From NCBI RefSeq assembly GCF_000015825.1, contig NC_009051.1, positions 2,040,695-2,104,694 on the forward strand: a DNA stretch of 64,000 nt, in the 5' to 3' direction. The notes beneath the pieces were generated by a model that was given only the letters and a program-made list of their open reading frames with translations, was not told the origin of the DNA and did no database searches. Numbering within the stretch: position 1 is the first letter of the stretch; each line of letters begins with the position of its first letter. The position numbers and the translations under genes are program-made. Origin of the DNA: Methanoculleus marisnigri JR1. Its GTDB lineage: Archaea > Halobacteriota > Methanomicrobia > Methanomicrobiales > Methanoculleaceae. Below, piece after piece: positions 1 to 64,000 of this stretch.

Positions 1-907
1 CGAGAAGCACTGGGCCGGCGCCGACCTCATCTTCGATCTCGACGCCGACCATATCGTCCGCGGCCCCTACGCGATGATGCTTGCCCGGGTCAAGGAGGAG
101 ACCGAGAAACTGCTCGCGATGCTGACCGACGAACTCGGCTTTGACAGAAGCCAGATCAGGCTCGCCTTCTCCGGGGGGCGCGGCTACCATATCCACGTCA
201 CCGACATCGGCGTCCGGGGATGGGGAAGCCAGGAGCGGCGCGAGATCGTCGATTACGTCTGCGGCATCGGGCTCGATCCAGCCGCGATGCTCATGCCGGG
301 GGGCGGCGGGACCGAGTCAGACCTTCGGTCTGACCGGGCGGGCGCCGAAGGTGCCCGCACCGGGTGGCGGCGGCGCTACGCGGGGGCGCTCCGCGCCCAT
401 CTCTCCGGGCTTGCGGCCCGCGACCCGGCGGAGGCGACGGCCTACCTTGCGGGGCTCGACGGTATCGGGAAACGGACGGCCGCGGAGTTCTTCGCGGATA
501 TCGGCAGCCTCGCCGCCAGGGCCCCGGAGGAACTCCTCAAGAACCGGGTCGTCAGGGCGATCGCAGCCGCACCGGACTTCGAGGAGAGGCTCCGGGACGC
601 CGGGGCGCGTGCGGACGAACCGGTCACGACCGATATCAAGCGGCTGATCCGGACGCCGGGGTCGCTGCACGGCGGCAGCGGCATGCGGGTCGTGCCGCTC
701 GATATCCGGGACTTCGCGGATTTCGATCCGCTCGTGGACGCGGTGGTCTTCGGTGACCGGGACGTGCGGGTGGAGATGAAGGCTAACTTCAGCACGTCCC
801 TGCTCGGGAACTCCTACTCGCTCGATGCAGGGATCCGGAGCGTTCCCGAAGCGCTCGCGATCTTCCTCTGCTGCCGGGGCATGGCGGAGATAGCCGGAGG
901 TGCATGA
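1..907 (+). CDS. priS: DNA primase small (catalytic) subunit PriS, 5' end outside window
   Basis: This is the catalytic subunit of the archaeal/eukaryotic-type primase, which makes primers for DNA replication together with PriL. The open frame runs from base 2, so the N-terminus lies upstream of the window. The metal-binding D-x-D is visible near base 40 (FDLDADH), followed by the SGGRGYHIHV motif near bases 168-197, and late in the protein by PGSLHGGSGMRVVPL, typical of the family. The stop (905-907) overlaps the ATG of the GINS gene in an ATGA arrangement, so the two replication proteins are probably translationally coupled. Confidence 0.95.
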   Translation, partial: EKHWAGADLIFDLDADHIVRGPYAMMLARVKEETEKLLAMLTDELGFDRSQIRLAFSGGRGYHIHVTDIGVRGWGSQERREIVDYVCGIGLDPAAMLMPGGGGTESDLRSDRAGAEGARTGWRRRYAGALRAHLSGLAARDPAEATAYLAGLDGIGKRTAAEFFADIGSLAARAPEELLKNRVVRAIAAAPDFEERLRDAGARADEPVTTDIKRLIRTPGSLHGGSGMRVVPLDIRDFADFDPLVDAVVFGDRDVRVEMKANFSTSLLGNSYSLDAGIRSVPEALAIFLCCRGMAEIAGGA

Positions 908-1566
908 TGGCCGCCAATCTTTTAGAGAAACTCCGCCAGATGCTGCTCGATATGCAGCACTCGGGAAGGCTCTCGCACATCGAGCCCGGCCTCTACGACG
1001 ACGCCCGGGCGTACATCGAGAAGCGCAAGACGGACTACTACGACCTCAAAAACCCCCTGGAGAGCCGGGCGGGGGGCCTGCTCATCGAGGAGATAGGGAG
1101 CGTCACCGAGACCGTCCAGGAGATCTTCTCGGTCAGGACGAGGCAGATCCTCGACCTTGCGTACCAGCAGATCGAGGGGCAGTACTTCGATAAGGATGAG
1201 GGGCGCAAGATGCTCCCGGAGGAGCGGGCGATGTACGAGCGGATCATCAACGCCATCGAGGAGTGCCGGGAGGCGCTCGTCCACGGCGAGGCGGCCCCGT
1301 TCGGCGGCGACGGTGCGGCCGCCGGCGCCCGGGGCGATGAAGCCGACGGAACCCCGGAACCCCGCGGAACGCCGGCGGCCCCCGTTCCCCGTTCCATCCG
1401 GTCTCCCTACGCCCTCGTGCATATCCGCTCCGATGTGGAGTCGTTCATGGGGATGGACGGCAGGACCTACGTATTAAAAATGGGGGATATCGTCACCCTG
1501 CCGGAAAACAATGCAGACGTGCTCTGCGAGCACGACATAGCCTTAAATATTAGGCTTAACAAGTAA
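904..1566 (+). CDS. gins51: GINS replication complex subunit (Gins51 type)
   Basis: GINS bridges the MCM helicase and other fork proteins. The 220-residue product has a helical N-terminal A domain (to about residue 120), a low-complexity Gly/Ala/Pro linker (about 122-160) and a small C-terminal beta B domain with the pattern DGRTYVLKMGDIVTLPENN. The A-then-B order is that of the Gins51/Sld5-Psf1 class. It overlaps priS by 4 bases, a pairing common in archaea. The linker is the only poorly conserved-looking part. Confidence 0.85.
   Translation: MMAANLLEKLRQMLLDMQHSGRLSHIEPGLYDDARAYIEKRKTDYYDLKNPLESRAGGLLIEEIGSVTETVQEIFSVRTRQILDLAYQQIEGQYFDKDEGRKMLPEERAMYERIINAIEECREALVHGEAAPFGGDGAAAGARGDEADGTPEPRGTPAAPVPRSIRSPYALVHIRSDVESFMGMDGRTYVLKMGDIVTLPENNADVLCEHDIALNIRLNK
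1535..1560 (+). promoter_or_regulatory. Candidate promoter for rpl44e
   Basis: An AT-rich TATA-like stretch, TTAAATAT at about 1543-1550, lies inside the end of gins51, 54 bases before the rpl44e ATG. The spacing would place a transcript start near 1575 and leave a short leader with a GAGGT ribosome site at 1592-1596. This is inferred from pattern only. Confidence 0.35.
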
Positions 1567-1603
1567 TATAGGTACTCGAATCTATTGAATAGAGGTTACT
1601 ATC

Positions 1604-1882
1604 ATGAAAATGCCGTCCAAATTCAAGACATACTGCCCGTTCTGCAGGAACCACCAGGTTCACGAAGTCGTGAAGGTAAAGAAGGGCAAAGTGCGCCACT
1701 TCAACTGGATCGACCGCCAGAAGGCGCGCAGGAGCACGGTGGGCAACATGGGCAAATTCAACAAGGTGCCCGGCGGCGACAAGCCGACGAAGAAGATCAA
1801 CGTCAGATACCGGTGCACGGTCTGCGGCAAGGCGCATCTCAGGCCGGGATTCCGGATCGGTAAATTCGAGCTTACGGAGTGA
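1604..1882 (+). CDS. rpl44e: 50S ribosomal protein L44e (eL42)
   Basis: A large-subunit ribosomal protein with an archaeal/eukaryotic-type zinc-binding fold. The 92-residue product begins MKMPSKFKTYCPFC and has a second cysteine pair in RCTVCGKAH. Its length and lysine-rich middle match the family. A GAGGT ribosome site lies 7 bases before the ATG at 1604. It is followed 6 bases later by rps27e, the usual archaeal order. Confidence 0.97.
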   Translation: MKMPSKFKTYCPFCRNHQVHEVVKVKKGKVRHFNWIDRQKARRSTVGNMGKFNKVPGGDKPTKKINVRYRCTVCGKAHLRPGFRIGKFELTE

Positions 1883-1888
1883 GTTGGT

Positions 1889-2077
1889 ATGGTCCGGGTA
1901 AACAGAGAGAACAGGAGCACATTCCTTCGGGTAAAGTGCCCCGACTGTGAAAACGAGCAAGTGGTCTTTGAGAGAGCGAGTACCGTCGTGGAGTGCACCG
2001 TCTGCGGACGTATCCTTGCGGAGCCTCACGGCGGGAAAGCTGATATAAAGGCCGAGATAATGGCAGTACTTGAGTGA
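1889..2077 (+). CDS. rps27e: 30S ribosomal protein S27e (eS27)
   Basis: A small-subunit zinc-ribbon ribosomal protein of 62 residues. Two zinc knuckles are visible, CPDC and CTVCG, spaced as in the family, with the conserved GGKADIKAEI tail. The upstream gene is rpl44e and the downstream gene is aIF2-alpha, the classical archaeal translation cluster. The stop at 2075-2077 precedes the next ATG at 2085 by 7 bases. Confidence 0.97.
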   Translation: MVRVNRENRSTFLRVKCPDCENEQVVFERASTVVECTVCGRILAEPHGGKADIKAEIMAVLE

Positions 2078-2084
2078 TAATTCC

Positions 2085-2864
2085 ATGAATGAGAGAGAGT
2101 GGCCCGAGGAAGGAGAACTCGTTGTCTGCACGGTCGCGGACGTCAAGGACTTTGCGGCGTTCGTGACCCTGGACGAGTACAACGAGCGGCGAGGGCTCAT
2201 ACCGATATCCGAGATAGCGCGGGGCTGGATTAAGTACATCCGGGACTTCGTAAGAGAAGGACAGAAGGTCGTCTGCAAAGTCCTGAACGTGGATCCCGAT
2301 CGCGGCCACATCGATCTCTCGTTAAAAGACGTAAACGAGCACCAGCGACGCGAAAAGATTCACGAGTGGAAGAACGAGCAGAAGGCCGTGAAGTGGATCG
2401 GGTTCGCCTCCGAGGCATCGGGAGCGGACAGGAAGATCATCGAGGAGGCAATCTTCCGCGAATACGGTCAGCTGTATCCGGCCTTCGAGGATATCGTCAC
2501 CACCGGCGGCGAGGCAGCGGATAAGCTGAACCTCGACGAAACGATCAAAAATGCGCTTATCACCGTCGCGAACGAAAACGTGAAGGTCTCGAGGGTGACG
2601 ATCACCGGACACCTCATCCTGACGTCTGCCCGGGCCGACGGCGTCAACGTGATCCGCCGGGCGCTCCGGAGTGCGCAGCCGAAGGTCGAGAACGTGGACA
2701 TCGACCTGATCTATGTCGGAGCCCCGAAATACCGGATAAAAGTAACCGCACCCGATTATAAGGAAGCCGAGAAGGCGATCGAGAAGGCGGCAAGCGCCGC
2801 CGTCGGCGTGGTCGAGCGGGCCGGCGGCTCCGGCAAGTTTATCCGGAAGCAGAAGGCCGGATAG
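2085..2864 (+). CDS. eif2a: Translation initiation factor aIF2 subunit alpha
   Basis: The alpha subunit of the heterotrimeric factor that delivers initiator tRNA. An N-terminal S1/OB-fold domain (EGELVVCTVADVKDFAAFV, then GLIPISEIARGWIKYIRDFV) is followed by the helical middle and the C-terminal alpha/beta domain. Length (about 259 residues) fits the family. I chose ATG 2085 (MNEREWPEEGE); a TTG at 2070 would add five residues and overlap rps27e by 8 bases, which is less likely. Confidence 0.95.
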   Translation: MNEREWPEEGELVVCTVADVKDFAAFVTLDEYNERRGLIPISEIARGWIKYIRDFVREGQKVVCKVLNVDPDRGHIDLSLKDVNEHQRREKIHEWKNEQKAVKWIGFASEASGADRKIIEEAIFREYGQLYPAFEDIVTTGGEAADKLNLDETIKNALITVANENVKVSRVTITGHLILTSARADGVNVIRRALRSAQPKVENVDIDLIYVGAPKYRIKVTAPDYKEAEKAIEKAASAAVGVVERAGGSGKFIRKQKAG

Positions 2865-2870
2865 AACCAT

Positions 2871-3038
2871 ATGAGCAGCCGCATTCGGCGCTGTCCGCAC
2901 GACCGGAGATATACGCTCTCCGATCTCTGCCCGGTCTGCGGCCGGCCGTGCCGGCCGGCCCATCCGGCACGTTTTTCACCCGAGGACAGGTACGGTAAGT
3001 ACAGGAGGGCCGTACGCGGATGGAACACGTCACAGTAA
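2871..3038 (+). CDS. nop10: H/ACA ribonucleoprotein Nop10
   Basis: A 55-residue protein that with Cbf5, Gar1 and L7Ae forms the H/ACA pseudouridylation complex. The reading starts at ATG 2871, 6 bases after the aIF2-alpha stop. The zinc-knuckle part LCPVCG and the conserved AHPARFSPEDRYGKYRR tail are diagnostic. One oddity is that the first knuckle reads CPHD rather than the usual CPxC, with an extra cysteine further on (GRPCRP). It overlaps the next gene by 19 bases. Confidence 0.93.
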   Translation: MSSRIRRCPHDRRYTLSDLCPVCGRPCRPAHPARFSPEDRYGKYRRAVRGWNTSQ

Positions 3039-3766
3039 CCTTTTTGCGAGACGACAATATCGATGCCCCGGTCCTGATCGAGGGCCTCCCCGGCATAGGA
3101 CACGTCGGGAAACTCGTTGCCGACCACCTGATCCACGAACTCGGGGCCGAGAAGATCGGAAAGATCTCCTCGCTCCACTTCCCGCCGCAGGTGATCGTGG
3201 ACGAGCAGGGCATCACCCATCTCGTCAACAACGAGATCTACCGCCATGAGAAAGACGGTAAGTCGGTTCTCTTTCTGGTGGGGGATTTCCAGAGCAACTC
3301 GCCCGAAGGCCACTACGTCCTCGCGGAGCGCTACCTCGATATCGCCGAGGAACTCGGTGTCAAGCGGGTCTACGCGCTCGGGGGCTACGGTGTCGGCCGC
3401 CTGGTCGAGAACCCGAGGGTGCTCTCGGCGGTCAACATGAAGCACCTCCGCTCCGAGGTTGAGGCGGCCGGCGGGTCGTTTGAGAACGCCGGAAGCAGCG
3501 GAATGATCGTGGGGGCCTCGGGGCTCCTGCTCGGCCTCGGCGAGGAGCGGGGCATCGAGGGGATCTGCCTGATGGGCGAGACGAGCGGCTACATCGTCGA
3601 CCCGAAGAGTGCCGACGGCCTTCTTACGGTGCTCTCCCGCCTGACCGCGATCGAGGTCGATCATACCTCGCTGCAACAGCGTGCCGAGGATATGGAGCAG
3701 ATCATAGCAAAGATCCAGGAAGCCGAAGAAGCCCGGGGCCGGGAAGAACTGAGTTATATCGGATAA
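3020..3766 (+). CDS. Proteasome assembly chaperone family protein (PAC2 family)
   Basis: A 248-residue PAC2-family protein; archaeal relatives are thought to help 20S proteasome assembly. The N-terminal motif DAPVLIEGLPGIGHVGKL, the central GGYGVGR and the TSGYIVDPKSA motif are characteristic, and the C-terminus is a charged helical tail. It is the last gene of the translation/Nop10 cluster and overlaps nop10 by 19 bases, a conserved neighbourhood in Euryarchaeota. The precise client in this organism is inferred. Confidence 0.85.
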   Translation: MEHVTVTFLRDDNIDAPVLIEGLPGIGHVGKLVADHLIHELGAEKIGKISSLHFPPQVIVDEQGITHLVNNEIYRHEKDGKSVLFLVGDFQSNSPEGHYVLAERYLDIAEELGVKRVYALGGYGVGRLVENPRVLSAVNMKHLRSEVEAAGGSFENAGSSGMIVGASGLLLGLGEERGIEGICLMGETSGYIVDPKSADGLLTVLSRLTAIEVDHTSLQQRAEDMEQIIAKIQEAEEARGREELSYIG

Positions 3767-3767
3767 C

Positions 3768-3780
3768 CTCCTTTTTAATT
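3768..3780 (+). terminator. Oligo-T terminator after PAC2 gene
   Basis: A CCTCCTTTTTAATT stretch directly after the PAC2 stop (T5 at 3772-3776). Archaeal polymerases commonly terminate at short T runs, and the next gene starts 120 bases later. Confidence 0.45.
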
Positions 3781-3888
3781 CCGGGCCCGGAGAGAGGCCG
3801 TCGTGGTGTCCGACGCGGCCATCGGCGACCCGTCAACCACCGATCCACCCGAACCGTTAAGAACCACGGGGATCGACAGATCATCGAT

Positions 3889-4341
3889 ATGGTCACCCTC
3901 TACCTCGCCAGATGGGAAACCCGGTTCTGGGCCTGGCTCATCGACTTCATCCTGGTAGGACTGCCCGCCTGGGCGATCTCCGACCGGCTGCCGCCCTCCT
4001 GGCAGTTCAGCATAGATCCCGGGCTCATATCGATCAGCCTCTCCTCGGTCGTCTTCTTCCTCTACTGGACGCTGCTCGAAGGTTACCGCGGCCAGTCGAT
4101 CGGCAAGATGGCGCTAAAAATCCGGGTCGCCGGCTCTGCCGGGGAAGATATCGGGTTTTTTGCCGCTGCAATCCAGAGTTTCGGCAAAGCGTTCCTCCTC
4201 ATCCCCGACTGCCTGATCGGCTGGCTCGCCATGCCGCGTTCGAAACAGCGGCTCTTCAACCGGATCTCGGGCACCGTCGTGATAGAGACCCGCGAAGCGG
4301 AGGAGCCGGAGGGCGTCACCTACGTGAAGCAGGAGGAGTGA
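3889..4341 (+). CDS. RDD family membrane protein
   Basis: A 150-residue integral membrane protein with the RDD signature: the early R-x3-W-L-I-D-F pattern (RFWAWLIDFILVG), a second hydrophobic segment around residues 45-65, and the EGYRGQSIGKMALKIRV loop. RDD proteins are small membrane proteins, some suggested to be ion antiporters; the function here is unknown. It is convergent with the rhodanese gene, 3 bases apart. Confidence 0.8.
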   Translation: MVTLYLARWETRFWAWLIDFILVGLPAWAISDRLPPSWQFSIDPGLISISLSSVVFFLYWTLLEGYRGQSIGKMALKIRVAGSAGEDIGFFAAAIQSFGKAFLLIPDCLIGWLAMPRSKQRLFNRISGTVVIETREAEEPEGVTYVKQEE

Positions 4342-4344
4342 GGC

Positions 4345-4770
4345 TCAACTACCGGTCACCGGGAGCCCGGCCGCATTCCAGGCATTCATACCGCCCTCGA
4401 TCTCGTAGACCTCACAAAACCCGGCCTCGCGCATCAGTTCCCGGACACCGGAGCTCCGCCCGGCCCGCTGGCAGTATATAAGGTAGGTCGCCCCCGCATC
4501 GAGACTGTTAAGATGCTCCGAGAACTCCGCCGAGTCGATGTTGACTGCCCCCGGGATGTGACCCCCGGCGAACTCGTCCGGTCTCCGGACATCGATGATG
4601 ACAAAACCCGGATCATCCCCCCTCTCTTCGATCAGGGCGGATGCTTCGGACGGCGTGATAGTCCGGACGACCCGGTCGTCGGGCGCCGGACTGCCTTCGA
4701 AACACCCCCCGGCGAGCACAAGCACGACGACGGACAGGAACGCGAGCAGAGGATGGAGATGAACGGCCAT
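4345..4770 (-). CDS. Rhodanese-domain lipoprotein
   Basis: A 141-residue exported rhodanese. A hydrophobic signal with a lipobox-like LAGGC ends near residue 23, implying lipid attachment outside the membrane. The rhodanese domain follows, with IIDVRRPDEFAGGHIPGAVN and the active-site loop CQRAGRSSG carrying the catalytic cysteine. Such proteins transfer sulfane sulfur or bind sulfide; the acceptor is unknown. No partner gene is adjacent. Confidence 0.85.
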   Translation of the reverse strand: MAVHLHPLLAFLSVVVLVLAGGCFEGSPAPDDRVVRTITPSEASALIEERGDDPGFVIIDVRRPDEFAGGHIPGAVNIDSAEFSEHLNSLDAGATYLIYCQRAGRSSGVRELMREAGFCEVYEIEGGMNAWNAAGLPVTGS

Positions 4771-4849
4771 GCATCCATGTCACGGCCGCAACGATAAAGC
4801 GGTTTCGATCGCCCCGACCGCTCGTCCACCGGTGCAAAAGCCGGGACGA

Positions 4850-5569
4850 TCAGGTGGAGTTGTCGAATTCGAGCGGCGTATCGTCGAGGGCCATCACCGC
4901 ACGGAAGGTCTCCGGCGCATCCAGGGCAACGACCTCGCCGTGGTCCACCACCGCAACCCGGGTGCAGATTGCTTCCGCCTCTTCCACATCGTGCGTCGTA
5001 AAGATGATCGTCGCCCTCCGCTCGCGGTTCAGCCGCCGGAGCAGGTTCCAGATCTCCCGGCGCCCGGCATCGTCCAGGCCGGCCGTCGGTTCGGCGAGGA
5101 AGAGGACCGACGGGTGCGTGAGAAACGCCCGGGCGATCTCCAACTGCTGCACCATGACAGGAGAGTAGGTCTCGACACGAGCATCGGCGCTTCCGGCGAT
5201 TCCGAAGAGGTCTATGGCTTCGGGGACCCTCCTCTTCCGGAGATCGGCGCCCAGGCCGTGCAGCCGGGCATGGAAGTCCAGGTTCTCCCTGCCGGTCAGC
5301 GCAGGGTCGAGCACAGACTCCCGGAGAACGATGCCCATGCTTCTGCGCACGTCCCCGAGGTTGCCAAGAACCGCGAGCGGTGAACGCTCGGCAAATCCGG
5401 GAACCGGAAAGAGCATTGTCATGAGGATGGCAAGCAGGGTCTGCCGGTCCTGACCGCAGGGGCAGAGAACACCAAAGATCTCTCCGCTCTTCACGTCGAA
5501 CGGGATAGGGCCCCTCGCCTGGAGCCGCTCCAGATGCCGGATCAGGTCCTCAACGGTAAAGGCGGTCAT
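4850..5569 (-). CDS. ABC-type ATPase homologue with degenerate nucleotide-binding motifs
   Basis: The fold is that of an ABC-2/DrrA-like ATP-binding subunit (about 239 residues from ATG 5569; an open frame upstream to 5653 is possible). The motifs are damaged. The P-loop at residues 36-44 reads CPCGQDRQT where GPNGAGKTT is expected, so the lysine is arginine and two glycines are lost. The signature region reads YSPVMVQQ instead of LSGGQ, and Walker B reads LFLAEPTAGLD with the usual aspartate replaced by alanine. The D-loop and the TTHD switch histidine are intact. It stands alone with no permease beside it. It is probably a non-hydrolysing relative or an early pseudogene; the open frame of 240 codons favours retained function. 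Confidence 0.75.
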   Translation of the reverse strand: MTAFTVEDLIRHLERLQARGPIPFDVKSGEIFGVLCPCGQDRQTLLAILMTMLFPVPGFAERSPLAVLGNLGDVRRSMGIVLRESVLDPALTGRENLDFHARLHGLGADLRKRRVPEAIDLFGIAGSADARVETYSPVMVQQLEIARAFLTHPSVLFLAEPTAGLDDAGRREIWNLLRRLNRERRATIIFTTHDVEEAEAICTRVAVVDHGEVVALDAPETFRAVMALDDTPLEFDNST

Positions 5570-6019
5570 GCTCCTCTGCGCAGATGTAATCGGTCGGAGA
5601 GAACGGAGTTGTTCCCGGCCGCTCGCCATCCTCGAAACGTGTACCGGATTCACACCGAACCTCCTTGAGCGACGGCTCCCGGGGGTTGTTGTCCGGTGTC
5701 CGTTATCCGATTCGAGGAAGGAAATATTGGATCAACACTATTTTTGATTATCCCTATATAAAAATATCTATTTTCAAATGAATATAAAATGCTCAATTAG
5801 ACATTTCTGTTTTCTATTGGCTTTCCCTTTTACATTATCATCAGCGATATTCATCCTTCATCGAACGATGATGCGGGCTGATTTGGGCGGCACTGGCCCG
5901 CCCAAAAGACCATCAGGTCGAAGTAGTACGGGAGCCACCCCAGAGAGCGCCCCCGATACCTCGCCGGGGGACGAGCCGTGAAACTATTTATGGCATGAAC
6001 CCCCCGGTATACCCGGCCT
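5570..6019. other. Intergenic region with AT-rich block and hairpin
   Basis: No convincing gene. Bases about 5700-5850 are much richer in A and T than the surroundings. A 9-bp hairpin (TTTGGGCGG at 5882-5890 pairing with CCGCCCAAA at 5898-5906, 7-base loop) follows. A small open frame at 5778-5981 has the wrong composition for a protein here. Confidence 0.5.
5977..5992 (+). promoter_or_regulatory. Candidate promoter of the DUF1614 gene
   Basis: GTGAAACTATTTATGG at 5977-5992 resembles an archaeal BRE followed by a TATA box. It sits about 30 bases before ATG 6020, so the transcript would be nearly leaderless. Pattern-based inference. Confidence 0.4.
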
Positions 6020-6730
6020 ATGGAGACCGAACTGCCCACGATCGCGATTTTACCGGTTCCCTTCAGCCCGGATCAGATTCTCATTGCGTTCGCGGTTCTC
6101 ATACCGGCCCTGGTCATATTCAACCTGCTCCTCATCAGCGAGGGGATCTTCGAATCGATCGGGCTCCGGTTCTATCAGGCGGTGCTGGTGACCGCAGGGG
6201 CGCTGCTCGGGAGCCTGATCGATATCCCGCTCCTTCCGGTAGGGGAAGACGTCATCGCAGTCAACGTGGGCGGGGCCGTCATCCCCCTCTTCGTAACGCT
6301 CGAGATGGTCGGGCGGGGCCGGGTTTCGTGGTTAAAGTCCCTCGCCGCCGTCGTTATGGTATCGCTCGTCGCCTACGCCTTTGCGACGCCCGTCCCAGGC
6401 CTCGGGATCACGATGCCGTTCTACATCGCGCCCCTCGCAGGTGCCGTAGCGGGGCTCCTTCTCGCCCGCGGCTGCCGCACCGCCCCCGGCCTCGCCTACG
6501 CCGGCGGGACCATGGGCACCCTGCTCGGCGCCGACATCCTCAACCTCGCAAACCCCGAGGTGCTTTCGGCGCTCGTTGGAGGAGGGGGGTCGACCGTCCT
6601 CTCCATCGGGGGTGCGGGGATCTTCGACGGCATCTTCGTTACCGGCGTCCTCTCCGTCCTGCTCGCGGTGTATGCGGGGAGGAGGCTGCGGGAGAAGGGG
6701 GGTGTCTGCCCGCAGGAGGGAGGAGAGTGA
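6020..6730 (+). CDS. DUF1614 family membrane protein
   Basis: A 236-residue polytopic membrane protein, with about seven hydrophobic segments spread over the whole length. The central part (GGAVIPLFVTLEMV, later AGGTMGTLLGADILNL) and the Gly-rich segment near the C-terminus, GGAGIFDGIFVTGVL, match what I recall of DUF1614 proteins, common in methanogens and of unknown function. It is flanked by non-coding DNA on both sides, so it is probably transcribed alone. Confidence 0.75.
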   Translation: METELPTIAILPVPFSPDQILIAFAVLIPALVIFNLLLISEGIFESIGLRFYQAVLVTAGALLGSLIDIPLLPVGEDVIAVNVGGAVIPLFVTLEMVGRGRVSWLKSLAAVVMVSLVAYAFATPVPGLGITMPFYIAPLAGAVAGLLLARGCRTAPGLAYAGGTMGTLLGADILNLANPEVLSALVGGGGSTVLSIGGAGIFDGIFVTGVLSVLLAVYAGRRLREKGGVCPQEGGE

Positions 6731-7323
6731 GGGGGGGGAGGTAGTGCAATGATTGCTTCCTTTCAGCGCGGGCGGGGATTTCAGGAGGATTTTTGCACGA
6801 TTGAGACAGGGGAGGGGGGATGCTCCCCCCTGCCCACCTGACGGTGGTCGAGCTCCGGTTCTACGAACCATCGCACTCCCCGTCGGCCCCACCCCCGATG
6901 GCGATATCCCCACGGTCCACTGCATGGGGATACGCTGAAAAAGGGTGGTTCCCTGACTTGCTTCCCCGGATACGGCTTTCCACCGGCTATCGCCATGACT
7001 CCCCCTGCCCCCTGGGGCGGGGTGCGATGCTCCGAAGGAGCGGAGCATGAGCACCGCAGGTGCGAGTGAGGAGCGCCGAAGGCGCGGGTGGAGGGGGGCT
7101 ACCATAGAGGGGCATATGGGCATTCCCCGGCCTGGGCACGGTGGGAGTTGGGTTTTCCGAAAAGAAGTGCATACGAGTATCCCCCGCCTGGGCAGCCGTG
7201 CACGCCTTTTCTCCAGAATCTCCCCATGCTTCCGGCACAAGACCACCACCAGCAGACACCACGTGTTCTGTAAACAGCGGAAGAGACTGCAGGAGACGCT
7301 TACGAAAAAGTTTGTAGAGGAAA
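6731..7323. other. 593-base intergenic region
   Basis: No credible gene on either strand. It contains a three-unit 22-bp tandem palindrome (separate entry), a GGGGGATGCTCCCCC palindrome near 6815-6830 and otherwise GC-rich sequence. The short open frames are arginine- and proline-rich shadows without ribosome sites. Confidence 0.5.
7029..7094. repeat. Three tandem 22-bp units, each with a 13-base palindrome
   Basis: Units start at 7029, 7051 and 7073, exactly 22 bases apart. Each begins with a 13-base palindrome: GCTCCGAAGGAGC, GCACCGCAGGTGC, GCGCCGAAGGCGC. The third base and its pairing partner change together, so pairing is preserved while sequence varies. Each palindrome is followed by a purine-rich 9-base spacer. 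Confidence 0.85.
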
Positions 7324-9135
7324 CTACGCGTCAAACGCCTGGAGCCACATCTCCGCGCAGGCTATCCGCCAGAACTCGGTAGAATAAGGACTCTTCCCGT
7401 CGAGGAACTCGCGGTAGTTTTCGAGCACCCGCTCCGCGTCCCAGTAGGGTCGTTCTGCGAATTCCGGCGTCGAGAAGAGGTCGAGGATACGCGGTGCGAG
7501 TTCGCCCTCCATCCAGACCTCTTCGGGGGTGACGAAACCCATCTTGTCCATCCTGCACCGGACGGCGTCCGGAACCAGCCCCCGGATTGCCCGCCGGAGG
7601 ACGTGCTTCGTGACGCCGCCGCGGATCTTCTGGTCGAGCGGGAGCGATCCGAGGTACTCCACCAGCCGGTAGTCGAGGAACGGGACCCGGGCCTCGATCG
7701 AGAAGGCCATCGAGTTCCTGTCCTCCCAGTGCAGCAGGAGGGGGAGGTTCGAGGCCGTGACCTCCCGTTTCAGCACCTCGTCAAGCGACCCCGCATACCG
7801 GAGGACCTCGGGCGCTGATCCGCGGAGGAGTTCCCGCCGCTCCAACCGGACCCGGGACTGCCCGGCCGCCCACGCGAAGAACGACCGATGCAGCCTCGCA
7901 CTCGCGATCCCCTCCCGGAGAGCGGCGAGGATCTCCCGGCGCCGGAGGAGCCCGCGGATGTAGGGCGCCTGGTAGGCGATGTAGCCGGCGAGTTGCTCGT
8001 CGGCGCCCTGTCCGTCGAGGACCACCTTCACCTCCTCCCGCGCAAGCCGCATCACGCAGTACTGGGCATATATCGAGAGGGACGCGAACGGCTCGTCCTG
8101 CATATAGAGTAATCTCTCGATATCCTCCCAGAGCCCGTCCGTGCCCGGCGTCGTCCGGCGGTTCGCGACGCCCGTCGCCGCGACTACCGTATCGATATGC
8201 CGGCTCTCGTCGAATCTCGGATCGTCAAAACAGACCGAGAACGTCTTCTGCCGCTCACCGACGCTCTCCGGGCTCTCTTCCCGCAGGAGGACGTTGATCA
8301 GGGCGGTGACCGTCGAGGAGTCGATGCCGCCCGAGAGACAGGTTCCGACCGGGACGTCGCTCCGGAGCCGGAGCCGGACGGCATCGGTCAGGAGGTCTCT
8401 CGCCCTCCTTGCGGCGGTTTCGTCGTCAGTGCCGGCCTCTCGCGAGGCGGGGTTCATCGAAAAATCCCAGTAGCGTTCCGGCTCCCCGGCACCCTCCTCC
8501 GAGACGACGACCGCATGGGCCGGCGGGACCTGAAAGACGCCGTCGTACATCGTCTCGCCGGTGTGATCCGCAACTCCCCACGCAAGGAACGTCGAGAGCA
8601 TCCGGTCGTTCGGCCGCCGGCCGACCAGCGGATGCACCCGGAGCGCCTTGATCTCCGAGGCGAAGAGGAACGACCCCCCGGCCACGGCGTAGTAGAACGG
8701 CTTGACGCCCAGGCGGTCGCGGGCACAGAAGAGTTCGCGACGGCGCCCGTCCCAGAGGGCGAACGCCCACATCCCGTTGAACCGGGCGAGGCAGTCCCTC
8801 CCCCACTCCTCGTAGGCGTGCAGGATCACCTCCGTATCGGTTGCGGAAGCGAAACGGTGTCCGAGGGCGGCGAGTTCCTCACGAAGTTCGCGGTAGTTGT
8901 AGATCTCGCCGTTGAAGACGATCTGGAGCGATCCGTCCTCGTTTCCCATCGGCTGGCGACCCTCGTCGGAGAGATCGATGATCGCGAGGCGGCGATGGGC
9001 GAGGCCGACCGGCCCGGAGAAGAACGTTCCTTCGCCGTCGGGCCCGCGATGAGCCAGCCGCTGTGCCATCGCCCCGACGAGAGCCGCATCCGCCTCCTCC
9101 CCGTTCAGGGCAAACTGCCCGGCAATACCGCACAT
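7324..9135 (-). CDS. asnB: Asparagine synthase (glutamine-hydrolysing)
   Basis: Converts aspartate to asparagine using glutamine amide nitrogen and ATP. The start is set at ATG 9135 because MCGIAGQ exposes the catalytic N-terminal cysteine of the class II amidotransferase domain; an in-frame upstream extension to 9213 would bury it. The glutaminase domain covers about residues 2-200. The synthetase domain carries the PP-loop LSGGIDSS and then DGQGADEQLAGY. At 603 residues the length is normal. It is the last gene of the minus-strand run that begins at atwA, 13 bases after the AhpD-like gene. Related proteins can amidate other substrates, so the natural product is not certain. Confidence 0.9.
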   Translation of the reverse strand: MCGIAGQFALNGEEADAALVGAMAQRLAHRGPDGEGTFFSGPVGLAHRRLAIIDLSDEGRQPMGNEDGSLQIVFNGEIYNYRELREELAALGHRFASATDTEVILHAYEEWGRDCLARFNGMWAFALWDGRRRELFCARDRLGVKPFYYAVAGGSFLFASEIKALRVHPLVGRRPNDRMLSTFLAWGVADHTGETMYDGVFQVPPAHAVVVSEEGAGEPERYWDFSMNPASREAGTDDETAARRARDLLTDAVRLRLRSDVPVGTCLSGGIDSSTVTALINVLLREESPESVGERQKTFSVCFDDPRFDESRHIDTVVAATGVANRRTTPGTDGLWEDIERLLYMQDEPFASLSIYAQYCVMRLAREEVKVVLDGQGADEQLAGYIAYQAPYIRGLLRRREILAALREGIASARLHRSFFAWAAGQSRVRLERRELLRGSAPEVLRYAGSLDEVLKREVTASNLPLLLHWEDRNSMAFSIEARVPFLDYRLVEYLGSLPLDQKIRGGVTKHVLRRAIRGLVPDAVRCRMDKMGFVTPEEVWMEGELAPRILDLFSTPEFAERPYWDAERVLENYREFLDGKSPYSTEFWRIACAEMWLQAFDA

Positions 9136-9148
9136 ACTCCGGGCCCGG

Positions 9149-9592
9149 TCACTTATCAGAACAGGTCTTATCCAGGCCCGTACCGTTGATGTCGCAGGAG
9201 GGACAGGGGGCACCGTTCACCACCCGGTATGCATCCGCGAGCACGGCGGAGTTCGCGAGCAGTCCCGCGATCAGGATCACCTCGAGGATCTCGGCCCGGG
9301 TCGCGCCCTTCGCCATCGCCGACTGCATGTGGTACTCGACACAGTGGTTGCACTTGAGCGCGGCGCCCACCGCGAGGCTGATGAGCTCGATCGTCTTCGG
9401 CTCGAGCTGGCTGGTCTCGACGACAGCGCCCTTGTAGAGGAGGTGCGAGATGAGGATCTCGGGCCGTTCCGCCATCCGCTCAAAAATCAGCGGAACCCTG
9501 CCGTACTCGCTCTCGATCTCGCGGAGGAGTTCCTCCGCGATGGTGTCCGACCCCCGTTCGACAATCCTCGTGAGTATCTTCTCGAAATCCAT
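9149..9592 (-). CDS. Carboxymuconolactone decarboxylase / AhpD-like family protein
   Basis: A 147-residue all-helical protein of the CMD/AhpD family. The redox motif is present as KCNHCVEYH around residues 79-87 (C-x-x-C-x3-H), the arrangement used by AhpD thiol-disulfide oxidoreductases. The C-terminus has three more cysteines (APCPSC and KTCSDK), unusual for the family. It lies 5 bases downstream of mmp7 and 13 bases upstream of asnB, so it probably shares the mmp transcript. A redox role linked to the oxygen-sensitive mmp proteins is an inference from position. Confidence 0.85.
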   Translation of the reverse strand: MDFEKILTRIVERGSDTIAEELLREIESEYGRVPLIFERMAERPEILISHLLYKGAVVETSQLEPKTIELISLAVGAALKCNHCVEYHMQSAMAKGATRAEILEVILIAGLLANSAVLADAYRVVNGAPCPSCDINGTGLDKTCSDK

Positions 9593-9597
9593 CGCAA

Positions 9598-10539
9598 CTA
9601 CACCAGTATCCTCGTTTCCGAGAAAGGTTTAATCCGGATCAATATGTAGTTGCGCATCCGTGACGGCGTAACGTCGGCGATATCACCGACCGTCACCCCT
9701 TCGGCGACCTCGAGCGACCGCACGTCGTCGGCGTACGAATCGTAGGGGAGTTTCACCCGGAGCCCCTCCATCTGGGCGGTCACCGGCGTCGGGTGCGTCA
9801 GCAGGCTGACCTCGTGGATCTGCTCCTCGATGATCGCCATCAGGCGGGGCGGGAAGACGGAGAGCGGGTCTTTTGCGAGAGCATCCCGCCGCGCATCCAG
9901 GACGCGGGAGATCTCGTCCACCAGTTCGTCGAGTTTCCCGAGTTCCTCGGGGCGCTTGAACCGGTGCATGATCCTGCCGATCCCGCCTACGTATCCTTCG
10001 ACGGGTGGGTCGATCGCCCGCATCAGGGTTTCGCGGTCGGGCGCGCCGGTCACCACGATCGGCACGTGGATCTCCCGGCGGATCGCCGGGAACTTCTGCC
10101 GGATACACTCTTCGAAGTTGCCGAGCGCGTAGACGGCGAGATCGTGCTCGTTGATGACGTCCCGCTCCTCGTCGTTCAAATTCGCAATCCGTTTCCCGAA
10201 TCCTCTCGCAAGCCCGACCATGTTGGTCTTCGCGCCCGACCGCCTGAGATACTCGGCGATATCGCAGGAGATGTGGGGAAGGTGATGGATCTCCAGGCTC
10301 GGGCTCACGACGGCAATCTCGGTCCCGACGAGAGGGGCCTCGACCACCTCGCCGGCGAGCGGTTTTGCGATCCGGCGTATCATCTCGATATCGTCTCGCG
10401 GCACGAACGACTGGAGCACGACGTCCTGGGCCATGACGTGCTTCTGGACGATGTAGCCCCCGAGGTCGTCGATCAGATCCATGATCTCGTCGTGCCGGTA
10501 GACGCCTCCCTTGTAGGTCACCGGCACCAGCGTCGTCAT
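9598..10539 (-). CDS. Methanogenesis marker protein 7 (Mmp7)
   Basis: A 313-residue protein found only in methanogens and relatives. Family knowledge places Mmp7 with McrC, Mmp3, Mmp17 and component A2 in the ATP-dependent complex that reductively activates methyl-coenzyme M reductase. I recognise the family by overall sequence (VTYKGGVYRHDEI at the start, ISCDIAEYLRRSGAKTNMV in the middle) and by its cluster. Its ATG overlaps the mmp17 stop by 4 bases. Cysteines are few, at about residues 92 and 142. Confidence 0.88.
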   Translation of the reverse strand: MTTLVPVTYKGGVYRHDEIMDLIDDLGGYIVQKHVMAQDVVLQSFVPRDDIEMIRRIAKPLAGEVVEAPLVGTEIAVVSPSLEIHHLPHISCDIAEYLRRSGAKTNMVGLARGFGKRIANLNDEERDVINEHDLAVYALGNFEECIRQKFPAIRREIHVPIVVTGAPDRETLMRAIDPPVEGYVGGIGRIMHRFKRPEELGKLDELVDEISRVLDARRDALAKDPLSVFPPRLMAIIEEQIHEVSLLTHPTPVTAQMEGLRVKLPYDSYADDVRSLEVAEGVTVGDIADVTPSRMRNYILIRIKPFSETRILV

Positions 10540-11120
10540 AGCGTCACCCCCATCTTCTCAAAGAGCGGCACGACCATCGTCTCCACGATGTCGGTCGGCA
10601 GGGTATCCTCGCTCGCCACGTAGTAAAACTTCCCGTCCCGGATGTACTGGCGGCGAACCTTGAACCCCTCGGGAGCGATGTACTGGAGCGCGTAGATGAC
10701 GTCCTTGTAGAGGGTCTCGCTCGGGTCGGCAACCACCAGCCGATCGAGATCCTCGTCCCCGGCCATCCCCGTCGGGAGGACGACGGTGAACCGGTCGGGC
10801 TGGTCGACGTGCTCCTTGCCGTAGATGCTCCAGAGTTTCTGGAGGAGCGGCGCAAGGTAGGTCTCGTCGCCGATATCGAGGACGATCTCGTTCTCGCCGC
10901 GGTTGACGTTTGCAAAGTCGGCGATGCGGATTGCGCGCGGCATATGGCGCAGGAGCCCGGCGGCGACGAAGATCGGCATCTTCGGGTCGACGTATATGTG
11001 CAGCCGGTCGACCACCTTGATGAGATCGAGGTCCTGGAGGACATCGCCTGCGATCCGCTCGTAGGCCACTCTCCCGACCTCGTCCGGGGACTCGACCACG
11101 AAGTAGTTCAACGGGGGCAT
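10536..11120 (-). CDS. Methanogenesis marker protein 17 (Mmp17)
   Basis: A 194-residue methanogen-specific protein, reported as part of the MCR activation complex with Mmp7, Mmp3 and McrC. It is recognised by its position between mmp15 and mmp7 and by the sequence of the family (YFVVESPDEVGRVAYERI at the start, FYYVASEDTLPTDIV near the end). No cysteine is present, so it probably does not itself bind a metal cluster. It starts one base after the mmp15 stop and overlaps mmp7 by 4 bases. Confidence 0.86.
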   Translation of the reverse strand: MPPLNYFVVESPDEVGRVAYERIAGDVLQDLDLIKVVDRLHIYVDPKMPIFVAAGLLRHMPRAIRIADFANVNRGENEIVLDIGDETYLAPLLQKLWSIYGKEHVDQPDRFTVVLPTGMAGDEDLDRLVVADPSETLYKDVIYALQYIAPEGFKVRRQYIRDGKFYYVASEDTLPTDIVETMVVPLFEKMGVTL

Positions 11121-12359
11121 CTACTCTCCCTTGATGAATCCGGACGCGAGCAGGGCGGACCCGACCGCGCCGATGTACTGCGAGTGGGGCGGGACGACGA
11201 TCTCGGTCTGCAGGAGCTGGCCCATCGCATGGACCAGCCCCTCGATCAGCGAGGTGCCGCCGACCATGATCACCGGCTCCTTGATGTCGATCTCCTGCAG
11301 CTGCTGCTCGAAGACCTGTTCGGCGACGCTGTGGCAGGCCGCGGCCGCCACGTCCTCACGCGAGGAGCCGGCGGCGAGCGCGTTCACCAGGCTCTGCGTC
11401 CCGAAGACGATGCAGTAACTGTTCATCGGGACGTTCTTCCCCATGCCCTTCATGGCGAGGGGCCCGAGTTCGGTGATGTCCACGCCGAGCCGCTTTGCGG
11501 TCATCTCCAGGAACCGGCCGCTCGCCCCGGCGCAGATCCCGCCCATCGTGAAGGTTCCGGGGATGCCGTCGATGACGCTGATCGCCTTGTTGTCCATCCC
11601 GCCGATATCGATAACGGTCGCGGAACCCTGCTGGTGATCGGCGAGGTAGACGGCGCCCTTGGAGTTCACCGTCAGTTCCTCCTGGACGAGATCCGCCCCG
11701 AGGTGCTTGCCGATCAGGAACCGGCCGTATCCGGTGGTGCCGATCGCCTGGATGTCCTCGCGGGTGAGCCCGGCCATCTCGAGCGCGTCCGCGACGGCGC
11801 TCTCGGCGCTCTTGATCACCTCGGTCGTCGGGTGCCACCCGGTGCCGACGATCTCGTTGTCCTTCATCACGACGGCCTTCGTCGTGCTCGACCCCGAGTC
11901 GACGCCCATCGTGATCCCGGTCTGCTCCTCACGGGCAAGGAGCGCTCTCCGGCGGGCGATGGTGGTCAGGGCCTCCATCCGGGTGAGGAGGGTTCCCGCG
12001 GTCGTTCGCTCGGTGAAGGAGTAACTCACCACCGGCAGCCGGGAGTTCTCGTGGATGTACCGCCGGAGTTCGTTTCGGACAATCGCCGCCTCGGCGCACC
12101 TGAAGCAGGTGCCGATGAAGACCCCGTCGGCATCCACCTTCCCCTCCACGAGGGCCATGGCACGGGCGATCATGAGTTTCAGGTCGGCGCTCCGGACGTC
12201 GAGGCCGAACGCGTCGACCCCCCGCTCGACATCGGCGAGCGCGATGTCGGGGAAAAAGACTTCCGCGTCCACCGACTCGGCGGCATCGTAGATCTCTTTC
12301 TGGACGCCGCTGTACTCCGGCCCGCAGGAGAGCTGGGCGATCCGCACCTTCCGGCTCAT
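11121..12359 (-). CDS. Methanogenesis marker protein 15 (Mmp15), ASKHA-type ATPase
   Basis: A 412-residue protein. The second half is a BadF/HgdC-like activator ATPase with the phosphate-binding [14 protein letters not shown], later [10 protein letters not shown] and GGTSLIEG. The CAGASGRFL motif carries the cysteine that in 2-hydroxyglutaryl-CoA dehydratase activators helps hold a [4Fe-4S] cluster at the dimer interface. The N-terminal 150 residues have [13 protein letters not shown]-driven electron transfer onto a low-potential centre fits MCR activation, but this is inference. Start at ATG 12359 ([16 protein letters not shown]), overlapping mmp5 by 4 bases. Confidence 0.9.
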
Positions 12360-12811
12360 GCCCCGCCCTCCTCCTCTGGAAGACCGTCGAGGAACTTCCT
12401 GACGGCGGCGACGAACTGCACGCCTTCCTCTTCGTTCGAGGGATACTTCAGTTCCAGGATCGGGATACCGCTCTGGCGCAGGGAGAAGACAATCAGCTCG
12501 TCGGTGCGGGCGCAGCCCATGCACCCGAACGCAAGGTCGGCGTCCGTGACGATGATCGCGGCCTCTGCCTCCTCGATGAGGGGGCCATAGATCGCCATCC
12601 GCCCCCGAACACCGGACGGCACCTCGACGGCCGCGTACTTCAGGCCGCGTTTGGGTTCTTCGGGAGTGATCTGCAGGGGCGGGGAGTCTACCCCGGCGGT
12701 CTGTATCCTCTCCCGGATACCGAGGGCTGCACCGAGCGGTTTATGGCCGAACCGGGCCACCAGGTCGGAGAGGATGAGGCTCGTTGCAGGGTAGATAAAC
12801 ACCTTTGCCAT
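12356..12811 (-). CDS. Methanogenesis marker protein 5 (Mmp5)
   Basis: A 151-residue methanogen-specific protein. The visible [12 protein letters not shown] around residues 97-108 has a C-x-x-C that could hold a cofactor or act in thiol chemistry. It is recognised by sequence and by order (mmp6-mmp5-mmp15). Its function has not been established to my knowledge. It lies 5 bases after mmp6 and overlaps mmp15 by 4 bases, so it is part of one transcript. Confidence 0.86.
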
Positions 12812-12816
12812 TGAAT

Positions 12817-13278
12817 TCAGGACTCCTCTGTATCTATCAGTTCTTGCAGTCGCTTGATATCAAGTAACGGTCGCTTCCCGCGTGCGGGCGGTGCCGGTTC
12901 CACCTCACCTTCTTCACGCCGGTCGAGTTCCTCGAGCCCGCGGCTGATGTAGCGGAGGATGCGGAATTCCCGTTCGTGGCCGAGGTAGCCCGGCCTCGCT
13001 CCGCCGAGATTCGCCCGGCAGCGTCTCGGGTCCCCGGGAGGAAATCCCCGGTCCTTGACGAAGATATGGGTAGGATCGAACGCGCGGATCTCTTCGATGA
13101 GGCGGTCGACGGACTCCGGTTCGCCCGTCACCTGCAGCCCGAAGCACGTCTCCTTGATGAGGACGCCCTCGGAGGCCTCGTAGGCCCTGAGCGCGAGCTC
13201 GCCGGCGGTCATGGACGGGGACTCGACGAAGACGTATTTGGTCACCGTGCCCACGTACTCGGGAATATATTCGGCCAT
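12817..13278 (-). CDS. Methanogenesis marker protein 6 (Mmp6)
   Basis: A 153-residue methanogen-specific protein of unknown activity. The family pattern THIFVKDRGFPPGDPRRCR is clear. The C-terminal third is charged and Pro/Glu-rich. Either ATG 13278 or the GTG one codon earlier (13281) could start it; ATG 13278 reuses the last base of the mmp3 stop, giving tight coupling. Confidence 0.87.
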   Translation of the reverse strand: MAEYIPEYVGTVTKYVFVESPSMTAGELALRAYEASEGVLIKETCFGLQVTGEPESVDRLIEEIRAFDPTHIFVKDRGFPPGDPRRCRANLGGARPGYLGHEREFRILRYISRGLEELDRREEGEVEPAPPARGKRPLLDIKRLQELIDTEES

Positions 13279-14804
13279 CACTTCACCTCCTTCACGTATA
13301 CCGTAGCTCCCTCGCGCATCCCGGCAAGGTTCCCCGCATCGAGCACCTTCCCGATGACGTTCGTACCCGTGAGCGGTTCGGACGTCGGGCCGAACTCGGC
13401 GCTCGGTGTCGTGCGGATCCCGACCATGCCGGTTCCCCGCCGGGAATCGTTCGTCATCGCGAGGGTGTAGGCCGGCACCTCGCCCTCGGGAGTGTTCTCC
13501 GGGATGATCCCGACGCCCTTGCCGATCTTCGGCTTGAAGAGGAAGACGTCCTCGAAGACGAAGACGAGCGGCATCTTCCCGACGCTATGGTGCTTGAGCC
13601 CGGTCACCTCGCGGAAGATCCTGACCGACCGGGGCGCGGCCGCCTCGTCGAGGGTGATGCTGACGACGTGGTCGGCAGACACCGTCTCGACCCGGGCATC
13701 ACCGGTAGCCAGCACTTCGAGCGTCGTTGCCGGGATCTGGCTTACCACGACGCGGTCGCCAACGGCTTCGTCGGCGGTGAGGGAGACGCCACACCGGGCG
13801 GCGACCGCTTCCGCATCGGCGAGCGAAAGGCCGACGAGATCGAACTGCTCCGGCTCCGCACGGATGGTGAGGAGGTCGCCCTCTCCGGCAAACCTGAGGA
13901 GTTCGATGCCGTGGACGACCCTTCCTACGACGGTGTGCACCGGGCTTGCCGAGACGCCCTGGGTATAGATGTAGACCCCTCCCGAGGATTTCCCGGCGGT
14001 TCTGACCGTGACGGTTCCTTCAAGCCTCGGGCCGGAGAACTCCGCCGGAACCCGCGTCGGGACCAGGTGCGTGTCGGCGACGTGGGTGCTGCTCGAGCGG
14101 CCCACCTGGAATCTGCCGCCCTGTACGGAGAGAAGAAAGTGCTCGACGCTCCGGGCGGTTCCGGTATCGATCCCATCTTCCCCGAAGCCCTGCACTTCCG
14201 CTTCCACGTAGGAGACGACCTGCATTCCGTCTTCGAGCGGGAATTCGGCATCGCGGGTGACGACGACGTTCGAGCGGTCGACACGCCGGAACACCCGCTC
14301 GACGTCGGTGATCCGATCGCCTTCGGCGAGCCGGTCGAGCAGCCCGCGGCCGGTGACGACGTTGCCGATGACGCCGCCGTCCTCCGGCGCACCGTAGTCG
14401 GCGGTATGCCTCATGCGTGCGAAGATCAGGTAGGACTGGGAAGGATCGTAGCCCCCGCACCCGAGGATCACGTCGCCGCGCTCGTACCGGCCCGGACGGC
14501 GTGCCGGGCGGATGCCGGACTCGAACGGGCCGAAAGCGGCGGCGTACCGGTCCTGCCAGTGCAGGCGGAGCCGTTCTGCAAGATCCGGCCGAAGGAGACG
14601 GGAGACCGCCGCGGTCTTTGCCACCTCGACGACCAGATCCCCCGCCGGAGTGGCGAACCTGACCTCCTGCGACTCGGCTTCGTCTTCAACGAGCGCCGGG
14701 CGGATGACGGCGACACTGCACCGTTCATCCCATTCGGGGAGGAGATCTCCGAGCCGGGAACCCGCCGGAACTGAAATGCATTTACCGTCCAGGTGGATCT
14801 CCAT
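13278..14804 (-). CDS. Methanogenesis marker protein 3 (Mmp3), cyclophilin-like domain
   Basis: A roughly 508-residue protein assigned to the MCR activation complex. A ubiquitin-like N-terminus (MEIHLDGKCISVPAG) is followed by a long middle region and segments that resemble a peptidyl-prolyl isomerase barrel (GGVYIYTQGV, and near the C-terminus TNDSRRGTGMVGIRT and GTNVIGKVL). ATG 14804 is preferred over GTG 14813 because GAGGTG then sits 6 bases ahead as a ribosome site. It starts about 10 bases after the atwA stop. Confidence 0.88.
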   Translation of the reverse strand: MEIHLDGKCISVPAGSRLGDLLPEWDERCSVAVIRPALVEDEAESQEVRFATPAGDLVVEVAKTAAVSRLLRPDLAERLRLHWQDRYAAAFGPFESGIRPARRPGRYERGDVILGCGGYDPSQSYLIFARMRHTADYGAPEDGGVIGNVVTGRGLLDRLAEGDRITDVERVFRRVDRSNVVVTRDAEFPLEDGMQVVSYVEAEVQGFGEDGIDTGTARSVEHFLLSVQGGRFQVGRSSSTHVADTHLVPTRVPAEFSGPRLEGTVTVRTAGKSSGGVYIYTQGVSASPVHTVVGRVVHGIELLRFAGEGDLLTIRAEPEQFDLVGLSLADAEAVAARCGVSLTADEAVGDRVVVSQIPATTLEVLATGDARVETVSADHVVSITLDEAAAPRSVRIFREVTGLKHHSVGKMPLVFVFEDVFLFKPKIGKGVGIIPENTPEGEVPAYTLAMTNDSRRGTGMVGIRTTPSAEFGPTSEPLTGTNVIGKVLDAGNLAGMREGATVYVKEVK

Positions 14805-14814
14805 TACGTGCACC

Positions 14815-16428
14815 TCAGGGGGCCCCGCCTGCCCCCATCACCGTTCGTTCGTCCTCGGTGAGATGAGCGAGCACCTCCTCCGTCGGTCCCATCTGGATGA
14901 TCTTGCCTCCCCGCATGAGGGCGACGCGGTCACAGATATCTCTCACAAATTCCATATCGTGCGAAACCACGATAAATGTCTCGTCCATCTCTTCGCGGGC
15001 GTGGAGGATCGAGTGTTTCACGTCGATCTTCGTGATCGGATCCATGGTGCCGGTCGGTTCGTCGAGAACAACGAGCAGGGGTTCGCGGATGAGCACCTGG
15101 GCGAGCGCCACCCGGTGCTTCTCGCCTTCGGAGAGCTGGCTTGGATAGCGCTCCAGGATCTCCTTGCTCTTCTCGGGCGTGAACCCGGCCATCCCGAGGG
15201 TGATGATCGCCTTCCTCATCGCGAGTTCTTTCGGGAACTCTAGACCGATGGCGTCGGTGAGGTTGTCGAGCACCGTCCGGTGCGGGTAGAGGTCGTACTC
15301 CTGGTGGAGGAGGCCGATGTAACCCTTCGCCCGGCCGCGGTTCTCGATGCCGGGTTTTGTCATATCGATCCAGTCGTCGCCGATCCGGATATTCATCTCG
15401 CCGCTGGTGGGCTCGAGGATCCCGGATATGATCCGGGAGAGGGTCGTCTTGCCTGCTCCGCTCTTGCCGATGATCCCGAAGATCTCTTTCTCGCCGACGT
15501 CGAACGAGACGGTGTTGACCGCCCGGACGACGCCCCGGTCGACCGAGAGATAGCGCTTGACCACGTCCCGGGCGACCAGGATCTTCTCGCCGACCGCTCC
15601 GGCCTCGTGCTGCTCGACGTCGCTGTAGTTCTCCATGAACCGGCCGATGACTTCCCTGGGAACGCCAATCCCCTTGATCTCCCCGTTCTCAAGGAGGATT
15701 GCCCGATCGGCTACGTCCTCGATGACCTTTGAGAAATGGGAAGTGACGACCATCCCCATGTCGTTCGCCCGGGCGCTCTCGATGAGCATCCGGTGAACGA
15801 GCGTGGCGGTCTCCGGGTCGAGCGTCCCGGTCGGTTCGTCCGCAAAGAGCATGAACGGGTTCTTCGCGAGCTGCCGGGCGAGCACCACCCGCTGCTTCTC
15901 GCCGCCGGAGAGGTCGCGGGCGATGTGCATCATCCGGTGGGAGAGCCTGACCTGGTCGATGAGGTCGGCGGCCCTGCTGACGGCCTTCTCGCCCGGGTAG
16001 CCGACGTCGTCGAGCGCTCGCAGGACGTTCTCGATCACCCGGTCGTCACCGTAGAGTGCGAACGTCCGCTGGAACATGATGGCGGTTCTCCGCATGATCC
16101 GCCGTTTCATCATCGCGCTTTCGTCGGCCCAGAGATCGATATCCGCCGGTTCGAGGTTGCCCCCGCAGACAGGACACGGCTTTCCCGCCTCGCTCGGGAC
16201 ACCGATGTACTCGCATTTGCCGCAGGTGACGACGTGATAGATGATTGCACCCTGTGTCGGAGGCTGGTCGACACCCCGCATAAGGTGCATGAGAACGGTC
16301 TTGCCGGCACCGCTTCTGCCGATGATGCCGACGGTTTCTCCCTCCGCCACCTCGAAATTGATATTTTTAAGCACGGTAGTCCCGTTGAACTCCATGCAGA
16401 GATCCTTCACCGTAATAAGTGGGGTCAT
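14815..16428 (-). CDS. atwA: Methyl-coenzyme M reductase system component A2 (AtwA)
   Basis: Component A2 is a soluble twin ABC ATPase that supplies ATP hydrolysis for reductive activation of the nickel F430 of MCR. Both halves are complete: first P-loop GRSGAGKT with signature LSGGEKQR and Walker [12 protein letters not shown]; second P-loop GKSGAGKTT with LSEGEKHR and [13 protein letters not shown] four-cysteine zinc-type insert (CGKCEY and CPVCGG) sits in the first half at about residues 69-90. There are no membrane segments. At 537 residues it is of normal length. It is the first gene of the mmp run. Confidence 0.95.
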
Positions 16429-16454
16429 CTTGAGATCCTCGTTAAACTAATCTT

Positions 16455-16492
16455 CTTCTGGTATCATATTAGGGTTTATATTGTTGCACTTT
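16455..16492 (-). promoter_or_regulatory. Candidate promoter of the atwA-mmp operon
   Basis: On the minus strand the sequence CAACAATATAAACCC (about 16476-16490) is TATA-like and overlaps the stop of the HAD gene. It would start a transcript about 25-30 bases before the atwA ATG, with GAGG ahead of the start. It would let atwA and the mmp genes be transcribed independently of the HAD gene. Inference. Confidence 0.35.
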
Positions 16493-17318
16493 TCCCGGTC
16501 GCCGTGGTATCCGTGAGGAGTTCTGCCACGATACCGGGCACCTCGTCGACGTTGTGGATCACCCGATCCACGCTCGCATAAAGGACGGCCGGTTTCCGAT
16601 CCGACTGCTGTTCGGTGAGCACCGCGAGATCCGCCTTCCTAAAGGCGTTCAGGTCGTTGATGGCATCTCCAACCATAACAACGTTATCATACTGCTCTTT
16701 GAGGTCCTCCACGATCCGCGCCTTCATCGAGGGGGTTGCGACACCGTAGACCCGTTCTCTGGGGATTCCGAGGTAATCGCCCATCCGTTCAAGCTTTGCG
16801 ACCCGGTCGCCGGATGCTATGTATGCGGGAACGCCCATCCGGTGCAGCTCGGTGATGGCCTCTTTCGCGCCCTCGAACGGCCTTCCGCCGGTCGTCACCG
16901 CGAACTCGATGCCGGGGATGTCCATGTTCAGGATCACCCCGCTGTTCATGGTGACGATCGACTCTCTCTTGCAGCAGCTCCAGACCTGCCGGATGCACGC
17001 CTGGAGATCGCTGACGAGGGCAGTCTCGTCGTTGTAGAGGAGGTTCCCGACCTCTTCGGCGGGGATGACCCGCCGGGAGCACGCAACCCCGAACCCGATC
17101 GAATGTTCTAGGAAGAACTCGGAGAGGAGCTGATCCTCCGGCGCCTCGATGACGTCCCGGGAATGGAGGTGGAGGACGACGAGCACTCTCGCCTCGGCCC
17201 CGAAGGTGATGGTCGTGGTCTCGACCTCGGTCAGCATCTCGTCGTGGAGGATGTCGCGTGCTACGCGGTAAGTCCGCAGAAGTGTGCCTGCACTATCAAA
17301 AACAACGGCTACCGACAT
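16476..17318 (-). CDS. HAD-superfamily phosphatase-like protein (soluble P-type-ATPase-like)
   Basis: A 280-residue HAD-fold protein. Motif I reads VVFDSAGTL: the nucleophile aspartate is present but the usual second aspartate is alanine, closer to the D-K-T-G-T of P-type ATPases than to classical phosphatases. The motif II/III elements YIASGD, PSMKARIVEDL and GDAINDLNAF are intact. An insert at about residues 35-130 contains paired cysteines (WSCC). It lies directly upstream of atwA in the same orientation, 47 bases apart. A phosphotransfer or phosphatase role is likely; the substrate is unknown. Confidence 0.8.
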   Translation of the reverse strand: MSVAVVFDSAGTLLRTYRVARDILHDEMLTEVETTTITFGAEARVLVVLHLHSRDVIEAPEDQLLSEFFLEHSIGFGVACSRRVIPAEEVGNLLYNDETALVSDLQACIRQVWSCCKRESIVTMNSGVILNMDIPGIEFAVTTGGRPFEGAKEAITELHRMGVPAYIASGDRVAKLERMGDYLGIPRERVYGVATPSMKARIVEDLKEQYDNVVMVGDAINDLNAFRKADLAVLTEQQSDRKPAVLYASVDRVIHNVDEVPGIVAELLTDTTATGKSATI

Positions 17319-17372
17319 ATTCTCACGTCAATAAGTCTATGTAGTCTCTTGTCCTCTCTTGAATGAGGACGT

Positions 17373-18302
17373 ATGGTATTGAGTGAGACGGCAGCAAACA
17401 TAAAGAGTATGGAGATCCGGGGCGCCGGCAGGATCGCCCGGGCAGCGGTGGAAGCGCTGGCCGATTATGCCGCAAATCTCGATGCAGCCGACCCCGACAC
17501 GTTCAAGCAGGAGATGGCGAAGGCGGCCGATATCCTCACCGCGACCCGGCCGACCGCCGTCTCGCTCCCGAACGCGGTGCGCTCCGTGATGCGGGCTCTG
17601 GACTCGTTCGATTCGGTAGAAGCCGCACGGGACGCGGTTCTTGCCCGGGCGGCGGAGTTCGTCGACCACTCGGAGCACGCGGTCGAACGAATAGCGGAGA
17701 TCGGGGCACGCCACATCTCCGACGGCGACGTCCTTCTGACTCACTGCAACTCCGAGGCAGCGCTCGGGTGCATCCTGGAGGCCCACCGGCAGGGCAAGGA
17801 GATCGAGGTCTACGCGACGGAGGTGCGGCCCCGGGGCCAGGGGCTCGTCACCATCAGGACCCTGAACAACGCCGGAATCAGGACGAACTACATCGTCGAT
17901 TCGGCGGTCCGCTACTTCATCAACGACGTCGACCTGGTCGTCGTCGGCGCCGACGCCATCGCGGTGAACGGCGCGGTGGTGAACAAGATCGGGACCGCCC
18001 AGATCGCGCATGCCGCACACGAGGCGCGGACGAACGTCATCGTTGCGGCGGAGACCTATAAGTTCGCGCCGCGGACGATCCTGGGTGAACTGATCGAGAT
18101 CGAGGAGCGCGATCCCGCCGAGGTTCTGCCCCGGGCGGTGGCAGAGGAACTCCCCTTCGTCCGGGTCCGAAACCCGGCCTTCGACGTGACGCCCGCGGAG
18201 TACGTCGACCTGATCGTCACCGAGCAGGGCGCGATCCCGCCGGGGCTGGCGTATACGGTGATAAGGGATTATCTGGGGTGGAAGATCGAAGAACTGCGGT
18301 AG
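17373..18302 (+). CDS. Ribose 1,5-bisphosphate isomerase
   Basis: Converts ribose 1,5-bisphosphate to ribulose 1,5-bisphosphate in the archaeal AMP pathway that feeds type III RuBisCO. The 309-residue product has an N-terminal helical domain and the eIF2B-alpha/beta-like Rossmann domain. The presumed catalytic cysteine is in LLTHCNSEA and the aspartate in VVVGADAIAVNG. The start at ATG 17373 is 54 bases from the divergent HAD gene, leaving room for two promoters. The last 67 codons are duplicated about 9.8 kb downstream (27927-28130). Confidence 0.92.
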   Translation: MVLSETAANIKSMEIRGAGRIARAAVEALADYAANLDAADPDTFKQEMAKAADILTATRPTAVSLPNAVRSVMRALDSFDSVEAARDAVLARAAEFVDHSEHAVERIAEIGARHISDGDVLLTHCNSEAALGCILEAHRQGKEIEVYATEVRPRGQGLVTIRTLNNAGIRTNYIVDSAVRYFINDVDLVVVGADAIAVNGAVVNKIGTAQIAHAAHEARTNVIVAAETYKFAPRTILGELIEIEERDPAEVLPRAVAEELPFVRVRNPAFDVTPAEYVDLIVTEQGAIPPGLAYTVIRDYLGWKIEELR

Positions 18303-18314
18303 GGCCCGGATCGC

Positions 18315-19172
18315 CTACTGGAGAAGTGAGTCGGCACGGTTTTCGGCAACCGTTCCGTTCCAGGGAAGGAAAGATACCGTAATGTCCGCTGTCCCGTCCA
18401 GAACGCCGGAAGACGCCAGTGCCTCGCCGGTGAGCGTGTAGCACACTGTCCGGCCGTCGCGATTCGCTTCGACGAGTCCGTCTGCGGCGAGCCTACGCAG
18501 ATGCCAGGCGACTGTGGAACGCGAGATGCCGACGATCTCGGCTATCTCCGACTGCGTGATGCCGGATTTTTCAAGGAGAAGGGCAAAGATCTGCCGACGC
18601 GTGCCGTTCTGGAGGTGCAGGCATACGACCTTCTCGGCCGTATCATAGTCGCCGTTTCGGAAGTAGCCCACCCTGTCGTCTCGATTCAGGGCACTGACCA
18701 GACCGGCCTCCCGGAGGCAGGAGAGGTGGTAACGGATCGTTCCCCGGTTGATCCCGGTGATGCGGGCAATCTCAGCGGGCGCGATCCCCGGGCGGTCCCG
18801 GATGCAGGCATAGATTCGGGACCGTTTCTTGTTGTCCAGGAGGCTGCGTGAAGACCGGTAGCCGAGGTACGCCGTGACGCCGGTAGAATAGACGAGTTCG
18901 AAGGGCATCGCGAGGAGCGGGCAGTGGAGGAGGAGGAGAATGGTGAGCAACTCCATCGGCGGGTAGGACCAGAGCGGCATGAAGAACTCGTCGTCGACGT
19001 TTATCCCATCAGTGGGGAGTTCAGCGGGACCTGGCTCGACGATGATCTTTGCCGTCGCAGGACTCCAGAGGAGGAGCAGGGCCAGGGACAGGACAATGAA
19101 CAGGTCAGCCGCTCTGTGCACGGTCCGGCCCCCTACAGTGCCTCTACATCCATCAGTAGTAATAGATAACAT
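18315..19172 (-). CDS. Membrane-anchored regulator with two winged-helix domains (copy 1)
   Basis: A 285-residue protein with an N-terminal hydrophobic segment (about residues 24-40), a short presumably external stretch, a second hydrophobic segment (about 74-100), then two winged-helix domains. The first has the pattern IARITGINRGTIRYHLSCL (about 139-157), the second IAEIVGISRSTVAWHLRRL (about 212-230). This is the layout of a one-component membrane sensor-regulator: an outside signal could change DNA binding inside. It overlaps the upstream secreted-protein gene by 20 bases. A paralogue with the same layout and neighbour lies at 29653-30468. Signal and target are unknown. Confidence 0.8.
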   Translation of the reverse strand: MLSITTDGCRGTVGGRTVHRAADLFIVLSLALLLLWSPATAKIIVEPGPAELPTDGINVDDEFFMPLWSYPPMELLTILLLLHCPLLAMPFELVYSTGVTAYLGYRSSRSLLDNKKRSRIYACIRDRPGIAPAEIARITGINRGTIRYHLSCLREAGLVSALNRDDRVGYFRNGDYDTAEKVVCLHLQNGTRRQIFALLLEKSGITQSEIAEIVGISRSTVAWHLRRLAADGLVEANRDGRTVCYTLTGEALASSGVLDGTADITVSFLPWNGTVAENRADSLLQ

Positions 19173-19647
19173 TCAGTGTATACTCCGTCCCCTCCTCCGG
19201 AACGTCTTCCCCGAAGATCAGGAACTTCCACGTGCCGGACGGCAGGGAATCGGACCCTGAGAGGGTGAGGGAGATCTTCTCGTCCATCCTTCCGTCGACA
19301 GCGTCACGGTACGGGCCGAGTACACCGCTGCCCGGCGGGGTTATGGTCAGGGCAAGAGAATCGGTGCCGGGATGCTGGTGACCGCTCCAGTCGAGGTAGA
19401 CCTGCAGGGTCCTCACGCCCGACGGCACCGACTTCCAGACGGTCTGGTACTCGTCCGGGTATATCGTGCCGCCGACCGACCGGAGGAGTTCCACCCTGTC
19501 GCTCACATCGTCGGCGGGCGCTACCGCAATCCCACCGGCGGTCTTGCAGGGCAGGGCTGCAGCGCCGGAGACGAGGAGGAGGGAGGTAAGCAGCGCAGCA
19601 ACAAGGATTCTTTCAACAACCTGCGCACTGCACTTCGTTACATTCAT
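19153..19647 (-). CDS. Small secreted beta-sandwich protein (copy 1 of module)
   Basis: A 164-residue protein with a signal peptide (hydrophobic about residues 13-30, cleavage near GAAA-LP). The mature part resembles a PPC/pre-peptidase-like beta sandwich: YLDWSG, DSLALTITPP, VLGPYRDAVDGRMD, then LPSGTWKFLIFGEDV. The same landmarks appear in the product of 29166-29612 (LGPYYDSYDG, PGTWDYEIYGYDV). It overlaps the membrane regulator gene downstream. A role as an exported partner or ligand-binding subunit is inferred from the repeated pairing. Confidence 0.7.
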   Translation of the reverse strand: MNVTKCSAQVVERILVAALLTSLLLVSGAAALPCKTAGGIAVAPADDVSDRVELLRSVGGTIYPDEYQTVWKSVPSGVRTLQVYLDWSGHQHPGTDSLALTITPPGSGVLGPYRDAVDGRMDEKISLTLSGSDSLPSGTWKFLIFGEDVPEEGTEYTLNVIYYY

Positions 19648-20180
19648 GATACCACTATGCTCTATGTCCAGATCCCTGACCTTAAATGTTCTGTGCCGAG
19701 CGTCGAATCGTCATCGGGAAGTCCGCATCACCGTTTTCATCGAATAAGTCTCTGATACCTGCAATACGGACGGTATGGAGACTTTCCAGTGGAAATTATC
19801 CCTGGGCGCAATTCTGAAGGCCGGAATGAGGTTCAGGATCGATACCGGAGAATTTCCAGGGAATGGCAGAACCCGGCAGTTTCATAGGCGCCCCTGGAGA
19901 AACCAACCTGCGACAAGGGGATTATGCGCGCCTATCAAGGAGGCCGCAACCCCTGATATCGGTCCGAGCCACCGAGTCGATATACTACACCCAGATCGTC
20001 TTCCATCCCCATGACCCGAACCACGACGACGCGCACGCGCACCGGGATACAGCCAGAAGACCCACAATATTACAGATTTTACGCATCAGCGGAACGTATG
20101 CGGATTTCAGTTCTAAATATGCACCACGCCCCCAGGAAAGAGATTTGGATCGATTTCTACCAAAAACCCCCCATATCAGT
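19648..20180. other. Intergenic region without a supported gene
   Basis: About 530 bases between the module 1 promoter side and the first leader repeat. Overlapping short open frames exist on both strands (for example 19863-20204, with a histidine-rich stretch), but none has a ribosome site or a recognisable protein pattern. It may be decayed coding sequence. Confidence 0.4.
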
Positions 20181-20458
20181 CATGGATCGGGGCGAACGTT
20201 GTAAACTGGGAGGAATCAGCGGGTCAAGGCCGCGATGACAATTCGAGAGTGAGCACAGAAACGTTAAGATGAGGAACGCCGATGTCTCGAACGATGATAC
20301 CGCACGCGGTATCCCGCGGGGGCCGGGAAGCTCGATTGGCGTCGTGTCCCGGCTCCCGCAGCGTGCCCGGAGGGCCAATAGGGCTGTTGGCCGCCATCAG
20401 GGATAGCCATTGCGGTTCCGTGGCCTCCCCGGGACACGCGTGAACGAGGTGAAAAACC
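20181..20458 (+). repeat. Leader repeat copy A (upstream of a secreted-protein gene)
   Basis: Member of a dispersed repeat found in six places between 20 and 34 kb. Stem 1 is the hairpin GATACCGC/GCGGTATC (20296-20303 with 20306-20313, 2-base loop). Stem 2 is an 11-bp helix between GGGGGCCGGGA and TCCCGGCTCCC flanking a conserved loop (CTCGATTGGCGTCG). The distal part ends in CCGGGACACGC and a GAGGTGA ribosome site just before ATG 20459. It shares GACAATTCGAGAGTGAGCAC with copy C. Confidence 0.85.
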
Positions 20459-20980
20459 ATGAGAAGAACATTCCTGATTGGCATAGCCGCACTCTTCGTG
20501 CTGCTCTGCATAGGAGGGGTTTCGGCGGAGGGAATGGCTGAACTGGCCGTATGTACCCAGCCCTCGTCGCCGGATGTGAGCGATACCACGGACGCTGAAG
20601 TACTTTCTGGAGAGTCTTCTGGAGAAATCGGCATACGGGATGTCGCTACGTTCCCCTTTGGGAGTACCATCACTGAATCGCAGCCAAGCCGGACCTTCCA
20701 GTTTGCTGTGCCTTCCGGTGTCTACAACTCCATTCAGGTCGACATGAAATTCTACCGGGTCGATGGCGAATGGAGTGACCTGCGGCTAAAATTGGTCGAC
20801 AGCAACAACCGTATCCTCGCACAGGATGACGGGCCATGGATCCCGTTCACCGAGAATGGTGAGCGTCACGTGCGGTACGACCAGCGTCTCCAGGAGGGCG
20901 ATATCTATCGGGTTGTCGTCGAGAAAATCAGTCTTGCCGGAGATACCTGGTTCGATGGAACGGTTAAACTCCAGACGTGA
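20459..20980 (+). CDS. Small secreted protein with leader repeat A
   Basis: A 173-residue protein starting MRRTFLIGIAALFVLL with a clear signal peptide (cleavage near VSA-EG). The mature part is Ser/Thr/Asp-rich, then a beta-rich domain (TFQFAVPSGVYNSIQVDMKF, WSDLRLKLVDSNNRIL). GAGGTGA lies 6 bases before the ATG. No known enzyme motif. The beta domain is loosely similar to the secreted proteins of the two regulator modules. The gene's promoter and leader come from the repeat family. Confidence 0.75.
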   Translation: MRRTFLIGIAALFVLLCIGGVSAEGMAELAVCTQPSSPDVSDTTDAEVLSGESSGEIGIRDVATFPFGSTITESQPSRTFQFAVPSGVYNSIQVDMKFYRVDGEWSDLRLKLVDSNNRILAQDDGPWIPFTENGERHVRYDQRLQEGDIYRVVVEKISLAGDTWFDGTVKLQT

Positions 20981-21081
20981 AGGTATCGAGTGCCGTTTAC
21001 GGCACTCCTCCGGAGCCGAAGCAGGAGAGCGGCCACCCGAACACGGCCCGGAGAACACCAACATCACTAGAGTTCAGCATC

Positions 21082-21192
21082 AGGGGGCAAAATGGATCGG
21101 ATGCCTCGACATGTAACTGATCGGGCCGGAAAAGGGATATGGAGGAACGTTGAGTTTTCAACCATCAATGCTGAAGGCGGCGCCTGCAACGT
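21082..21192 (+). repeat. Second repeat family, copy 1 (promoter-like element)
   Basis: About 75-110 bases closely related to 30585-30700. Shared landmarks in order: GGGCAAAATGG, GCATGTA/ACATGTA, GGCCGGAAAA, an ATAT box, AACGTT-AGTT and GGCG-CGCCTGCAACG. The GGCCGGAAAA + ATAT part looks like an archaeal BRE/TATA promoter. In this copy the gene downstream is broken. Confidence 0.65.
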
Positions 21193-21198
21193 CGGCGA

Positions 21199-21445
21199 GT
21201 GGCCATGTTGCAAGCACCCCCATGGAGCACTACTACAACGTGGATGACGCCGGTGCGTATGGGATCTATTCCAATCCCGAATCAGGACAGTATCAGGCCC
21301 GGAGTTGCCGTGCGTTGCCGGGAACGGTGTCGTATCGAAGAGCTGGTTCGATCAGAACGGCTGGACACCTCTGCAGTAGCCTGCCCCTGGTAGTTCCAAT
21401 GTGGGACCGTCACTTCCTCGTAAGCTGCGGTCCCTTCGCCCCATA
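21199..21445 (+). pseudogene. Remnant of a small protein gene
   Basis: Coding-like sequence spread over two frames follows the promoter-like repeat. One frame reads YYNVDDAGAYGIYSNPESG; after about base 21325 a different frame continues SKSWFDQNGWTPLQ and then a stop. This looks like one ancestral small protein interrupted by a frameshift and a nonsense change. No intact start or signal peptide remains. Low certainty because no relative can be checked here. Confidence 0.35.
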
Positions 21446-21474
21446 GAGTGTGAGAATATGAACGGTGACAACCC

Positions 21475-22479
21475 ATGTCCATAACCCGGAGCAACCAAGC
21501 AGCTCCGAGTGGCCTACTGACGGTGGCCGGTAAGGAACTTACCGACCACCTGACGAACTGGACGTTTCTTGCCTTTGCGCTCCTGCTGATCGTGGTCTGC
21601 ATCCTCCCTTTCCAGCAGGGTCTCGGCGGCTACCACGCGACGGCCCGGGCATACGCCGCCGGCCCCGCCATCACCCCCTGGGGTGTCGAAGAGTTCGGTA
21701 GCAGCCTTCCGAACGCCGCGGACGTTTACACCCGCCTCCCCGGAGAACTCTCTACCGTCGGGGCAATCCTTGCGATCGCCATGGGGTTCGATCTCATCTC
21801 ACGGGAGCGGCAGACCGGTTCGCTCAAGTTGCTCCTCGTCCGGCCGATCTTCCGGGACGAGATCATCACCGGCAAGGCGCTTGGGGGTCTTTTTGCCCTG
21901 ACGTCGCTCGTCTTCGCCGGGCTTGCCGCCTCGCTGGGTTTCCTCCTTGTCGACGGGATCGTGCCCGACATGGACGCTCTGGTCTCGATCCTGCTCTTTG
22001 CGCTCGCAACGGTTGCTTTTCTGGCATTCTACTTCTGCCTCGCCCTGACCATCTCGACGGTGGTTCCCCGGACAGGGAAGGCTTTCCTGTACGCGCTGGT
22101 GGTGTTGTTCATCTTCACCGCCCTTGTCCCGACGGCGAGCGCGGTTGCGAAGGACGTCGTTGTCGGGGCTCACCCCCTCCCGGGCGCGAGTCCCGCCGAA
22201 CGGGGAGACTACCAGGCCCGGCTCGGACTGCTCGAGAGCGTCGCGACGGTCTTTTCGCCGCAGTGGAACTACGAACTGGTTGCAAAGAGCGTCCTTGAAC
22301 CACGGCTCACCAGTTACTCGTTCATCGAGGGCTCCATAACATATCTCCCGTATGACGAAACAGCCCGCCCGACGGACGCCCTCGCCAGGTTCTGGCAGAA
22401 CGTGCTGGTGCTTTTCACAGCACCGTTCGTGCTCTTCGGGATCGCGTATATAGCGTTCCAGAGGATGGATGTCCGGTGA
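21475..22479 (+). CDS. ABC-2 type (NosY-like) permease 1
   Basis: A 334-residue membrane protein with about six hydrophobic segments. It carries the cytoplasmic loop typical of ABC-2 permeases of the NosY group: GFDLISRERQTGSLKLLLVR followed by PIFRDEIITGKALGG (about residues 103-137). A large external loop lies between segments 5 and 6 (about 225-295). ATG 21475 has GGTGA 7 bases before it. It is directly followed by a second permease gene. No ATP-binding subunit gene is adjacent. The substrate is unknown. Confidence 0.85.
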   Translation: MSITRSNQAAPSGLLTVAGKELTDHLTNWTFLAFALLLIVVCILPFQQGLGGYHATARAYAAGPAITPWGVEEFGSSLPNAADVYTRLPGELSTVGAILAIAMGFDLISRERQTGSLKLLLVRPIFRDEIITGKALGGLFALTSLVFAGLAASLGFLLVDGIVPDMDALVSILLFALATVAFLAFYFCLALTISTVVPRTGKAFLYALVVLFIFTALVPTASAVAKDVVVGAHPLPGASPAERGDYQARLGLLESVATVFSPQWNYELVAKSVLEPRLTSYSFIEGSITYLPYDETARPTDALARFWQNVLVLFTAPFVLFGIAYIAFQRMDVR

Positions 22480-22486
22480 TGCGCCA

Positions 22487-23500
22487 ATGAAAATCGACCT
22501 CTCTCGTGTAGCGATCATCGCACGAAAGGAGTTCGCCGACCACCTCACCGACCGGACGTTCCTCCTGGTGCTCGCGCTCTTCGGCATTCTGACTCTCTTT
22601 GCCCTGGAGCGAGGCCTTGCCAGTTACACGAATGCAATGGAGTGGTATGTGTTTCTCCTGGAGAGGGCGGCGCGTGCCGACCACTTATCGACATCGCCGT
22701 TTACATCTTCTCCTAACCTCCCATCGGTGTTGTGGATCTTCCTCGGCGTAGGGGAAAAGTTCCTCCTCTTCGGGCCGTTGCTCGCGATCGCCGTGGGGTT
22801 CGACCTCATCTCCGGGGAGCGTTCGACCCGGTCGCTCCGGATGCTCCTCTCCCGGCCGGTCTATCGCGACGAGGTCATCACCGGAAAGGCCGTAGGCGGC
22901 GCCGTCGTGCTGGTGCTTGCATCGGCCGTGCCGTTCATCCTGGCGCTGGGTGCGGTGCTCGTCGCCGGGCTTACCGTCACCCCTCATGATGCGGCAATCG
23001 TGGTGCTCTGCTGGGGCGCCACGATCCTCTACCTGCTCGCGTACTTCGGCGTCGCCGTTGCATTCTCCGCATTCAGCGAAGACGGCGGCCGGGCGCTCGC
23101 CTGGGCGATGGCGATCTTCATCCTCTTCTCGGCGATAGTGCCCGTCGTTGCAGAGAGTTCGGCCGTCTCAGCCGCCGGCCCCATCCCGGCGTGGCCCGGC
23201 GACAATCCCACGCCGGACGAGGTACAGCAGTACCTGGAGGAGAGGAACGATCGCAGCGCGACGTACGACGGTGTCAAGAACACCATTCTGGCACTCAGCC
23301 CCAACGGCAACTATGAAACGATGATAAAGATGCTGGGGTCCCTTCATTCCGGCGGCGGGGACGGGGGAGCCGTTGCGGAAGAATCTGGTCTCAAAGATGT
23401 GCTGGGCCGATTCTGGCAGAATATCGTCGGTCTCGTTGCGTTCCCGATGATCTTCCTCGCCGTCGCCTATGTGCGGTTCATGCGACTCGACCTGCGGTAA
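22487..23500 (+). CDS. ABC-2 type (NosY-like) permease 2
   Basis: A roughly 337-residue paralogue of the preceding gene, with the loop GFDLISGERSTRSLRMLLSR and PVYRDEVITGKAVGG and about six membrane segments. It ends FMRLDLR, the same C-terminal signature (R-M/L-D-x-R) as the other permeases here. ATG 22487 is preferred since GGTGAT, complementary to the archaeal 16S tail, precedes it by 7 bases; ATG 22469 is the alternative. It is translationally linked to permease 1. The two probably form a heterodimer, needing an ATPase encoded elsewhere. Confidence 0.83.
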   Translation: MKIDLSRVAIIARKEFADHLTDRTFLLVLALFGILTLFALERGLASYTNAMEWYVFLLERAARADHLSTSPFTSSPNLPSVLWIFLGVGEKFLLFGPLLAIAVGFDLISGERSTRSLRMLLSRPVYRDEVITGKAVGGAVVLVLASAVPFILALGAVLVAGLTVTPHDAAIVVLCWGATILYLLAYFGVAVAFSAFSEDGGRALAWAMAIFILFSAIVPVVAESSAVSAAGPIPAWPGDNPTPDEVQQYLEERNDRSATYDGVKNTILALSPNGNYETMIKMLGSLHSGGGDGGAVAEESGLKDVLGRFWQNIVGLVAFPMIFLAVAYVRFMRLDLR

Positions 23501-23654
23501 CAATCTGGATGCAAAATGACAACAATGTTGCATTTTCCGATAATATGCAGGGCCGCCCCGAAAACCCGGCTCCGCCATCCGGGATGAGACGTACGGGTGA
23601 CAGCGACGCAGAGTCGATACACCCTCGGCGGTACATGGCACGAACATTTCATTC

Positions 23655-23880
23655 ACGCGCCCCGGGAGGCCATGGTACCGCAATGGCTATCCCTGATGGC
23701 GGCCAAAAGCCCTATTGCCCCTCCGGGCACGCTGCAGGGGTCGGGAGACGACGCCGATAGAATTTCCCGGCCCCCGCCGATTGAGACATCGGCGTTGCTT
23801 CCCTTAACGTTTCTGTGCTCACTCTCGAATTGTCGATGGTGTATCCGGCCCCTTGTGTCCCTCCTATCTGCAGCAATCGC
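23655..23880 (-). repeat. Leader repeat copy C (minus strand, no intact gene downstream)
   Basis: The reverse complement matches copy A over most of its length, including GACAATTCGAGAGTGAGCAC, the stem 2 arms with one mismatch, and the distal GGGATAGCCATTGCGG block. Stem 1 is missing; a different 6-bp hairpin GCCGAT/ATCGGC takes its place. Downstream on the minus strand there is no credible secreted-protein gene, so this copy appears orphaned. Confidence 0.7.
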
Positions 23881-24099
23881 CTCGATCCATGAGTGATACG
23901 GCCCCCCTCCAGTGAGAATCGGCCATGTTCTCCATCATGTTAGCATGAGGAGAAGTTTCGGACTGAAACTTGCAATATTTCTCCCTGATCCAGAAATCCA
24001 GTTATTTTACGGAAGTACATCCGGCCCGACCGGGCGACGGACCGGCGCTGCGCGCGAACCTGCCCGTTGCACGTATCGGGCAGTCAGCCCACCTGGCCG
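23881..24099. other. Intergenic region between leader copy C and permease 3
   Basis: No gene seen. A 7-bp hairpin AAGTTTC/GAAACTT with a 5-base loop lies at about 23953-23971 and could end the transcript of the minus-strand permease gene. The remainder is unremarkable. Confidence 0.4.
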
Positions 24100-25164
24100 T
24101 CACCGGATATCCATCCGCACAAACTTCCTGTATGCGGCGGCGAAGAAGACCGCCGGGAAGACGATCAACCCCGTGATACCTGCCCAGACACTGCCAAGCG
24201 GTTCCAGGAATGATTCCTCTCCCGGCGCAGAGATGAAATCGGTCAGGTCCTGGTAACTCTTCTGCGGCGAGAGGAGCGTGACAACGTTGGTGATGAGTCT
24301 CTTCTTCGCGGTATACGCCGCCAGATCCTCCTGGTAGTCTCTCAGCGCTTCACTCCATACAGAAGCCTGCTGCCCGGAATCGTCACGTTGGACGAACGAT
24401 TCACCAGCAGAGGTGGAGACATACATCTCCACGGGGATCACTTCGGGTTGCTCGGGACGTTGCGGCGGCGGGCCTGCGACGAGCCCTCCAACCATCGCCC
24501 CGAGCACCGGGAGGAGCGACGAAACAACGAAAAAGATCACCAGAGTGAAGACCAACGCGTTCCCGCTCTCCCGTGTGACCGTCGAGAACGCGAGAGCAAC
24601 GGCAAACCAGGCGACCAGGAAGAGGAGCGAGATCGCCCCGAAGATCAGGATGGCGACGACCTCGCCCGCCGTCGGCACGATCGAGAGGATGAGAAGAAGG
24701 CCGGTGATGATGGCGAGGACGAGCCCCACGATGACTCCCAGGGCGGCGGCACCCCCGAGCGCCTTGCCGACGACGACCTCGTCGCGGTAGACCGGGTGCG
24801 CAAGGAGGGTTTTGAGCGACCTGCTCTCCTTCTCGCGGGTGACCTGGTCGAACCCGGCGGCGATCGCGAGCAGTGCTCCGAGCGTCACTGTGGTGCCGGC
24901 CATGGAATCGAAAATGAGCAGGACCGAAGGTCGCTCAGGCATCTCAAGCCACCAGGCCCCAAGGTCCTGCAGATTCCGGTACTCGTCAGCCGCCTGCAGC
25001 GCGTCGTTGTACGAGGTCAGGGCGGAATCGTAGCGCTCGAGTCCCTGACCCGTACCGACCATGGCGATGATGAGATACAGGAAAAAGATCAGGAGGAACC
25101 GCCGGTTCGTAAAGAGATCGGAGAGCTCTTTTGCGGCGACAGTGAGGCTGCGTTCTATGGTCAT
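24100..25164 (-). CDS. ABC-2 type (NosY-like) permease 3
   Basis: A 354-residue permease when started at ATG 25164 (MTIERSLTVAAKELSDL). About six membrane segments, the loop GFDQVTREKESRSLKTLLAH and PVYRDEVVVGKALGG, a large external loop near residues 225-310, and the C-terminus KFVRMDIR. It is on the opposite strand to permeases 1 and 2. No partner ATPase gene. The sequence after its stop (TGACGGCCAGGTGGGCTGAC) resembles the sequence after permease 4 and after the remnant at 25335-25520, showing these are duplicated units. Confidence 0.83.
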   Translation of the reverse strand: MTIERSLTVAAKELSDLFTNRRFLLIFFLYLIIAMVGTGQGLERYDSALTSYNDALQAADEYRNLQDLGAWWLEMPERPSVLLIFDSMAGTTVTLGALLAIAAGFDQVTREKESRSLKTLLAHPVYRDEVVVGKALGGAAALGVIVGLVLAIITGLLLILSIVPTAGEVVAILIFGAISLLFLVAWFAVALAFSTVTRESGNALVFTLVIFFVVSSLLPVLGAMVGGLVAGPPPQRPEQPEVIPVEMYVSTSAGESFVQRDDSGQQASVWSEALRDYQEDLAAYTAKKRLITNVVTLLSPQKSYQDLTDFISAPGEESFLEPLGSVWAGITGLIVFPAVFFAAAYRKFVRMDIR

Positions 25165-25334
25165 GGTCTGCTTCCCGGATTCTGGTCCCGGCAACGGATA
25201 CTCTCCTCCGGGTCAATAGGTGACCCCATCAAGAACAAGCCCTGGAAGACTTCACAGCGTATCGCATGACATTTGCCCATGCAGATTTTCAGGGTGAAGA
25301 TCTTTTGGCATCAAAACCCGGTGCTTCGGTGTCT

Positions 25335-25520
25335 CCCCGGATGCCGGCGGCAGGCAGAATGAGCGCATTCCGAGCGGGCTGACCACCCGGCCGTCACCGG
25401 ATATCCATCCGCATGAAACGGGTGTATGCCGCTCCGAAGAAGATCGCCGGTAACGCAAGCATCGCGACGATCGGCTGCCAGATGAGAGCAATCAGGTCGG
25501 GAGGGTCGGGGAGCGGTTCT
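25335..25520 (-). pseudogene. 3' remnant of a NosY-like permease gene
   Basis: About 186 bases nearly identical, in inverted orientation, to the end of permease 4 and its downstream sequence (about 33507-33690). It encodes LIALIWQPIVAMLALPA and then FFGAAYTRFMRMDIR followed by the stop, without any upstream coding sequence. It is clearly a truncated duplicate left by recombination. The remaining 210 bases up to the next gene show nothing recognisable. Confidence 0.8.
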
Positions 25521-25733
25521 GGGTAGGTAGTCCGGGCCGCAACGCTCGATCAGATCCTGCCGGGCGCATCCTTGGGGGTAGTTCCCTGGCAACCGTGAAT
25601 CCTCATGATCAAGTCGGTGACGGTCCTTCACAGCGAGAGAAAATGGTTGCGGCACCCTCGACTTACGCACAGGTGCCGATCGGGTTGCCTCTCACGGGGC
25701 CTGGTGCCGATCATCGACCTGACCGTGTTTGCC

Positions 25734-27014
25734 TCAACCGGTCCCCGGCTCCATCGACACCTGCTCTCTAGCCATCCTGAGCGCATAATCAACCGGACTC
25801 CACTGTATCAGAACCGTCCTGTCGTGTATCACGGTGCCGTTCAGTGCCTCATTTTCGGGCGTGAGATTGCGCACCCATACCCAGATCTCTTCGGAAGATG
25901 TCGCGAAGCTCGATATCTGCAATTCGGGATGATCTTTCTTGAATTGCATCAACTCAGCCCCAAGATGCTCCAACTCTTTTTCATACTCGAGATCATGGAT
26001 GACCGTAAAGGCCCAGCCGTTGACCTGTCTGCCCTGGACAGCATCAATGTTGTTCTTCTCCGGTATGGAGTACACATAGATGGTAGCCTGTTTGTTTTGG
26101 GGATCAAACTCCCACTTTCGTACACCCCCGATCTCCATGAATCGCGCGATGTTCTCGATTTCCTCTTTCACTTCGTCCGGCAACTCGTCCACCGTCATAT
26201 TCGCCTCTTTCAGCGCTTTCCTCACGTCTTCCGGAACATAATGTTCCTGAACGATGTTAAAGGTCCAGCCGTCCACCTGCCTGCCCTGAGCGGCCTTCAC
26301 CTCTTTTTCGTGCTCTGCATCCCGCGAAAAGTACGTATAGACGATGACCTGGTTGTTCTGGGGATCAAGCTCCCACCTTCGTACCCCCCCAATTTGCACG
26401 GTTTTTTCCATTTCTTCTTTTACTTCGTCCGGAAGTTCATCCAGCGTCATGTTTGCTTCTTCCAGTGCCCGCCTCACGAATGCGGGCACATAGGGTTCCC
26501 AGATAATGGTAAAGTTCCAATCGCCGACCTGTTTACCCTGAACGGCGCTCAACTCTTTTTCATGCTCTTCATTCAATTCGGGGGACGCATAGATGAGGGC
26601 CCGTTTGTTTTGAGGATCAATCTCCCACGTTCGTATGATATCTTCGAACTGCACTGTGTTTTTCATCTCTTCGCTTACGTCATCGGGCAACTCAGCCGCT
26701 GTCATATTCGCCTCTTCCAACGCCAGTTCAACGGTTCTAGACCTATACCAGGAATCATAGATTTTCCGGGCAAGTTCCCTGATCTCTTCCGACGTCATGT
26801 TCCTAACCTCCTGTACTGCTTCAGGTACCTGTTTCGGCGTTACATTCTGTTTTATATCCCCGGGCAAGTCGAGCCCGGTCGGCGGCTCCTCCGGCGTCAT
26901 GTTCCCGATCTCCGGACGGCACTCCTCATCTGGAGGGTGTACTGCCACGATCATCGCTCCCACGCAACAAACGATTGCAAGTGCGATGGCGAACCGTAGA
27001 GCCGTTTTTCTCAT
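25734..27014 (-). CDS. Secreted protein with three tandem ~85-95-residue repeats
   Basis: A 426-residue protein starting MRKTALRFAIALAIVCC (ATG 27014, with GGGGAGG just upstream). After the signal/anchor segment and a Pro/Thr-rich spacer come three repeats beginning near residues 98, 184 and 267, each with LEEANMT/LKEANMT, ELPD(D/E)V, (R)xWE(I/L/F)DPQN, (S/K)AVQG(K/R)QV and DW/GW-(T/N/A)F. A different C-terminal domain follows (HPELQISSFATSSEEIW). Repeats 2 and 3 are closest. I know no named domain for the repeat. Several N-x-T sites suit a glycosylated surface protein. It is 11 bases downstream of the Cys-rich gene and is probably co-transcribed with it. Confidence 0.82.
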   Translation of the reverse strand: MRKTALRFAIALAIVCCVGAMIVAVHPPDEECRPEIGNMTPEEPPTGLDLPGDIKQNVTPKQVPEAVQEVRNMTSEEIRELARKIYDSWYRSRTVELALEEANMTAAELPDDVSEEMKNTVQFEDIIRTWEIDPQNKRALIYASPELNEEHEKELSAVQGKQVGDWNFTIIWEPYVPAFVRRALEEANMTLDELPDEVKEEMEKTVQIGGVRRWELDPQNNQVIVYTYFSRDAEHEKEVKAAQGRQVDGWTFNIVQEHYVPEDVRKALKEANMTVDELPDEVKEEIENIARFMEIGGVRKWEFDPQNKQATIYVYSIPEKNNIDAVQGRQVNGWAFTVIHDLEYEKELEHLGAELMQFKKDHPELQISSFATSSEEIWVWVRNLTPENEALNGTVIHDRTVLIQWSPVDYALRMAREQVSMEPGTG

Positions 27015-27025
27015 TTCCTCCCCTC

Positions 27026-27604
27026 TCAACTCCTGGTTACATTTCCTTGTGCGTCGATCGAGAACGTCGCCTCAGGCTGTGTCCTGTGGTCAGGGAGGCC
27101 ACAATTAAATACTCCAATTATTTCGTAGATCTGCACTGTCGTGTCCTCTGTGTTCGTCCCGTAGGGCATCTGCCAGTCCCCGGGTCTGATATTCAGATTG
27201 GCATACTGGTAGAACTTCCAGCTGGAGAATGCGTCCGTATTGCCTCCGAGGAATTCAGCGCAGATCGCATGGCTGAGTCCCTGGGCGCTGTTCTTGACAC
27301 GCGCCAGATAGAAGTCTAGATCGAAGGTCCCCTCTATGTAGCAGTGCTCGGGGCAGCCGTCCCTCTCCATCCAGTAGCAGCCCGCCAATTTCTGGAGATA
27401 TGTGAGGCATTTCCGGGCCCGGGCATACCGGATCAACATGTTCGGCAAACAATCGGCACTGTACCAGGATCCCGAGCCGCCCCCGCAGTCGGGAAGCCCA
27501 TGTCGGTAATACGAGATCGGGAAGGGCAGATACGCGCCTGTCGACGCGTGACAGTCCCTATCCGAGGTGTCTTTTTCCGGTGTCATTTCCGTTTCCCCAT
27601 TCAT
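27026..27604 (-). CDS. Cysteine-rich hypothetical protein behind leader repeat B
   Basis: A roughly 192-residue protein starting at ATG 27604 (or 27610), immediately after leader copy B. It has nine cysteines spread over the first 180 residues, several Cys-Gly or Cys-Pro contexts (PDCGGGSG, DGCPEHCYIEG), and is rich in Tyr and Trp. There is no signal peptide with this start, although other genes behind the leader encode secreted proteins; its signal may have been lost. No family recognised. Confidence 0.6.
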   Translation of the reverse strand: MNGETEMTPEKDTSDRDCHASTGAYLPFPISYYRHGLPDCGGGSGSWYSADCLPNMLIRYARARKCLTYLQKLAGCYWMERDGCPEHCYIEGTFDLDFYLARVKNSAQGLSHAICAEFLGGNTDAFSSWKFYQYANLNIRPGDWQMPYGTNTEDTTVQIYEIIGVFNCGLPDHRTQPEATFSIDAQGNVTRS

Positions 27605-27877
27605 GTGCATCCCGGAAAGGCCACGGAACCGCAACGGCTATCCCTGATGGCAGCCAACAGCCCTATTGCCCTCCGGGCACGCTACGGGAGCCGGGACACG
27701 ATGCCGATCGAGCTTCCCGGCCCCCGCGGGATACCACGTGCGGTATCATCGATTGAGGCTTTGTTGTTTCTCTTAATACCTTTTCTGTGCCAACCATCGA
27801 CATGTCTGAGCGTTGGAAGGCCCCGGATCGGGAATATTACCAGTTCTGCAGATACTCCGTCACTCGCCCCGGATGTC
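27605..27877 (-). repeat. Leader repeat copy B
   Basis: Minus-strand copy. Stem 1 reads GATACCGC/GTGGTATC in RNA sense, a G-C pair changed to G-U relative to copy A. Stem 2 is as in copy A. TTGGCACAGAAAAGGTATTAAGAG upstream of stem 1 looks like the promoter end and is shared with copy D. The far end still contains ATGGACATCCGG, the last codons of a permease gene, so the ancestral unit was permease-leader-secreted protein. Confidence 0.82.
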
Positions 27878-27926
27878 CATCTGCACAAGGCACAGAAACT
27901 GTGTGAAGACGAACAACGATGTCTCG

Positions 27927-28130
27927 ATCGAGGAGCGGAACCCCTACGAGGTTCTGCCCCGGGCGGTGGCAGAGGAACTCCCCTTCGTCCGGGTCAGGAA
28001 CCCGGCCTTCGGCGTGACGCCCGCGGAGTACGTCGACCTGATCGTCACCGAGCAGGGCGCGATCCCGCCGGGGCTGGCGTTCACGGTGATCCGGGACTAC
28101 CTGGGGTGGAAGATCGAGGAACTGCAGTGA
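27927..28130 (+). pseudogene. Duplicated 3' end of the ribose-1,5-bisphosphate isomerase gene
   Basis: Encodes a 67-residue match to the last 67 residues of the isomerase at 17373-18302 (residues 243-309), from IEERNPYEVLPRAVAEELPF to the stop, with only a few changes. The nucleotide match is high but not identical, and many differences are silent, which suggests descent from a diverged allele or selection before truncation. It lacks the catalytic part and cannot be functional as an isomerase. Confidence 0.92.
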
Positions 28131-28240
28131 TACGGCATCCGACGAGGGGATGCTCCAGGAGATCGAGCGGTCGCGTGGGGGTCTCAGAGCGGGGAGGATC
28201 TATGCCCTCGCCGGGTCGCCCCCTTCTGTCGCTGCCGGTC

Positions 28241-28669
28241 TTAACGAAAACTCGTCGCGGAGATCCGAAACGCCCCCTCACCCGCTTCCTCCACGTCGAA
28301 CGAGACGGACAGGGCCTTTGTACCGGCCCGGTCCATGGTGACGGATTCGCTGTACGGCCTGCCCGCGGCATCCCGGACGGTCAGCGTGAACGAGGCGCGG
28401 GCGGGATCGAAGATGCCGCAGTTCCGGTTGGCGCAGGTCACCGTAAACGTGTTCCTCCCGAGCCCGGCCACGACATCCGTGCCGGAAGAGGCGACCGTCT
28501 CGTTGAGGTCCGAGTCGATCCAGGCCCGCCCCAGGGGATGGGTGCCGGCGGTGATGTTCTCGCAAAAGACGATACGCCCGCTCGCGGTGTCTATAACGTG
28601 TACCTCTCCGTCCGGCCAGAACAGCGTAACCGCCATACAGGCCACCGCGATGAGAAGGACTGGAATCAC
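28241..28669 (-). CDS. Small membrane-anchored extracytoplasmic protein
   Basis: A 142-residue protein from GTG 28669 with an N-terminal hydrophobic segment (IPVLLIAVACMAVTLFW) and a beta-rich remainder: VHVIDTASGRIVF, VAGLGRNTFTVTC, ASFTLTVRDAAGRPY. Two cysteines (TCANRNC) could pair outside the cell. No known family recognised. It lies on the strand and side expected for a gene driven from leader copy E, but about 230 bases intervene. Confidence 0.6.
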   Translation of the reverse strand: MIPVLLIAVACMAVTLFWPDGEVHVIDTASGRIVFCENITAGTHPLGRAWIDSDLNETVASSGTDVVAGLGRNTFTVTCANRNCGIFDPARASFTLTVRDAAGRPYSESVTMDRAGTKALSVSFDVEEAGEGAFRISATSFR

Positions 28670-28904
28670 GGCTCCTGAAAATATGTTCCCGGCTCAATTG
28701 TCATAACGGGCCTCCGTGCGATCATGAGGACGGACAGGGGCGGCCCCTGCCCGTCGCCCCGGCCGCCGCCCACGTTCCGGGCAGTTCGGTGTGAACACGT
28801 TCCATCCCACCGGCACGGAGATAACGCCGCAATCGACAGCGCCACGGTGGATGAGCTGATGCCGAAGAGGCATTTTGACCTCAGGGTTTCGAACAACCAT
28901 TCAT

Positions 28905-29068
28905 GCGCATCCCGGAGAACACGGGCTCACAACCACTATTCCCGCCAGCAGCCCCATGTTCTCCGGGTACGCCCCAGGGGCAGGGACACGACGCCAATCG
29001 AGGGTCTCAGCCCCCGGTGGGATCCCGCATGCGGTATCCACGCCTTTTTGTCAGGGAAAGGGCCCCAT
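28905..29068 (-). repeat. Leader repeat copy E (diverged)
   Basis: The most diverged copy, on the minus strand. Stem 1 persists as GGATACCGC/GCGGGATCC with one mismatch; the stem 2 loop block CGATTGGCGTCGTGTCC is intact. The distal part is replaced by a long GGAGAACA/TGTTCTCC helix. It starts just inside the minus-strand arm of the divergent promoter element at 29073-29126. Confidence 0.65.
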
Positions 29069-29072
29069 ATAA

Positions 29073-29126
29073 TTTACGGCCACTGCAGCTACATATCGCT
29101 CGACATGTAGCTGCAGTGGCCGTAAA
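29073..29126. promoter_or_regulatory. Perfect 22-bp inverted repeat between divergent promoters
   Basis: Arms at 29073-29094 and 29105-29126 are exact reverse complements of 22 bases with a 10-base centre. Each arm ends outward in GGCCGTAAA followed by an AT-rich box (ATATAG at about 29131-29136 on the right; ATTATAT read leftward near 29066-29072), giving two divergent archaeal promoters with a shared symmetrical site. The right promoter serves the secreted protein/regulator module 2 (ATG 29166); the left one faces leader copy E. It is a strong operator candidate. Confidence 0.75.
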
Positions 29127-29165
29127 AAACATATAGTTGTCTTTGAAAGCCCTCTACGACGCCCT

Positions 29166-29612
29166 ATGAAACCTTACAGAATCGCAACGGTTATCATGAT
29201 CACCGCGGCACTGCTGATCCCGGCCGTGGCAGCGCAGGGGACAGGAGGTCATAACTACATCGTAACCCCGATCGGGGACGAACTGCTCAAAGAAAAACCG
29301 CTGCCTGCACTGAGGAGCTACGACACCATCACGCAGGGTGAGACGGATGAGTTCTCGAACTACATTCCCCCGGGCAAAACGGAGCTCGTCCTCGACCTGA
29401 ACTGGGGCGACCCATCCGACTCGCTTCGACTGATGATCTACGCTCCCGACACCGTGCTCGGACCGTACTACGATTCGTACGACGGCACGTTGGACGGAAG
29501 GATTCGCCTGCGCATAAAGGACTCCGTCGGCCTGTACCCCGGGACGTGGGACTACGAGATCTACGGCTATGACGTGACCGGGACCGAGGACTACACGTTT
29601 GGCTGGCGGTGA
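29166..29612 (+). CDS. Small secreted beta-sandwich protein (copy 2 of module)
   Basis: A 148-residue protein with a signal peptide (IATVIMITAALLIPAVAAQ) and a PPC-like mature domain: ELVLDLNWGDPSDSLRLMIY, VLGPYYDSYDGTLDG, YPGTWDYEIYGYDV. It is a paralogue of the product of 19153-19647 and has the same downstream neighbour. The transcript would begin only some 10-15 bases upstream of the ATG. PPC-type domains typically occur on secreted proteases and surface proteins; here the domain stands alone. Confidence 0.75.
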   Translation: MKPYRIATVIMITAALLIPAVAAQGTGGHNYIVTPIGDELLKEKPLPALRSYDTITQGETDEFSNYIPPGKTELVLDLNWGDPSDSLRLMIYAPDTVLGPYYDSYDGTLDGRIRLRIKDSVGLYPGTWDYEIYGYDVTGTEDYTFGWR

Positions 29613-29652
29613 ATATCGAAACGTTGAACAGCTCTTCCGGCGACAATCCAGC

Positions 29653-30468
29653 ATGGTGCGGTGGAGCCGGATCTTTTCCATTCTCTTCGTTGCCGTGACC
29701 TTCGCGGGCATTTCGCTCCCGGGCACGGCAACCGCCGGTTACGCGGTCGAACCGGCGTTGGAGGGTTACCCCGGAGAACTATACGACTTTGAGAAGAGCA
29801 CACTTCAGGAAAAACCGCTCCTGGTGATGTTTTTCCACTGCCTGCTCGTGATTCTCCCCGCATGCTTCTTCCCCGGCGAACTCCTCTACATTCTCAGCAT
29901 CTTCCTGCCGTTCGGTTTCCGGCGGGTAACGAAACGAACCATCCTCGACGACGACTTCCGGCTCAACCTCTACCGGAAGATCGCCGCAAACCCGGGTGCC
30001 GGTGCCGTGGAGCTCGGCGAGATGACAGGTGTATCGAGAGGAAGGCTCCGGTACCACCTCAACATGCTCATCCGGGAGGGAAAGGTGGCTGCCGTGGATT
30101 ACCGGAACCGCACGGGCCACTTCGCGCGTAACCAGAGGCATACCGATCTCGAGCAACGTATTCTCATCAGCCTCCGGGAAGAACCCTCCAGAACGATCCT
30201 CAGGTACCTCCTCGGGTCTCCGGAAACAACGCGGAACGACGTCGCGGAACGGCTCGGGCTCACCGGTTCGACCGTCTCCCAGCACATGCAGGAACTGAAG
30301 ACCGAAGGGATCGTCACTGTAGGCAGGGACGGGCGGTTCGTCCGCTACAGGCTCTCCGAAGATGCCGAGGAATTCTTCAATCAATGTCTGGATGACCTCC
30401 CTATCTCCAGGCATCCCAGCACAGGGAATTATCGCGCCACAAGAGGCCACGAGGACTCGTCGGGTTAG
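29653..30468 (+). CDS. Membrane-anchored regulator with two winged-helix domains (copy 2)
   Basis: A roughly 271-residue protein from ATG 29653; a TTG at 29599 would overlap the secreted-protein gene by 14 bases. Two hydrophobic segments (about residues 6-25 and 60-85) flank an external stretch. Two winged helices follow: LGEMTGVSRGRLRYHLNML and VAERLGLTGSTVSQHMQEL. The same architecture as 18315-19172, though identity is limited to the helices and general layout. The pairing with an exported beta-sandwich protein occurs twice in the window, which argues that the two proteins work together. Confidence 0.8.
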   Translation: MVRWSRIFSILFVAVTFAGISLPGTATAGYAVEPALEGYPGELYDFEKSTLQEKPLLVMFFHCLLVILPACFFPGELLYILSIFLPFGFRRVTKRTILDDDFRLNLYRKIAANPGAGAVELGEMTGVSRGRLRYHLNMLIREGKVAAVDYRNRTGHFARNQRHTDLEQRILISLREEPSRTILRYLLGSPETTRNDVAERLGLTGSTVSQHMQELKTEGIVTVGRDGRFVRYRLSEDAEEFFNQCLDDLPISRHPSTGNYRATRGHEDSSG

Positions 30469-30584
30469 ACTCCGGCAGCAGGATTGCCCGTCCTTCGCCG
30501 TCCGGCATCTCCCCGACTCCCGGGGTTATGCTTATTCTCTTATCGGCCGGTGCAACGCGCGTCCCGGTCGATCACGGCATCCTT

Positions 30585-30720
30585 CGGAGGGCAAAATGGG
30601 TCGAAACGCCCTGGCATGTAGGTGTTCTGGCCGGAAAAAGTATATAGAAAAACGTTTAGTTCTCCACCGTAGGCGCCGCAGGCGACGCCTGCAACGGTGC
30701 GGAGGTTCACCCGGCCACTA
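30585..30720 (+). repeat. Second repeat family, copy 2, with cruciform
   Basis: Matches 21082-21192 (GGGCAAAATGG, GCATGTAGGTG, GGCCGGAAAAAGTATATAG, AACGTTTAGTT). GGCCGGAAAAAGTATATAG (30629-30647) is a good BRE/TATA promoter. It is followed by a 15-base palindrome GCAGGCGACGCCTGC (30678-30692) nested inside CACCGT/ACGGTG, and then leader copy F. Confidence 0.7.
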
Positions 30721-30734
30721 GCGAATCGGATGGG

Positions 30735-30841
30735 TGAACGTCCCGCGTGCCCGGAGGCTAATGATGCAGTTGGCTTCCATCAGAGATAGCCATTGCGGTT
30801 CCATGGCCTCCCGGGACACGCATGAAAGGAGGAATGAAACC
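30735..30841 (+). repeat. Leader repeat copy F (3' half only)
   Basis: Contains only the distal third of the leader: GCGTGCCCGGAGGC pairing with GCCTCCCGGGACACGC around GGGATAGCCATTGCGG-like sequence (here AGAGATAGCCATTGCGG), then AAAGGAGGA and the ATG. Stems 1 and 2 are absent and are replaced upstream by the promoter and cruciform of the second repeat family. Confidence 0.75.
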
Positions 30842-31445
30842 ATGAAACCAAAATTCCTCTCCGGAATCGGCGCCCTGTTTGCGGCGCTGCTGATCGTCGG
30901 CGCGATCTTCGTGCCGGCGGTGAGTGCACAGCCCCGTGAGTCCGTGGAGGTCGTCACGACCGACGAAGCCACACTAAGCCTGATCGACGAACTGTGGGGG
31001 ACGGATATCACCATCGGAGAGTATCTCGAAAAGGTGCATCCTGAGTTCCTCACCGACATGTCCGACGATGAAAAGGCGGATGTGTACCAGAGGAAAATGA
31101 CATGGTCGGCCACCAATCTGCAGAGTACAAACACGCGAGCCGCATCGTCAGTAGTGGTCCATGCTATGGATATCGAAGAATAGCTCTTTCATTAATTTCG
31201 GTGGAAGTAACCGGTTCTACGGCGACGAGGTTCCGAGTTACATCTATGTGGAGGCGTTTTTGAGGAACAGTGCTGACCAGACGGTGAGATCAACCTCACG
31301 CAGCGCTTGTAACGTGAAATACGTCGAGGCGACGAACATGATTGCCTATCCAGAGGATGACAACTATAGGGCCTATGCGTGGAGTTACGCCCTCCCAGCG
31401 AACGTGGAAGATCAGGAGTGGACAGGATGGGTAACGTATCCGTAA
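30842..31445 (+). pseudogene. Secreted protein gene split by a frameshift
   Basis: The first frame starts MKPKFLSGIGALFAALLIVG with a signal peptide (cleavage near VSA-QP) and stops at 31183. A second frame overlapping from 31161 continues with plausible protein (NFGGSNRFYGDEVPSYIYVE, then AYAWSYALPANVEDQEWTG) to 31445. A single-base shift near 31170-31183 would join them into one protein of about 200 residues. GGAGGA lies ahead of the start. It may be a broken gene or a sequencing error; the two frames are otherwise free of lesions. Confidence 0.65.
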
Positions 31446-31472
31446 AGATGAACGAACTGCCGGCCGAGGGGT

Positions 31473-31502
31473 AAGGGGAGGGTGAGTTCACTCTCCCCTT
31501 TT
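31473..31502 (+). terminator. Hairpin terminator
   Basis: A 13-bp stem (AAGGGGAGGGTGA at 31473-31485 with TCACTCTCCCCTT at 31488-31500, one G-U pair, 2-base loop) followed by TTTT. It lies 28 bases after the stop of the split secreted-protein gene. Confidence 0.7.
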
Positions 31503-31553
31503 ACCTCCTCTATGTCTGAGGATACAGCAAAGATCTCTCATAGGGAGCAACAG

Positions 31554-32560
31554 ATGAAACAATACAGTGGCATGACTATCAACAAAATCGGTTACACACT
31601 CGCGGCGGTGCTTCTCCTCCTTGCCTGTGCGGCGGCATCGCCGGGGTGTGTCGGGACGGATGCCGGCAGACACGGGCCGGCTGCACCGACGTCGCCGGAG
31701 GCGACGGTGTCACCCCGGGAGACACCGGCCCAATCGCCGTCGGACGGCCGGATCGGCGAGGGGGAAGCGCGCTCGCTTGCCGCGGCCGCACTGGAACGGG
31801 AGATCCCGGGATCCGGATCGAACGGATGGCCGCCGAGCCGAACGACGTGCAGACCTATGGCGACGTCTGAAGGTTCCGGGTGAAAGCGGAAGACGACCCC
31901 GACCCGGAAGGCGATATCATGGTATCGATCGATGCCGCCGACGGAGAGATGGTGTACTTCCAGGATAGCCGGGACTATTACCGGTCTGCCGACCCTGCAA
32001 TCACGATCGATGCGGCGGAGGAGATCGCCGATGCGTATCTCCAGGACCGAAACGAGCGTTCGGGCGTCGTGAAGATCGTCGCAGTACTCTCTACGGTGGA
32101 TACACCGCTGGGTTTGCGAAACGGCCCGTACCATTTCGTGTATCAGCGCTCGATCGACGGCGTCCTCTGCCAGTCCGACAAGATCATCCTTGATATCGAT
32201 TCGATCAGCGGTCGCGTCGTCTCTTACTCTAAATTCTGGAAAGTGTCAAACAACGACACCATGGCCGATCCGGAACCTTCGATCCCGGAAGACGCGGTAC
32301 AGGAACGGGTTCTGACGTACCTTCACGATACCTACGGCACGGACCCCGGCGAGATCGTCATCAGGTCGACGGAACTGCAGTGGTACGACCTGATCGCACG
32401 ACAACGCCCATCAAAGGAACCGGTCGCGGTGCCTCTTGCCTGGCGCATCGAATTCGACGATGAACGGTACCGCTCGCAGGACCCGCCGCGAACGGCCCAG
32501 ATATGGATAGACGCCCATTCCGGAGAGGCTCTCTTTGCATCTTACAACCCGGGGAGGTAA
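31554..32560 (+). pseudogene. PepSY/YcdB-like lipoprotein gene with frameshift and in-frame TGA
   Basis: Begins MKQYSGMTINKIGYTLAAVL with a lipobox-like end (ASPGC) and AGGGAG ahead of the ATG. Coding continues to EREIPGS near 31808, then shifts frame: deleting one C from a CCC-GGG context is the simplest cause. The restored frame reads RIERMAAEPNDVQTYGDV, meets TGA at 31868-31870 (TGG expected), and continues RFRVKAEDDPDPEGD to 32560 without further lesion. The C-terminal 226 residues, with two PepSY-like units (AAEEIADAYLQDR; DPPRTAQIWIDAHSG), could be translated from GTG 31880 but would lack a signal. Ends 8 bases before permease 4. Confidence 0.75.
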
Positions 32561-32567
32561 CGATCCG

Positions 32568-33633
32568 GTGGAAGACGAGAGAATGGCAGACCGGGTACCC
32601 GGTCCGAACCGCACGCTCCTCGTGGCGGGGAAAGAGTTTGCCGATCACCTCGCGAGTCGGCGGTTCACCCTTGTCCTCCTCCTCTTCCTGATCCTCTGTT
32701 CCGTCTCCCTCTACGAGGGTGTCGAGAAGTATAGCGAGAAACTCGCGGCATACTCCGACGGTACCGTGCCGGTGCCGAAATTCCTGGGTTACCCCGGCTG
32801 GATGCCGGAGAAACCCTCACTCCTCGTAGTCTTCCTCAATCTCTCCTCGCAGGTCCTGAGCTACGGCCCGCTGCTTGCGATCGCGACCGGGTTCGACCTG
32901 ATCACGCGGGAACGCTGGTCGGGTTCGCTCAAAACCCTCCTTTCCCGTCCGGTTTTCCGCGACGAGATCATCACCGGCAAGGCGCTCGGCGGGTTCGCCG
33001 CCCTGACGCTGGCGATGAGCATCGCGGTTCTCATCGCGCTCGCCCTGCTCCTGCTCTTTGCAATTGTCCCCTCACCAGCCGAGCTCGGAGCGATCCTGGT
33101 CTTCTGGATTGTTTCGCTGGTGTACCTCTTCACGTTCTTCTCGGTCGCTCTCCTCGCCTCGGCGGTCGTTGCCGAGAGCGGGAGCGCTCTTGTCTGGTCG
33201 CTGGTCGCGATCTTCGTCTTCTCCTCCGTCGTACCGATGGCCGGTGGCATCCTTACCGATGCGGTTGCCGGAACGCCGCCGGATGTGGTGGATCTTATGA
33301 GCGACCCGCATCCCACCGAGGAGGAGTGGCTGCAGTACCGGGAGGAGGAGCAAGTCTATCTCGAACAAAAGGAACGTGTCGGAGCGACCATCCGCCTCCT
33401 CTCGCCACAAAGGAATTACCAGGAACTCTCGATAGCGATCACCAATCCACGGTTCTCGATGTGGATCAACCCGGACCCCTTCGCCTTGAGAACACCCCCC
33501 CGGGGAAGAACCGCTCCCCGACCTTCCCGACCTGATTGCTCTCATCTGGCAGCCGATCGTCGCGATGCTTGCGTTACCGGCGGTCTTCTTCGGAGCGGCA
33601 TACACCCGTTTCATACGGATGGACATCCGGTGA
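32568..33633 (+). pseudogene. ABC-2 type (NosY-like) permease 4, frameshifted at a C7 run
   Basis: A permease of the same family as 1-3: GFDLITRERWSGSLKTLLSR, PVFRDEIITGKALGG, about six membrane segments, start at GTG 32568 behind GGGGAGGT. The frame is lost at a run of seven Cs (33495-33501). With six Cs it would read TPPGEEPLPDLPDLIALIWQ and end RFIRMDIR at 33633, like its paralogues; as written it runs on to 33785 in a non-permease frame. The loss removes only the last membrane segment. This could be a real lesion, phase variation or a base-calling error. Confidence 0.8.
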
Positions 33634-33681
33634 CGGCCGGGCGGTCAGCCCGCCCGGAATGCACTCACCCCGCCTGCCGCC

Positions 33682-33972
33682 GGCATCCGGGGCGAGTGAC
33701 GGAGTATCTGCAGAACGGGCCATATTCCCTGTTCGGAGCCTTCGAGTGCCCGGACGTGTCGATGATTGGCACAGAAAAGGTATAAAGAGGAACAACAAAG
33801 CCTCAATCGATGATATCGCAAGCGGTATCCTGCGGGGGCCGGGAACCTCGATTGGCGTTGTATCCAGGCCCCCAAAGCGTGCCCGGGGGCTGATGGTGCT
33901 GGCGGCTGCGAACAGGGATAGCCGTTGCAGTTCTGTGGCCTCCTGGAGCCTGCGTGAAAGGAGAATTGAATC
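33682..33972 (+). repeat. Leader repeat copy D
   Basis: Follows permease 4 and precedes the gene at 33973. Stem 1 is GATATCGC/GCGGTATC (33812-33819 with 33822-33829), a C-G pair changed to U-G. In stem 2 the G-U of copy A is G-C, with one new mismatch. TTGGCACAGAAAAGGTATAAAGAG is the promoter-like block shared with copy B. It ends in AAAGGAGAATTGAATC before the ATG. Confidence 0.83.
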
Positions 33973-34536
33973 ATGAAACAGAACAAGATCTTCAGAATGT
34001 GTGCTGCCGCCGTCATCGGCCTGCTCCTGGCCTGCATGGCGGTGGTGCCGGTCAGCGCAGAGAACGATCCGACCCGCGTCATACCTGTCGATGGGAACCT
34101 GACACGCATTGCGCCCGTAGATCCGGACCTGACCACTATCATGTCCGTTGACGGGAACCTGACATGGGTCCATGTCATACCCGTCGACGGCGGCTCGCTC
34201 GTCATCGACGAAGGAGGAGGGACAGACTGCACCGCATATGCAGGCTCATGGTTCGTCGAAAACCATGTACCGGGATCGGTTTACCGGTTCGTCGTGGAGT
34301 GCGAATACGCCGACGCCAACCGTGCAATCGGAGAGATGGCCGAGTTCCGGCTGGAAGGCCCGGATGGTGCGGTAGATACATGGTCCATAAACGACACCCC
34401 GTTCTTCAACGACGACTGGACGGGAACGCTGTCGGTGGACTTCATGCCTGAGCGTCCCGGTGCGTACCACTGGGAGATCGCGTGCGATAAAGGCGGAGAG
34501 AGCGCCTCGTCGCGAGGGGATCTCATCTTCCGGTAG
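33973..34536 (+). CDS. Small secreted protein with short N-terminal repeats
   Basis: A 187-residue protein starting MKQNKIFRMCAAAVIGLLLA with a signal peptide (cleavage near VSA-EN). The first 45 mature residues contain four or five repeats of a VIPVDGNLT-like unit (VIPVDGNLTRIA, PVDPDLTTIM, SVDGNLTWVH, VIPVDGG). A beta-rich domain with two cysteines follows (YRFVVECEYADANR, YHWEIACDKG). Behind leader D. It belongs to the same exported family by leader and signal, but the mature domain is unrelated to those at 20459 and 30842. Confidence 0.75.
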   Translation: MKQNKIFRMCAAAVIGLLLACMAVVPVSAENDPTRVIPVDGNLTRIAPVDPDLTTIMSVDGNLTWVHVIPVDGGSLVIDEGGGTDCTAYAGSWFVENHVPGSVYRFVVECEYADANRAIGEMAEFRLEGPDGAVDTWSINDTPFFNDDWTGTLSVDFMPERPGAYHWEIACDKGGESASSRGDLIFR

Positions 34537-34760
34537 GAGGTCGTCCGGGTGAGAACGGATTGCATAATCTCAGAAAAGCTCCAGGTGATACCTCCTTTGG
34601 TTTCTCCAGAGGGTTGGCCCCCACACGAGCGGTAATCAAATGAGCAGGTAACATCATGACCAGCATAAAGGGGTTTACGATAACTTCTACAGACCATGGT
34701 GGCCGAATGCGTGCCGGATCGACGCATGGATCGCGAGAACAAAGAAGAATTGGAGGGCTG

Positions 34761-35135
34761 ATGGTAATCCTCTCAGTCCTTCTTTTTTGCTGTACGGGTT
34801 GCGTTGAAGAGCAACCGGTGAATCAATCGGAATATATCAATATCTCACTTACAGAACCCATCTCTCAAGCAGATGCAGTCATCGTTGCCCTATCCCACCC
34901 GGGAGTTGCTAAAACAATTGAGAACGATTCGTTCCGGATCACCGTCGGAAAGTTCAGCGCCTCTGACGTACGTGAGGGAAGGCTTAAAGAATTCCATATG
35001 GTCTACATCGATCGCTTCAATAGCACTACGCACGAACCGCTCGAAAGTTTACAGGTTATTGTGGCCTACGACGGGAATGTTTACAAAATTTGGCGGTCGT
35101 TCCCTCCGGTTAATTCTTCAGTTTCTGAAGAGTGA
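34761..35135 (+). CDS. Putative lipoprotein
   Basis: A 124-residue protein from ATG 34761, chosen because GGAGG lies 5 bases ahead and a lipobox (LFCCTGC) follows within 15 residues. Earlier in-frame ATGs exist (34656). The mature part has a mixed alpha/beta pattern (ADAVIVALSHPGVAKTIE, LQVIVAYDGNVYKIWRSF) reminiscent of a single PepSY-like unit. Base composition is more AT-rich than its neighbours. No function can be assigned. Confidence 0.65.
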   Translation: MVILSVLLFCCTGCVEEQPVNQSEYINISLTEPISQADAVIVALSHPGVAKTIENDSFRITVGKFSASDVREGRLKEFHMVYIDRFNSTTHEPLESLQVIVAYDGNVYKIWRSFPPVNSSVSEE

Positions 35136-35202
35136 AAAGCCAGTCTATCGCTTCATTGTATCTGAGCAGGCGCATGGGCAGATAGCGTGATCCTCCACCG
35201 CC

Positions 35203-35931
35203 CTACTCCCAGCAGAACGTCTCCATATCGTACCCGGCGTGGGGCATCCCCGGCGGAACCAGGTGGCTCATGTGGACGCACCGGTAGTCCCTCGCCCCGA
35301 CGCCGCGGGCGAACCGGACGGCCTCGACGTAGTTCATGTGCTTGGTGATATTATAGCCCTCGGGAGCGATGGCGTCGACGAAGAGGAGATCGATGTCGGC
35401 CTTTTGGAGGAGATCCCTGCTCGCTTCCGGGATATCCTCCCGCGTGTCTGCGGTGTAGGCGACCGCCACGTCGTCGTGCTCGAGGAGGAGCCCGCAGGTG
35501 TAGACCGGCGGGTGGTTCACCTCAAAGAACGTGAACGTCACGCCGAAGAGGTCGAACGGCTCGTAGACCGGAACCGGGTGCTTCTCGAACGGCAGGAAGT
35601 GGAGGTAGCCCGAGCAGTAGTCCATCACCGGCGGCGCCGCGTAGGCCGGGGGCACCTTCTGCACCCGGTAGAACTCGCCGAACCCGATGAAATGGTCGTA
35701 ATGGCCGTGCGACCAGAGGACGGCGTCGATATGGGGGGAAGAGGCCCGGAGGAGCTGCTGCCGGAGGTCCGGGGACGACTCGATGAGGATGTGCTTGCCC
35801 TCAATCTCGACGAGGAAGGACGTCCGGAGCCGTGACCGCCCCGCCGCGACCATCGCCCGGCAGTTCTCGCAGTCGCATCCAATCTTCGGCGTCCCGATGG
35901 CGTCCCCGGTCCCGAGCAGCGTGATCTGCAT
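35203..35931 (-). CDS. MBL-fold metal-dependent hydrolase (PhnP-like)
   Basis: A 242-residue metallo-beta-lactamase-fold hydrolase. It has the opening LLGTGDAIGTPKIGCDCENC typical of PhnP-type phosphodiesterases, the metal site SHGHYDH near residue 74, further ligands in AYTADTR and CVHMSH. The two close cysteines at the N-terminus match the extra zinc site of PhnP. The substrate is probably a cyclic or phosphodiester compound. It lies 1 base after the AAA ATPase gene. Confidence 0.85.
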   Translation of the reverse strand: MQITLLGTGDAIGTPKIGCDCENCRAMVAAGRSRLRTSFLVEIEGKHILIESSPDLRQQLLRASSPHIDAVLWSHGHYDHFIGFGEFYRVQKVPPAYAAPPVMDYCSGYLHFLPFEKHPVPVYEPFDLFGVTFTFFEVNHPPVYTCGLLLEHDDVAVAYTADTREDIPEASRDLLQKADIDLLFVDAIAPEGYNITKHMNYVEAVRFARGVGARDYRCVHMSHLVPPGMPHAGYDMETFCWE

Positions 35932-35932
35932 C

Positions 35933-37219
35933 TCAGCGCCCTGTCCGGATGACGTTCCTCTCCTCCGCCCGAAGGAGACCCTGCTCGATATCCACCGGGC
36001 CGACCCGGTGCCGGTCTTCCATCAGCGCCGACATCACCGCCTCTTTCATCATCATCCGCAGATCGGAGCCCGAGAACCCTTCCGTCCGGGCGGCAAGGTC
36101 CGCGAAGTCGCAGTCGCACTCGATCGTGGCGGCGACCTTCTCGAGGATCGCCTGCCGCATCTCGCGGTCGGGGAGCGGGAACTCCACCACCTCATCGAAC
36201 CGCCGCCAGGCCGCCTCGTCGAGGATCCTGGGGTGATTCGTCGCCCCGATGAGGAGGACGCCGTTTTTGACGAAACTGATCTGGTCGATGTTTTTTAAGA
36301 GCATGTTCACCGCGCGCTTCATCGCACCGTGGTCGTCGCTGACCCGGGTCTTCGCGACGAAGTCGAACTCGTCGATGAAGAGGATGCAGGGGGCGATTTT
36401 CTTCGCGAGGTCGAAGATCCGGTCGATGTTCTTCGAGGTCTCGCCCAGGTACTGGGAGGTGACCATCGCGAGACGGACCTCGAGCACCGGCATGTGGAGT
36501 GCCCGCGACATCGCGAGCGCAAGCGAGGTCTTCCCGGTTCCGGGCGGGCCGACGAAGAGGAGCCGGCCGAACTCGTAGATGCCGTGCCGCTTTAAGAAGT
36601 CGCGGTGCTCGAGGGCGACGCCGATCTTCTTGATGGTCTCCTCCTGCCGGGGCGTGCAGACCAGTTTCTCGACGGTAAACTCGACCTCGTTCGGTGCGCT
36701 GATGATGATGAGGTCACGGGCCTCCCGCATCTCCTCGCTCTCCCCGATGATCCGGGAGACCTTTGCCTCCACGTACTCCCGGGTATCCTCGAACCGGCGA
36801 TTTTTCGCCCGGACGTCGCGGTACCGGACTGTGACGCCGTCTTTCCCGTCGAAGAAGTACGCGAGAACAGGGTTCTCACCGACCCGTTCCTCCCCTCCCT
36901 TCTTGAGGAACCATCCCGCCGCCGTGTCGAGCGAAGGCAGGCTCAGCCGCTGCCCGAACTCTTCGTAACTGACGAACGGATTTGCGCGAACCGCCTGGTA
37001 GACGGCATCCGGGGTATCGAGCACCTTCTTGATCGCGCCCTCGCTCACGATCAGGGGACGCTTCACCTCGGGGCTCCCGCCGCTCCCGGCACCGAAGAAC
37101 TCCCGGCACCGCGGGTGAAGGTCATTGATATTGAGTTCCTCGTTCCGGTTGAATATCTCCGCGGTGAGCAGGAGTTCCATGATGGCGAGGACATCACGTG
37201 TACCAGTGTCGCCGGTCAT
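35933..37219 (-). CDS. AAA+ family ATPase
   Basis: A 428-residue single-module AAA ATPase. Walker A GPPGTGKTS and Walker B ILFIDEFD lie in the second half; the arginine-finger region is EAAWRRFDEVVEFPLPDREMR and the sensor 2 domain is EGFSGSDLRMMMKEAV. The N-terminal 190 residues are a helical region without a known domain. Classical proteasomal ATPases have a coiled coil and OB domain there, so this is a different AAA subfamily, common in methanogens and haloarchaea. The substrate is unknown. It may be co-transcribed with the MBL hydrolase. Confidence 0.85.
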   Translation of the reverse strand: MTGDTGTRDVLAIMELLLTAEIFNRNEELNINDLHPRCREFFGAGSGGSPEVKRPLIVSEGAIKKVLDTPDAVYQAVRANPFVSYEEFGQRLSLPSLDTAAGWFLKKGGEERVGENPVLAYFFDGKDGVTVRYRDVRAKNRRFEDTREYVEAKVSRIIGESEEMREARDLIIISAPNEVEFTVEKLVCTPRQEETIKKIGVALEHRDFLKRHGIYEFGRLLFVGPPGTGKTSLALAMSRALHMPVLEVRLAMVTSQYLGETSKNIDRIFDLAKKIAPCILFIDEFDFVAKTRVSDDHGAMKRAVNMLLKNIDQISFVKNGVLLIGATNHPRILDEAAWRRFDEVVEFPLPDREMRQAILEKVAATIECDCDFADLAARTEGFSGSDLRMMMKEAVMSALMEDRHRVGPVDIEQGLLRAEERNVIRTGR

Positions 37220-37263
37220 ATCTATGAGCAGACATATTTGCGTGCGGCATCAATAAGCGTAAC

Positions 37264-38145
37264 TCACCGGGTGGTGACCTCGCACCCCTCTTCGGTGACG
37301 ATCATGGTGTGCTCCGCCTGCGAGACAAACGAGCCCGGGACGTCGTGCAGCATCGGGAAGGGATGAAGGATCCCGTTCCGCACCAGAGTGGCGAGGCCGA
37401 TCTCGACTTTGTCTCCCGGAACCCAGCGGCGGGAGAACGGGAGCCCCCTGCGCGGCCGTGCGGTCTCGAGGATCCGCTTTGCCGACGGGAGACGTGCGGG
37501 CCGGGCTGCGATCTGTTTGTAGATCTCCACGCGCGCCGCCTCGGTGACCTTCCCCGACCCCGTTGTCGCGAAGGGCTCGATTGCAAAGGCCATCCCCTCC
37601 TCGAGGACGGTGCCGCCGTTCATCGCGACGTTCGGGATCATGGGCTTTCCGTGGAGGTCGTAGCGATCGAGGCCGTGCCCGGTGAGGTTTGCAACCGGTC
37701 TGTAGCCGTGCTCCTCGATCGCCGCCTGGATGATCGTCCCGAGCTCCCCGGTGACGACACCCGGCCGGACGGCCCCGATCGCCGCTTCGAGGGCCGCACG
37801 GGACGCCTCGACGAGCGCCCCGTGGTCGCCGAGGTCGACGGTCATGGCGGTGTCGGCGATGTAGCCGTCGACGTGTATCCCGAGATCGACCTTGACGAGG
37901 TCGCCCCGGGTAAATACCCGCTCGTCGCCGGGCATGGCGGTATCGTGCGCCGCGGCCTCGTTGAAGGAGACGTTCAGGGGGAAGGCAAGAAGCGCCCCCT
38001 CCTCCGTCACCATGTTCTCCGTCTCTTCGACCATGTCGAGGAGGGGCGCCCCCTCCTTCACGAGCCCCGCACCCCGGCGGAGCACCTTCCTTGCCAGCGC
38101 TCCTGCTTCCCGGTAGGCGTTGTAAACTTCATCATCCATGTTCAT
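37264..38145 (-). CDS. map: Methionine aminopeptidase, type II
   Basis: Removes the N-terminal methionine from new proteins. The 293-residue product has the pita-bread fold with two-metal ligands visible in DLVKVDLGIHVDGYIADTAM, NLTGHGLDRY, FAIEPFAT and SQAEHTMIV. The roughly 60-residue helical insert between the last two ligand motifs (about 205-265) marks type II. Its ATG overlaps the end of the upstream M24 peptidase gene by 4 bases. Confidence 0.94.
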   Translation of the reverse strand: MNMDDEVYNAYREAGALARKVLRRGAGLVKEGAPLLDMVEETENMVTEEGALLAFPLNVSFNEAAAHDTAMPGDERVFTRGDLVKVDLGIHVDGYIADTAMTVDLGDHGALVEASRAALEAAIGAVRPGVVTGELGTIIQAAIEEHGYRPVANLTGHGLDRYDLHGKPMIPNVAMNGGTVLEEGMAFAIEPFATTGSGKVTEAARVEIYKQIAARPARLPSAKRILETARPRRGLPFSRRWVPGDKVEIGLATLVRNGILHPFPMLHDVPGSFVSQAEHTMIVTEEGCEVTTR

Positions 38146-39272
38146 AGCGTGAGCTCCTCTTTGTATTGGGTGAACCGGTCAAACCCGGTCTCTGTCACCG
38201 CGCCCATATCTTCCAGGCGGACGCCGCCGGTGCCGGGGTAGTAGAGCCCCGGTTCGATCGTGACGACGTTGCCGGCACAGAGCACCCCACCCTGCGGACC
38301 GAGCGACGGCTCTTCGTGCACCTCGAGCCCGACGCCGTGGCCGAGGCTGTGGGTGAACCCCTGCGTGTTGCTCTCGTAGCCGCGGTCGCGGAAGAACTCC
38401 ACCGTCGCGCGGTAGAGGTCGGCGCCGACGGCACCGGCACGGAGCATCGATGCTGCGTTGGCTTTTGCATCCCGCACAGCCTCGTACATCTCCCGGATTG
38501 CAGGAGAGGGCTCGCCTTTCACGACCGTCCGGGTCATGTCGGCGTGGTAGCCGGTCAATTCGTCCTGCGGGTAGATGTCGATGACGATGGGTTCGTTCTC
38601 CCGGAGCAGTCCGGTGCCTGCGTTGTGCGGGAGAGCAGTGTCGGGACCGCAGGAGACGATGGTGTCGACCCCGCGGTATCCGTGGGCGAGAAGGTAGGCA
38701 TGCATCCCGGCGCGGACGGCTTCAGAGGTGAGGGGGGCGCCGTCCCGGTGGAGGATGCCCCCTTTCGGGACCGACGACCGGATGAGCGCCATCCCGTGCT
38801 CCATCGCGGCCTCGGTGGCCCGCTGGACCGAGCGTATCCACTCGACCTCTTCCGGCGTCTTGATCGCCCGCATCGCCTCGACAGACCCCTGCTCGTCGAG
38901 CACGACCGGCTGGAACGATTCGAGTTCTCTCGCGAGGGCAAGCGGGAAGTTCGCGGGGACGAGGACGGGGCCGCCGGCGAGGTCGGCGATCATGTGGGCG
39001 GTCGCACGCCAGCGCGGCTCTCCCGCCTTGATGTACTCGAGGTACCCGGCATCGGCACGGGTGGCGACCGCCGCCGTCGATTCGCGGACGGCACGCTCGT
39101 GCTCCATCTGCGGAACGACGATCATCCCGCGCTCGCCCGGCTTTCCCACGTAGACCACGGGATCGGTGGTGCGGAACCGGGTCAGGTAGCGCACGTTGGC
39201 ATCTATAGACGAGCCGTAGGCCGCGTATGCCGCCGCACCCGCATCGCGGATAGCCGAATCCAGTCCATTCAT
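38142..39272 (-). CDS. M24 family peptidase (Xaa-Pro dipeptidase/aminopeptidase)
   Basis: A 376-residue peptidase. An N-terminal creatinase-like domain (to about 130) is followed by the M24 domain with ligands in VIDIYPQDELTGYHADMTRT, HSLGHGVGLEVHEEPSL and VVTIEPGLYYPG. Start at ATG 39272 (MNGLDSAIRDAG); the open frame upstream to 39344 has no good start. Cleaves peptides with proline at the second position. Paired with map as an N-terminal processing unit. Confidence 0.9.
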   Translation of the reverse strand: MNGLDSAIRDAGAAAYAAYGSSIDANVRYLTRFRTTDPVVYVGKPGERGMIVVPQMEHERAVRESTAAVATRADAGYLEYIKAGEPRWRATAHMIADLAGGPVLVPANFPLALARELESFQPVVLDEQGSVEAMRAIKTPEEVEWIRSVQRATEAAMEHGMALIRSSVPKGGILHRDGAPLTSEAVRAGMHAYLLAHGYRGVDTIVSCGPDTALPHNAGTGLLRENEPIVIDIYPQDELTGYHADMTRTVVKGEPSPAIREMYEAVRDAKANAASMLRAGAVGADLYRATVEFFRDRGYESNTQGFTHSLGHGVGLEVHEEPSLGPQGGVLCAGNVVTIEPGLYYPGTGGVRLEDMGAVTETGFDRFTQYKEELTL

Positions 39273-39331
39273 TCTACCAACTCTTCCGTTGAAACCACAA
39301 GTACTTTTACCCCCGCGTTCAAGTATGAATA

Positions 39332-39565
39332 ATGGATGAGGCAACCAAGCAGGTCTTCAAGGCAAAGTTCGTCATGCTGACGGTCATGCTCAACGTCATC
39401 GTCCTCTGCTTCGCCATGGGTGTCTTCGTCCTCTTCCGGTTCGCGCCCGAAGGGACCATCGGCCTTGCGATCGGTCTCTTCCTCCTCGCGGTAGGGGCGA
39501 TCCTCTCCATATCGTTCCGGAAGCAGTATGCCCGGGCGAAGGTCTGGCTGCACGAACAACCATAA
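39332..39565 (+). CDS. Small two-helix membrane protein
   Basis: A 77-residue protein with two hydrophobic helices (about residues 12-34 and 42-60) and a basic C-terminus (SFRKQYARAKVWL). It is divergent from the M24 peptidase gene, 59 bases apart, and just upstream of a small DNA-binding protein gene. No known family recognised; composition and frame usage look genuine. Confidence 0.7.
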   Translation: MDEATKQVFKAKFVMLTVMLNVIVLCFAMGVFVLFRFAPEGTIGLAIGLFLLAVGAILSISFRKQYARAKVWLHEQP

Positions 39566-39596
39566 TGGTGCGCGTGGCACCCACGCAGGCAAACCC

Positions 39597-39896
39597 ATGC
39601 TGGCAAAGATCAAATCCGAGATTGAACTTGTCTCAAGGCACCTGGAGGTGATCCGGGCGGTCGTGGAGCACCAGCCCATCGGCATCATGAAACTCGCCGA
39701 CATCCTGGATCTCCCCTACCACCGGGTCCGCTACTCGCTGCGGATCCTGGAGCAGGAGGGCTACATCCGCGCCTCGCCGGCCGGTGCGGTGGCGACACCC
39801 CTTGCAGGCGACCTTCTTTCCACCCTGGACGCCGAGGTCGACGAACTGATCGATCTTCTCCTGGTTATCCGGAAAGAGAATTCCCGTAATGTTTAA
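39597..39896 (+). CDS. Small winged-helix transcriptional regulator
   Basis: A 99-residue DNA-binding protein from ATG 39597 (MLAKIKSEIELVSRHLEV). The helix-turn-helix is GIMKLADILDLPYHRVRYSL with the wing EQEGYIRASPAG, followed by a C-terminal dimerisation-type helix (DAEVDELIDLLLVIRKE). It resembles small one-domain archaeal regulators. Its last roughly 80 bases are repeated at 41807-41885. Confidence 0.78.
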   Translation: MLAKIKSEIELVSRHLEVIRAVVEHQPIGIMKLADILDLPYHRVRYSLRILEQEGYIRASPAGAVATPLAGDLLSTLDAEVDELIDLLLVIRKENSRNV

Positions 39897-39931
39897 TACG
39901 ATTCAGTCAAGACGTTATAGAGCACTTGTGT

Positions 39932-40004
39932 GCCGCCATAACTCAGTTGGTAGAGTGGCTGGCTGTTAACCAGCATGTCACAGGTTCGAGTCCTGTTGGC
40001 GGCG
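39932..40004 (+). tRNA. tRNA-Asn (GTT)
   Basis: A full cloverleaf of 73 bases: acceptor GCCGCCA/TGGCGGC with discriminator G, D arm ACTC..GAGT, anticodon stem GCTGG/CCAGC around CTGTTAA (anticodon GTT), T arm ACAGG/CCTGT with GTTCGAGTC. No intron; CCA is not encoded. It lies between the regulator gene and dacB. Confidence 0.97.
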
Positions 40005-40162
40005 TTTTCGTCTCCTGTCTTTCCAGCAGAATCACGCCATGTTTCACCCCGTTTTTTCATTCCCGTGATCCCTCCCCCCTGAAGGGGCGAAGATCCGTAC
40101 ACCCCACTGTTGTCCCAATCGTTTTCACAACGCCTAAATCCGCAGAACTCAAACCTCCGCCT

Positions 40163-41758
40163 ATGGATGCGCAAATTCCCGGAACGCCGCCGGCAGGTCG
40201 CCGGCTGCTCACCGTCACGGGCGCAGTATTGATCGTTCTTGCCGCGCTCTGCGCTGCGGGCTGCACCGCCACATCCCCGGCCGAGACCGTTATAGCGTCC
40301 GAAGCCGCGAACGCAACCGAATTTAAAGAACGGATCGACGCCGTCATCTCGCAGGAGCGGTATGATTACGCCACGTGGGGCATGATGGCGCGGGACACCT
40401 CCACCGGCGAGGTGCTGCTCTCGATGAACGGCGACCGTCTCTTCACGCCGGGTTCGACGACGAAGGTCTTCACCGTCTCGACCGCTCTCGACGTTCTCGG
40501 CCCCGACTACCGGTTCAGGACGCCGGTGTACCGGGTCGGCGACGATCTGGTGCTGGTGGCCTCGGGCGACCTTGCGATGGGCGGTCGGGCCGGGCCGAAC
40601 GGCACCCTTGCGTTCACGAACGAGGATCACGGCGATGCCCGGGCATTCGGGGACTGCCTGCTCGTCGACGCCGACCCGCTCGCCGGGCTCGAGAACCTGG
40701 CCGAACAGGTTGCTGCGGCCGGGATCACGGCGGTAGACGACGTAATCGTCGACGACCGGCTCTTTTGCGAGACGCAGATGATGTCTGAAGGGCTGGTGAC
40801 GCCGATCGTCGTCAACGACAACCTGATCGACGTGACGATCGTTCCCGGGCGCGAGGGAGAGCCGGCGACGGCCGACTGGCGGCCGCGATCGTCCGCATAC
40901 ACGATCGAGAGCCGCGTCGTGACCGGGGCGCCGGGTTCTGACCCGGCGGTGGCGATCCCCGCCTACACCGGGCAGGCGTTGATCGAGGTGACCGGGACGG
41001 TGCCGGCGGACGCAGGACCGGTCAACCTGACCTCGAACGTGGAGATCCCGGCGGCGTTCGCGAGAAGCCTCTTCATCGACGCGCTTGAGAACGCCGGGGT
41101 GGCGGTCGTGGCACCGGCGGCCGGGGAGAACCCGTCGGGCCGCCTTCCCGACGAGTACGGGTCGGTCGGGAGAGTCGCCGAACTCGTCTCTTTGCCGTTC
41201 TCCGAGTACGCGAAGGTGACCCTGAAGGTGAGCCAGAACCTCTACGCAAACTGCCTGCTCGGGATCATCGCCGCCCACGAGGGCTACGATACGGTCGAGG
41301 CCGGGCTCTTTGTCGAAGGGGCGTTTCTCGAAGAGATCGGGGTGAACCCCGACACCCTGCTGCTTGCCGACGGCGAGGGGAGCATCGTGAACCGGATCAG
41401 CCCCCTCGCGGCGACCGATCTCGCGGCCTACATGGCGGGGACGGACCTGTATGCCCCGCTCTCCGACGCCCTGCCGGTCCTCGGCGTGGACGGGACGCTT
41501 GCAGCCAATGCCAAGCCGGGAGACCCGGGTTACGGTGCGATCCGTGCCAAGACCGGAACCTCGGCGGGCGGCGACCAGCAGGGCGGGATCTTCCTCTATA
41601 CCCGCGGCCTGCTCGGCTACATGACGACGGCGAAGGGAACGCCGGTCACGTTTGCGATCTACGTCAACAACATCGCCGGCCTTGCGTCGATGGACGACCT
41701 GCAGGGCGTGACGGACGATGTAAACGACGTCGCGGTTCTGATATACGAGTATCTCTGA
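40163..41758 (+). CDS. DacB/PBP4-like D-alanyl-D-alanine carboxypeptidase (S13) lipoprotein
   Basis: A 531-residue exported serine peptidase of family S13. Signal with lipobox-like end CAAGC near residue 33. The active-site tetrad is S-T-T-K in PGSTTKVFTVS, the second motif is around KVSQNLYANCLLG (S-x-N type), and the third is K-T-G in AKTGTSAGG. A long insert between motifs 1 and 2 (DLVLVASGDLAMG onward) fits PBP4. This is odd for an archaeon lacking murein: it may act on other peptides or esters. Bacterial origin by transfer is plausible but codon use looks native. Start ATG 40163. Confidence 0.85.
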   Translation: MDAQIPGTPPAGRRLLTVTGAVLIVLAALCAAGCTATSPAETVIASEAANATEFKERIDAVISQERYDYATWGMMARDTSTGEVLLSMNGDRLFTPGSTTKVFTVSTALDVLGPDYRFRTPVYRVGDDLVLVASGDLAMGGRAGPNGTLAFTNEDHGDARAFGDCLLVDADPLAGLENLAEQVAAAGITAVDDVIVDDRLFCETQMMSEGLVTPIVVNDNLIDVTIVPGREGEPATADWRPRSSAYTIESRVVTGAPGSDPAVAIPAYTGQALIEVTGTVPADAGPVNLTSNVEIPAAFARSLFIDALENAGVAVVAPAAGENPSGRLPDEYGSVGRVAELVSLPFSEYAKVTLKVSQNLYANCLLGIIAAHEGYDTVEAGLFVEGAFLEEIGVNPDTLLLADGEGSIVNRISPLAATDLAAYMAGTDLYAPLSDALPVLGVDGTLAANAKPGDPGYGAIRAKTGTSAGGDQQGGIFLYTRGLLGYMTTAKGTPVTFAIYVNNIAGLASMDDLQGVTDDVNDVAVLIYEYL

Positions 41759-41760
41759 AC

Positions 41761-41770
41761 CCTTTTTTTC
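41761..41770 (+). terminator. Oligo-T terminator after the dacB-like gene
   Basis: CCTTTTTTTC directly after the stop (T7 at 41763-41769), in keeping with archaeal T-run termination. Confidence 0.5.
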
Positions 41771-41806
41771 GGCCGGACGGTGTTGCGGTCTTTCGGAGGA
41801 GGGCGG

Positions 41807-41885
41807 GGTCGACGGACTGATCGATCTCCTTCTGGTTATCCGAAAAAAGAATTCCCGTAACGGTTAATACGATTCAGCCGAAGTC
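41807..41885 (+). repeat. Partial duplicate of the 3' end of the winged-helix gene
   Basis: About 79 bases match 39835-39915: GGTCGACGGACTGATCGATC, TGGTTATCCG, GAATTCCCGTAA, GTTAATACGATTCAG. The copy retains the stop region and the A/T-rich bases before the tRNA, but no tRNA follows. The two copies form direct repeats flanking tRNA-Asn and the dacB-like gene. Confidence 0.82.
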
Positions 41886-42032
41886 TTTCTGAATCCCCGT
41901 TGCCCTTCGCGAAGGCTATTCGACCGGGTCGGGATAAGCCACCGTACCGAAGTCTCCACCCTTCGACGGTGAATGTCGATCTGCGCCGCTACGCACAGAA
42001 CCTCATGACGAGACGGGTCCTGTCGGGCAGGG

Positions 42033-42218
42033 TTACCTGCTCCAGGGCGATTGACCCGAGACCAGGAATCTCTCCGACGGGTGCTCTCCCTGGCCGGCGT
42101 CCTGCTTTGCCGCCGCTTCCCGGCACTCCACGCTGCAGAACAGTCCGCTTTCGCCTGCGGCTCGCTCCTTTATCGGGAACTCCCGCCCGCAGTATCCGCA
42201 ATAGGCTGATTTCGGCAT
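42033..42218 (-). CDS. Small zinc-ribbon/treble-clef protein
   Basis: A 61-residue protein starting MPKSAYCGYCGREFPIKERA. Two cysteine pairs, CGYCG and CSVEC (FCSVECREAA), form a plausible zinc site. The remainder is polar. Similar small zinc proteins are frequent in methanogens. It could bind nucleic acid or protein; no partner gene is adjacent. Confidence 0.6.
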   Translation of the reverse strand: MPKSAYCGYCGREFPIKERAAGESGLFCSVECREAAAKQDAGQGEHPSERFLVSGQSPWSR

Positions 42219-42633
42219 CCGAACTCACCTGAGATGATAGAAGGCGTATCAGAGGATAAACCTTTCCTCAGGATCCGGATAATCGCCATACGACGATCCA
42301 GAACAGTCCATTCGGCTAACCGATGAGCAAAACCCGGCGGTTAGTCGCGTGTATGGGAGTGCCGCCTATTTTTACCGGCAGCAGGAGACGGTGCCAGGGA
42401 CTTTTGCGCAGCCGGCTTCAGCGTAAACCGGAACGCCGCCCCCTCCCCCGGCCGGCCGGGCACCCGGATGCGGGGGCGGCGTTTGTGTTCACGCTGAGGA
42501 AAGCCTCGGCCGTCCACGAATAGAGTCACGAGTTCTATCTGTTTCTTCGATAAAGGCCATGCAGTCCTGGAGCACGAAAGGAAACGTTCGTAACCCCTGA
42601 AGTCGAGCTCCATGCATCGATGGGGAGGTCGGG
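42219..42633. other. Intergenic region with a possible histidine-kinase 3' remnant
   Basis: No intact gene. On the minus strand around 42400-42480 the translation RIRVPGRPGEGAAFRFTLKP resembles the C-terminal G-box end of a histidine kinase ATPase domain (usually ...GGRIWVES-PGEG-TFRFTLP). The rest of the domain is not present. AT-rich sequence at 42235-42330 precedes it. Confidence 0.35.
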
Positions 42634-42780
42634 ATGCCGAGGCTGGTACTGATCGATACGGCGACGGGAACGCGGGTCCGGCACCGCATCAGGAGCTGGA
42701 AGCAGGCCTTGAAGCAGCAGGAGTGGTACGAGGCGAAACTCGGGCGGCGTGTGCGGATCGAGAAGGAGTTTACGCGGTAG
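42634..42780 (+). CDS. 48-residue basic small protein
   Basis: A short gene with a strong ribosome site (GGGGAGGTCGGG) directly before ATG 42634. The product MPRLVLIDTATGTRVRHRIR... is rich in Arg, Lys and Gln, has a short beta start and a long basic helix (SWKQALKQQEWYEAKLGRR). Its charge suggests nucleic-acid binding. It lies just downstream of the CorA-like gene's convergent end. I do not know a family for it. Confidence 0.5.
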   Translation: MPRLVLIDTATGTRVRHRIRSWKQALKQQEWYEAKLGRRVRIEKEFTR

Positions 42781-42837
42781 CGCTGCCGGGGAACACACGG
42801 TGCCGTCGACCGACCCCCGTCCACCCGCATAACCCCC

Positions 42838-44289
42838 TCACCTCAGCCACCCGAGCTTGTAGAAGACCCAGCCGACCACGAGCATCGAGATGATCGTCCA
42901 GGCGGTCACCTGCCAGATGGAGAGGCTGAAGGGGGTGCCGAGGATGTTCGTCCCGAGCACCTGCCCGATCAGGGTCGGGATCAGCACGAGTGCCGAGAGG
43001 ACGGCGATCACCCGCATCGCCCGGTTCATCTCGTAGGAGACGGTGTTAATGTGGACGTCGATCAGGGAGAGGAGCCCCTCCCGGATGTTCCCGGCGCTCT
43101 CGTGCAGATAATCCGTCTCGTTCGCGAGCGCGTCGAAGATGCTCTTCTCTCCTGCCCGCGATTTCGTAGAGGGGAGATCCCTCGCGATGACCGTCGTCAC
43201 CTCCCTCTGGTGGAAGAGGCTTGAAGCCAGAACGCTGCTCACGCGCTTGAGCTGGAAGACGGTATCAAGGAAGTCCTTCGACATCTCGTTGTTGGGGGTT
43301 CCCTCAAGCCGCATCAGTTCGGCCTCCAGCTCCGCGAGGATCCGGGCGTAGTTCTCGTTGATCCCATCAAGGGAGCCGTAGAGGACCCGGGTGTCCAGGG
43401 GCACGCCGGCGAGTGCGCTCCCGTCGAGGCCCGCCCGGATCGGTCCGAAGAAGCGGTCTTCTGCTTTCGAGACGGTGACGATCGTCTTGCCCCGGTTCAC
43501 GATGATGAGCCCGACGTTTGTCACGACCGGGACCCGCACCCCGTTTTGAACGCGGAGCGTCCGCTCCGGCGCCTGCACGAAGATGAGCCGGGTCTTGTCG
43601 GCAAACGTAATCCCGGGGTGCGACGGTCGCATCAGCCGGCTCTCGAAGAAGACGCCGGGCAGATCGAGGAGCCCGGAGAGCACCGGGAAGTCCGGACGCG
43701 ACACACCGGAGAGGTCGAACCAGGCCTCGACCCGGGGGTCGTCAAGATACCTCTTCACCTCGGCGGGGGTGAACCCCCTCTCGCCGTCTCTGGAATCCCC
43801 CACTCTCCCCCGGATCCGCATCGTCGAGAACGCCGGTTCCGCAGGCACCGCGACGGCAGTCTCCGGCTCGATCCGCCGCTCAACCGATCTTCCGCCGGCC
43901 GCCGCCACCCGGACCACCCGGAGGAGCCGGAGCGCCGGCGAAGACCTCGCGAGGGTCGAACCGGCAACCGGCACCACCTCGAGGACCGGGAGCGTGATGA
44001 TGACAAGATCGAGGAGATGCCAGCGGTCCAGGAAATGACTCACCGGGTCCTCCGCAAGGGCCAGTTTGAGGACGTATTCGAGGACGAAGATGGCGATGAT
44101 CGTGGTATCGGCCATATTGAGGAATTCGACGACCGGTGGGGAGAGGGTCGGGAGCAGGAGAGGTATGATGACGATGGGGGCCATTACCAGGCCGAGGAAG
44201 ATCATCAGGCCGTCGGAAAGGATGCGGTAGACGAGACCCCTGAGATCTGCCTTCCTCTCCTGTCGGGTCTTTCCTGCAGCCTGTTGCAT
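42838..44289 (-). CDS. Voltage-sensor-like domain fused to a CorA-type transporter
   Basis: A 483-residue membrane protein from ATG 44289. The N-terminal 130 residues form four hydrophobic segments like the S1-S4 of ion-channel voltage sensors: an acidic S2 (IFVLEYVLKLAL), S3 with aspartate (WHLLDLVIITLPVLEV) and an arginine-bearing S4 (LRLLRVVRV). The pore S5-S6 is absent. After a linker comes a CorA-like cytoplasmic alpha/beta and long-helix domain (about 190-420) and two C-terminal membrane helices. The CorA signature G-M-N appears as G-T-N (QVLGTNILG). Probably a divalent-cation channel with an added membrane sensor. Confidence 0.8.
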   Translation of the reverse strand: MQQAAGKTRQERKADLRGLVYRILSDGLMIFLGLVMAPIVIIPLLLPTLSPPVVEFLNMADTTIIAIFVLEYVLKLALAEDPVSHFLDRWHLLDLVIITLPVLEVVPVAGSTLARSSPALRLLRVVRVAAAGGRSVERRIEPETAVAVPAEPAFSTMRIRGRVGDSRDGERGFTPAEVKRYLDDPRVEAWFDLSGVSRPDFPVLSGLLDLPGVFFESRLMRPSHPGITFADKTRLIFVQAPERTLRVQNGVRVPVVTNVGLIIVNRGKTIVTVSKAEDRFFGPIRAGLDGSALAGVPLDTRVLYGSLDGINENYARILAELEAELMRLEGTPNNEMSKDFLDTVFQLKRVSSVLASSLFHQREVTTVIARDLPSTKSRAGEKSIFDALANETDYLHESAGNIREGLLSLIDVHINTVSYEMNRAMRVIAVLSALVLIPTLIGQVLGTNILGTPFSLSIWQVTAWTIISMLVVGWVFYKLGWLR

Positions 44290-44454
44290 ACCGTCACCAG
44301 AAACCGGACCCGCAGATCCCGGCGTCACCGGGTATACGCCTTTCCGTATATAGCAGGTGGGAGGCCGATCGCCGGGGACGGACCGGAACCCGTGCATGCC
44401 CCCTCTCGGGAACCCGGGAAAGAATGATAGTCCTGCCGGGCGTACCTGACAATC

Positions 44455-44862
44455 ATGGACGGCGATGCGGCGGAACGGGTCTCGCTTGCGGACGCTATAG
44501 CGGCGGCGGAGGTATCCCGCCGGGAGAAGAAAAAGAACCCGGCGATAGCCGCAGGGCTCTCGCTCCTCTTCAACGGTCTCGGGCAGGCCTACAACGGGCA
44601 GTTCGCACGGGGCGTCCTGGTGCTGCTCGGAAGCCTCCTCGGCCTCTTTGTCATGATCGTTCCGGGAGTGGCGATCTGGGCCTGGGGCGTTTACGATGCC
44701 TACCGGACGGCGAAAGGGATGAACGAGGGGCTCCTCCCCTACCGGGAGACGAGCGCGCTTGCGGTTGTCGCGTTCGTGGCCGTCTGGGCGGTGACGATCT
44801 TCTCGCTCTCGGCGGCGTCGGCGATGCTGCTCGTCTTGCTGGGGCAGCAGGGGATGCTGTAG
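44455..44862 (+). CDS. TM2-like small membrane protein
   Basis: A 135-residue protein. A cytoplasmic basic N-terminus (SRREKKKNPAIAAGL) leads into hydrophobic segments at about residues 30-65 and a C-terminal helix at about 98-125. The segment LLFNGLGQAYNGQFARG followed by WGVYDAYRTAKGMNEG matches the TM2-domain pattern. It is divergent from the CorA-like gene, 165 bases away. Function unknown. Confidence 0.7.
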   Translation: MDGDAAERVSLADAIAAAEVSRREKKKNPAIAAGLSLLFNGLGQAYNGQFARGVLVLLGSLLGLFVMIVPGVAIWAWGVYDAYRTAKGMNEGLLPYRETSALAVVAFVAVWAVTIFSLSAASAMLLVLLGQQGML

Positions 44863-44963
44863 GCGACCGGGCCACCAGCCCGATATACTTCCGAACACCC
44901 GATCTTCAGACTTGTTAGCACATTAAGAAACATTCATATTACCTGATCGACAAACGCAAACCC

Positions 44964-45479
44964 ATGATGGGTCTCCCGGCAAACCGTCTCTTCTGCCTCG
45001 TCCTCCTGTTTCTCTTCGTTCCGGCCGCGGTCTGCGGCGCCTCGGTCACCCGGACGCTCTCGACCGCCGAACCGGGGGCGGGGGAGGTCTTTACCGTCTC
45101 GCTCTCGATCGACGGCATCGACCTCGGCGGGGTGGTCGAGACGCTGCCGACCGGCTACGCCTTTGCGGGGACCGACCACCCGGACGATCGGGTCCTCGTC
45201 CGGGGGCAGAAGATCGGGTTTGCCGTGATGAACGATACCGCCATCACCTACTCCGTCACGGCCCCCGCCTCCGGGAGCGGGGATATCACCGGCACATGGG
45301 AGGACTTCCTCGATGAGACGGACGGGGAGGTAGCCGTCTCGCACGTCGCGGTGGACGGGATCGAGACGGCGGCGGAGAGCGCCGGGGAGAAGCCTGCCGC
45401 ACAGGAGGCAGCCCCGCGGTTTGCGGTCGTCGCTGCGGCTGCCGCTCTCCTTCTTGCCGGACGGGGTGGTCGGCGATGA
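44964..45479 (+). CDS. Secreted/membrane-anchored protein at the head of a metal-chelate ABC operon
   Basis: A 171-residue protein with a signal peptide (LVLLFLFVPAAVCGAS), a beta-sandwich domain (TLSTAEPGAGEVFTVSLSI, then AITYSVTAPASGSGDITGTW) of cohesin/Ig-like type, a Glu/Ala linker and a C-terminal hydrophobic tail with basic end (LLLAGRGGRR). It overlaps the substrate-binding protein gene by 4 bases. It may be an accessory surface subunit of the uptake system. Confidence 0.72.
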   Translation: MMGLPANRLFCLVLLFLFVPAAVCGASVTRTLSTAEPGAGEVFTVSLSIDGIDLGGVVETLPTGYAFAGTDHPDDRVLVRGQKIGFAVMNDTAITYSVTAPASGSGDITGTWEDFLDETDGEVAVSHVAVDGIETAAESAGEKPAAQEAAPRFAVVAAAAALLLAGRGGRR

Positions 45480-46684
45480 ACCGGTGGTACCTCCTCACCT
45501 TCCTCCTGCTCCTCGCCGTCCCGGCATCGGCGGCAGAGGGCATCCCGGGGGACGCCGACGCCGACGGGACGCTCGCCCGTGCCGAGTACGCCTCGGCGGC
45601 CCTCGCCTACCTCGACGCCGCTTACATGGACGGCGCCGGCGACCTCGACCGGGACGACATCCGCGACGCCGCCTGGGTCTACGCCCGCTGGGACGGGAAA
45701 CCCCGCGAGGTCACCGACTCCACGGGGAGAACGGTGACGCTCTACCGCCCCCTGCGCCGGGTGGTGACCTTCAGCGGCGAGTCCCTCGAGACCCTGCGGT
45801 CGCTCGGGTTCGATATGGACAAAGTCGTCGCCGTCGACAAGTACAGCCACGAGAAGGAGACCTTCTTCCCCGAGTGCCGGGATAAGGCGAACGTCGGGTC
45901 GATCTGGTCTCCCGACATGGAGAAGGTTCTCATCCTCAGGCCGGACACAGTCATCCTCTACGCGACGATCAGCACCGCGGCCTGCGACGACATCCAGAAG
46001 AGGCTCGAGGCGAGCAGCCCCGGGATCCGGGTGCTGCGGTTCGACTGCTTCAAGCCCGCCACCTACGCGGGCGAGATCCGCACGATCGCCTCGATCGTCG
46101 ACGAACCCGAACGGGGAGAGGAGTTCGCCTCCTTCTACGGCTCGACGATGGACCGGATCCGGGACGGCACGGCGGGGATCCCGGACGATGAGAAGACCCG
46201 GGTCTACTTCGAGTACTGGTTCGACTACACGACCGTTGCCGCCAGTGCGGGCTACAACGAGAAGACCGAACTCGCCGGCGGGAAGAACCCCTTCGCCACC
46301 GGGACGACCGAGTATCCCGTCGTCGACCCCGAGGCGATCATCGTCGCGGACCCGGAAGTCGTCGTCAAACTGGCCGGGCAGGGCCTGGCCGTCGGCGGCT
46401 ACGCGGGACACGATCCCGAAGCGCTCGCCGCGATCAGGTCCGCGCTGCTCGAGCGGCCCGGGTGGTCGAGGATCTCCGCGGTGAAGGACGACCGCGTCCA
46501 CGTCATCCACTCCGACATCCTCGGCGGCGCCCAGCACTTCATCGGGACGGCCTACCTCGCGAAGTGGTTCTACCCCGACCGGTTCGCCGACCTCGACCCG
46601 CACGCTATCCACCAGCGCTACCTCACCGGGTTCCAGGGGATCGACTTCGACCTCGCATCCCAGGGGACGTTCGTCTACCCGTGA
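45476..46684 (+). CDS. ABC transporter substrate-binding protein (iron/cobamide type) with EF-hand-like N-terminus
   Basis: A 402-residue exported binding protein of the FhuD/BtuF class: DSTGRTVTLYRPLRRVVTFS starts the two-lobe domain, with a late signature VIHSDILGGAQHFIGTAYLA. After the signal peptide (about residues 1-20) there is a dockerin/EF-hand-like pair of loops, GDADADGTLARAEY and GDLDRDDIRDAAWVY (about 23-62), placed before the binding domain. It is followed by permease and ATPase genes. The ligand could be a ferric chelate or a cobamide; the sequence alone does not decide. Confidence 0.88.
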   Translation: MNRWYLLTFLLLLAVPASAAEGIPGDADADGTLARAEYASAALAYLDAAYMDGAGDLDRDDIRDAAWVYARWDGKPREVTDSTGRTVTLYRPLRRVVTFSGESLETLRSLGFDMDKVVAVDKYSHEKETFFPECRDKANVGSIWSPDMEKVLILRPDTVILYATISTAACDDIQKRLEASSPGIRVLRFDCFKPATYAGEIRTIASIVDEPERGEEFASFYGSTMDRIRDGTAGIPDDEKTRVYFEYWFDYTTVAASAGYNEKTELAGGKNPFATGTTEYPVVDPEAIIVADPEVVVKLAGQGLAVGGYAGHDPEALAAIRSALLERPGWSRISAVKDDRVHVIHSDILGGAQHFIGTAYLAKWFYPDRFADLDPHAIHQRYLTGFQGIDFDLASQGTFVYP

Positions 46685-46695
46685 CCGGTGACGCC

Positions 46696-47748
46696 ATGGA
46701 ACAGCACGTCATCATCCAGGAGGGGTATACCCGGCTGAAGAAGACCCGCGCCCTCTTCATCGGCGGTCTTCTTGCCGGCCTCGTCATCCTCATCGGCATC
46801 GCGGTCACGCTCGGGTCGGCCGGCCTCACCGTGGGTGAGTCCTACCTCGCGATCCTGGCCGGCCTCTTCCCCGGGGTATTCAGCGCACCCGACCTCGCGA
46901 CGACCATCGTCTGGGACTTCCGGCTCCACCGGGTGCTCTTCGCGGTCTGTGCCGGGTTCGGGCTCGCGGTGGCGGGCTCTGTCATGCAGGGGATCCTCAG
47001 AAACCCGCTCGCAAGCCCCTTCACCCTCGGGATCGCCTCGGCGGCCGCCACCGGCGCCTCGATCGCCATCGTCCTCGGCGCCGGGGTCGTCGGCGGGGAG
47101 TACCTCGTCATCGGCAACGCCTTCCTCTTCTCTCTGCTGGCGGCGCTCGCCATCTACGGGATGGCCCGCTACCGGGGCATCGGTTCCGAGACGATGGTGC
47201 TTGCCGGCATCGCGCTCATGTACCTCTTCTCGGCGGTGACGTCGCTGCTGCAGTACGTCGGCAGCGCCGAGCAGCTCCAGGCGGTGGTCTTCTGGATGTT
47301 CGGCTCGGTGGACAAATCCACCTGGCCGAAACTCGGCATCGTCGCCCTCGTCCTCGCCTGCACCATACCCTACCTCCTCTACCGCGCCTGGGACTTAAAC
47401 GCCCTCGCGGAAGGAGATGAGGTGGCCGCCAGCCTCGGGGTTCCCGTCGAGCGGTCGATGACCGTCCTGATGATGATCGCCTCCCTGATCACCGCGGTGA
47501 TCATCTGTTTCACCGGGACGATCGGGTTTATCGGGCTCGTCGCCCCGCACATCACCCGCATGGCCATCGGCAGCGATTTCCGCACGCTTCTTCCCGCTTC
47601 GGGCCTCGTGGGGGCTCTCCTCCTTCTTTCTGCCGACAGCATCGCACGCAGCGTCCTTGCTCCGCAGGTCCTTCCCGTCGGGATCGTGACCGCGTTCCTC
47701 GGGGTGCCGTTCTTCATCTACCTCTTCCTGCACCGGAGGAGTGCCTGA
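46696..47748 (+). CDS. ABC transporter permease (BtuC/FecCD family)
   Basis: A 350-residue polytopic permease with about ten membrane helices. Family landmarks: RLHRVLFAVCAGFGLAVAGS then QGILRNPLASPFTLGI, WMFGSVDKSTW, and the late coupling region GTIGFIGLVAPHITRM. ATG 46696 lies 11 bases after the binding-protein stop. It ends one base into the ATP-binding gene, so the three proteins are made together. Confidence 0.93.
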   Translation: MEQHVIIQEGYTRLKKTRALFIGGLLAGLVILIGIAVTLGSAGLTVGESYLAILAGLFPGVFSAPDLATTIVWDFRLHRVLFAVCAGFGLAVAGSVMQGILRNPLASPFTLGIASAAATGASIAIVLGAGVVGGEYLVIGNAFLFSLLAALAIYGMARYRGIGSETMVLAGIALMYLFSAVTSLLQYVGSAEQLQAVVFWMFGSVDKSTWPKLGIVALVLACTIPYLLYRAWDLNALAEGDEVAASLGVPVERSMTVLMMIASLITAVIICFTGTIGFIGLVAPHITRMAIGSDFRTLLPASGLVGALLLLSADSIARSVLAPQVLPVGIVTAFLGVPFFIYLFLHRRSA

Positions 47749-48536
47749 TGGTGCGGCTCTCGGTCAATGATCTCTCGTTTGCCTACCGCGACCGGGAGGT
47801 GCTCTCCGGAATCACCTTCTCGGTGGACGCGGGCGAGGTCCTCGGGCTCGTGGGGCCGAACGGGTGCGGGAAGACGACGCTCATCCGGTGCGTCGACGGG
47901 ATGCTCTCCCCCGACGGGGGGAGGGTGATGCTTGACGGGCGGGAGCTTCGCACGATGCACCGCCGCGAGGTCGCGCGGGCGATGGCCTACGTGCCGCAAT
48001 CGGCCGGGAACGGGACCGCGGCGACGGTCTTCGAGACCGTCCTGATGGGGAGGCGGCCCTACCTGAACTGGACGGTGAACAGGACCGACGAGGAGAAGGT
48101 GGTTGCGGCGCTCGACCTCCTCGATCTCGGGGATCTCGCGCTCCGCAAAGTCGCCGAACTCTCGGGCGGGGAGCGCCAGCGGGTGATGATCGCCCGGGCG
48201 CTCGTGCAGGAAACCGGGGTGATCCTCCTCGACGAACCGACGAGCAACCTGGACGTCTGCCACCAGATGGGGGTCATGGAAGTCCTCCGCGGGCTTGCCG
48301 GGGAGAAGCGGCTCGCGGTCGTCATCGCGCTCCACGACCTGAATCTCGCCGCCACCTACTGCCACCGCCTCATGGTGATGAAGGCCGGGGCGGTCTACGG
48401 CTACGGGACGCCGGACGAGGTGCTCACCGAGGAGATGCTCAGGGAGGTCTACGGGATCGAGGCGGTGGTGAAACGGGACCTTTCGGCGCCATACATGGTC
48501 CCTGTCCGGCCGGGGCACCTGAGGGAGGGGGCGTGA
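47748..48536 (+). CDS. ABC transporter ATP-binding protein (FecE/BtuD family)
   Basis: A 262-residue ATPase with all motifs intact: Walker A GPNGCGKTT, Q-loop AYVPQSAG, signature ELSGGERQR, Walker B ILLDEPTSNLD and the switch histidine ALHDLN. The C-terminal segment DEVLTEEMLREVYGIEAVV is typical of iron-chelate/B12 importers. It completes the operon started at 44964. Confidence 0.94.
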   Translation: MVRLSVNDLSFAYRDREVLSGITFSVDAGEVLGLVGPNGCGKTTLIRCVDGMLSPDGGRVMLDGRELRTMHRREVARAMAYVPQSAGNGTAATVFETVLMGRRPYLNWTVNRTDEEKVVAALDLLDLGDLALRKVAELSGGERQRVMIARALVQETGVILLDEPTSNLDVCHQMGVMEVLRGLAGEKRLAVVIALHDLNLAATYCHRLMVMKAGAVYGYGTPDEVLTEEMLREVYGIEAVVKRDLSAPYMVPVRPGHLREGA

Positions 48537-48546
48537 AAGCCCCTCC

Positions 48547-48807
48547 TCAGCCCCTGAGAATGGTCAACGCTTCTTTTGATTCCATGACCGGATGCACTTC
48601 TCTGTAGCCGAGGTCACTCCAGGAAAAACCGACCTTCATGAGGGCGACGGGGTCGTCGGTCTCGATCAGCCGGAAGACCATGTTCCCTACGAGGTCGACC
48701 CACTCGTTGATCAGGGTCACGCCTTCCGGAATCTCCTCCCTGGCCCGCGCCTCCATGATCTCGGCCGTCTTCCCGGGCTCCCAGGTGAATATGTGTATGA
48801 ACTGCAT
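48547..48807 (-). CDS. DUF3303 family protein
   Basis: An 86-residue protein from ATG 48807 (MQFIHIFTWEPGKTAEIM), matching the small alpha/beta-barrel-like DUF3303 family as I recall it (WVDLVGNMVFRLIETDDP in the middle). Function unknown. It converges on the ATPase gene with 10 bases between. Confidence 0.78.
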   Translation of the reverse strand: MQFIHIFTWEPGKTAEIMEARAREEIPEGVTLINEWVDLVGNMVFRLIETDDPVALMKVGFSWSDLGYREVHPVMESKEALTILRG

Positions 48808-48905
48808 GTTCTTCCCCCCTCGTTGCCGCATCCCGGCGTGCCGGGATGGACGGTCGGCGCCATGGGTTCCGGAGTATAAAAGCCTGGTGCAGGGCGGACC
48901 GTCCG

Positions 48906-50204
48906 CTACGGCTGCCCTCCCATTCTCTCCTTCACGGCGGCAGCGATGACCATGGCGGTGACGGCGGAGATCACGAGGAGCACGACCGTGTACTGGTCGG
49001 CCGTGCCCACGACCGCGACCAGGAGGATGGAGGTCAGGGGCGCCCCGAGGGCGAGGGTGAGGGCCGCGACCTCGATGCAGAGCACGAAGATGCCGAGCGG
49101 GATGCCCGGGAAGGCGAGGTTTAAGGCGAGCCCGATCAGGGTGGACGAGAAGATGATGGGAAAGAGGGGGCCGCCGATATACCCGCTCTTGAACGAGAGC
49201 GCGAGCAGGAGGATCTTCAAGACCGCTACGCCGAGCAGCATCCCGACCCCGAGCCGGGCCGGGTCGGCGATGATCCCGTGGATCTGGGCCTCCCCGGAGA
49301 AGAGCACCTCCGGGATGAAGTAGCCGACGCAGGCGATGACCGCCCCGGCGGCGAGGACGCGGGCGACGGGCGCGTCGCCGAATATCCGGTCCATGACCGT
49401 CCCGGCGGCCTGCATGGCGCCTCCTGCAAATACCGCAAGCAGCGATCCGAGGATCCCGAGGGCGATCGCGCAGAGGATGTAGCCGGGATGCAGCTCGCCG
49501 ATCGGCTCGAACGGGATGCTCCGCGCAAAGGAGGGGAGCCCGAGGAGCAGGTAGAAGAGGTAACCGACGGTGCCGGCGAGCAGGTTCCAGGTGAGGAACC
49601 GGAAGGCGTTCCTGTTTCCGCCGATCTGGAACTCGGTGGCGAAGACCCCGGTAAAGAGCACGTTGCCGACGATCCCGTTGAACGCCGATGCCAGAGCGGC
49701 GACGTCGAACCCGAGCGCGGCCCCGGGGGACCCGATCCTGAGCCGGTCGCGGACGTACGAGGAGACGTAACCGATGAGAACGGTGATTGTTCCTTCCGGC
49801 CCGATGCTTGCCCCGGAGAGAAGCGAGAAGAGCGACGAGAGGAGGGCACCGGGAAACGTCCGGTAGTTGGGTTTCTCGCCTCCGCCTCTGAGCGATTCGG
49901 CGAACCCGCCATGGATCACGTCGGGTGCGTGCAGATACCTGCGGCAGAGGCCGACGAGCAGCGAGAAGGCGAGGACGCCTGCCGGAACCGCCCAGGGGTT
50001 GGCCTGCACGAAGTTGTTCTGAGACCAGACGACGTTGTTGAGCAGTCCGTAGAGGGCGAGGTAGGCGACCGTAAAGAGGATCGCGATTACGGCGATGAGG
50101 GCGACCTGCCGGAGGTTTGGGGTTCCTTCCCGGCTACCGGGCTCAACGCAGATCCGCTCTTCCGGCGGCGCCGGACCGTCTGCAGGTGCTGGCATGGCAG
50201 GCAC
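48906..50204 (-). CDS. CLC-type chloride channel/antiporter
   Basis: A 432-residue CLC family protein with about eleven hydrophobic segments. Anion-site motifs are recognisable: SGASIGPEGTI for G(K/R)EGP and SGYIGGPLFPIIF for GGxFxP. The first has proline where many CLCs have arginine or lysine. The conserved gating glutamate lies in IGPEG. The last signature is ALGAPLTSILL. Transports chloride or other small anions across the cell membrane. Confidence 0.88.
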   Translation of the reverse strand: MPAMPAPADGPAPPEERICVEPGSREGTPNLRQVALIAVIAILFTVAYLALYGLLNNVVWSQNNFVQANPWAVPAGVLAFSLLVGLCRRYLHAPDVIHGGFAESLRGGGEKPNYRTFPGALLSSLFSLLSGASIGPEGTITVLIGYVSSYVRDRLRIGSPGAALGFDVAALASAFNGIVGNVLFTGVFATEFQIGGNRNAFRFLTWNLLAGTVGYLFYLLLGLPSFARSIPFEPIGELHPGYILCAIALGILGSLLAVFAGGAMQAAGTVMDRIFGDAPVARVLAAGAVIACVGYFIPEVLFSGEAQIHGIIADPARLGVGMLLGVAVLKILLLALSFKSGYIGGPLFPIIFSSTLIGLALNLAFPGIPLGIFVLCIEVAALTLALGAPLTSILLVAVVGTADQYTVVLLVISAVTAMVIAAAVKERMGGQP

Positions 50205-50303
50205 GATGCGGCCCGTTCGGCGGTTCCGGGTAATCTTCCTTGCGGTCGACTTCCTATGCCTGCCGGAAAAAGAGTGGTCGTTCCCCGAACCCGGAGTCCG
50301 GGG

Positions 50304-50795
50304 TTACCTCCGCCTGGGCCGCGTCTCGACCCGCTCCGTCGTGATGACCTCGGACGGCGGGGGCTCCTCCCGCTTCATGGCTTCCGCCTCCTCACGGGTC
50401 GGCGGGGTCATGGTTCCGGCTGACTGGATCAGGCTGTAGTCCGCTTCCCGGGGCCAGAGGTCTTCGTCGAAGCCCGGCTCGTCGTCCAGCCGCTGCTTGT
50501 CGATGTTCACGACAAAGTTGTCGTCCCCGGGGCGGTAGATCACGGCTTCGGGCGGGACGGCGAACCTCTTTGCCGCCATGCCGAGCACGCCGCCGTACCT
50601 GAGCACCAGGTACTTCACCTTGCCATCGGGGAAGCCGATCCGCATATCCGAGATCTCCCCCAGATCGTCTCCCTGCGGGTTGATCACGTTTTTATCCAGG
50701 ATGTCGTCGGCCGACATGAACCACTCTTCGCCGGCCGTCCGCGTCCTGCGTTCCAGGATAACCTCCGATCTCTCCTGCATCTTCTTCATCTCCAT
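50304..50795 (-). CDS. PRC-barrel domain protein
   Basis: A 163-residue protein from ATG 50795 (MEMKKMQERSEVI). The PRC-barrel lies at about residues 27-100: DILDKNVINPQGDDLGEISD, VKYLVLRYGGVLGM, KRFAVPPEAVIY. The C-terminal 55 residues are charged and Pro/Glu-rich (PTREEAEAMKREEPPPSE). Archaeal PRC-barrel proteins have been linked to cell division and RNA processing; the role here is unknown. Confidence 0.82.
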   Translation of the reverse strand: MEMKKMQERSEVILERRTRTAGEEWFMSADDILDKNVINPQGDDLGEISDMRIGFPDGKVKYLVLRYGGVLGMAAKRFAVPPEAVIYRPGDDNFVVNIDKQRLDDEPGFDEDLWPREADYSLIQSAGTMTPPTREEAEAMKREEPPPSEVITTERVETRPRRR

Positions 50796-51021
50796 CGCCC
50801 CCGTATCCGGGGGGGACACGCCCCACATCGGGGGCGTGCACTGAGTGCCGGGAGTCCTTAAAATGATTTGCACACCGCGGCCGGGGGGTAGCCCGGCCTC
50901 CGGGGAGGCGGGGCCCCGGCCCGAATGAACGCTTTTGAGTCGCGCATCACCCCTGAGGAGCCCTATATGGGCCCTGAGTGAAATGGATGAAGTTATTACC
51001 GGGTGAGTCAATCCCCTTTTC

Positions 51022-51315
51022 ATGGGGCCTACTGTCAAACTGGATCTCACCACGATCCTCGAGGCAACAGGCGAGTTGCAGCACTTTCTTGATCTGGGCG
51101 CTGCCCGCCTGCGTGCGGAAGGGCCGTTGCCGGAAGAGGCATCCGAGGAGTTGATATTTTCCATGGCCGACGAACTTGAGGAACACCTGCGGGCGATGCG
51201 CGACCGGCAGGGGTCCGCCAGCATCGGCGATCTCCGGGTCTGGACCCGGACATGGATCGACGGGCGGCAGGAGGCGCTCGCCCAGAAGCAGTTGCAGGGT
51301 GGCGAACGGGGGTAA
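51022..51315 (+). CDS. Hypothetical helical protein
   Basis: A 97-residue acidic, mostly helical protein (MGPTVKLDLTTILEATGELQ; then SEELIFSMADELEEHLRAMR). No cysteine, no membrane segment and no known motif. Reading frame composition is that of a real gene here. The next gene starts 69 bases later on the same strand. Confidence 0.6.
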   Translation: MGPTVKLDLTTILEATGELQHFLDLGAARLRAEGPLPEEASEELIFSMADELEEHLRAMRDRQGSASIGDLRVWTRTWIDGRQEALAQKQLQGGERG

Positions 51316-51384
51316 CCGTCCCGGGCGCGCGGCCCCCTTCGGCAGACCCCATGGTTTATCAGCCCGCGCACCCATGCGCACCCG

Positions 51385-51879
51385 ATGCCTCACTTCGACC
51401 TCTTCTTCAAGACCGAAGATCTGCGGCAGAGGCTTGAGCCGCACCTCCGGCTCATCCCGCCGTACTTTCAGTTCACCGTCCGGACCGGCACCCCGGATGT
51501 CCGCTTCTTCGACCAGAAGGACCCGATGTGGAAAGGCTTCCCGTTCCCGGTTCCGAAAGGAACGGTCTACGTCTTCGACGATGCGATCCCCGCCCGGGCC
51601 CTCGGGGGCGGGATGCATATGCGGGCGAGCGTCCGGGTCACGCGCGAGGACAGGGACGACGAGGCGATTGTCCTCCGTATCTGGCACGAGATCCTGCACG
51701 CGATCGGGCAGCCGGCGGACGACATGGCCAGACGGGCGGGCGAGTGGCAGAGCGTGTCCGAGAGGGTTATGTGGGCGGCCTGGCAATCTCTTTCCCGGCC
51801 GCTCGACGTGCCGTTCTGGCACCGGAAGTTTTACGTGTGGCTGACGGAGCGGGCGGAGAGCGGCGCGGGGGGGAGGTAG
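51385..51879 (+). CDS. Small protein with HExxH-type metallopeptidase motif
   Basis: A 164-residue cytoplasmic protein. IWHEILHAIGQPADD places H-E-x-x-H at residues 101-105, with a following I-G like matrixin/archaemetzincin-type sites, though the third ligand is not obvious (a later histidine is in FWHRKFYVW). The N-terminal half is beta-rich (YFQFTVRTGTPDVRFFDQKD). A metal-dependent peptidase activity is a reasonable guess, not shown. ATG 51385. Confidence 0.65.
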   Translation: MPHFDLFFKTEDLRQRLEPHLRLIPPYFQFTVRTGTPDVRFFDQKDPMWKGFPFPVPKGTVYVFDDAIPARALGGGMHMRASVRVTREDRDDEAIVLRIWHEILHAIGQPADDMARRAGEWQSVSERVMWAAWQSLSRPLDVPFWHRKFYVWLTERAESGAGGR

Positions 51880-52019
51880 GAATGCGGCCGGGTCCCGTCC
51901 CGGCCCGTCACCGGTAACGGGTGGCTGCATGTGGAATCGGGAGTTGCTCGCTTCATCGCCTCCGAAATAGGGTTGCCACGGATCAAAATTCTTATTCCTG
52001 GAAAAGAGACAATCTCCTT

Positions 52020-53990
52020 GTGAAATACATTCTTCTGACCATTCTCCTGATCGTATGCCTCGCCTGCGCCGGATGCGCCGACCCGGCCGGGACAGCGGTT
52101 CCCGGCGATGTATCGCAGTCGCCCGGGAGTGGATTCGCCCTCAACGAGTCCGTCCATCCGGGCGACGACTTCTATGCCTACGTGAACGATGCATGGATAG
52201 CGGAACACCCTATCCCGGCAGATAAGCAGTACTACGCAGTATTCACCGGGATGAGGGACGGGGTGGATAACGACCTCCGTGCTCTCCTCGAGGATGCGGC
52301 CGACGCGCCGGAGAGTGCCGATCGGAACGCCACCCTCCTCGGAACGTTCTACCGGTCGGGCATGGATACCGGGACGATCGACCGGGAAGGGCTCGACGGT
52401 CTCTCCGATCTCCTCGCGGCGATCGACGCGATCGATTCCCGTGGCGATCTGACCGAAACCACGATCGTTCTCCTGGAACAGGGTTTCCCGCCGGTCTACT
52501 TCTACGGGGCCGGGACCAACCCCGAGAACAGCAGCGAGATGATCCCGTGCCTTTACCAGGGCGGGATCGGGCTGCCCGACCGGGACTATTACTTCCGGAA
52601 CGATGCGGGAAGCCCTGGGCTCCGGGATGCCTACCGTGAGCACATAGCCCGGGTGCTGGTGCTCGCCGGCAGGTCCCCCGAAGAGGCGGCCGCCGACGCA
52701 AAGACCGTCTATGCCATGGAAGCGGCCCTTGCCGCGGCCCACCTCGGCCGGGAGGAGAATCGCGATCCCCAGAAGACCGCGAACATCCATACTCTCGCCG
52801 AACTCGAAGAACGGTACCCCGCCGTCGGGTGGGGGACTCTCGCCGCCATCCCGGGTTCCGGGTCGGTCGGCAGGGTGCATGTCTACCAGCCGGGATACGT
52901 AGAGGAACTTGACTCCCTGCTCGCGACCGCGCCGCTCGACGACTGGAAGGTCTACCTGCGCTACCGGCTGATCGATCAGGCGTCTCCCTATCTTGGGGCA
53001 TCGTTCGAGGAGGAGCACTTCGCCTTCTACGAGACGACGCTCTATGGTGTCCCGGAGATGAAGCCCCGGTGGCAGCGCGTCGTGGCGGCGGAGAGCGAGT
53101 TCCTCGGCGATCTGGTCGGCCGGGCATACGTCACCGGATACGTGGACCCCCGGACACGCGGGATGGTGTCGGGGATGGTCGTTGCCATCCGGGAGACCTT
53201 TGATGCGCGAATGGCAGACCTCACCTGGATGAGCGAGCCGACAAAAGCCGCGGCCCGCGAGAAACTTGCCGCCATGGGGGAGAAGATCGCGTATCCCGAC
53301 CGGTGGACGGACTACTCCGGGCTGAACCTCTCGGATTCGTATGTGGAGAACGTCCGCGCCGCAAAAGCGCACGCCTTCATCCACGGCCCCGAAGGGCTTG
53401 AGAGGGTCGGCGGGCCGGTCGACCCGGGCACCTGGTTCATCACCCCGCAGACGGTGAACGCCTATTACGACCCGACCAGAAACGAGATGGTCTTCCCCGC
53501 GGCCGTCCTCCAGCCGCCCATCTTCGACCCCGACAGAGACCCTGCCTTCAACTACGCCATCCTCGGCTGGTTGATCGGGCACGAGATGACGCACGGCTTC
53601 GACGACCAGGGAAGACAGTACGATAAAGACGGGAACCTGAAGGACTGGTGGACTGAGGAGGACGCCGCGAACTTCAACGACCGGACGGCCCTGCTCGTCG
53701 CCGAGTACAACGCGTTCGAGGCGCTCCCCGGCCTTTACGTCAACGGCAACCTCACTCTCGGGGAGAACATCGCCGACTTCGGGGGTCTGACCATGGCCTA
53801 CCACGCGTGGAAGAAGGCGGAGAACGGGTCGGCCGACCCCGCCGCCGACCGGAAGTTCTTCCTCGCGGCCCCGTGCCTCTGGCGGGTGAACGACCGGGGG
53901 GACTCGCTCCGGAACCTGGTGCTGGCCGATCCGCACTCACCGGAGAAGTTCCGGGTGAACGGCGTCCTGTTCAACATCCCGGAGTTCTAA
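52020..53990 (+). CDS. M13 family metallopeptidase lipoprotein with premature stop
   Basis: A 656-residue secreted neprilysin-like peptidase. GTG 52020 begins a lipoprotein signal (LACAGC). Family landmarks: HPGDDFYAYVNDAWI near the start, VNAYYDPTRNEMVFPAA, the zinc site GHEMTHGFDDQGRQYD (H521) and GENIADFGGL with the third ligand. The C-terminus ends FNIPEF then TAA. The next 23 codons in the same frame encode EAFPEIRPDNVLYREVEERP ending VIW and TGA at 54062, which is the conserved M13 tail ending in tryptophan. So the TAA (53988-53990) replaces a tyrosine-type codon and truncates the enzyme by 24 residues, or is read through. Confidence 0.88.
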   Translation: MKYILLTILLIVCLACAGCADPAGTAVPGDVSQSPGSGFALNESVHPGDDFYAYVNDAWIAEHPIPADKQYYAVFTGMRDGVDNDLRALLEDAADAPESADRNATLLGTFYRSGMDTGTIDREGLDGLSDLLAAIDAIDSRGDLTETTIVLLEQGFPPVYFYGAGTNPENSSEMIPCLYQGGIGLPDRDYYFRNDAGSPGLRDAYREHIARVLVLAGRSPEEAAADAKTVYAMEAALAAAHLGREENRDPQKTANIHTLAELEERYPAVGWGTLAAIPGSGSVGRVHVYQPGYVEELDSLLATAPLDDWKVYLRYRLIDQASPYLGASFEEEHFAFYETTLYGVPEMKPRWQRVVAAESEFLGDLVGRAYVTGYVDPRTRGMVSGMVVAIRETFDARMADLTWMSEPTKAAAREKLAAMGEKIAYPDRWTDYSGLNLSDSYVENVRAAKAHAFIHGPEGLERVGGPVDPGTWFITPQTVNAYYDPTRNEMVFPAAVLQPPIFDPDRDPAFNYAILGWLIGHEMTHGFDDQGRQYDKDGNLKDWWTEEDAANFNDRTALLVAEYNAFEALPGLYVNGNLTLGENIADFGGLTMAYHAWKKAENGSADPAADRKFFLAAPCLWRVNDRGDSLRNLVLADPHSPEKFRVNGVLFNIPEF

Positions 53991-54104
53991 GAGGCTTTCC
54001 CGGAGATCCGGCCCGACAACGTCCTCTACCGCGAGGTCGAGGAGAGACCAGTCATCTGGTGACGGGTTTTAGAATACACTTTTTCTCGTCTTCGAGCCAC
54101 CCGA

Positions 54105-55139
54105 TCATGACCGGAAGGGTTCCGGACGCGGCGGGGACGGCTCCTGCACGCCGCGCCCTTCCACGCTCCTCTGCACCCACCGTCGGGCGGGGCTTGCCGC
54201 GAACGAAACGATAAACAGTGCTGCAATACCGACAACCCCGCACCACCATTCGGGAACAGCCGGGTAAGCGGTGATCCGGAGGCCGATGTAGAAGAGGAAG
54301 ATGACGAAGCATACCGCCGAAACCGTCACGTACTGTAGCGGCCGCTCGTGAGGGGTCACGATTGCGTGGTATTCCGGGAGTAAATATACGATGGTATAGT
54401 ATAGCCCGAGAATCCCGAGGAGCGTCCCGGCGATAAAGATTAACCATGGTGAGATCCCGAGCCCGTGATTGATGTTGCCAAAGTCGTCGTGTTGCAGGAA
54501 GGAGCGGGTGAAGACATACTCGAAGACCATCGCGAACGTGATGACGCACGTCCAGAAGGTGCAATGGTATATCCAGCGGTGGTTCTTCACGCTTTTTGTC
54601 GACATGAGCCCGACGGTCACGAAGAAGAGCATGATGTTTGAGAAGGGGCCGGCAAATGCGATGGCCGCGGCGGCCGGACCCTCTCCCGCGGCAAAAATAG
54701 CCGAATAATCGACGTTCTCGTCCCAGTGCGCTCCTATTATGCTCCCGTAGATGATATCCCACGGATCGGGTTTCCAACCGAGGAAGTACGCATAGAAACT
54801 ATGCGAGAACTCGTGCATCACGATAATCAGGAGGTGCAGGAAGAGGAAGGAGACGACCGTTATCGTGAGGAGCATTAAGACCGTTTTTAACTGGAAAAAC
54901 CGGTCCGACCGGCCGGTTCCCGTTCCAGGAACGGTCTCCGCGGCCCCGGACGCCCCTCTCCGGCGGTCGATCTCCGGCAGGATATACCCGCAGTAGACCA
55001 GGTACACGAGGAGGACCGAGAAGAGGACAGGCGATGTCTCCAGAAATTCCATCGCTATGGCGAAGAGAAGAAACATCCCGCCTGCTGTCGCTATCAACCG
55101 GGCTGCAGCATTAAGATAGTTTCCAGCCTCTCCGGTCAT
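54105..55139 (-). CDS. Integral-membrane metalloprotease-like protein (M50/site-2-protease-like)
   Basis: A 344-residue membrane protein with about eight hydrophobic segments. The zinc motif H-E-x-x-H (MHEFSHSFYAYFLGW, residues 109-113) is inside a membrane segment, followed by a conserved-looking GPFSNIMLFF that may correspond to the second-ligand region of site-2 proteases. The C-terminus is Pro/Arg-rich. It could cleave membrane-bound regulators. It converges on the M13 gene. Confidence 0.75.
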   Translation of the reverse strand: MTGEAGNYLNAAARLIATAGGMFLLFAIAMEFLETSPVLFSVLLVYLVYCGYILPEIDRRRGASGAAETVPGTGTGRSDRFFQLKTVLMLLTITVVSFLFLHLLIIVMHEFSHSFYAYFLGWKPDPWDIIYGSIIGAHWDENVDYSAIFAAGEGPAAAAIAFAGPFSNIMLFFVTVGLMSTKSVKNHRWIYHCTFWTCVITFAMVFEYVFTRSFLQHDDFGNINHGLGISPWLIFIAGTLLGILGLYYTIVYLLPEYHAIVTPHERPLQYVTVSAVCFVIFLFYIGLRITAYPAVPEWWCGVVGIAALFIVSFAASPARRWVQRSVEGRGVQEPSPPRPEPFRS

Positions 55140-55575
55140 ACGAGTTCCTTACAAAGAGTAAAAATGCCCGACGTCCGGATTAATCTTCTGAAATGCATTC
55201 CACGGCAGATCGGGGGCGTACCCGTGTTCCGGCACGAGCCGTCGTGGCGGTTTCTGCGGGTAGTCGAACTGCGGAATAATGGATCTCTGGTCATGCAAGG
55301 GACGGCCCCGGGGACTGCAATGACCCCTGGGCCGATCGGTTCCGGATCAGGTGCATTATTAAGAACGGTTCTTCAAACCGGGCGAGTTCTTCATCACTCT
55401 CGCGTCCGGCCGGCCCTGTCCGGGACAACACATTTAGGATGTGTTATATGGATCTAATCCAATGATATAATATTTTCCATTGGGAAAAATCGTTGATTCC
55501 GAGACACACCGGATTACGGAGGAGATTAATTCTATATTACTGAATTCACTGAATTTCCAGGGGTGTTGAGCAACA
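55140..55575. other. 436-base intergenic region with two inverted repeats
   Basis: No gene supported. It holds a 7-bp hairpin AACACAT/ATGTGTT (55427-55445) and, just after, CCAATG/CATTGG (55459-55483) flanking an AT-rich ATATAATATTTT core that looks like a promoter under a symmetrical operator. Both lie about 95-150 bases upstream of the next gene. Confidence 0.5.
55459..55483 (+). promoter_or_regulatory. Candidate operator/promoter of the envelope module
   Basis: CCAATG (55459-55464) and CATTGG (55478-55483) flank GATATAATATTTT, a TATA-like core. A transcript from here would have a leader of about 75 bases before ATG 55576. Inference from pattern. Confidence 0.4.
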
Positions 55576-56580
55576 ATGGCAAACGACGACAAAGTGAACG
55601 AAATTTTTGGCAGGTGCAAGGAAGTCGCATCCGTTGCCGCCGATAAGGCAACCGTGATGATTGACTCTGCATCGGCCAATGTTTCAGCGAGTATCAAGGA
55701 GATGCGCGAAGAATCTGCGGCATCTTCGCGTACAGACGACGGCAACTATGCCCGGGACGGCGACGCCCGCGCAGCGGCGGAGGCGGGCGAGTGCGTGCTC
55801 TCCGGCGAGCTGGCCGTGTCCGGTGCGGCGGACGATGCGGCAGGCATACCGGTCAAGCATTCTGCGGGCGAGGTCGTGAAAGGATGCGTGCACAAGAGGA
55901 TCGAGGGATTCAAAAGCGGTCTGCACAATAAAAAACTCCTGATCACCGCGGGAATCATGGCTCTGGTCTGGCTGGCGCTGACCATACTTCCGGCCCTGGG
56001 GTTCAACCCGGCGCCCGTGCAGTCCCTCTCCTTCCTGACCTTCGCGCGGGGCGGGCTCTCCGGCGGCGTGCCGGGGCTCATTGGCGGCCTCATCGGGAAG
56101 GGCCTGATCGCCTACTTCGTGACGCTGCTCATCGTCGGAGGAATATCCGGCGAGAGCATCGTCTCGAACGTCCGCTCTCTTGCCGCGCAGTTCTCCGGAG
56201 GGAAGTGGGACCTGGCGGCGATCTCCCCGCTTCTCGTCGGCGGCGGCGCGGCCCTCTTCGTCTACAACTTCCTCGCGGGAACGTCGACGATCATGAACTG
56301 CATGGTGGGAGTCGTGGCGTTCCTCATTGCGGCCCGTGCGCTGGCGAACCGGGCGGGATGCGTGCGGCAGGTCTTTGCCGCGGTCTTTGCGAGAGAGGGC
56401 AGGGCCGACTCCGGGCTGGTCACGAAGGTGATGGCGGGATGGGCCGGAGGGTTCGCTCTCGGCGTCGTCCTCTCCGTCTTCGGGGGGTATATCTGTTACA
56501 TCGCCGGTTTCGTCCTCCTGGCGGTCGGTGCTGTTCTCATGGTTACGGTTCAGAAGCAGGCAGGGGGCGTCCCGGCATGA
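55576..56580 (+). CDS. Membrane protein of the envelope module
   Basis: A 334-residue protein. The N-terminal 115 residues are soluble, helical and polar (MANDDKVNEIFGRCKEVASV; later Ala/Gly/Asp-rich), then at least five hydrophobic segments from about residue 122 to the end with Gly-rich turns (GGVPGLIGGLIGKG). No known family recognised. Its stop overlaps the start of the giant secreted protein gene (ATGA), so the two are coupled. Confidence 0.72.
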   Translation: MANDDKVNEIFGRCKEVASVAADKATVMIDSASANVSASIKEMREESAASSRTDDGNYARDGDARAAAEAGECVLSGELAVSGAADDAAGIPVKHSAGEVVKGCVHKRIEGFKSGLHNKKLLITAGIMALVWLALTILPALGFNPAPVQSLSFLTFARGGLSGGVPGLIGGLIGKGLIAYFVTLLIVGGISGESIVSNVRSLAAQFSGGKWDLAAISPLLVGGGAALFVYNFLAGTSTIMNCMVGVVAFLIAARALANRAGCVRQVFAAVFAREGRADSGLVTKVMAGWAGGFALGVVLSVFGGYICYIAGFVLLAVGAVLMVTVQKQAGGVPA

Positions 56581-59500
56581 GGGCGATGACGAGACTTCTG
56601 CTCGTACTCCTTGCAGCCTCACTCCTCTCCGGAACCGCGGCTGCAAGCTACTCGCTCACCGATACCAACAACTACGACTACAAACTGGCGAGCAAGTACA
56701 TCCACAGCATGGAAGACGAGGGGTTCGTCGTCGAGATGCCGATCGGCGTCTACAAGAAAGGGACGGACGAACTTCTTGCGACCGAGAACACGCTGCTGAT
56801 CATCGGCAACCTCGGAAAGATTGACCCCGAGGCTGAACGGCTTGTCCTGACCGAGATCCCGACAGACGTCTACAGTTACACCTATCAGGGCGACGCAGGC
56901 GGCGGCGAGATCAGGAAGAGTACGGGAGAAGTCACCTGCGGCCGCTACATCTTCACCGAGTTCGGCCTCACCACGAAGTACAAGACGGTGAGCGAGTATG
57001 CCAGCTACTTGAAGACCGAACTCGAAAAATCGGTCGCAACTTCCAGCGCAAGGATCGAGTACGTGGATACGACCATAAACGGACACCGCGTCGTCGGCGT
57101 GCGCGAGTTGACGGACGACTCCAACTGGGCGGCCGGCGGCGGCTCCATGGACAACCACCTGGAGAACACGTTCACCTACTACGTGATCCGTGAGGACTTC
57201 TACCCGGCGGGCTCGGGGCTCGCCCACATCAGGTTGCGCGGTCATGTCGGCCTCGAACATGACAACGGCCGGTCATTGACGTATGATCCGTATCCCTCGG
57301 AGAACCAGGTAGCTATAGCACTCTCCGAGATGAAAAGGGCGTACGAGGATGCGAACGAGGTCGTGGACTCGATCATCGCCGATGCGGCGAACGCAAAGGC
57401 AACGCTCATCGTCGGGAACTATGAAGAGGTCTTCGGCGGCTACGGCGCCGGCTCGTTCACCATCAACACTCCGGGCGGGGGCGCCGGTGAGAGCGATTAC
57501 GGCATACCGCTCGCGGTTATAACCGGGATCGGTGCCGCGGGGGCCGCGGTTGCGGGCGCTGCAGCGGCGGCCGGCGGCGGTGGCGGCAACGGCGGCAGCG
57601 AGACGGAACGCACCAGCACCTACCGGATGAGGACCCGCAAAGACTTCGAGGATTATATCGTCTGCGGAAAGAGCCCCGAGACCATCTACGCCCAGATGAT
57701 CGAGATCACCGCGGAAGGCCAGACGATCGAGCGTGACGACCTCACCGCGACGCTCTCGATAACCTCCGGCGGCGGGCTCCGGGTCGAGGATCAGACGCTC
57801 GCCGGCAGTTACATGGGAGCGTTCGTGTCTGCGGACGAGAACGAACTCGCGGAAGAGGGTATCGTCAGGGTGGCCTACACCGGAAAGGGCGGGTCGTTCA
57901 CGAACAACATCCACTTCCGGATCATCGGCGAGCCGAGGATCAAGTTCCCCGAGCAGGGGGCGGCGATGGACATGCGGCTGAACGTCCTCTACGGCGACGG
58001 GCTGACCTACGACGTCGAGGTCGAACTCGTCGACTTCATCGAACCGCCCAAGGAGGTCACGATCACCCAACTCGACGAGGCGCCGTTCACGAGCTCGCTA
58101 GAGAAGATCGACGATACGCACTACATTGCAAAGATCGTCAACACGAGCCCGCTGCCCGAGAAGGGAGCGCCGGTGACGAGATACGGCGCCAGAGTCATCG
58201 CCACCTGCGAGGATGACGAGATCGTCGAAGAAGCGTTCACGGTGATCTTCTATCCCGAGGGTCTCAGCGTCACCGACGTCGTCTACGACGACGAGGGACA
58301 CGCCCAGTTTGCAGCCTACGACGATCTCGACACGGAAGAAGACGACGTTGCAGCGACCGGATTCATCGTGAACCTCGCCGTCAGGGTGACCGAGAACGAG
58401 AAGGAAGTGGTGAAACTCCTGGACGGGACGGAGTACGCGCCCGAGTTCGGCGAGCTCAAGGGAACCGACCAGAGGACGGAGGTCCTTGCCTCGAGGTTCA
58501 AGTACACCATCGAGAAGAAGCCGGACAACACCAACAAGGCCTACAAGTTCACCCCCGCCCAGCAGATCGGCGAGGACGAGAGGAACCCCTACTTCCTGGA
58601 ACTCCCGATCACCTGCGAGTACGGCGACGAGACCTATGAACTCGATCTCCCGATCCGCCTCATCGGCGACAAACTCGGGGTGCGCAAGGACCGCGAGACC
58701 GAACTTGCGAACTTAAAGAAGAGGATCCAGAAGTTCGGCATCAATCCGGACACCGCCCGGTTCCTGCGGGAGAACGTGCAGAACTTCAATGCCGCCGAGC
58801 TCCGCCTGATGAGCAAGAAGATCGTCTATGACTCGATCGTCTACTACACCCAGGAGTCGGCGGACTTCATGGAGACCGCCGACACCATGGACGACTGGAT
58901 CACCTTCCTCTCCGTCGTGAAGTGGTTCGGCGACCAGGCGTTCTCCTACCTCATGACCATCTACACGGGGCCTGCGGGAGAGGCGATCCTCACCCCGACG
59001 AAGGAGCTTACGGTCGAACTGATCGGCGAGCTCTCGGCCGACCTCTTCATGGGTAACGGGGTGAACTGGGATGAGATCAAGGTCGGTGTGCACATCTCCG
59101 AGATGATCGAGAACTACACCAAGTCGTGCTTCGAGGATATCGGGAAGGCGAACCCGAAGAAGCTCGCCCAGGTGATCGCGGGGCTCTGCGTATTCAACCT
59201 GGTGCGCCACTACACCTTCGATCTCGACGAGAACGGCAAACGCAGCCTGTACAACGCGATCATCTCGTCGTTCTCCGACATCTCGCTCGAGTTCTTCAAG
59301 AACAAGTTCGGCAGTTTCCTCAAGGGCAAGGTCAACGACCCGAATTCGAGCCTCTCCAAGCTCCTGAACTCGTCGGCGGCCAAGATGCTCGAGGACATGA
59401 TGCCGGAGGGCAAACTCGCGGTTCCGGGCGTGAACACCCTCACGGAGGACGTAGCGGTAGGCCCCATCCTCCAGAAGTACGTGGAGGAGATCTTCGGCTT

Positions 59501-59765
59501 CGGCGCGTCCTATGTGACGCAGGAGTTAGGAACGGCGGCTGCCGAGACTCTCTATGTGAAGGTGAAGGTCGGCGTCCCCAATTCGGACCGGGAGATCGAC
59601 TGGTATGTCTTCATAGACCCGATCAAAGCGGCCGACAAACTCCTGGACTACATCTTCACGTCGCTCTTCGAGAAGTTCCCGTTCCCGACCGCGGAACTGG
59701 GAGAAGCCTCCAAACCTCGCGACCCGCTCTACATGGATCCGAAGACCAACCAGCGGATCGGATAA
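56577..59765 (+). CDS. Giant (1062-residue) secreted protein with Gly/Ala linker
   Basis: Starts MRAMTRLLLVLLAASLLSGT with a signal peptide (cleavage near AAA-SY). Residues about 24-300 are an alpha/beta domain. A hydrophobic stretch and low-complexity linker (AVAGAAAAAGGGGGNGGSE) lies at about 315-342. Residues 345-690 form beta-rich Ig-like repeats (TATLSITSGGGLRVEDQTLA, GLTYDVEVELVDFIEPPKEV). The last 370 residues are mainly helical (FLRENVQNFNAAELRLMSKK onward). No enzyme motif and no known domain that I recognise. It is coupled to the membrane protein and followed by a FecR-like gene on the same strand. Confidence 0.78.
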   Translation: MRAMTRLLLVLLAASLLSGTAAASYSLTDTNNYDYKLASKYIHSMEDEGFVVEMPIGVYKKGTDELLATENTLLIIGNLGKIDPEAERLVLTEIPTDVYSYTYQGDAGGGEIRKSTGEVTCGRYIFTEFGLTTKYKTVSEYASYLKTELEKSVATSSARIEYVDTTINGHRVVGVRELTDDSNWAAGGGSMDNHLENTFTYYVIREDFYPAGSGLAHIRLRGHVGLEHDNGRSLTYDPYPSENQVAIALSEMKRAYEDANEVVDSIIADAANAKATLIVGNYEEVFGGYGAGSFTINTPGGGAGESDYGIPLAVITGIGAAGAAVAGAAAAAGGGGGNGGSETERTSTYRMRTRKDFEDYIVCGKSPETIYAQMIEITAEGQTIERDDLTATLSITSGGGLRVEDQTLAGSYMGAFVSADENELAEEGIVRVAYTGKGGSFTNNIHFRIIGEPRIKFPEQGAAMDMRLNVLYGDGLTYDVEVELVDFIEPPKEVTITQLDEAPFTSSLEKIDDTHYIAKIVNTSPLPEKGAPVTRYGARVIATCEDDEIVEEAFTVIFYPEGLSVTDVVYDDEGHAQFAAYDDLDTEEDDVAATGFIVNLAVRVTENEKEVVKLLDGTEYAPEFGELKGTDQRTEVLASRFKYTIEKKPDNTNKAYKFTPAQQIGEDERNPYFLELPITCEYGDETYELDLPIRLIGDKLGVRKDRETELANLKKRIQKFGINPDTARFLRENVQNFNAAELRLMSKKIVYDSIVYYTQESADFMETADTMDDWITFLSVVKWFGDQAFSYLMTIYTGPAGEAILTPTKELTVELIGELSADLFMGNGVNWDEIKVGVHISEMIENYTKSCFEDIGKANPKKLAQVIAGLCVFNLVRHYTFDLDENGKRSLYNAIISSFSDISLEFFKNKFGSFLKGKVNDPNSSLSKLLNSSAAKMLEDMMPEGKLAVPGVNTLTEDVAVGPILQKYVEEIFGFGASYVTQELGTAAAETLYVKVKVGVPNSDREIDWYVFIDPIKAADKLLDYIFTSLFEKFPFPTAELGEASKPRDPLYMDPKTNQRIG

Positions 59766-59767
59766 TC

Positions 59768-59778
59768 CTCTTTTTTTG
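59768..59778 (+). terminator. Oligo-T terminator after the giant-protein gene
   Basis: CTCTTTTTTTG just after the stop (T7 at 59771-59777). Confidence 0.5.
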
Positions 59779-59961
59779 AGTGGTTGCCCGGCACTCTCGG
59801 GCAGCAGGGAACCGTCTCGCGAAGGGGTGTCGCGGGCGGCGCCACGCAGATTTCGCGAGACTATATGATCATTGCGGGTACCGTGTTCTTTACCGCTGTT
59901 TGTGATATTATTTTTCCTTAAATCCCAGAATCCGCCAATATTATTCACACCCGGCGGTTTT

Positions 59962-59990
59962 CTTTACTAATATTTTTTATACAAGATATT
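59962..59990 (+). promoter_or_regulatory. Candidate promoter of the FecR-like gene
   Basis: TATTTTTTATACAAG (59971-59985), an archaeal TATA-like box about 25 bases before ATG 60003, in a strongly AT-rich stretch (59880-60000). The transcript would be close to leaderless. A short CCGCC/GGCGG inverted pair sits upstream. Confidence 0.45.
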
Positions 59991-60002
59991 TCATTCACTA
60001 TT

Positions 60003-60761
60003 ATGCAATCCCTATCGAACTGTTGTCGTCTCCTTCTCATCTTCGGGCTCCTCATGCTCTGCGTTCCGCCGGCAGCGGCGCAGGCCGGCTCGCATACCAC
60101 ACTGCAGGTCTACACGGATGAGACTGTTCTCGGTCGAATCGTCTCGATCACCCCGGCTTCGGATGTCGGTGCGTATTCCATCACCATCACGCGCGGCACG
60201 AGCGTTCAGCCTGCCGGCGTGGGCGACACACTCCGCCATAAAGATATCATCACCCTGCAGCGCGGCTCGTTTGCAGACATCCAGCTCGTCGACAGGAGCG
60301 ATACGACGATGCTCGGCGGAGGCACCGGGGGAACCGCGATCCTGATCGAACGGGCAGGCGGCAGCTCCGGACAGGCGGCGGCTCCCGAGGTGACGGAAAC
60401 CCCGTCGGGCAGCGGGATAATTTACGTGGATTACGGACAAACTGAAGCAGGAACGGTGACATCTATTCAGGGCAGAGCGGAGATCCTTAGAAATGCCCGG
60501 ATCTTTCCTGTATATAGAGGAGATAGCCTGCTTGTCGGCGATACCCTGTTTATCAGAGAGGGTGTGGTGACCGTTGAGATCTGGGACTCCGGGACAAGGA
60601 CGATCTATGAGGGAGGGATACTCAGCGTTGAACAAAGAGCGAAACCCCAGGAACTGCTCGAACCGGTCTTCACCTTCTTCAACGATCTAAAGAATTCCCT
60701 TGAACGCGCTCTGGGATTTGAAGTCAGGGTCCCAACCGACACAGCCGGGGTCCGGGGATAA
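60003..60761 (+). CDS. FecR-like domain secreted protein
   Basis: A 252-residue exported protein. Signal peptide ends near AAA-QA (residue 27). Two FecR-type beta units follow: SITPASDVGAYSITITRGTS with DTLRHKDIITLQRGSFADIQ, and TSIQGRAEILRNARIFPVYR with DTLFIREGVVTVEIWDSGTR. A Gly/Ser linker separates them. In bacteria FecR-like domains occur in envelope sensors and surface proteins. In this archaeon it stands next to the giant secreted protein, probably as part of the same envelope structure. Confidence 0.78.
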   Translation: MQSLSNCCRLLLIFGLLMLCVPPAAAQAGSHTTLQVYTDETVLGRIVSITPASDVGAYSITITRGTSVQPAGVGDTLRHKDIITLQRGSFADIQLVDRSDTTMLGGGTGGTAILIERAGGSSGQAAAPEVTETPSGSGIIYVDYGQTEAGTVTSIQGRAEILRNARIFPVYRGDSLLVGDTLFIREGVVTVEIWDSGTRTIYEGGILSVEQRAKPQELLEPVFTFFNDLKNSLERALGFEVRVPTDTAGVRG

Positions 60762-60773
60762 CGGGATACGGGG

Positions 60774-60798
60774 GAGGAGCCCTCCTCCGGCTATTTTT
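60774..60798. terminator. Hairpin terminator between convergent genes
   Basis: GGAGGAG (60774-60780) pairs with CTCCTCC (60783-60789) around a 2-base loop and is followed by T5 at 60794-60798. It could serve the FecR-like gene on the plus strand. Confidence 0.55.
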
Positions 60799-60817
60799 AT
60801 CGCTACGACCGAACCGG

Positions 60818-61033
60818 TCAGCGCTTCGTGCGGCGGTCGAGGTCTTCAGCCGCCGCCCTGAACTCTTTTAGGCGGTCTTCAACCGATCCGTCGGCGTCGC
60901 GAAGGGTCACAAGCCTGCCGCAGCCGCCGCAGACGATCGGTCTGTTCTCTTGCAGGTGCTCGACCGTAACCTGAAGCGGAAGATTGCAGTCCGGGCAGCG
61001 TATCGTTGGTATGGGGTGGGTTCCGGGGTTCAT
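60818..61033 (-). CDS. Small zinc-ribbon protein
   Basis: A 71-residue protein with two cysteine pairs, IRCPDCNLPL and IVCGGCGRLV, 21 residues apart, forming a zinc ribbon, then a charged helix with a basic end (AAAEDLDRRTKR). Probably a nucleic-acid or protein adaptor. No operon partner. Confidence 0.7.
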   Translation of the reverse strand: MNPGTHPIPTIRCPDCNLPLQVTVEHLQENRPIVCGGCGRLVTLRDADGSVEDRLKEFRAAAEDLDRRTKR

Positions 61034-61319
61034 ATTCAGGATTGCGGACGTTGATGGAATAATCTTTTCATACGCAGTTTCTTACCGCTCTAATCCTGTC
61101 AAACCGGATTACGATGCGCTCTCCCCACCTCCGCCACGGGGATCTTCGCGGATTCCGCGGGGGATCGCCAACCGCAAGCCGACGGGATTGCATACACTCC
61201 GCTCTCACCCCTGCTCATCCGGTCTCGAGTGGAACAACGACGAATCATCGATCACGGCAATCTGCTACTGTATTCAGGTGCACTTCCTTCATGTCGCATT
61301 ACGGACAACTGAATAAGGC

Positions 61320-62546
61320 ATGGTTACACCGTTCAGACCAACGAGATGGACGCTGCTTTTCCTCCTGCTTGCAGCCATGATGGTTCTCATGGGAGGAGCT
61401 GCAGTCGCGCCGGCTCTACCGTTGATCAGCGAAGCATTTCCCGATGAACCAGAAGCCACGATCTCCATGATCATTACACTTCCCGCGCTTGCGATAGCCC
61501 TCACCGGCTTTTTCGTCGGAGAACTCTCGGACAGGATCGGTAAAATACCGGTCCTTGCCGTCTCTGTTGCTATCTTCTCCATCGCGGGATGCTCCGGATA
61601 TTTCCTCACCTCCTTACCCGCAATACTGGCCGGGAGGTTCATCCTCGGGATCGGCATCGCCGGGATCATCTGCACGACGTCCGCCCTGATCGTCTGTTAT
61701 TACGATGGGATCTCCCGCACCAGGGTGCTCGGATACCAGGCGGCCGCAATGGGCATGGGAGTGGTGGTCCTCGAGACCAGCGGCGGTTATCTCGCAGGGA
61801 TATCCTGGCGTGCGGCGTTTCTCATCTATCTGGTCGGTGTCGTCATTCTCGCGGGCGTTCTCCTGACGATGAGGGAACCCGCTCGCGTGAACGTCGAGAA
61901 GACGGCGGGAGCACCCGAAGAGACCTTCCCGGCCTCCCTCCTCCTCCCTGCATATGCAACCGTGTTCCTCGGGAACCTGCTCTTCTTCCTGGTGCCCACG
62001 AAGTTCCCCTATCTGATTGCGAATCTGGATGCAGCGCGGATCCTGGGCGAAAACTTCGCGCTTACCGCCGGGATATTCCTCGGAGCCATGGGCTGCGCCT
62101 CCTCGCTCGTGGGACTCGTTTACGGGAGAGTTGCCTGGAGGTTCCACCGGTATACCCTGCTCACCCTCTGCTTTGCCTGCTTCGGAACCGGTCTGTGCGG
62201 CCTCGGGTTTGCCACGTCGCTTCCCGCCGTCGGGGTCTCCGTGATCCTCGTCGGTCTGGCCCAGGGCATCCTGATGCCGACGATCCTGAGCTGGATCGCC
62301 GCGATCACGCCGAAACCGTTCATCGGCAGGGCAAGCGGCGGGTTCTCGGTGGCCATGAACCTCGGCCTGTTCGTCTCCACGCTTGCCATGGTGCCGGTCA
62401 TCGCGGTTGTCGCGACCTACGGCAACCTCTTCCTGGCGTTCGGATCTGCGGCGTTTGCGCTCGCTCTGCCGTATCTTTTCTCGATGGTGAAACGGCAGTT
62501 TGCCCCGCCGGGGGTTGCCGTCGACGTGAAGCCCGGGGCGGAGTGA
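61320..62546 (+). CDS. Major facilitator superfamily transporter
   Basis: A 408-residue permease with twelve predicted helices. The inter-helix 2-3 motif appears as GELSDRIGKIPVLAV (G-x-x-x-D-R-x-G-(K/R)), and LAGRFILGIGIAGI follows. The central loop is at about residues 185-205. It resembles drug:proton antiporters of the Bcr/EmrB type. The substrate is unknown. It is transcribed alone. Confidence 0.85.
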   Translation: MVTPFRPTRWTLLFLLLAAMMVLMGGAAVAPALPLISEAFPDEPEATISMIITLPALAIALTGFFVGELSDRIGKIPVLAVSVAIFSIAGCSGYFLTSLPAILAGRFILGIGIAGIICTTSALIVCYYDGISRTRVLGYQAAAMGMGVVVLETSGGYLAGISWRAAFLIYLVGVVILAGVLLTMREPARVNVEKTAGAPEETFPASLLLPAYATVFLGNLLFFLVPTKFPYLIANLDAARILGENFALTAGIFLGAMGCASSLVGLVYGRVAWRFHRYTLLTLCFACFGTGLCGLGFATSLPAVGVSVILVGLAQGILMPTILSWIAAITPKPFIGRASGGFSVAMNLGLFVSTLAMVPVIAVVATYGNLFLAFGSAAFALALPYLFSMVKRQFAPPGVAVDVKPGAE

Positions 62547-62547
62547 A

Positions 62548-62558
62548 ACCTTTTTTTG
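62548..62558 (+). terminator. Oligo-T terminator after the MFS gene
   Basis: CCTTTTTTTG directly after the stop (T7 at 62551-62557). A second T7 run at 62741-62747 lies before the next gene. Confidence 0.5.
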
Positions 62559-62823
62559 CGGGGTTCTGTAGTTCAGGTTGTGCTAAAAACCGGGTCCGGT
62601 TGAGTACGAGAGCGTTGTCATCACCCTCCGCCGGGCGCACCTCTGCGATCACGGGGAGGGCGTCCCGAACCCCCCCCTGTATCGCTGCCCAGCTCATCAT
62701 ACCACCGGCGCATGGCGGGGCCGGACAGTTATGCAACCTTTTTTTAATAGGCGACGTATCGAGAGTCCGCACGAACATCGCAACCATTATCTCCCCTGTT
62801 ACGTGATCCTTTTACGATCCACC

Positions 62824-64000
62824 GTGAAACCCGGCAGAACCCTGATAACCACGATCACCCTTTTCATCGCAATCCTCTCCGTCGTCTTCGCGGGCTGCAG
62901 CGCGACGGGCGAGCAGTCGCCAGTATCGCCTCCCGCCACGCCGGTTGCCGCACAGGCCTCCGACTGCCCGGCGCTCGTGTTTACGGATCGGGAGTTTGCG
63001 TTCGAACTCCAGCGGACACTCGGCGCCTCGTATTCGGGAGAGGCCGATATCGGCGAGTGCCTTGCCACTGCGTCCAGGATCAGGGAAGGGGACTTCGAGA
63101 GCTGGTATGGCGAGTGGAAAGCGACCGCAGACAACTTCAGGGCGGCGGGCGACGAGAGTCTCGCCGCCGGGCACAGGGTCACCGCAATGGAAGCGTACTA
63201 CCGGGCCGCGACGTATTACCGCACGGCCGAGTTCTTCCTGCACGGCAACGCCACCGACCCCCGCATCGTGGAGACGTGGGGGATGAGCCGGGAAATGTTC
63301 CGCAACGCGCTCGCGCTCGACGCCGTCCCCTACGAGATCGTCGCCATCCCGTACGAGAATACCACGCTGCCGGGCTACTTCTATGCGGTCGACGACTCCG
63401 GCGAACCCCGGCCGCTGCTCATCGTCCAGACCGGCTTCGACGGCTGCCAGGAGGAACTCCACCCGTACGCGATGGAGGGGATCCGGCGCGGATACAACGT
63501 CCTGACGTTCGAGGGGCCGGGCCAGGGCGAAGTGATACGGGTTCAGCAGATCCCGTTCCGCCACGACTGGGAGAAGGTGATCGGGCCCGTCGTGGACTAC
63601 GCGGTGAGCCGGCCCGACGTCGACGAAGGTCGGATTGCGCTCTGGGGGATCTCGCTCGGGGGCTACCTCGCTCCCCGCGGTGCCGCATACGAGCCCCGGA
63701 TCGCGGCGCTGGTCGCGGACGGGGGCACCTACGATGTCGGACAGACGCTCCTCGCGAACCTGGAGGCCGGCGGGGCAGGGAACCTGACGGAAGACGAACT
63801 CCGGGAGTGGCTGCAGACGGATCCGGTCGAGTTCAACGACGCCATCCGCGACGTCATGGCCCACGATACCGGCACCCGATGGCTGAACGAGAACGGGATG
63901 TTCGTCTTTGATGTCGGGTCGCCGGCGGAGTTCTGGGCGAAGTGGATGGAATTTTCGCTCGCCGGGGTTGCCGAAGAGATACGCTGCCCCACGCTGGTCT
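62824..64000 (+). CDS. Alpha/beta-hydrolase lipoprotein (FrsA-like), 3' end outside window
   Basis: At least 392 residues from GTG 62824, with a lipoprotein signal (SVVFAGC) and open to the window edge. A helical N-terminal part (YYRAATYYRTAEFFL) precedes the hydrolase core: LIVQTGFDGCQEE, a nucleophile elbow G-x-S-x-G in ALWGISLGGYLAP, and AALVADGGTYD. The arrangement resembles FrsA/dihydropseudooxynicotine-hydrolase-type enzymes with a helical cap before the core. The acid and histidine of the triad would lie beyond or near the edge. An extracytoplasmic esterase or peptidase-like role is likely. Confidence 0.82.
   Translation, partial: MKPGRTLITTITLFIAILSVVFAGCSATGEQSPVSPPATPVAAQASDCPALVFTDREFAFELQRTLGASYSGEADIGECLATASRIREGDFESWYGEWKATADNFRAAGDESLAAGHRVTAMEAYYRAATYYRTAEFFLHGNATDPRIVETWGMSREMFRNALALDAVPYEIVAIPYENTTLPGYFYAVDDSGEPRPLLIVQTGFDGCQEELHPYAMEGIRRGYNVLTFEGPGQGEVIRVQQIPFRHDWEKVIGPVVDYAVSRPDVDEGRIALWGISLGGYLAPRGAAYEPRIAALVADGGTYDVGQTLLANLEAGGAGNLTEDELREWLQTDPVEFNDAIRDVMAHDTGTRWLNENGMFVFDVGSPAEFWAKWMEFSLAGVAEEIRCPTLV

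Follow-up and report, generated by a model that had tools for sequence, protein, structure and literature searches.

The intergenic region upstream of module 2 of Methanoculleus marisnigri JR1 contains a long inverted repeat, which raises the question whether this sequence is a regulatory site, a nucleic acid structure or the end of a mobile element, and which protein might recognize it. In the 64,000-nucleotide stretch of DNA that was analyzed as a whole (hereinafter, the window), the two arms of the repeat (29073–29094 and 29105–29126) are exact reverse complements of 22 bp each, as the earlier note had claimed, and the repeat spans 54 bp in total; when one mismatch is allowed, the arms extend to 26+26 nt around a center of 2 nt. 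This is the longest perfect inverted repeat in the window, the runner-up having arms of 10 bp (with a spacer of up to 20). In 30 simulated 64-kb sequences (first-order Markov), the longest arms are 9–12 bp, and the expected number of arms of at least 22 bp is 3e-7.

The repeat consists of two half-sites that abut at the center, and archaeal promoters (BRE/TATA) face outward on both sides, so that its description as the center of divergent promoters is supported (Table 1). AT boxes lie outside both arms. The accompanying proposal that the whole promoter is mirrored holds for the operator but not fully for the TATA boxes: in eight gap-free orthologous sites, the left TATA box is about 2 bp closer to the repeat than the right one. 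Each half-site follows a plan that comprises a distal box, GACRTGTAGnnG, a proximal box that touches the BRE, and a TATA box at a fixed spacing. The proximal box is GGCCGTAAA in the module 2 repeat and CACAGAAA at other sites, and at every site it merges with the BRE (GTAAAA/GAAAA). The repeat is probably a bidirectional operator, that is, two copies of the promoter element of one regulon placed back to back, with the BRE and TATA box of each pointing outward.

Table 1. Features of the repeat region and of the related sites, with positions in the window unless a locus is given
Feature	Position	Strand	Basis or remark
54-bp inverted repeat, two putative operator half-sites head-to-head	29073..29126		gap-free in 8 species
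Right half-site TCGACATGTAGCTGCAGTGGCCGTAAA, towards module 2	29100..29126	+	
Left half-site GCGATATGTAGCTGCAGTGGCCGTAAA, towards leader copy E	29073..29099	-	
TATA box CATATAG, rightward promoter	29130..29136	+	sequence; ATATAG/ATATGG conserved in 8 species
TATA box TTATAT, leftward promoter	29066..29072	-	sequence and 8-species alignment
Half-site, GGCCGGAAA type	21106..21132	+	
Half-site, GGCCGGAAA type, before leader copy F	30611..30637	+	
CACAGAAA-type site with TATA box, before leader copy D	33753..33784	+	
CACAGAAA-type site with TATA box, before leader copy C	27775..27806	-	
Weaker CACAGAAA-type site, before leader copy B	23803..23834	-	
Weaker CACAGAAA-type site, before leader copy A	20237..20268	+	
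CACAGAA-type site, before module 1	19681..19712	-	
Secreted PPC-like beta-sandwich protein, module 2 first gene	29166..29612	+	AlphaFold model, Foldseek
Module 2 candidate regulator, hydrophobic N-terminal segments and two winged-helix domains	29653..30468	+	Pfam, hydropathy, AlphaFold, Foldseek
Module 1 secreted protein, 37% identity to module 2 counterpart	19153..19647	-	
Module 1 candidate regulator, tandem winged-helix	18315..19172	-	Pfam, hydropathy
Leader copy E, decayed ORF start behind	28885..29016	-	
Exported protein, next open frame of leftward unit	28241..28669	-	no Pfam match
Leader copies in the window	20316-20462 (+), 23637-23777 (-), 27585-27727 (-), 33832-33976 (+), 28885-29016 (-), 30738-30845 (+)		
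Leader copies beyond the window	L192:8420-8561, L198:3080-3221, L202:4015-4160		

The fragments of the same site that had been noticed near 21082 and 30585 are real and represent half-sites (21106–21132 and 30611–30637) that match CATGTAGNTGNNNTGGCCGNAAAA with 2 and 0 mismatches, respectively. Five further related sites, beyond those of the earlier note, lie at 19681, 20237, 23803, 27775 and 33753; those at the promoters of leader copies C and D show the same plan by eye, with a different proximal box, GGCACAGAAAA. A scan of about 128,000 window positions with a matrix trained only on 22 CACAGAAA-type sites, two of them from the window, places the nine promoter sites of the region at ranks 1–9, seven of these being untrained, in support of a common regulatory element at several promoters. 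The arms of the palindrome occupy ranks 8 and 9, with scores of 5.6 and 4.8, and rank 10 is close at 4.2, so that, for the arms, conservation across orthologues is the stronger evidence. Two sites escape the matrix, namely the right arm of G028, which scores -13, and, in G029, the site of module 2b, which was spotted by eye.

Orthologues of the module 2 protein, with 56–74% identity, are present in several genomes of the genus. In eight orthologous upstream regions, that of the window included, the alignment of the two half-sites and the two TATA boxes is free of gaps and yields the consensus ATATAG-TTTACGGCCACYGCAGCTACGTATCGC / GCGACATGTAGCTGCRGTGGCCGTAAAAGGCATATAG. Conservation is 92–95% in the outer 16 nt of each arm, compared with 78% in the left flank. 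The symmetry of the arms ranges from 20 to 26 of 27 positions; the extreme is represented by the perfect 22 bp of the window and a similar site in G017, the two most symmetric genomes retaining 25/27 and 26/27. Such retention of a 54-nt near-perfect repeat is compatible with a structural role, as a DNA cruciform or as an attenuator or terminator hairpin in RNA. However, the repeat is located upstream of both TATA boxes and hence outside both predicted transcripts, and symmetry falls to 20/27 in other species, yet the motif persists in each half-site. Moreover, covariation between the arms is not above that of shuffled columns (119/500 for double-change pairs and 58/500 for the covariation score), which suggests that each half-site is conserved for itself rather than for base pairing. 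Hairpin and cruciform were rejected given the location and the lack of covariation, and a structural role is very improbable. In an Rfam search, the repeat matches only MIR7526, a spurious hit to an animal miRNA (32.7 bits vs a gathering score of 110).

The 54-nt mirrored pattern, with up to three mismatches, is found in 8 of the 199 genomes of the order, all of which possess module 2, and a ninth genome, G024, retains a decayed, degenerate version. Overall, 9 of the 10 module 2 genomes carry the mirrored site (one of them degenerate); the exception is G014, in which the module 2 copy lies directly behind another winged-helix gene. Mirrored canonical distal boxes in other locations (CTACNYGTC-N0-30-GACRTGTAG) are detected in 0 of 40 genomes, which indicates that this layout is confined to module 2. 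Inverted repeats often mark the ends of mobile elements, and the region is rich in duplicated modules; nevertheless, a mobile-element end or a recombination site is the least probable of the explanations considered, given that the half-site recurs singly at promoters at a fixed distance from the TATA box, that the mirrored site keeps one syntenic position, always before module 2, and that no transposase or recombinase is found among the genes examined beside the repeat. Two individual loci deserve mention. The module 2 orthologue of G017 (L011, G017:C52:40457-41263) contains an in-frame TAG despite the most symmetric palindrome, and in G034:C157 the entire divergent site is present twice (L069:12641-12694 and 15847-15900, 3.2 kb apart). 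The search for related loci returned two loci only.

The motif is not scattered at random through the genome, an outcome that would have refuted the reading of the earlier note. The box-neutral pattern CGACRTGTAGNNG-N10-AAANNNTWTA identifies 20 genomic sites, both arms among them, vs 0 in the reversed control; likewise, GGCACAGAAANNNTWWA and GACRTGTAGAYGNNNKNCACAGAAANNNTWTA have 17 and 23 genome matches, respectively, vs 0 in the reversed control in each case. When one mismatch is allowed in the box-neutral pattern, nearly all genomes of the genus among the 199 of the order are positive, with 1–12 sites each (about 30 of the 35 carry the element), and the control yields 0 in 199 genomes; G046, from a different family, has 6 matches, and a few other genomes have one or two. 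By these pattern matches, the predicted element is shown at about 25–30 promoters of the M. marisnigri genome and throughout the genus, and is genome-wide and genus-wide rather than local. The genome-wide counts rest on pattern searches and fetched stretches, and the gene calls on simple ORF heuristics. In most cases, the first gene downstream of a site codes for a membrane or secreted protein, codes for a DrrA-like ABC ATPase and precedes an ABC-2 permease gene, or belongs to a regulator module. Sites of the GGCCG type are present in 8 of 9 module 2 genomes vs 5 of 31 others, G024 being counted among the others (p = 1e-4, uncorrected); some such sites occur where there is no module 2 orthologue, in G015, G027, G030 and G032, which counts against the favored explanation. 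Matches to ACATGTAGGTGCGGTAGCCG in many genomes were set aside because the proximal box is broken (TAGCCG) and the matches represent one near-invariant sequence, presumed to be conserved coding sequence. A cluster of more than 12 promoter sites of the same class is located in G000:C1:77009-135437 (L192-L194), where it surrounds a third tandem winged-helix regulator (~84.3-85.1 kb) and genes for reprolysin-like and other exported proteins.

The first gene of module 2 encodes a small secreted protein whose AlphaFold model (pLDDT 80) is matched by Foldseek to subtilase domains, GOLD and collagen-binding beta-sandwiches; a paralogue of this protein matches Pfam PPC with a score below the cut-off. 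For the second protein, Pfam reports HTH_24 and HTH_HVO_0163_N, the AlphaFold model has a pLDDT of about 90 across residues 100–240, and windows at residues 4–28 and 53–89 pass 1.6 in a hydropathy scan. Its C-terminal winged helix resembles the ArsR/SmtB fold, and no PDB entry was seen to match both winged helices as a close pair. The tandem winged-helix family has six members in the M. marisnigri genome and is present in 145 of the 199 genomes of the order. The gene for a translation initiation factor 2B-like protein (17373-18302) has its 3' end (18098-18300) duplicated at 27926-28128, with 92% identity; this marks a segmental duplication, by which the second module may have been created. Paralogues of the ABC-2-type permease are found at 21475-22479, 22469-23500, 24100-25194 and 32535-33785, with no adjacent ATPase gene seen.

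The putatively membrane-anchored tandem winged-helix proteins of these small-secreted-protein and regulator modules are plausible candidates for binding the element. The site exceeds the 95% shuffle level at 19 of 22 loci of this type, many of which are mutually orthologous, and is typically located 33–66 bp before the first start codon of the operon. In M. marisnigri, a site found by pattern alone occurs within 2.5 kb for four of the six tandem winged-helix genes (2/20,000 under random placement and 19/20,000 under rotation of the whole set). The three genomes of the genus that lack the tandem winged-helix family also lack the site (p = 6e-4, uncorrected for phylogeny and for the 80–87% completeness of these three genomes). 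Outside the genus, several sites per genome are seen only in the genus of G046, where the best site is 33 bp before a small-protein and regulator module. In other genera, such sites are lacking for many tandem winged-helix genes, and therefore either the operators would have diverged or a different protein is the regulator. In the latter case, an unrelated cytoplasmic factor would bind the element and the tandem winged-helix genes would merely be regulon members, their operons carrying the element like any target; the many genomes with tandem winged-helix genes but without the element are compatible with this possibility. It appears rather unlikely, given that regulator and element co-occur within the genus and that the proximal boxes vary with the neighboring group of regulators.

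This variation is a hint of specificity. The second recognition helix contains a conserved H, and the residue before it is W in the groups with a CACAGAA-type box, which comprise module 1, the 84-kb, 1254-kb and 1753-kb groups and, with Y instead of the H, G046. In module 2, with its GGCCGTAAA box, this residue is Q, R or H, or D in the second copy of G029; the W is also absent from the 2156956 group. G029 has two module 2-like paralogues, each with its own variant of the site in its own neighborhood. Both observations run against an unrelated factor. Because the proximal boxes differ (GGCCGTAAA in module 2 vs CACAGAA in module 1), the proteins of the two modules may not be interchangeable. 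The hypothesis that the recognition-helix residue is linked to the proximal box rests on few independent changes. A bolder, tentative proposal is a shared two-box code, in which the first winged helix would read the common distal box and the second one the paralogue-specific proximal box (CACAGAA vs GGCCGTAAA), the regulators being membrane-tethered and each paired with a secreted PPC-like sensor. If so, paralogous regulators would be insulated within one cell, and two units would be tied to a single membrane-bound regulator through the palindrome of module 2.

On the other side of the palindrome, the leftward unit of G019, G029 and G002 comprises a leader RNA and, behind it, the ORF of a secreted protein. 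The start of this ORF has decayed in the window, where 28241-28669 is the open frame that comes next; the decay of the ORF behind the left promoter in M. marisnigri counts against the bidirectional operator. All nine leader copies seen in the genome are directly downstream of a promoter site of the regulon. The leader RNA family (~145 nt, two predicted hairpins) has no Rfam match; double changes are seen in 6 of 33 predicted pairs, and several copies end at the start codons of secreted-protein genes. The spacing of UAS and BRE is important in the gvp promoters (PMC4390858), and the two sides of the palindrome, with the left TATA box about 2 bp nearer, may therefore respond differently.

Under the proposed mechanism, both half-sites of the palindrome would be occupied by the module 2 protein, probably as a dimer or a pair of dimers, which would bring its own operon and the unit of the leftward leader RNA under joint control. 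The secreted PPC-like partner might be an external sensor or ligand, which is the weakest part of the scheme. Repressors are common among ArsR-like winged-helix proteins, and the same operator could serve for repression, with the protein covering the BRE/TATA of both promoters such that module 2 is under negative autoregulation and the leftward unit is shut off. The resemblance of the C-terminal winged helix to this repressor family speaks for such a role, as does the merging of the proximal box with the BRE, which makes TFB occlusion as natural as recruitment; furthermore, the BRE looks strong, and TFB recruitment might be unneeded. Repression is a serious possibility, albeit not the favored one, because the extra box under the strongest constraint is found upstream of the BRE, at a fixed spacing, and not over the TATA box or the start site. 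Known archaeal activator sites are likewise located upstream of the BRE at a fixed spacing (PMC5937170, PMC4390858, PMC10665913). Activation through recruitment of TFB/TBP is the first choice, given the position of the element immediately upstream of the BRE, and can be considered slightly better than an even bet. Few methanogen regulators have known sites, and the results point to a genus-wide promoter element with a concrete candidate regulator for methanogen surface-protein, ABC-exporter and leader-RNA genes. Operator specificity can be tested directly on the paralogues, which naturally differ in their proximal boxes. In the open-access literature subset, no published operator was found for this regulator family.

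Comparison with known systems reveals several partial likenesses. The GvpE consensus, TGAAACGG-N4-TGAACCAA, has no match in the palindrome site. GvpE acts at the UAS_A/UAS_D elements in the divergent haloarchaeal gvpA-gvpD promoters, a layout that is similar to the one described here in that two outward archaeal promoters each have a two-part element beside the BRE, the elements meet centrally, and one of the two divergent units encodes the regulator (here, a candidate) (PMC4390858). A site adjoining the BRE of both opposite promoters is present in eight species, a likeness of layout only. The differences are that GvpE is leucine-zipper-like and its UAS halves overlap by 7 nt (PMC4390858), whereas here the half-sites abut, the consensus is distinct, and the adjacent candidate is a predicted membrane-anchored tandem winged-helix protein, not a leucine-zipper-like activator.

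TFB-RF1 of Pyrococcus binds an activator site just upstream of the BRE and regulates an ABC exporter operon as well as its own (PMC5937170). The site described here is similarly upstream of the BRE at a conserved distance, and the putative regulon includes an ABC exporter, but the TFB-RF1 site is a short palindrome, TCTG-N5-CAGA (PMC5937170), without a match in the palindrome site, in contrast to the asymmetric two-box site at each promoter here. EarA of Methanococcus and Pyrococcus, a euryarchaeal winged-helix activator, binds upstream of a weak BRE (PMC10665913, PMC5512572); the candidate belongs to the same broad protein class and its presumed site is also upstream of the BRE, although the EarA box TACATA is present in only 2 of the 8 orthologous sites and is not conserved. 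The closest biology is that of ArnR and ArnR1 of Sulfolobus, membrane-bound one-component regulators of surface-structure genes that recognize inverted-repeat boxes; they resemble the putatively membrane-anchored candidate but consist of an N-terminal HTH followed by C-terminal TM helices (PMC6396743), whereas here the hydrophobic segments are N-terminal. The ArnR box TCGAC-N5-GTCGA has no match in the site. Finally, transmembrane transcription regulators (TTRs), which combine a DNA-binding domain and a hydrophobic membrane segment in one protein, are reported in a survey to be enriched in Methanomicrobia (PMC10269533). The regulators of modules 1 and 2 contain a predicted DNA-binding domain, in this case two winged helices, and differ by this pair of domains and by the secreted partner gene; the available part of the survey describes no operator or regulon for this family (PMC10269533). 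Given that the known motifs are absent and the EarA box is not conserved, the element is assigned to none of the GvpE, TFB-RF1 and ArnR systems: the closest layout is that of GvpE, the closest placement that of TFB-RF1, and the closest biology that of ArnR. "Works like the bidirectional site of GvpE" is a fair description by analogy, with no membership claimed.

Follow-up and report, generated by a model that had tools for sequence, protein, structure and literature searches.

A voltage-sensor-like S1-S4 domain joined to a CorA-type protein in Methanoculleus marisnigri and its relatives

We describe a gene of Methanoculleus marisnigri JR1, located in a 64,000-nucleotide stretch of its genome (hereinafter the window; NC_009051.1, positions 2,040,695 to 2,104,694), whose product belongs to a conserved protein family and joins a domain homologous to voltage sensors with one homologous to CorA. 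Coupling of membrane voltage to divalent-ion flux appears to be the best reading of this architecture. Specifically, we see about an even chance that the protein forms a pentameric divalent-cation channel of the CorA (2-TM-GxN) type, which carries one S1-S4 sensor per subunit and is gated or tuned by voltage.

Results

Gene and domain architecture

The features of the gene are collected in Table 1. A longer reading frame, from 44898, was considered and dropped because the starts of homologous genes and the GGTGA motif point to the ATG at 44289; close members of the genus share both the gene start and the GGTGA context, and a relative in Methanoculleus sp. MH98A is 98% identical. The host genome is a single contig of 2.48 Mb, in which Ion_trans is matched by the fusion gene only and which also carries two ordinary CorA genes. 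These two genes, both with a GMN filter, lie close together outside the window (G000:C1:767101-770207; L001 and L002).

Table 1. Features of the fusion gene and its product (coordinates in the window)
Feature	Coordinates	Strand	Basis
VSD-CorA fusion gene, 483 aa	42838..44289	(-)	single uninterrupted ORF; ATG 44289, stop 42838-42840
TATATA box-like candidate promoter element	44347..44352	(-)	about 60 nt 5' of ATG; by eye
GGTGA Shine-Dalgarno-like motif	44294..44298	(-)	4 nt 5' of ATG; by eye
S1-S4 voltage-sensor domain (VSD), residues 25-130	43900..44217	(-)	Pfam, PDB sequence matches to Nav/Cav VSDs, models
S1 helix, residues 26-45	44155..44214	(-)	model helix 26-45; alignment
S2 helix, residues 51-78, F68 and E71 charge-transfer motif	44056..44139	(-)	model helix 51-78
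S3 region, residues 82-105, W90 and D94	43975..44046	(-)	model helices 82-87, 89-105
S4 region, residues 110-140, Arg 115, 121, 124, 127, 134	43870..43962	(-)	alignment, pN/pS
Poorly conserved linker, residues 141-157	43819..43869	(-)	pLDDT, pN/pS
CorA cytoplasmic alpha/beta and long-helix (funnel) domain, residues 158-420	43030..43818	(-)	Pfam, models, alignment
CorA pore helix TM1, residues 421-445, N422 and M425	42955..43029	(-)	alignment
GxN filter, Gly446-Thr447-Asn448	42946..42954	(-)	sequence, alignment
CorA TM2, residues 458-478	42856..42918	(-)	model helix 458-478

The fusion of an S1-S4 domain to CorA, claimed by a first-pass annotation made from the sequence alone, is borne out in one open reading frame: Pfam Ion_trans (PF00520) matches residues 29-128 with 39.1 bits (cut-off 25), and CorA (PF01544) matches residues 190-478 with 106.2 bits (cut-off 27). 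These are the only domains reported in the protein at E values up to 1, a range in which Pfam gave no PTEN-like phosphatase domain. The Ion_trans match spans profile positions 6-102 of 241, that is, S1-S4 only, and CorA comes next; S5-pore-S6 is absent after S4, in agreement with the annotation's statement that pore helices are lacking. The score against the NCBIfam CorA equivalog TIGR00383 (64.2 bits) is under the cut-off of 200.75, so that the protein is a relative of CorA rather than an ordinary CorA, and the hyperpolarization-activated K+ channel family NF040645 is matched with 20 bits, under its cut-off of 300. Both domains were matched in all 16 members of set A1 and in each of the nine further divergent members scanned. 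The full-length model has a mean pLDDT of 74 and a pTM of 0.55.

The kept neighbours of the gene, a DUF5683-like gene and one for a periplasmic binding protein, likewise border a locus in which the fusion is decayed (L053) and therefore give no pointer to a partner. Elsewhere in the window, a gene at 39926-41758 (+) matches Peptidase_S13 (D-Ala-D-Ala carboxypeptidase), which is notable for a methanogen; methanogens should be without murein.

Distribution of the fusion

A search for this architecture in other archaea, which the first-pass annotation had proposed, located it in Methanoculleus, in a second Methanomicrobiales family (f6), in Methanothrix and in a further family from the phylum (f36), and the fusion was found in Verrucomicrobiota as well. 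Among 232 genomes of the order, those with full-length copies are 13 from the window's genus (73-100% identity; L009 has an in-frame TGA) and nine from f6 (26-32% identity), and others have fragments. Across 392 genomes of the phylum, matches with E values of 1e-20 or lower were obtained in 17, comprising 12 nearly full-length copies, one VSD fragment and four CorA-only matches. Of the 50 genomes from the Methanothrix order, five gave matches (two of them by partial or split copies only), as did eight of 34 genomes of f36 (one partial), one of 301 Chloroflexota genomes (a split gene) and three of 240 Verrucomicrobiota genomes (one cut by the contig end). Because one bacterial fusion sits within 444 kb of contiguous sequence in a 5.7-Mb genome and another adjoins, by eye, genes for an outer-membrane assembly protein and pyruvate kinase, the bacterial fusions do not have the look of archaeal contamination. 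No relatives were found in viral contigs, plasmids or phages.

In a tree of the CorA part, which covers 34 fusions and five ordinary archaeal CorAs and has long branches, a 100/100 branch separates all the fusions from the ordinary CorAs, and the Methanothrix fusions form two separate lineages.

The family also shows repeated loss, with decayed remnants in relatives (L017/L094, L031/L053 and L092) and a ruin in G011. Its patchy occurrence and occasional decay within the genus mark the gene as dispensable. A frameshift or stop splits the gene in a Chloroflexi MAG (L042:320-1794), in L028 and in L081/L082; the break in L042 is near S4 and leaves separate VSD and CorA frames. At nine loci of the f6 clade (L018, L020, L021, L023, L024, L025, L026, L029 and L030), a gene for a protein of 184-194 aa lies no more than about 60 bases 3' of the fusion gene (e.g. 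L045:6468-7022). This protein belongs to no Pfam or NCBIfam family, apparently has hydrophobic helices near the C-terminus and is a possible accessory subunit; its gene was not found beside L019, L022 and L027, nor in the window's genus.

The residue counts given below refer to an alignment of 36 fusions from Methanoculleus, f6, Methanothrix, f36 and Verrucomicrobiota, with identities down to about 25%. The counts omit incomplete copies and those that are split or frameshifted (L017, L027-L031, L042, L080-L082, L089 and their duplicates among L051-L055) and keep L009, with its TGA near the end, and L007, in which three S4 residues are deleted; the N-terminus of L020 is shortened by the chosen start.

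The S1-S4 half

The S2 glutamate, S3 aspartate and arginine-bearing S4 that the first-pass annotation had noticed can be assigned to E71, D94 and R115, R121, R124 and R127. S2 of the window protein reads F68-x-x-E71-Y-x-x-K75 and S4 reads R115-x5-R121-x2-R124-x2-R127, its second register position being taken by P118, such that four of the five every-third positions (R115, P118, R121, R124, R127) are basic. The membrane part of S1 (residues 27-45) holds no acidic residue in this protein. F68, E71 and R121 do not vary in the alignment (36/36 each), and W90 (34/36), D94 (32/36), R115 (31/36), R124 (27/36) and R127 (25/36) are retained in most; the f6 clade for the most part has Arg at 115, 118 and 121, with Gln at 124 and 127. 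In two Methanothrix sequences (L076 and L079), S4 contains an 8-residue insertion that repeats an Arg-containing unit (RVLPRVLPRVL), which suggests an extended or altered S4.

When compared with PDB sequences, the 129-residue S1-S4 segment matched Nav and T-type Cav channels at E values from 6e-13 to 1e-9, which are whole-sequence values summing four repeats, single repeats scoring lower. At the level of structure, the N-terminus of the full model aligned with the VSDs of Nav1.5, Nav1.7, Nav1.8, P/Q-type Cav and NavPaS over 116-124 residues at Z 11.2-12.0, a range that omits one row with an rmsd of 19.4. The VSD-only model (pLDDT 70) aligned with Nav, Cav and NavAb VSDs at Z 11.8-13.0 among the matches listed, helical bundles being able to reach about Z 13 by chance, and its best Foldseek row was the VSD of Ci-VSP (4g7v; TM 0.69, E 0.016), with no row under E 0.001. 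Structure prediction, to which the annotation had entrusted the question of kinship, thus relates the N-terminal helices to voltage sensors. Given the level that Z can reach by chance, we take this fold match as supporting evidence and give most weight to the sequence match and to the conservation of the motifs; the claim of a VSD fold stands on the TM, Z and sequence matches taken together. Confidence in the VSD models is moderate (pLDDT 70-74, less than 50 at the start of the S4 helix), and the linker is modelled poorly (pLDDT <50 at residues 132-153). From its sequence, we consider the N-terminus of the window protein to be a genuine VSD.

The CorA half

With the full model as the query, all Foldseek matches listed were CorA, Thermotoga first (best E 9.7e-16). 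Alignment with solved structures gave Z 24.9 over 315 residues for Thermotoga maritima CorA (TmCorA) and Z 22.2 for Methanocaldococcus jannaschii CorA, followed by CmaX (Z 19.9), full-length ZntB (Z 18.6) and human MRS2 (Z 15.8). TM1 and the filter form the most conserved stretch of the fusions, with a mean entropy of 1.01 bits vs 2.00 for the cytoplasmic part: M425 and G446 are invariant (36/36 each), N448 is present in 35 of the 36 sequences and N422 in 33.

The annotation had correctly read G-T-N in place of G-M-N in the window protein, and its further suggestion, that the altered filter signifies changed selectivity or loss of classical Mg transport, is unsupported. GTN occurs in six of the 13 genus sequences (the window's subclade) and in two Methanothrix sequences, and the remaining seven genus members have GMN; over all 36 fusions, the middle residue is Met in 18, Thr in eight, Glu in five, Val in four and Ser in one. 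GTN as a mark of lost Mg2+ transport was accordingly dropped, considering that sister species have GMN and that the middle residue drifts. To judge by its occurrence, GTN is a late, local state, and GEN in f36 is the more striking change. This G-E-N filter is found in five f36 sequences (L066, L083-L086) and might place a carboxylate ring at the pore mouth. One member of the family reads GMK (L024).

In TmCorA, intracellular metal at residues 89 and 253 has a part in gating, according to PMC3629940, and titles of PDB entries among the CorA matches name a D89R/D253R mutant. These positions, mapped via ordinary archaeal CorAs, correspond to S217 and A387 in the window protein. Asp is found at neither column in any of 34 fusions vs both columns in all five ordinary archaeal CorAs, and the second column (D253) is without Asp in all 36 fusions as well. 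Furthermore, in 34 of 34 fusions the MPEL loop is swapped for a different loop that is three alignment columns shorter, and the TM1 threonines 295 and 299 of TmCorA correspond, by a gapless count from the filter, to Ala429 and Ala433 in the window protein. The lost D89/D253 pair and MPEL loop, rather than GTN, are the stronger departures from ordinary CorA. The aspartate pair may be missing also from some ordinary CorA subgroups, Mrs2 and ZntB, so that voltage need not have taken over where the pair is lost.

Selection on the two domains

We computed pN/pS on 10 of the 13 genus rows and six of the nine f6 rows. Within the VSD, the lowest values are those of S4 (residues 110-130), at 0.14 in the genus clade and 0.19 in the f6 clade; the corresponding values are 0.49 and 0.63 for the linker (residues 131-180) and 0.25 and 0.13 for the pore. 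These substitution patterns show the VSD and the CorA part both evolving under purifying selection with the working residues kept.

Discussion

The interpretation offered by the first-pass annotation is partly supported by the present results. Under the preferred reading, five peripheral voltage sensors would surround a central CorA pore; the membrane potential would move S4, the cytoplasmic end of which would feed into the CorA funnel, and the resulting change in the funnel would alter the open probability or the rate of flux of Mg2+ or a related divalent cation. Because the intracellular Mg2+ sensor pair is absent, voltage may replace, or add to, the Mg2+ feedback of ordinary CorA. The flux through CorA is driven by the membrane potential, as stated in PMC6972854, and hence voltage gating would have a sensible output: the likely use is to open or shut a potential-driven path of divalent entry in step with changes in cell energisation. 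The simplest mechanism, from S4 to the funnel to pore opening, would resemble that of SLC9C1 in logic, not by homology. The poor conservation of the linker argues for a contact between the domains over a rigid lever and, combined with its poor modelling, explains why no coupling element was picked out. The gating charge may be small, given that only three to four S4 arginines are in register, that the second position is Pro and that Gln mostly takes positions 124 and 127 in f6. A more far-reaching claim, namely that this is a truly voltage-gated prokaryotic CorA family in which five VSDs drive a pentameric divalent pore and voltage has replaced Mg2+ feedback, is one that we advance tentatively, as a possibility with the odds somewhat against it.

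Several other explanations have to be weighed. The S1-S4 domain might keep the VSD fold and serve as a membrane anchor, an assembly domain or a lipid-sensing domain, while CorA conducts without voltage gating. We regard this as unlikely, if a serious contender: few charges in S4, the proline at its second position, the variable linker, the loss of the S3 Asp in four of the 36 sequences and the genus member L007, the frame of which is still open despite three missing S4 residues including one Arg, all speak for it, but a mere anchor would need neither the invariant F68, E71 and R121 nor an S4 that is the most constrained part in two separate clades. It is rather improbable that the protein is a voltage- or membrane-regulated signalling protein, with a non-conducting CorA part that acts as a sensor rather than as a transporter. 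The retention of the filter Gly and Asn and of the pore-lining residues, the high conservation of TM1 and the filter and the low pN/pS of the pore speak against such a role, which would be compatible with the variable middle residue of GxN, the lost MPEL loop, GMK in L024 and the alanines that stand for the TM1 threonines of TmCorA.

We attach very little probability to the idea that the VSD itself conducts, by proton permeation of the Hv1 kind, with CorA as a scaffold only. Hv1 needs an Asp in S1, and the membrane part of S1 in the window protein is devoid of acidic residues. In PMC13095418, pore-less VSDs are described as capable of being proton channels, as in Hv1, but Hv channels are reported to be absent from bacteria and archaea. 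Finally, there is practically no chance that two adjacent genes were fused by accident or in assembly. Some draft genomes do contain frameshifted or split copies (L042, L028, L081/L082), but the gene is one unbroken frame both in this single-contig genome and in many assemblies from several lineages, and the same join kept across these lineages rules out an artefact.

The preferred reading, a voltage-gated or voltage-tuned CorA-type channel, can be set against several known systems. The fusion shares with the 2-TM-GxN proteins of T. maritima and M. jannaschii the Pfam CorA domain, the funnel fold, two C-terminal TM helices, GxN and the pore Asn and Met; unlike ordinary CorA, the window protein has an added S1-S4 domain, GTN, a shorter loop in place of MPEL and no D89/D253 pair. 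CmaX and ZntB have the fold of the C-terminal part, and their solved chains of about 327 residues align over the CorA part only. With the PF00520 VSDs of Nav, Cav and NavAb, the fusion has in common the four helices, the S2 F-x-x-E, the S3 Asp and an Arg at every third residue of S4, but it has CorA in place of S5-pore-S6. Ci-VSP likewise bears its VSD on a non-pore effector, which is a lipid phosphatase as opposed to the CorA channel of the fusion. In the sperm Na+/H+ exchanger SLC9C1, too, a VSD is attached to an ion-moving protein outside the classical voltage-gated channels, and the abstract of PMC10620092 describes it as the sole transporter known to be under VSD control; unlike the fusion, it is a eukaryotic dimer that combines a 13-TM transporter with a cyclic-nucleotide domain (PMC13095418) and has no CorA.

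The VSD and CorA domains are each classical, and their fusion is apparently undescribed: we found no description of it in the literature searched, most subscription journals being outside that search. PMC3581485 names both PF01544 and PF00520, but in separate proteins, searches of PMC8865849 and PMC6927688 yielded nothing of use on the sensor site or on voltage, and PMC9276622 supplied background only. The carriers of VSDs outside the channel type that are named in PMC10620092 and PMC13095418 are eukaryotic, namely proton channels, lipid phosphatases, TMEM266 and SLC9C1.

VSDs are otherwise almost confined to classical voltage-gated channels, and the existence of a conserved VSD-CorA family among methanogens and in some bacteria would demonstrate that voltage sensors have been put on other ion-moving machines by prokaryotes, too. 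If the more far-reaching claim holds, the family would represent a prokaryotic VSD effector beyond the classical tetrameric channels, with fivefold instead of fourfold symmetry. The family offers a small natural system for direct tests of Mg2+ homeostasis under a changing membrane potential and of the electromechanical coupling of a pentameric pore. Because the fusion recurs in other archaea and in a few bacteria, cells may control the entry of metal ions by membrane voltage.
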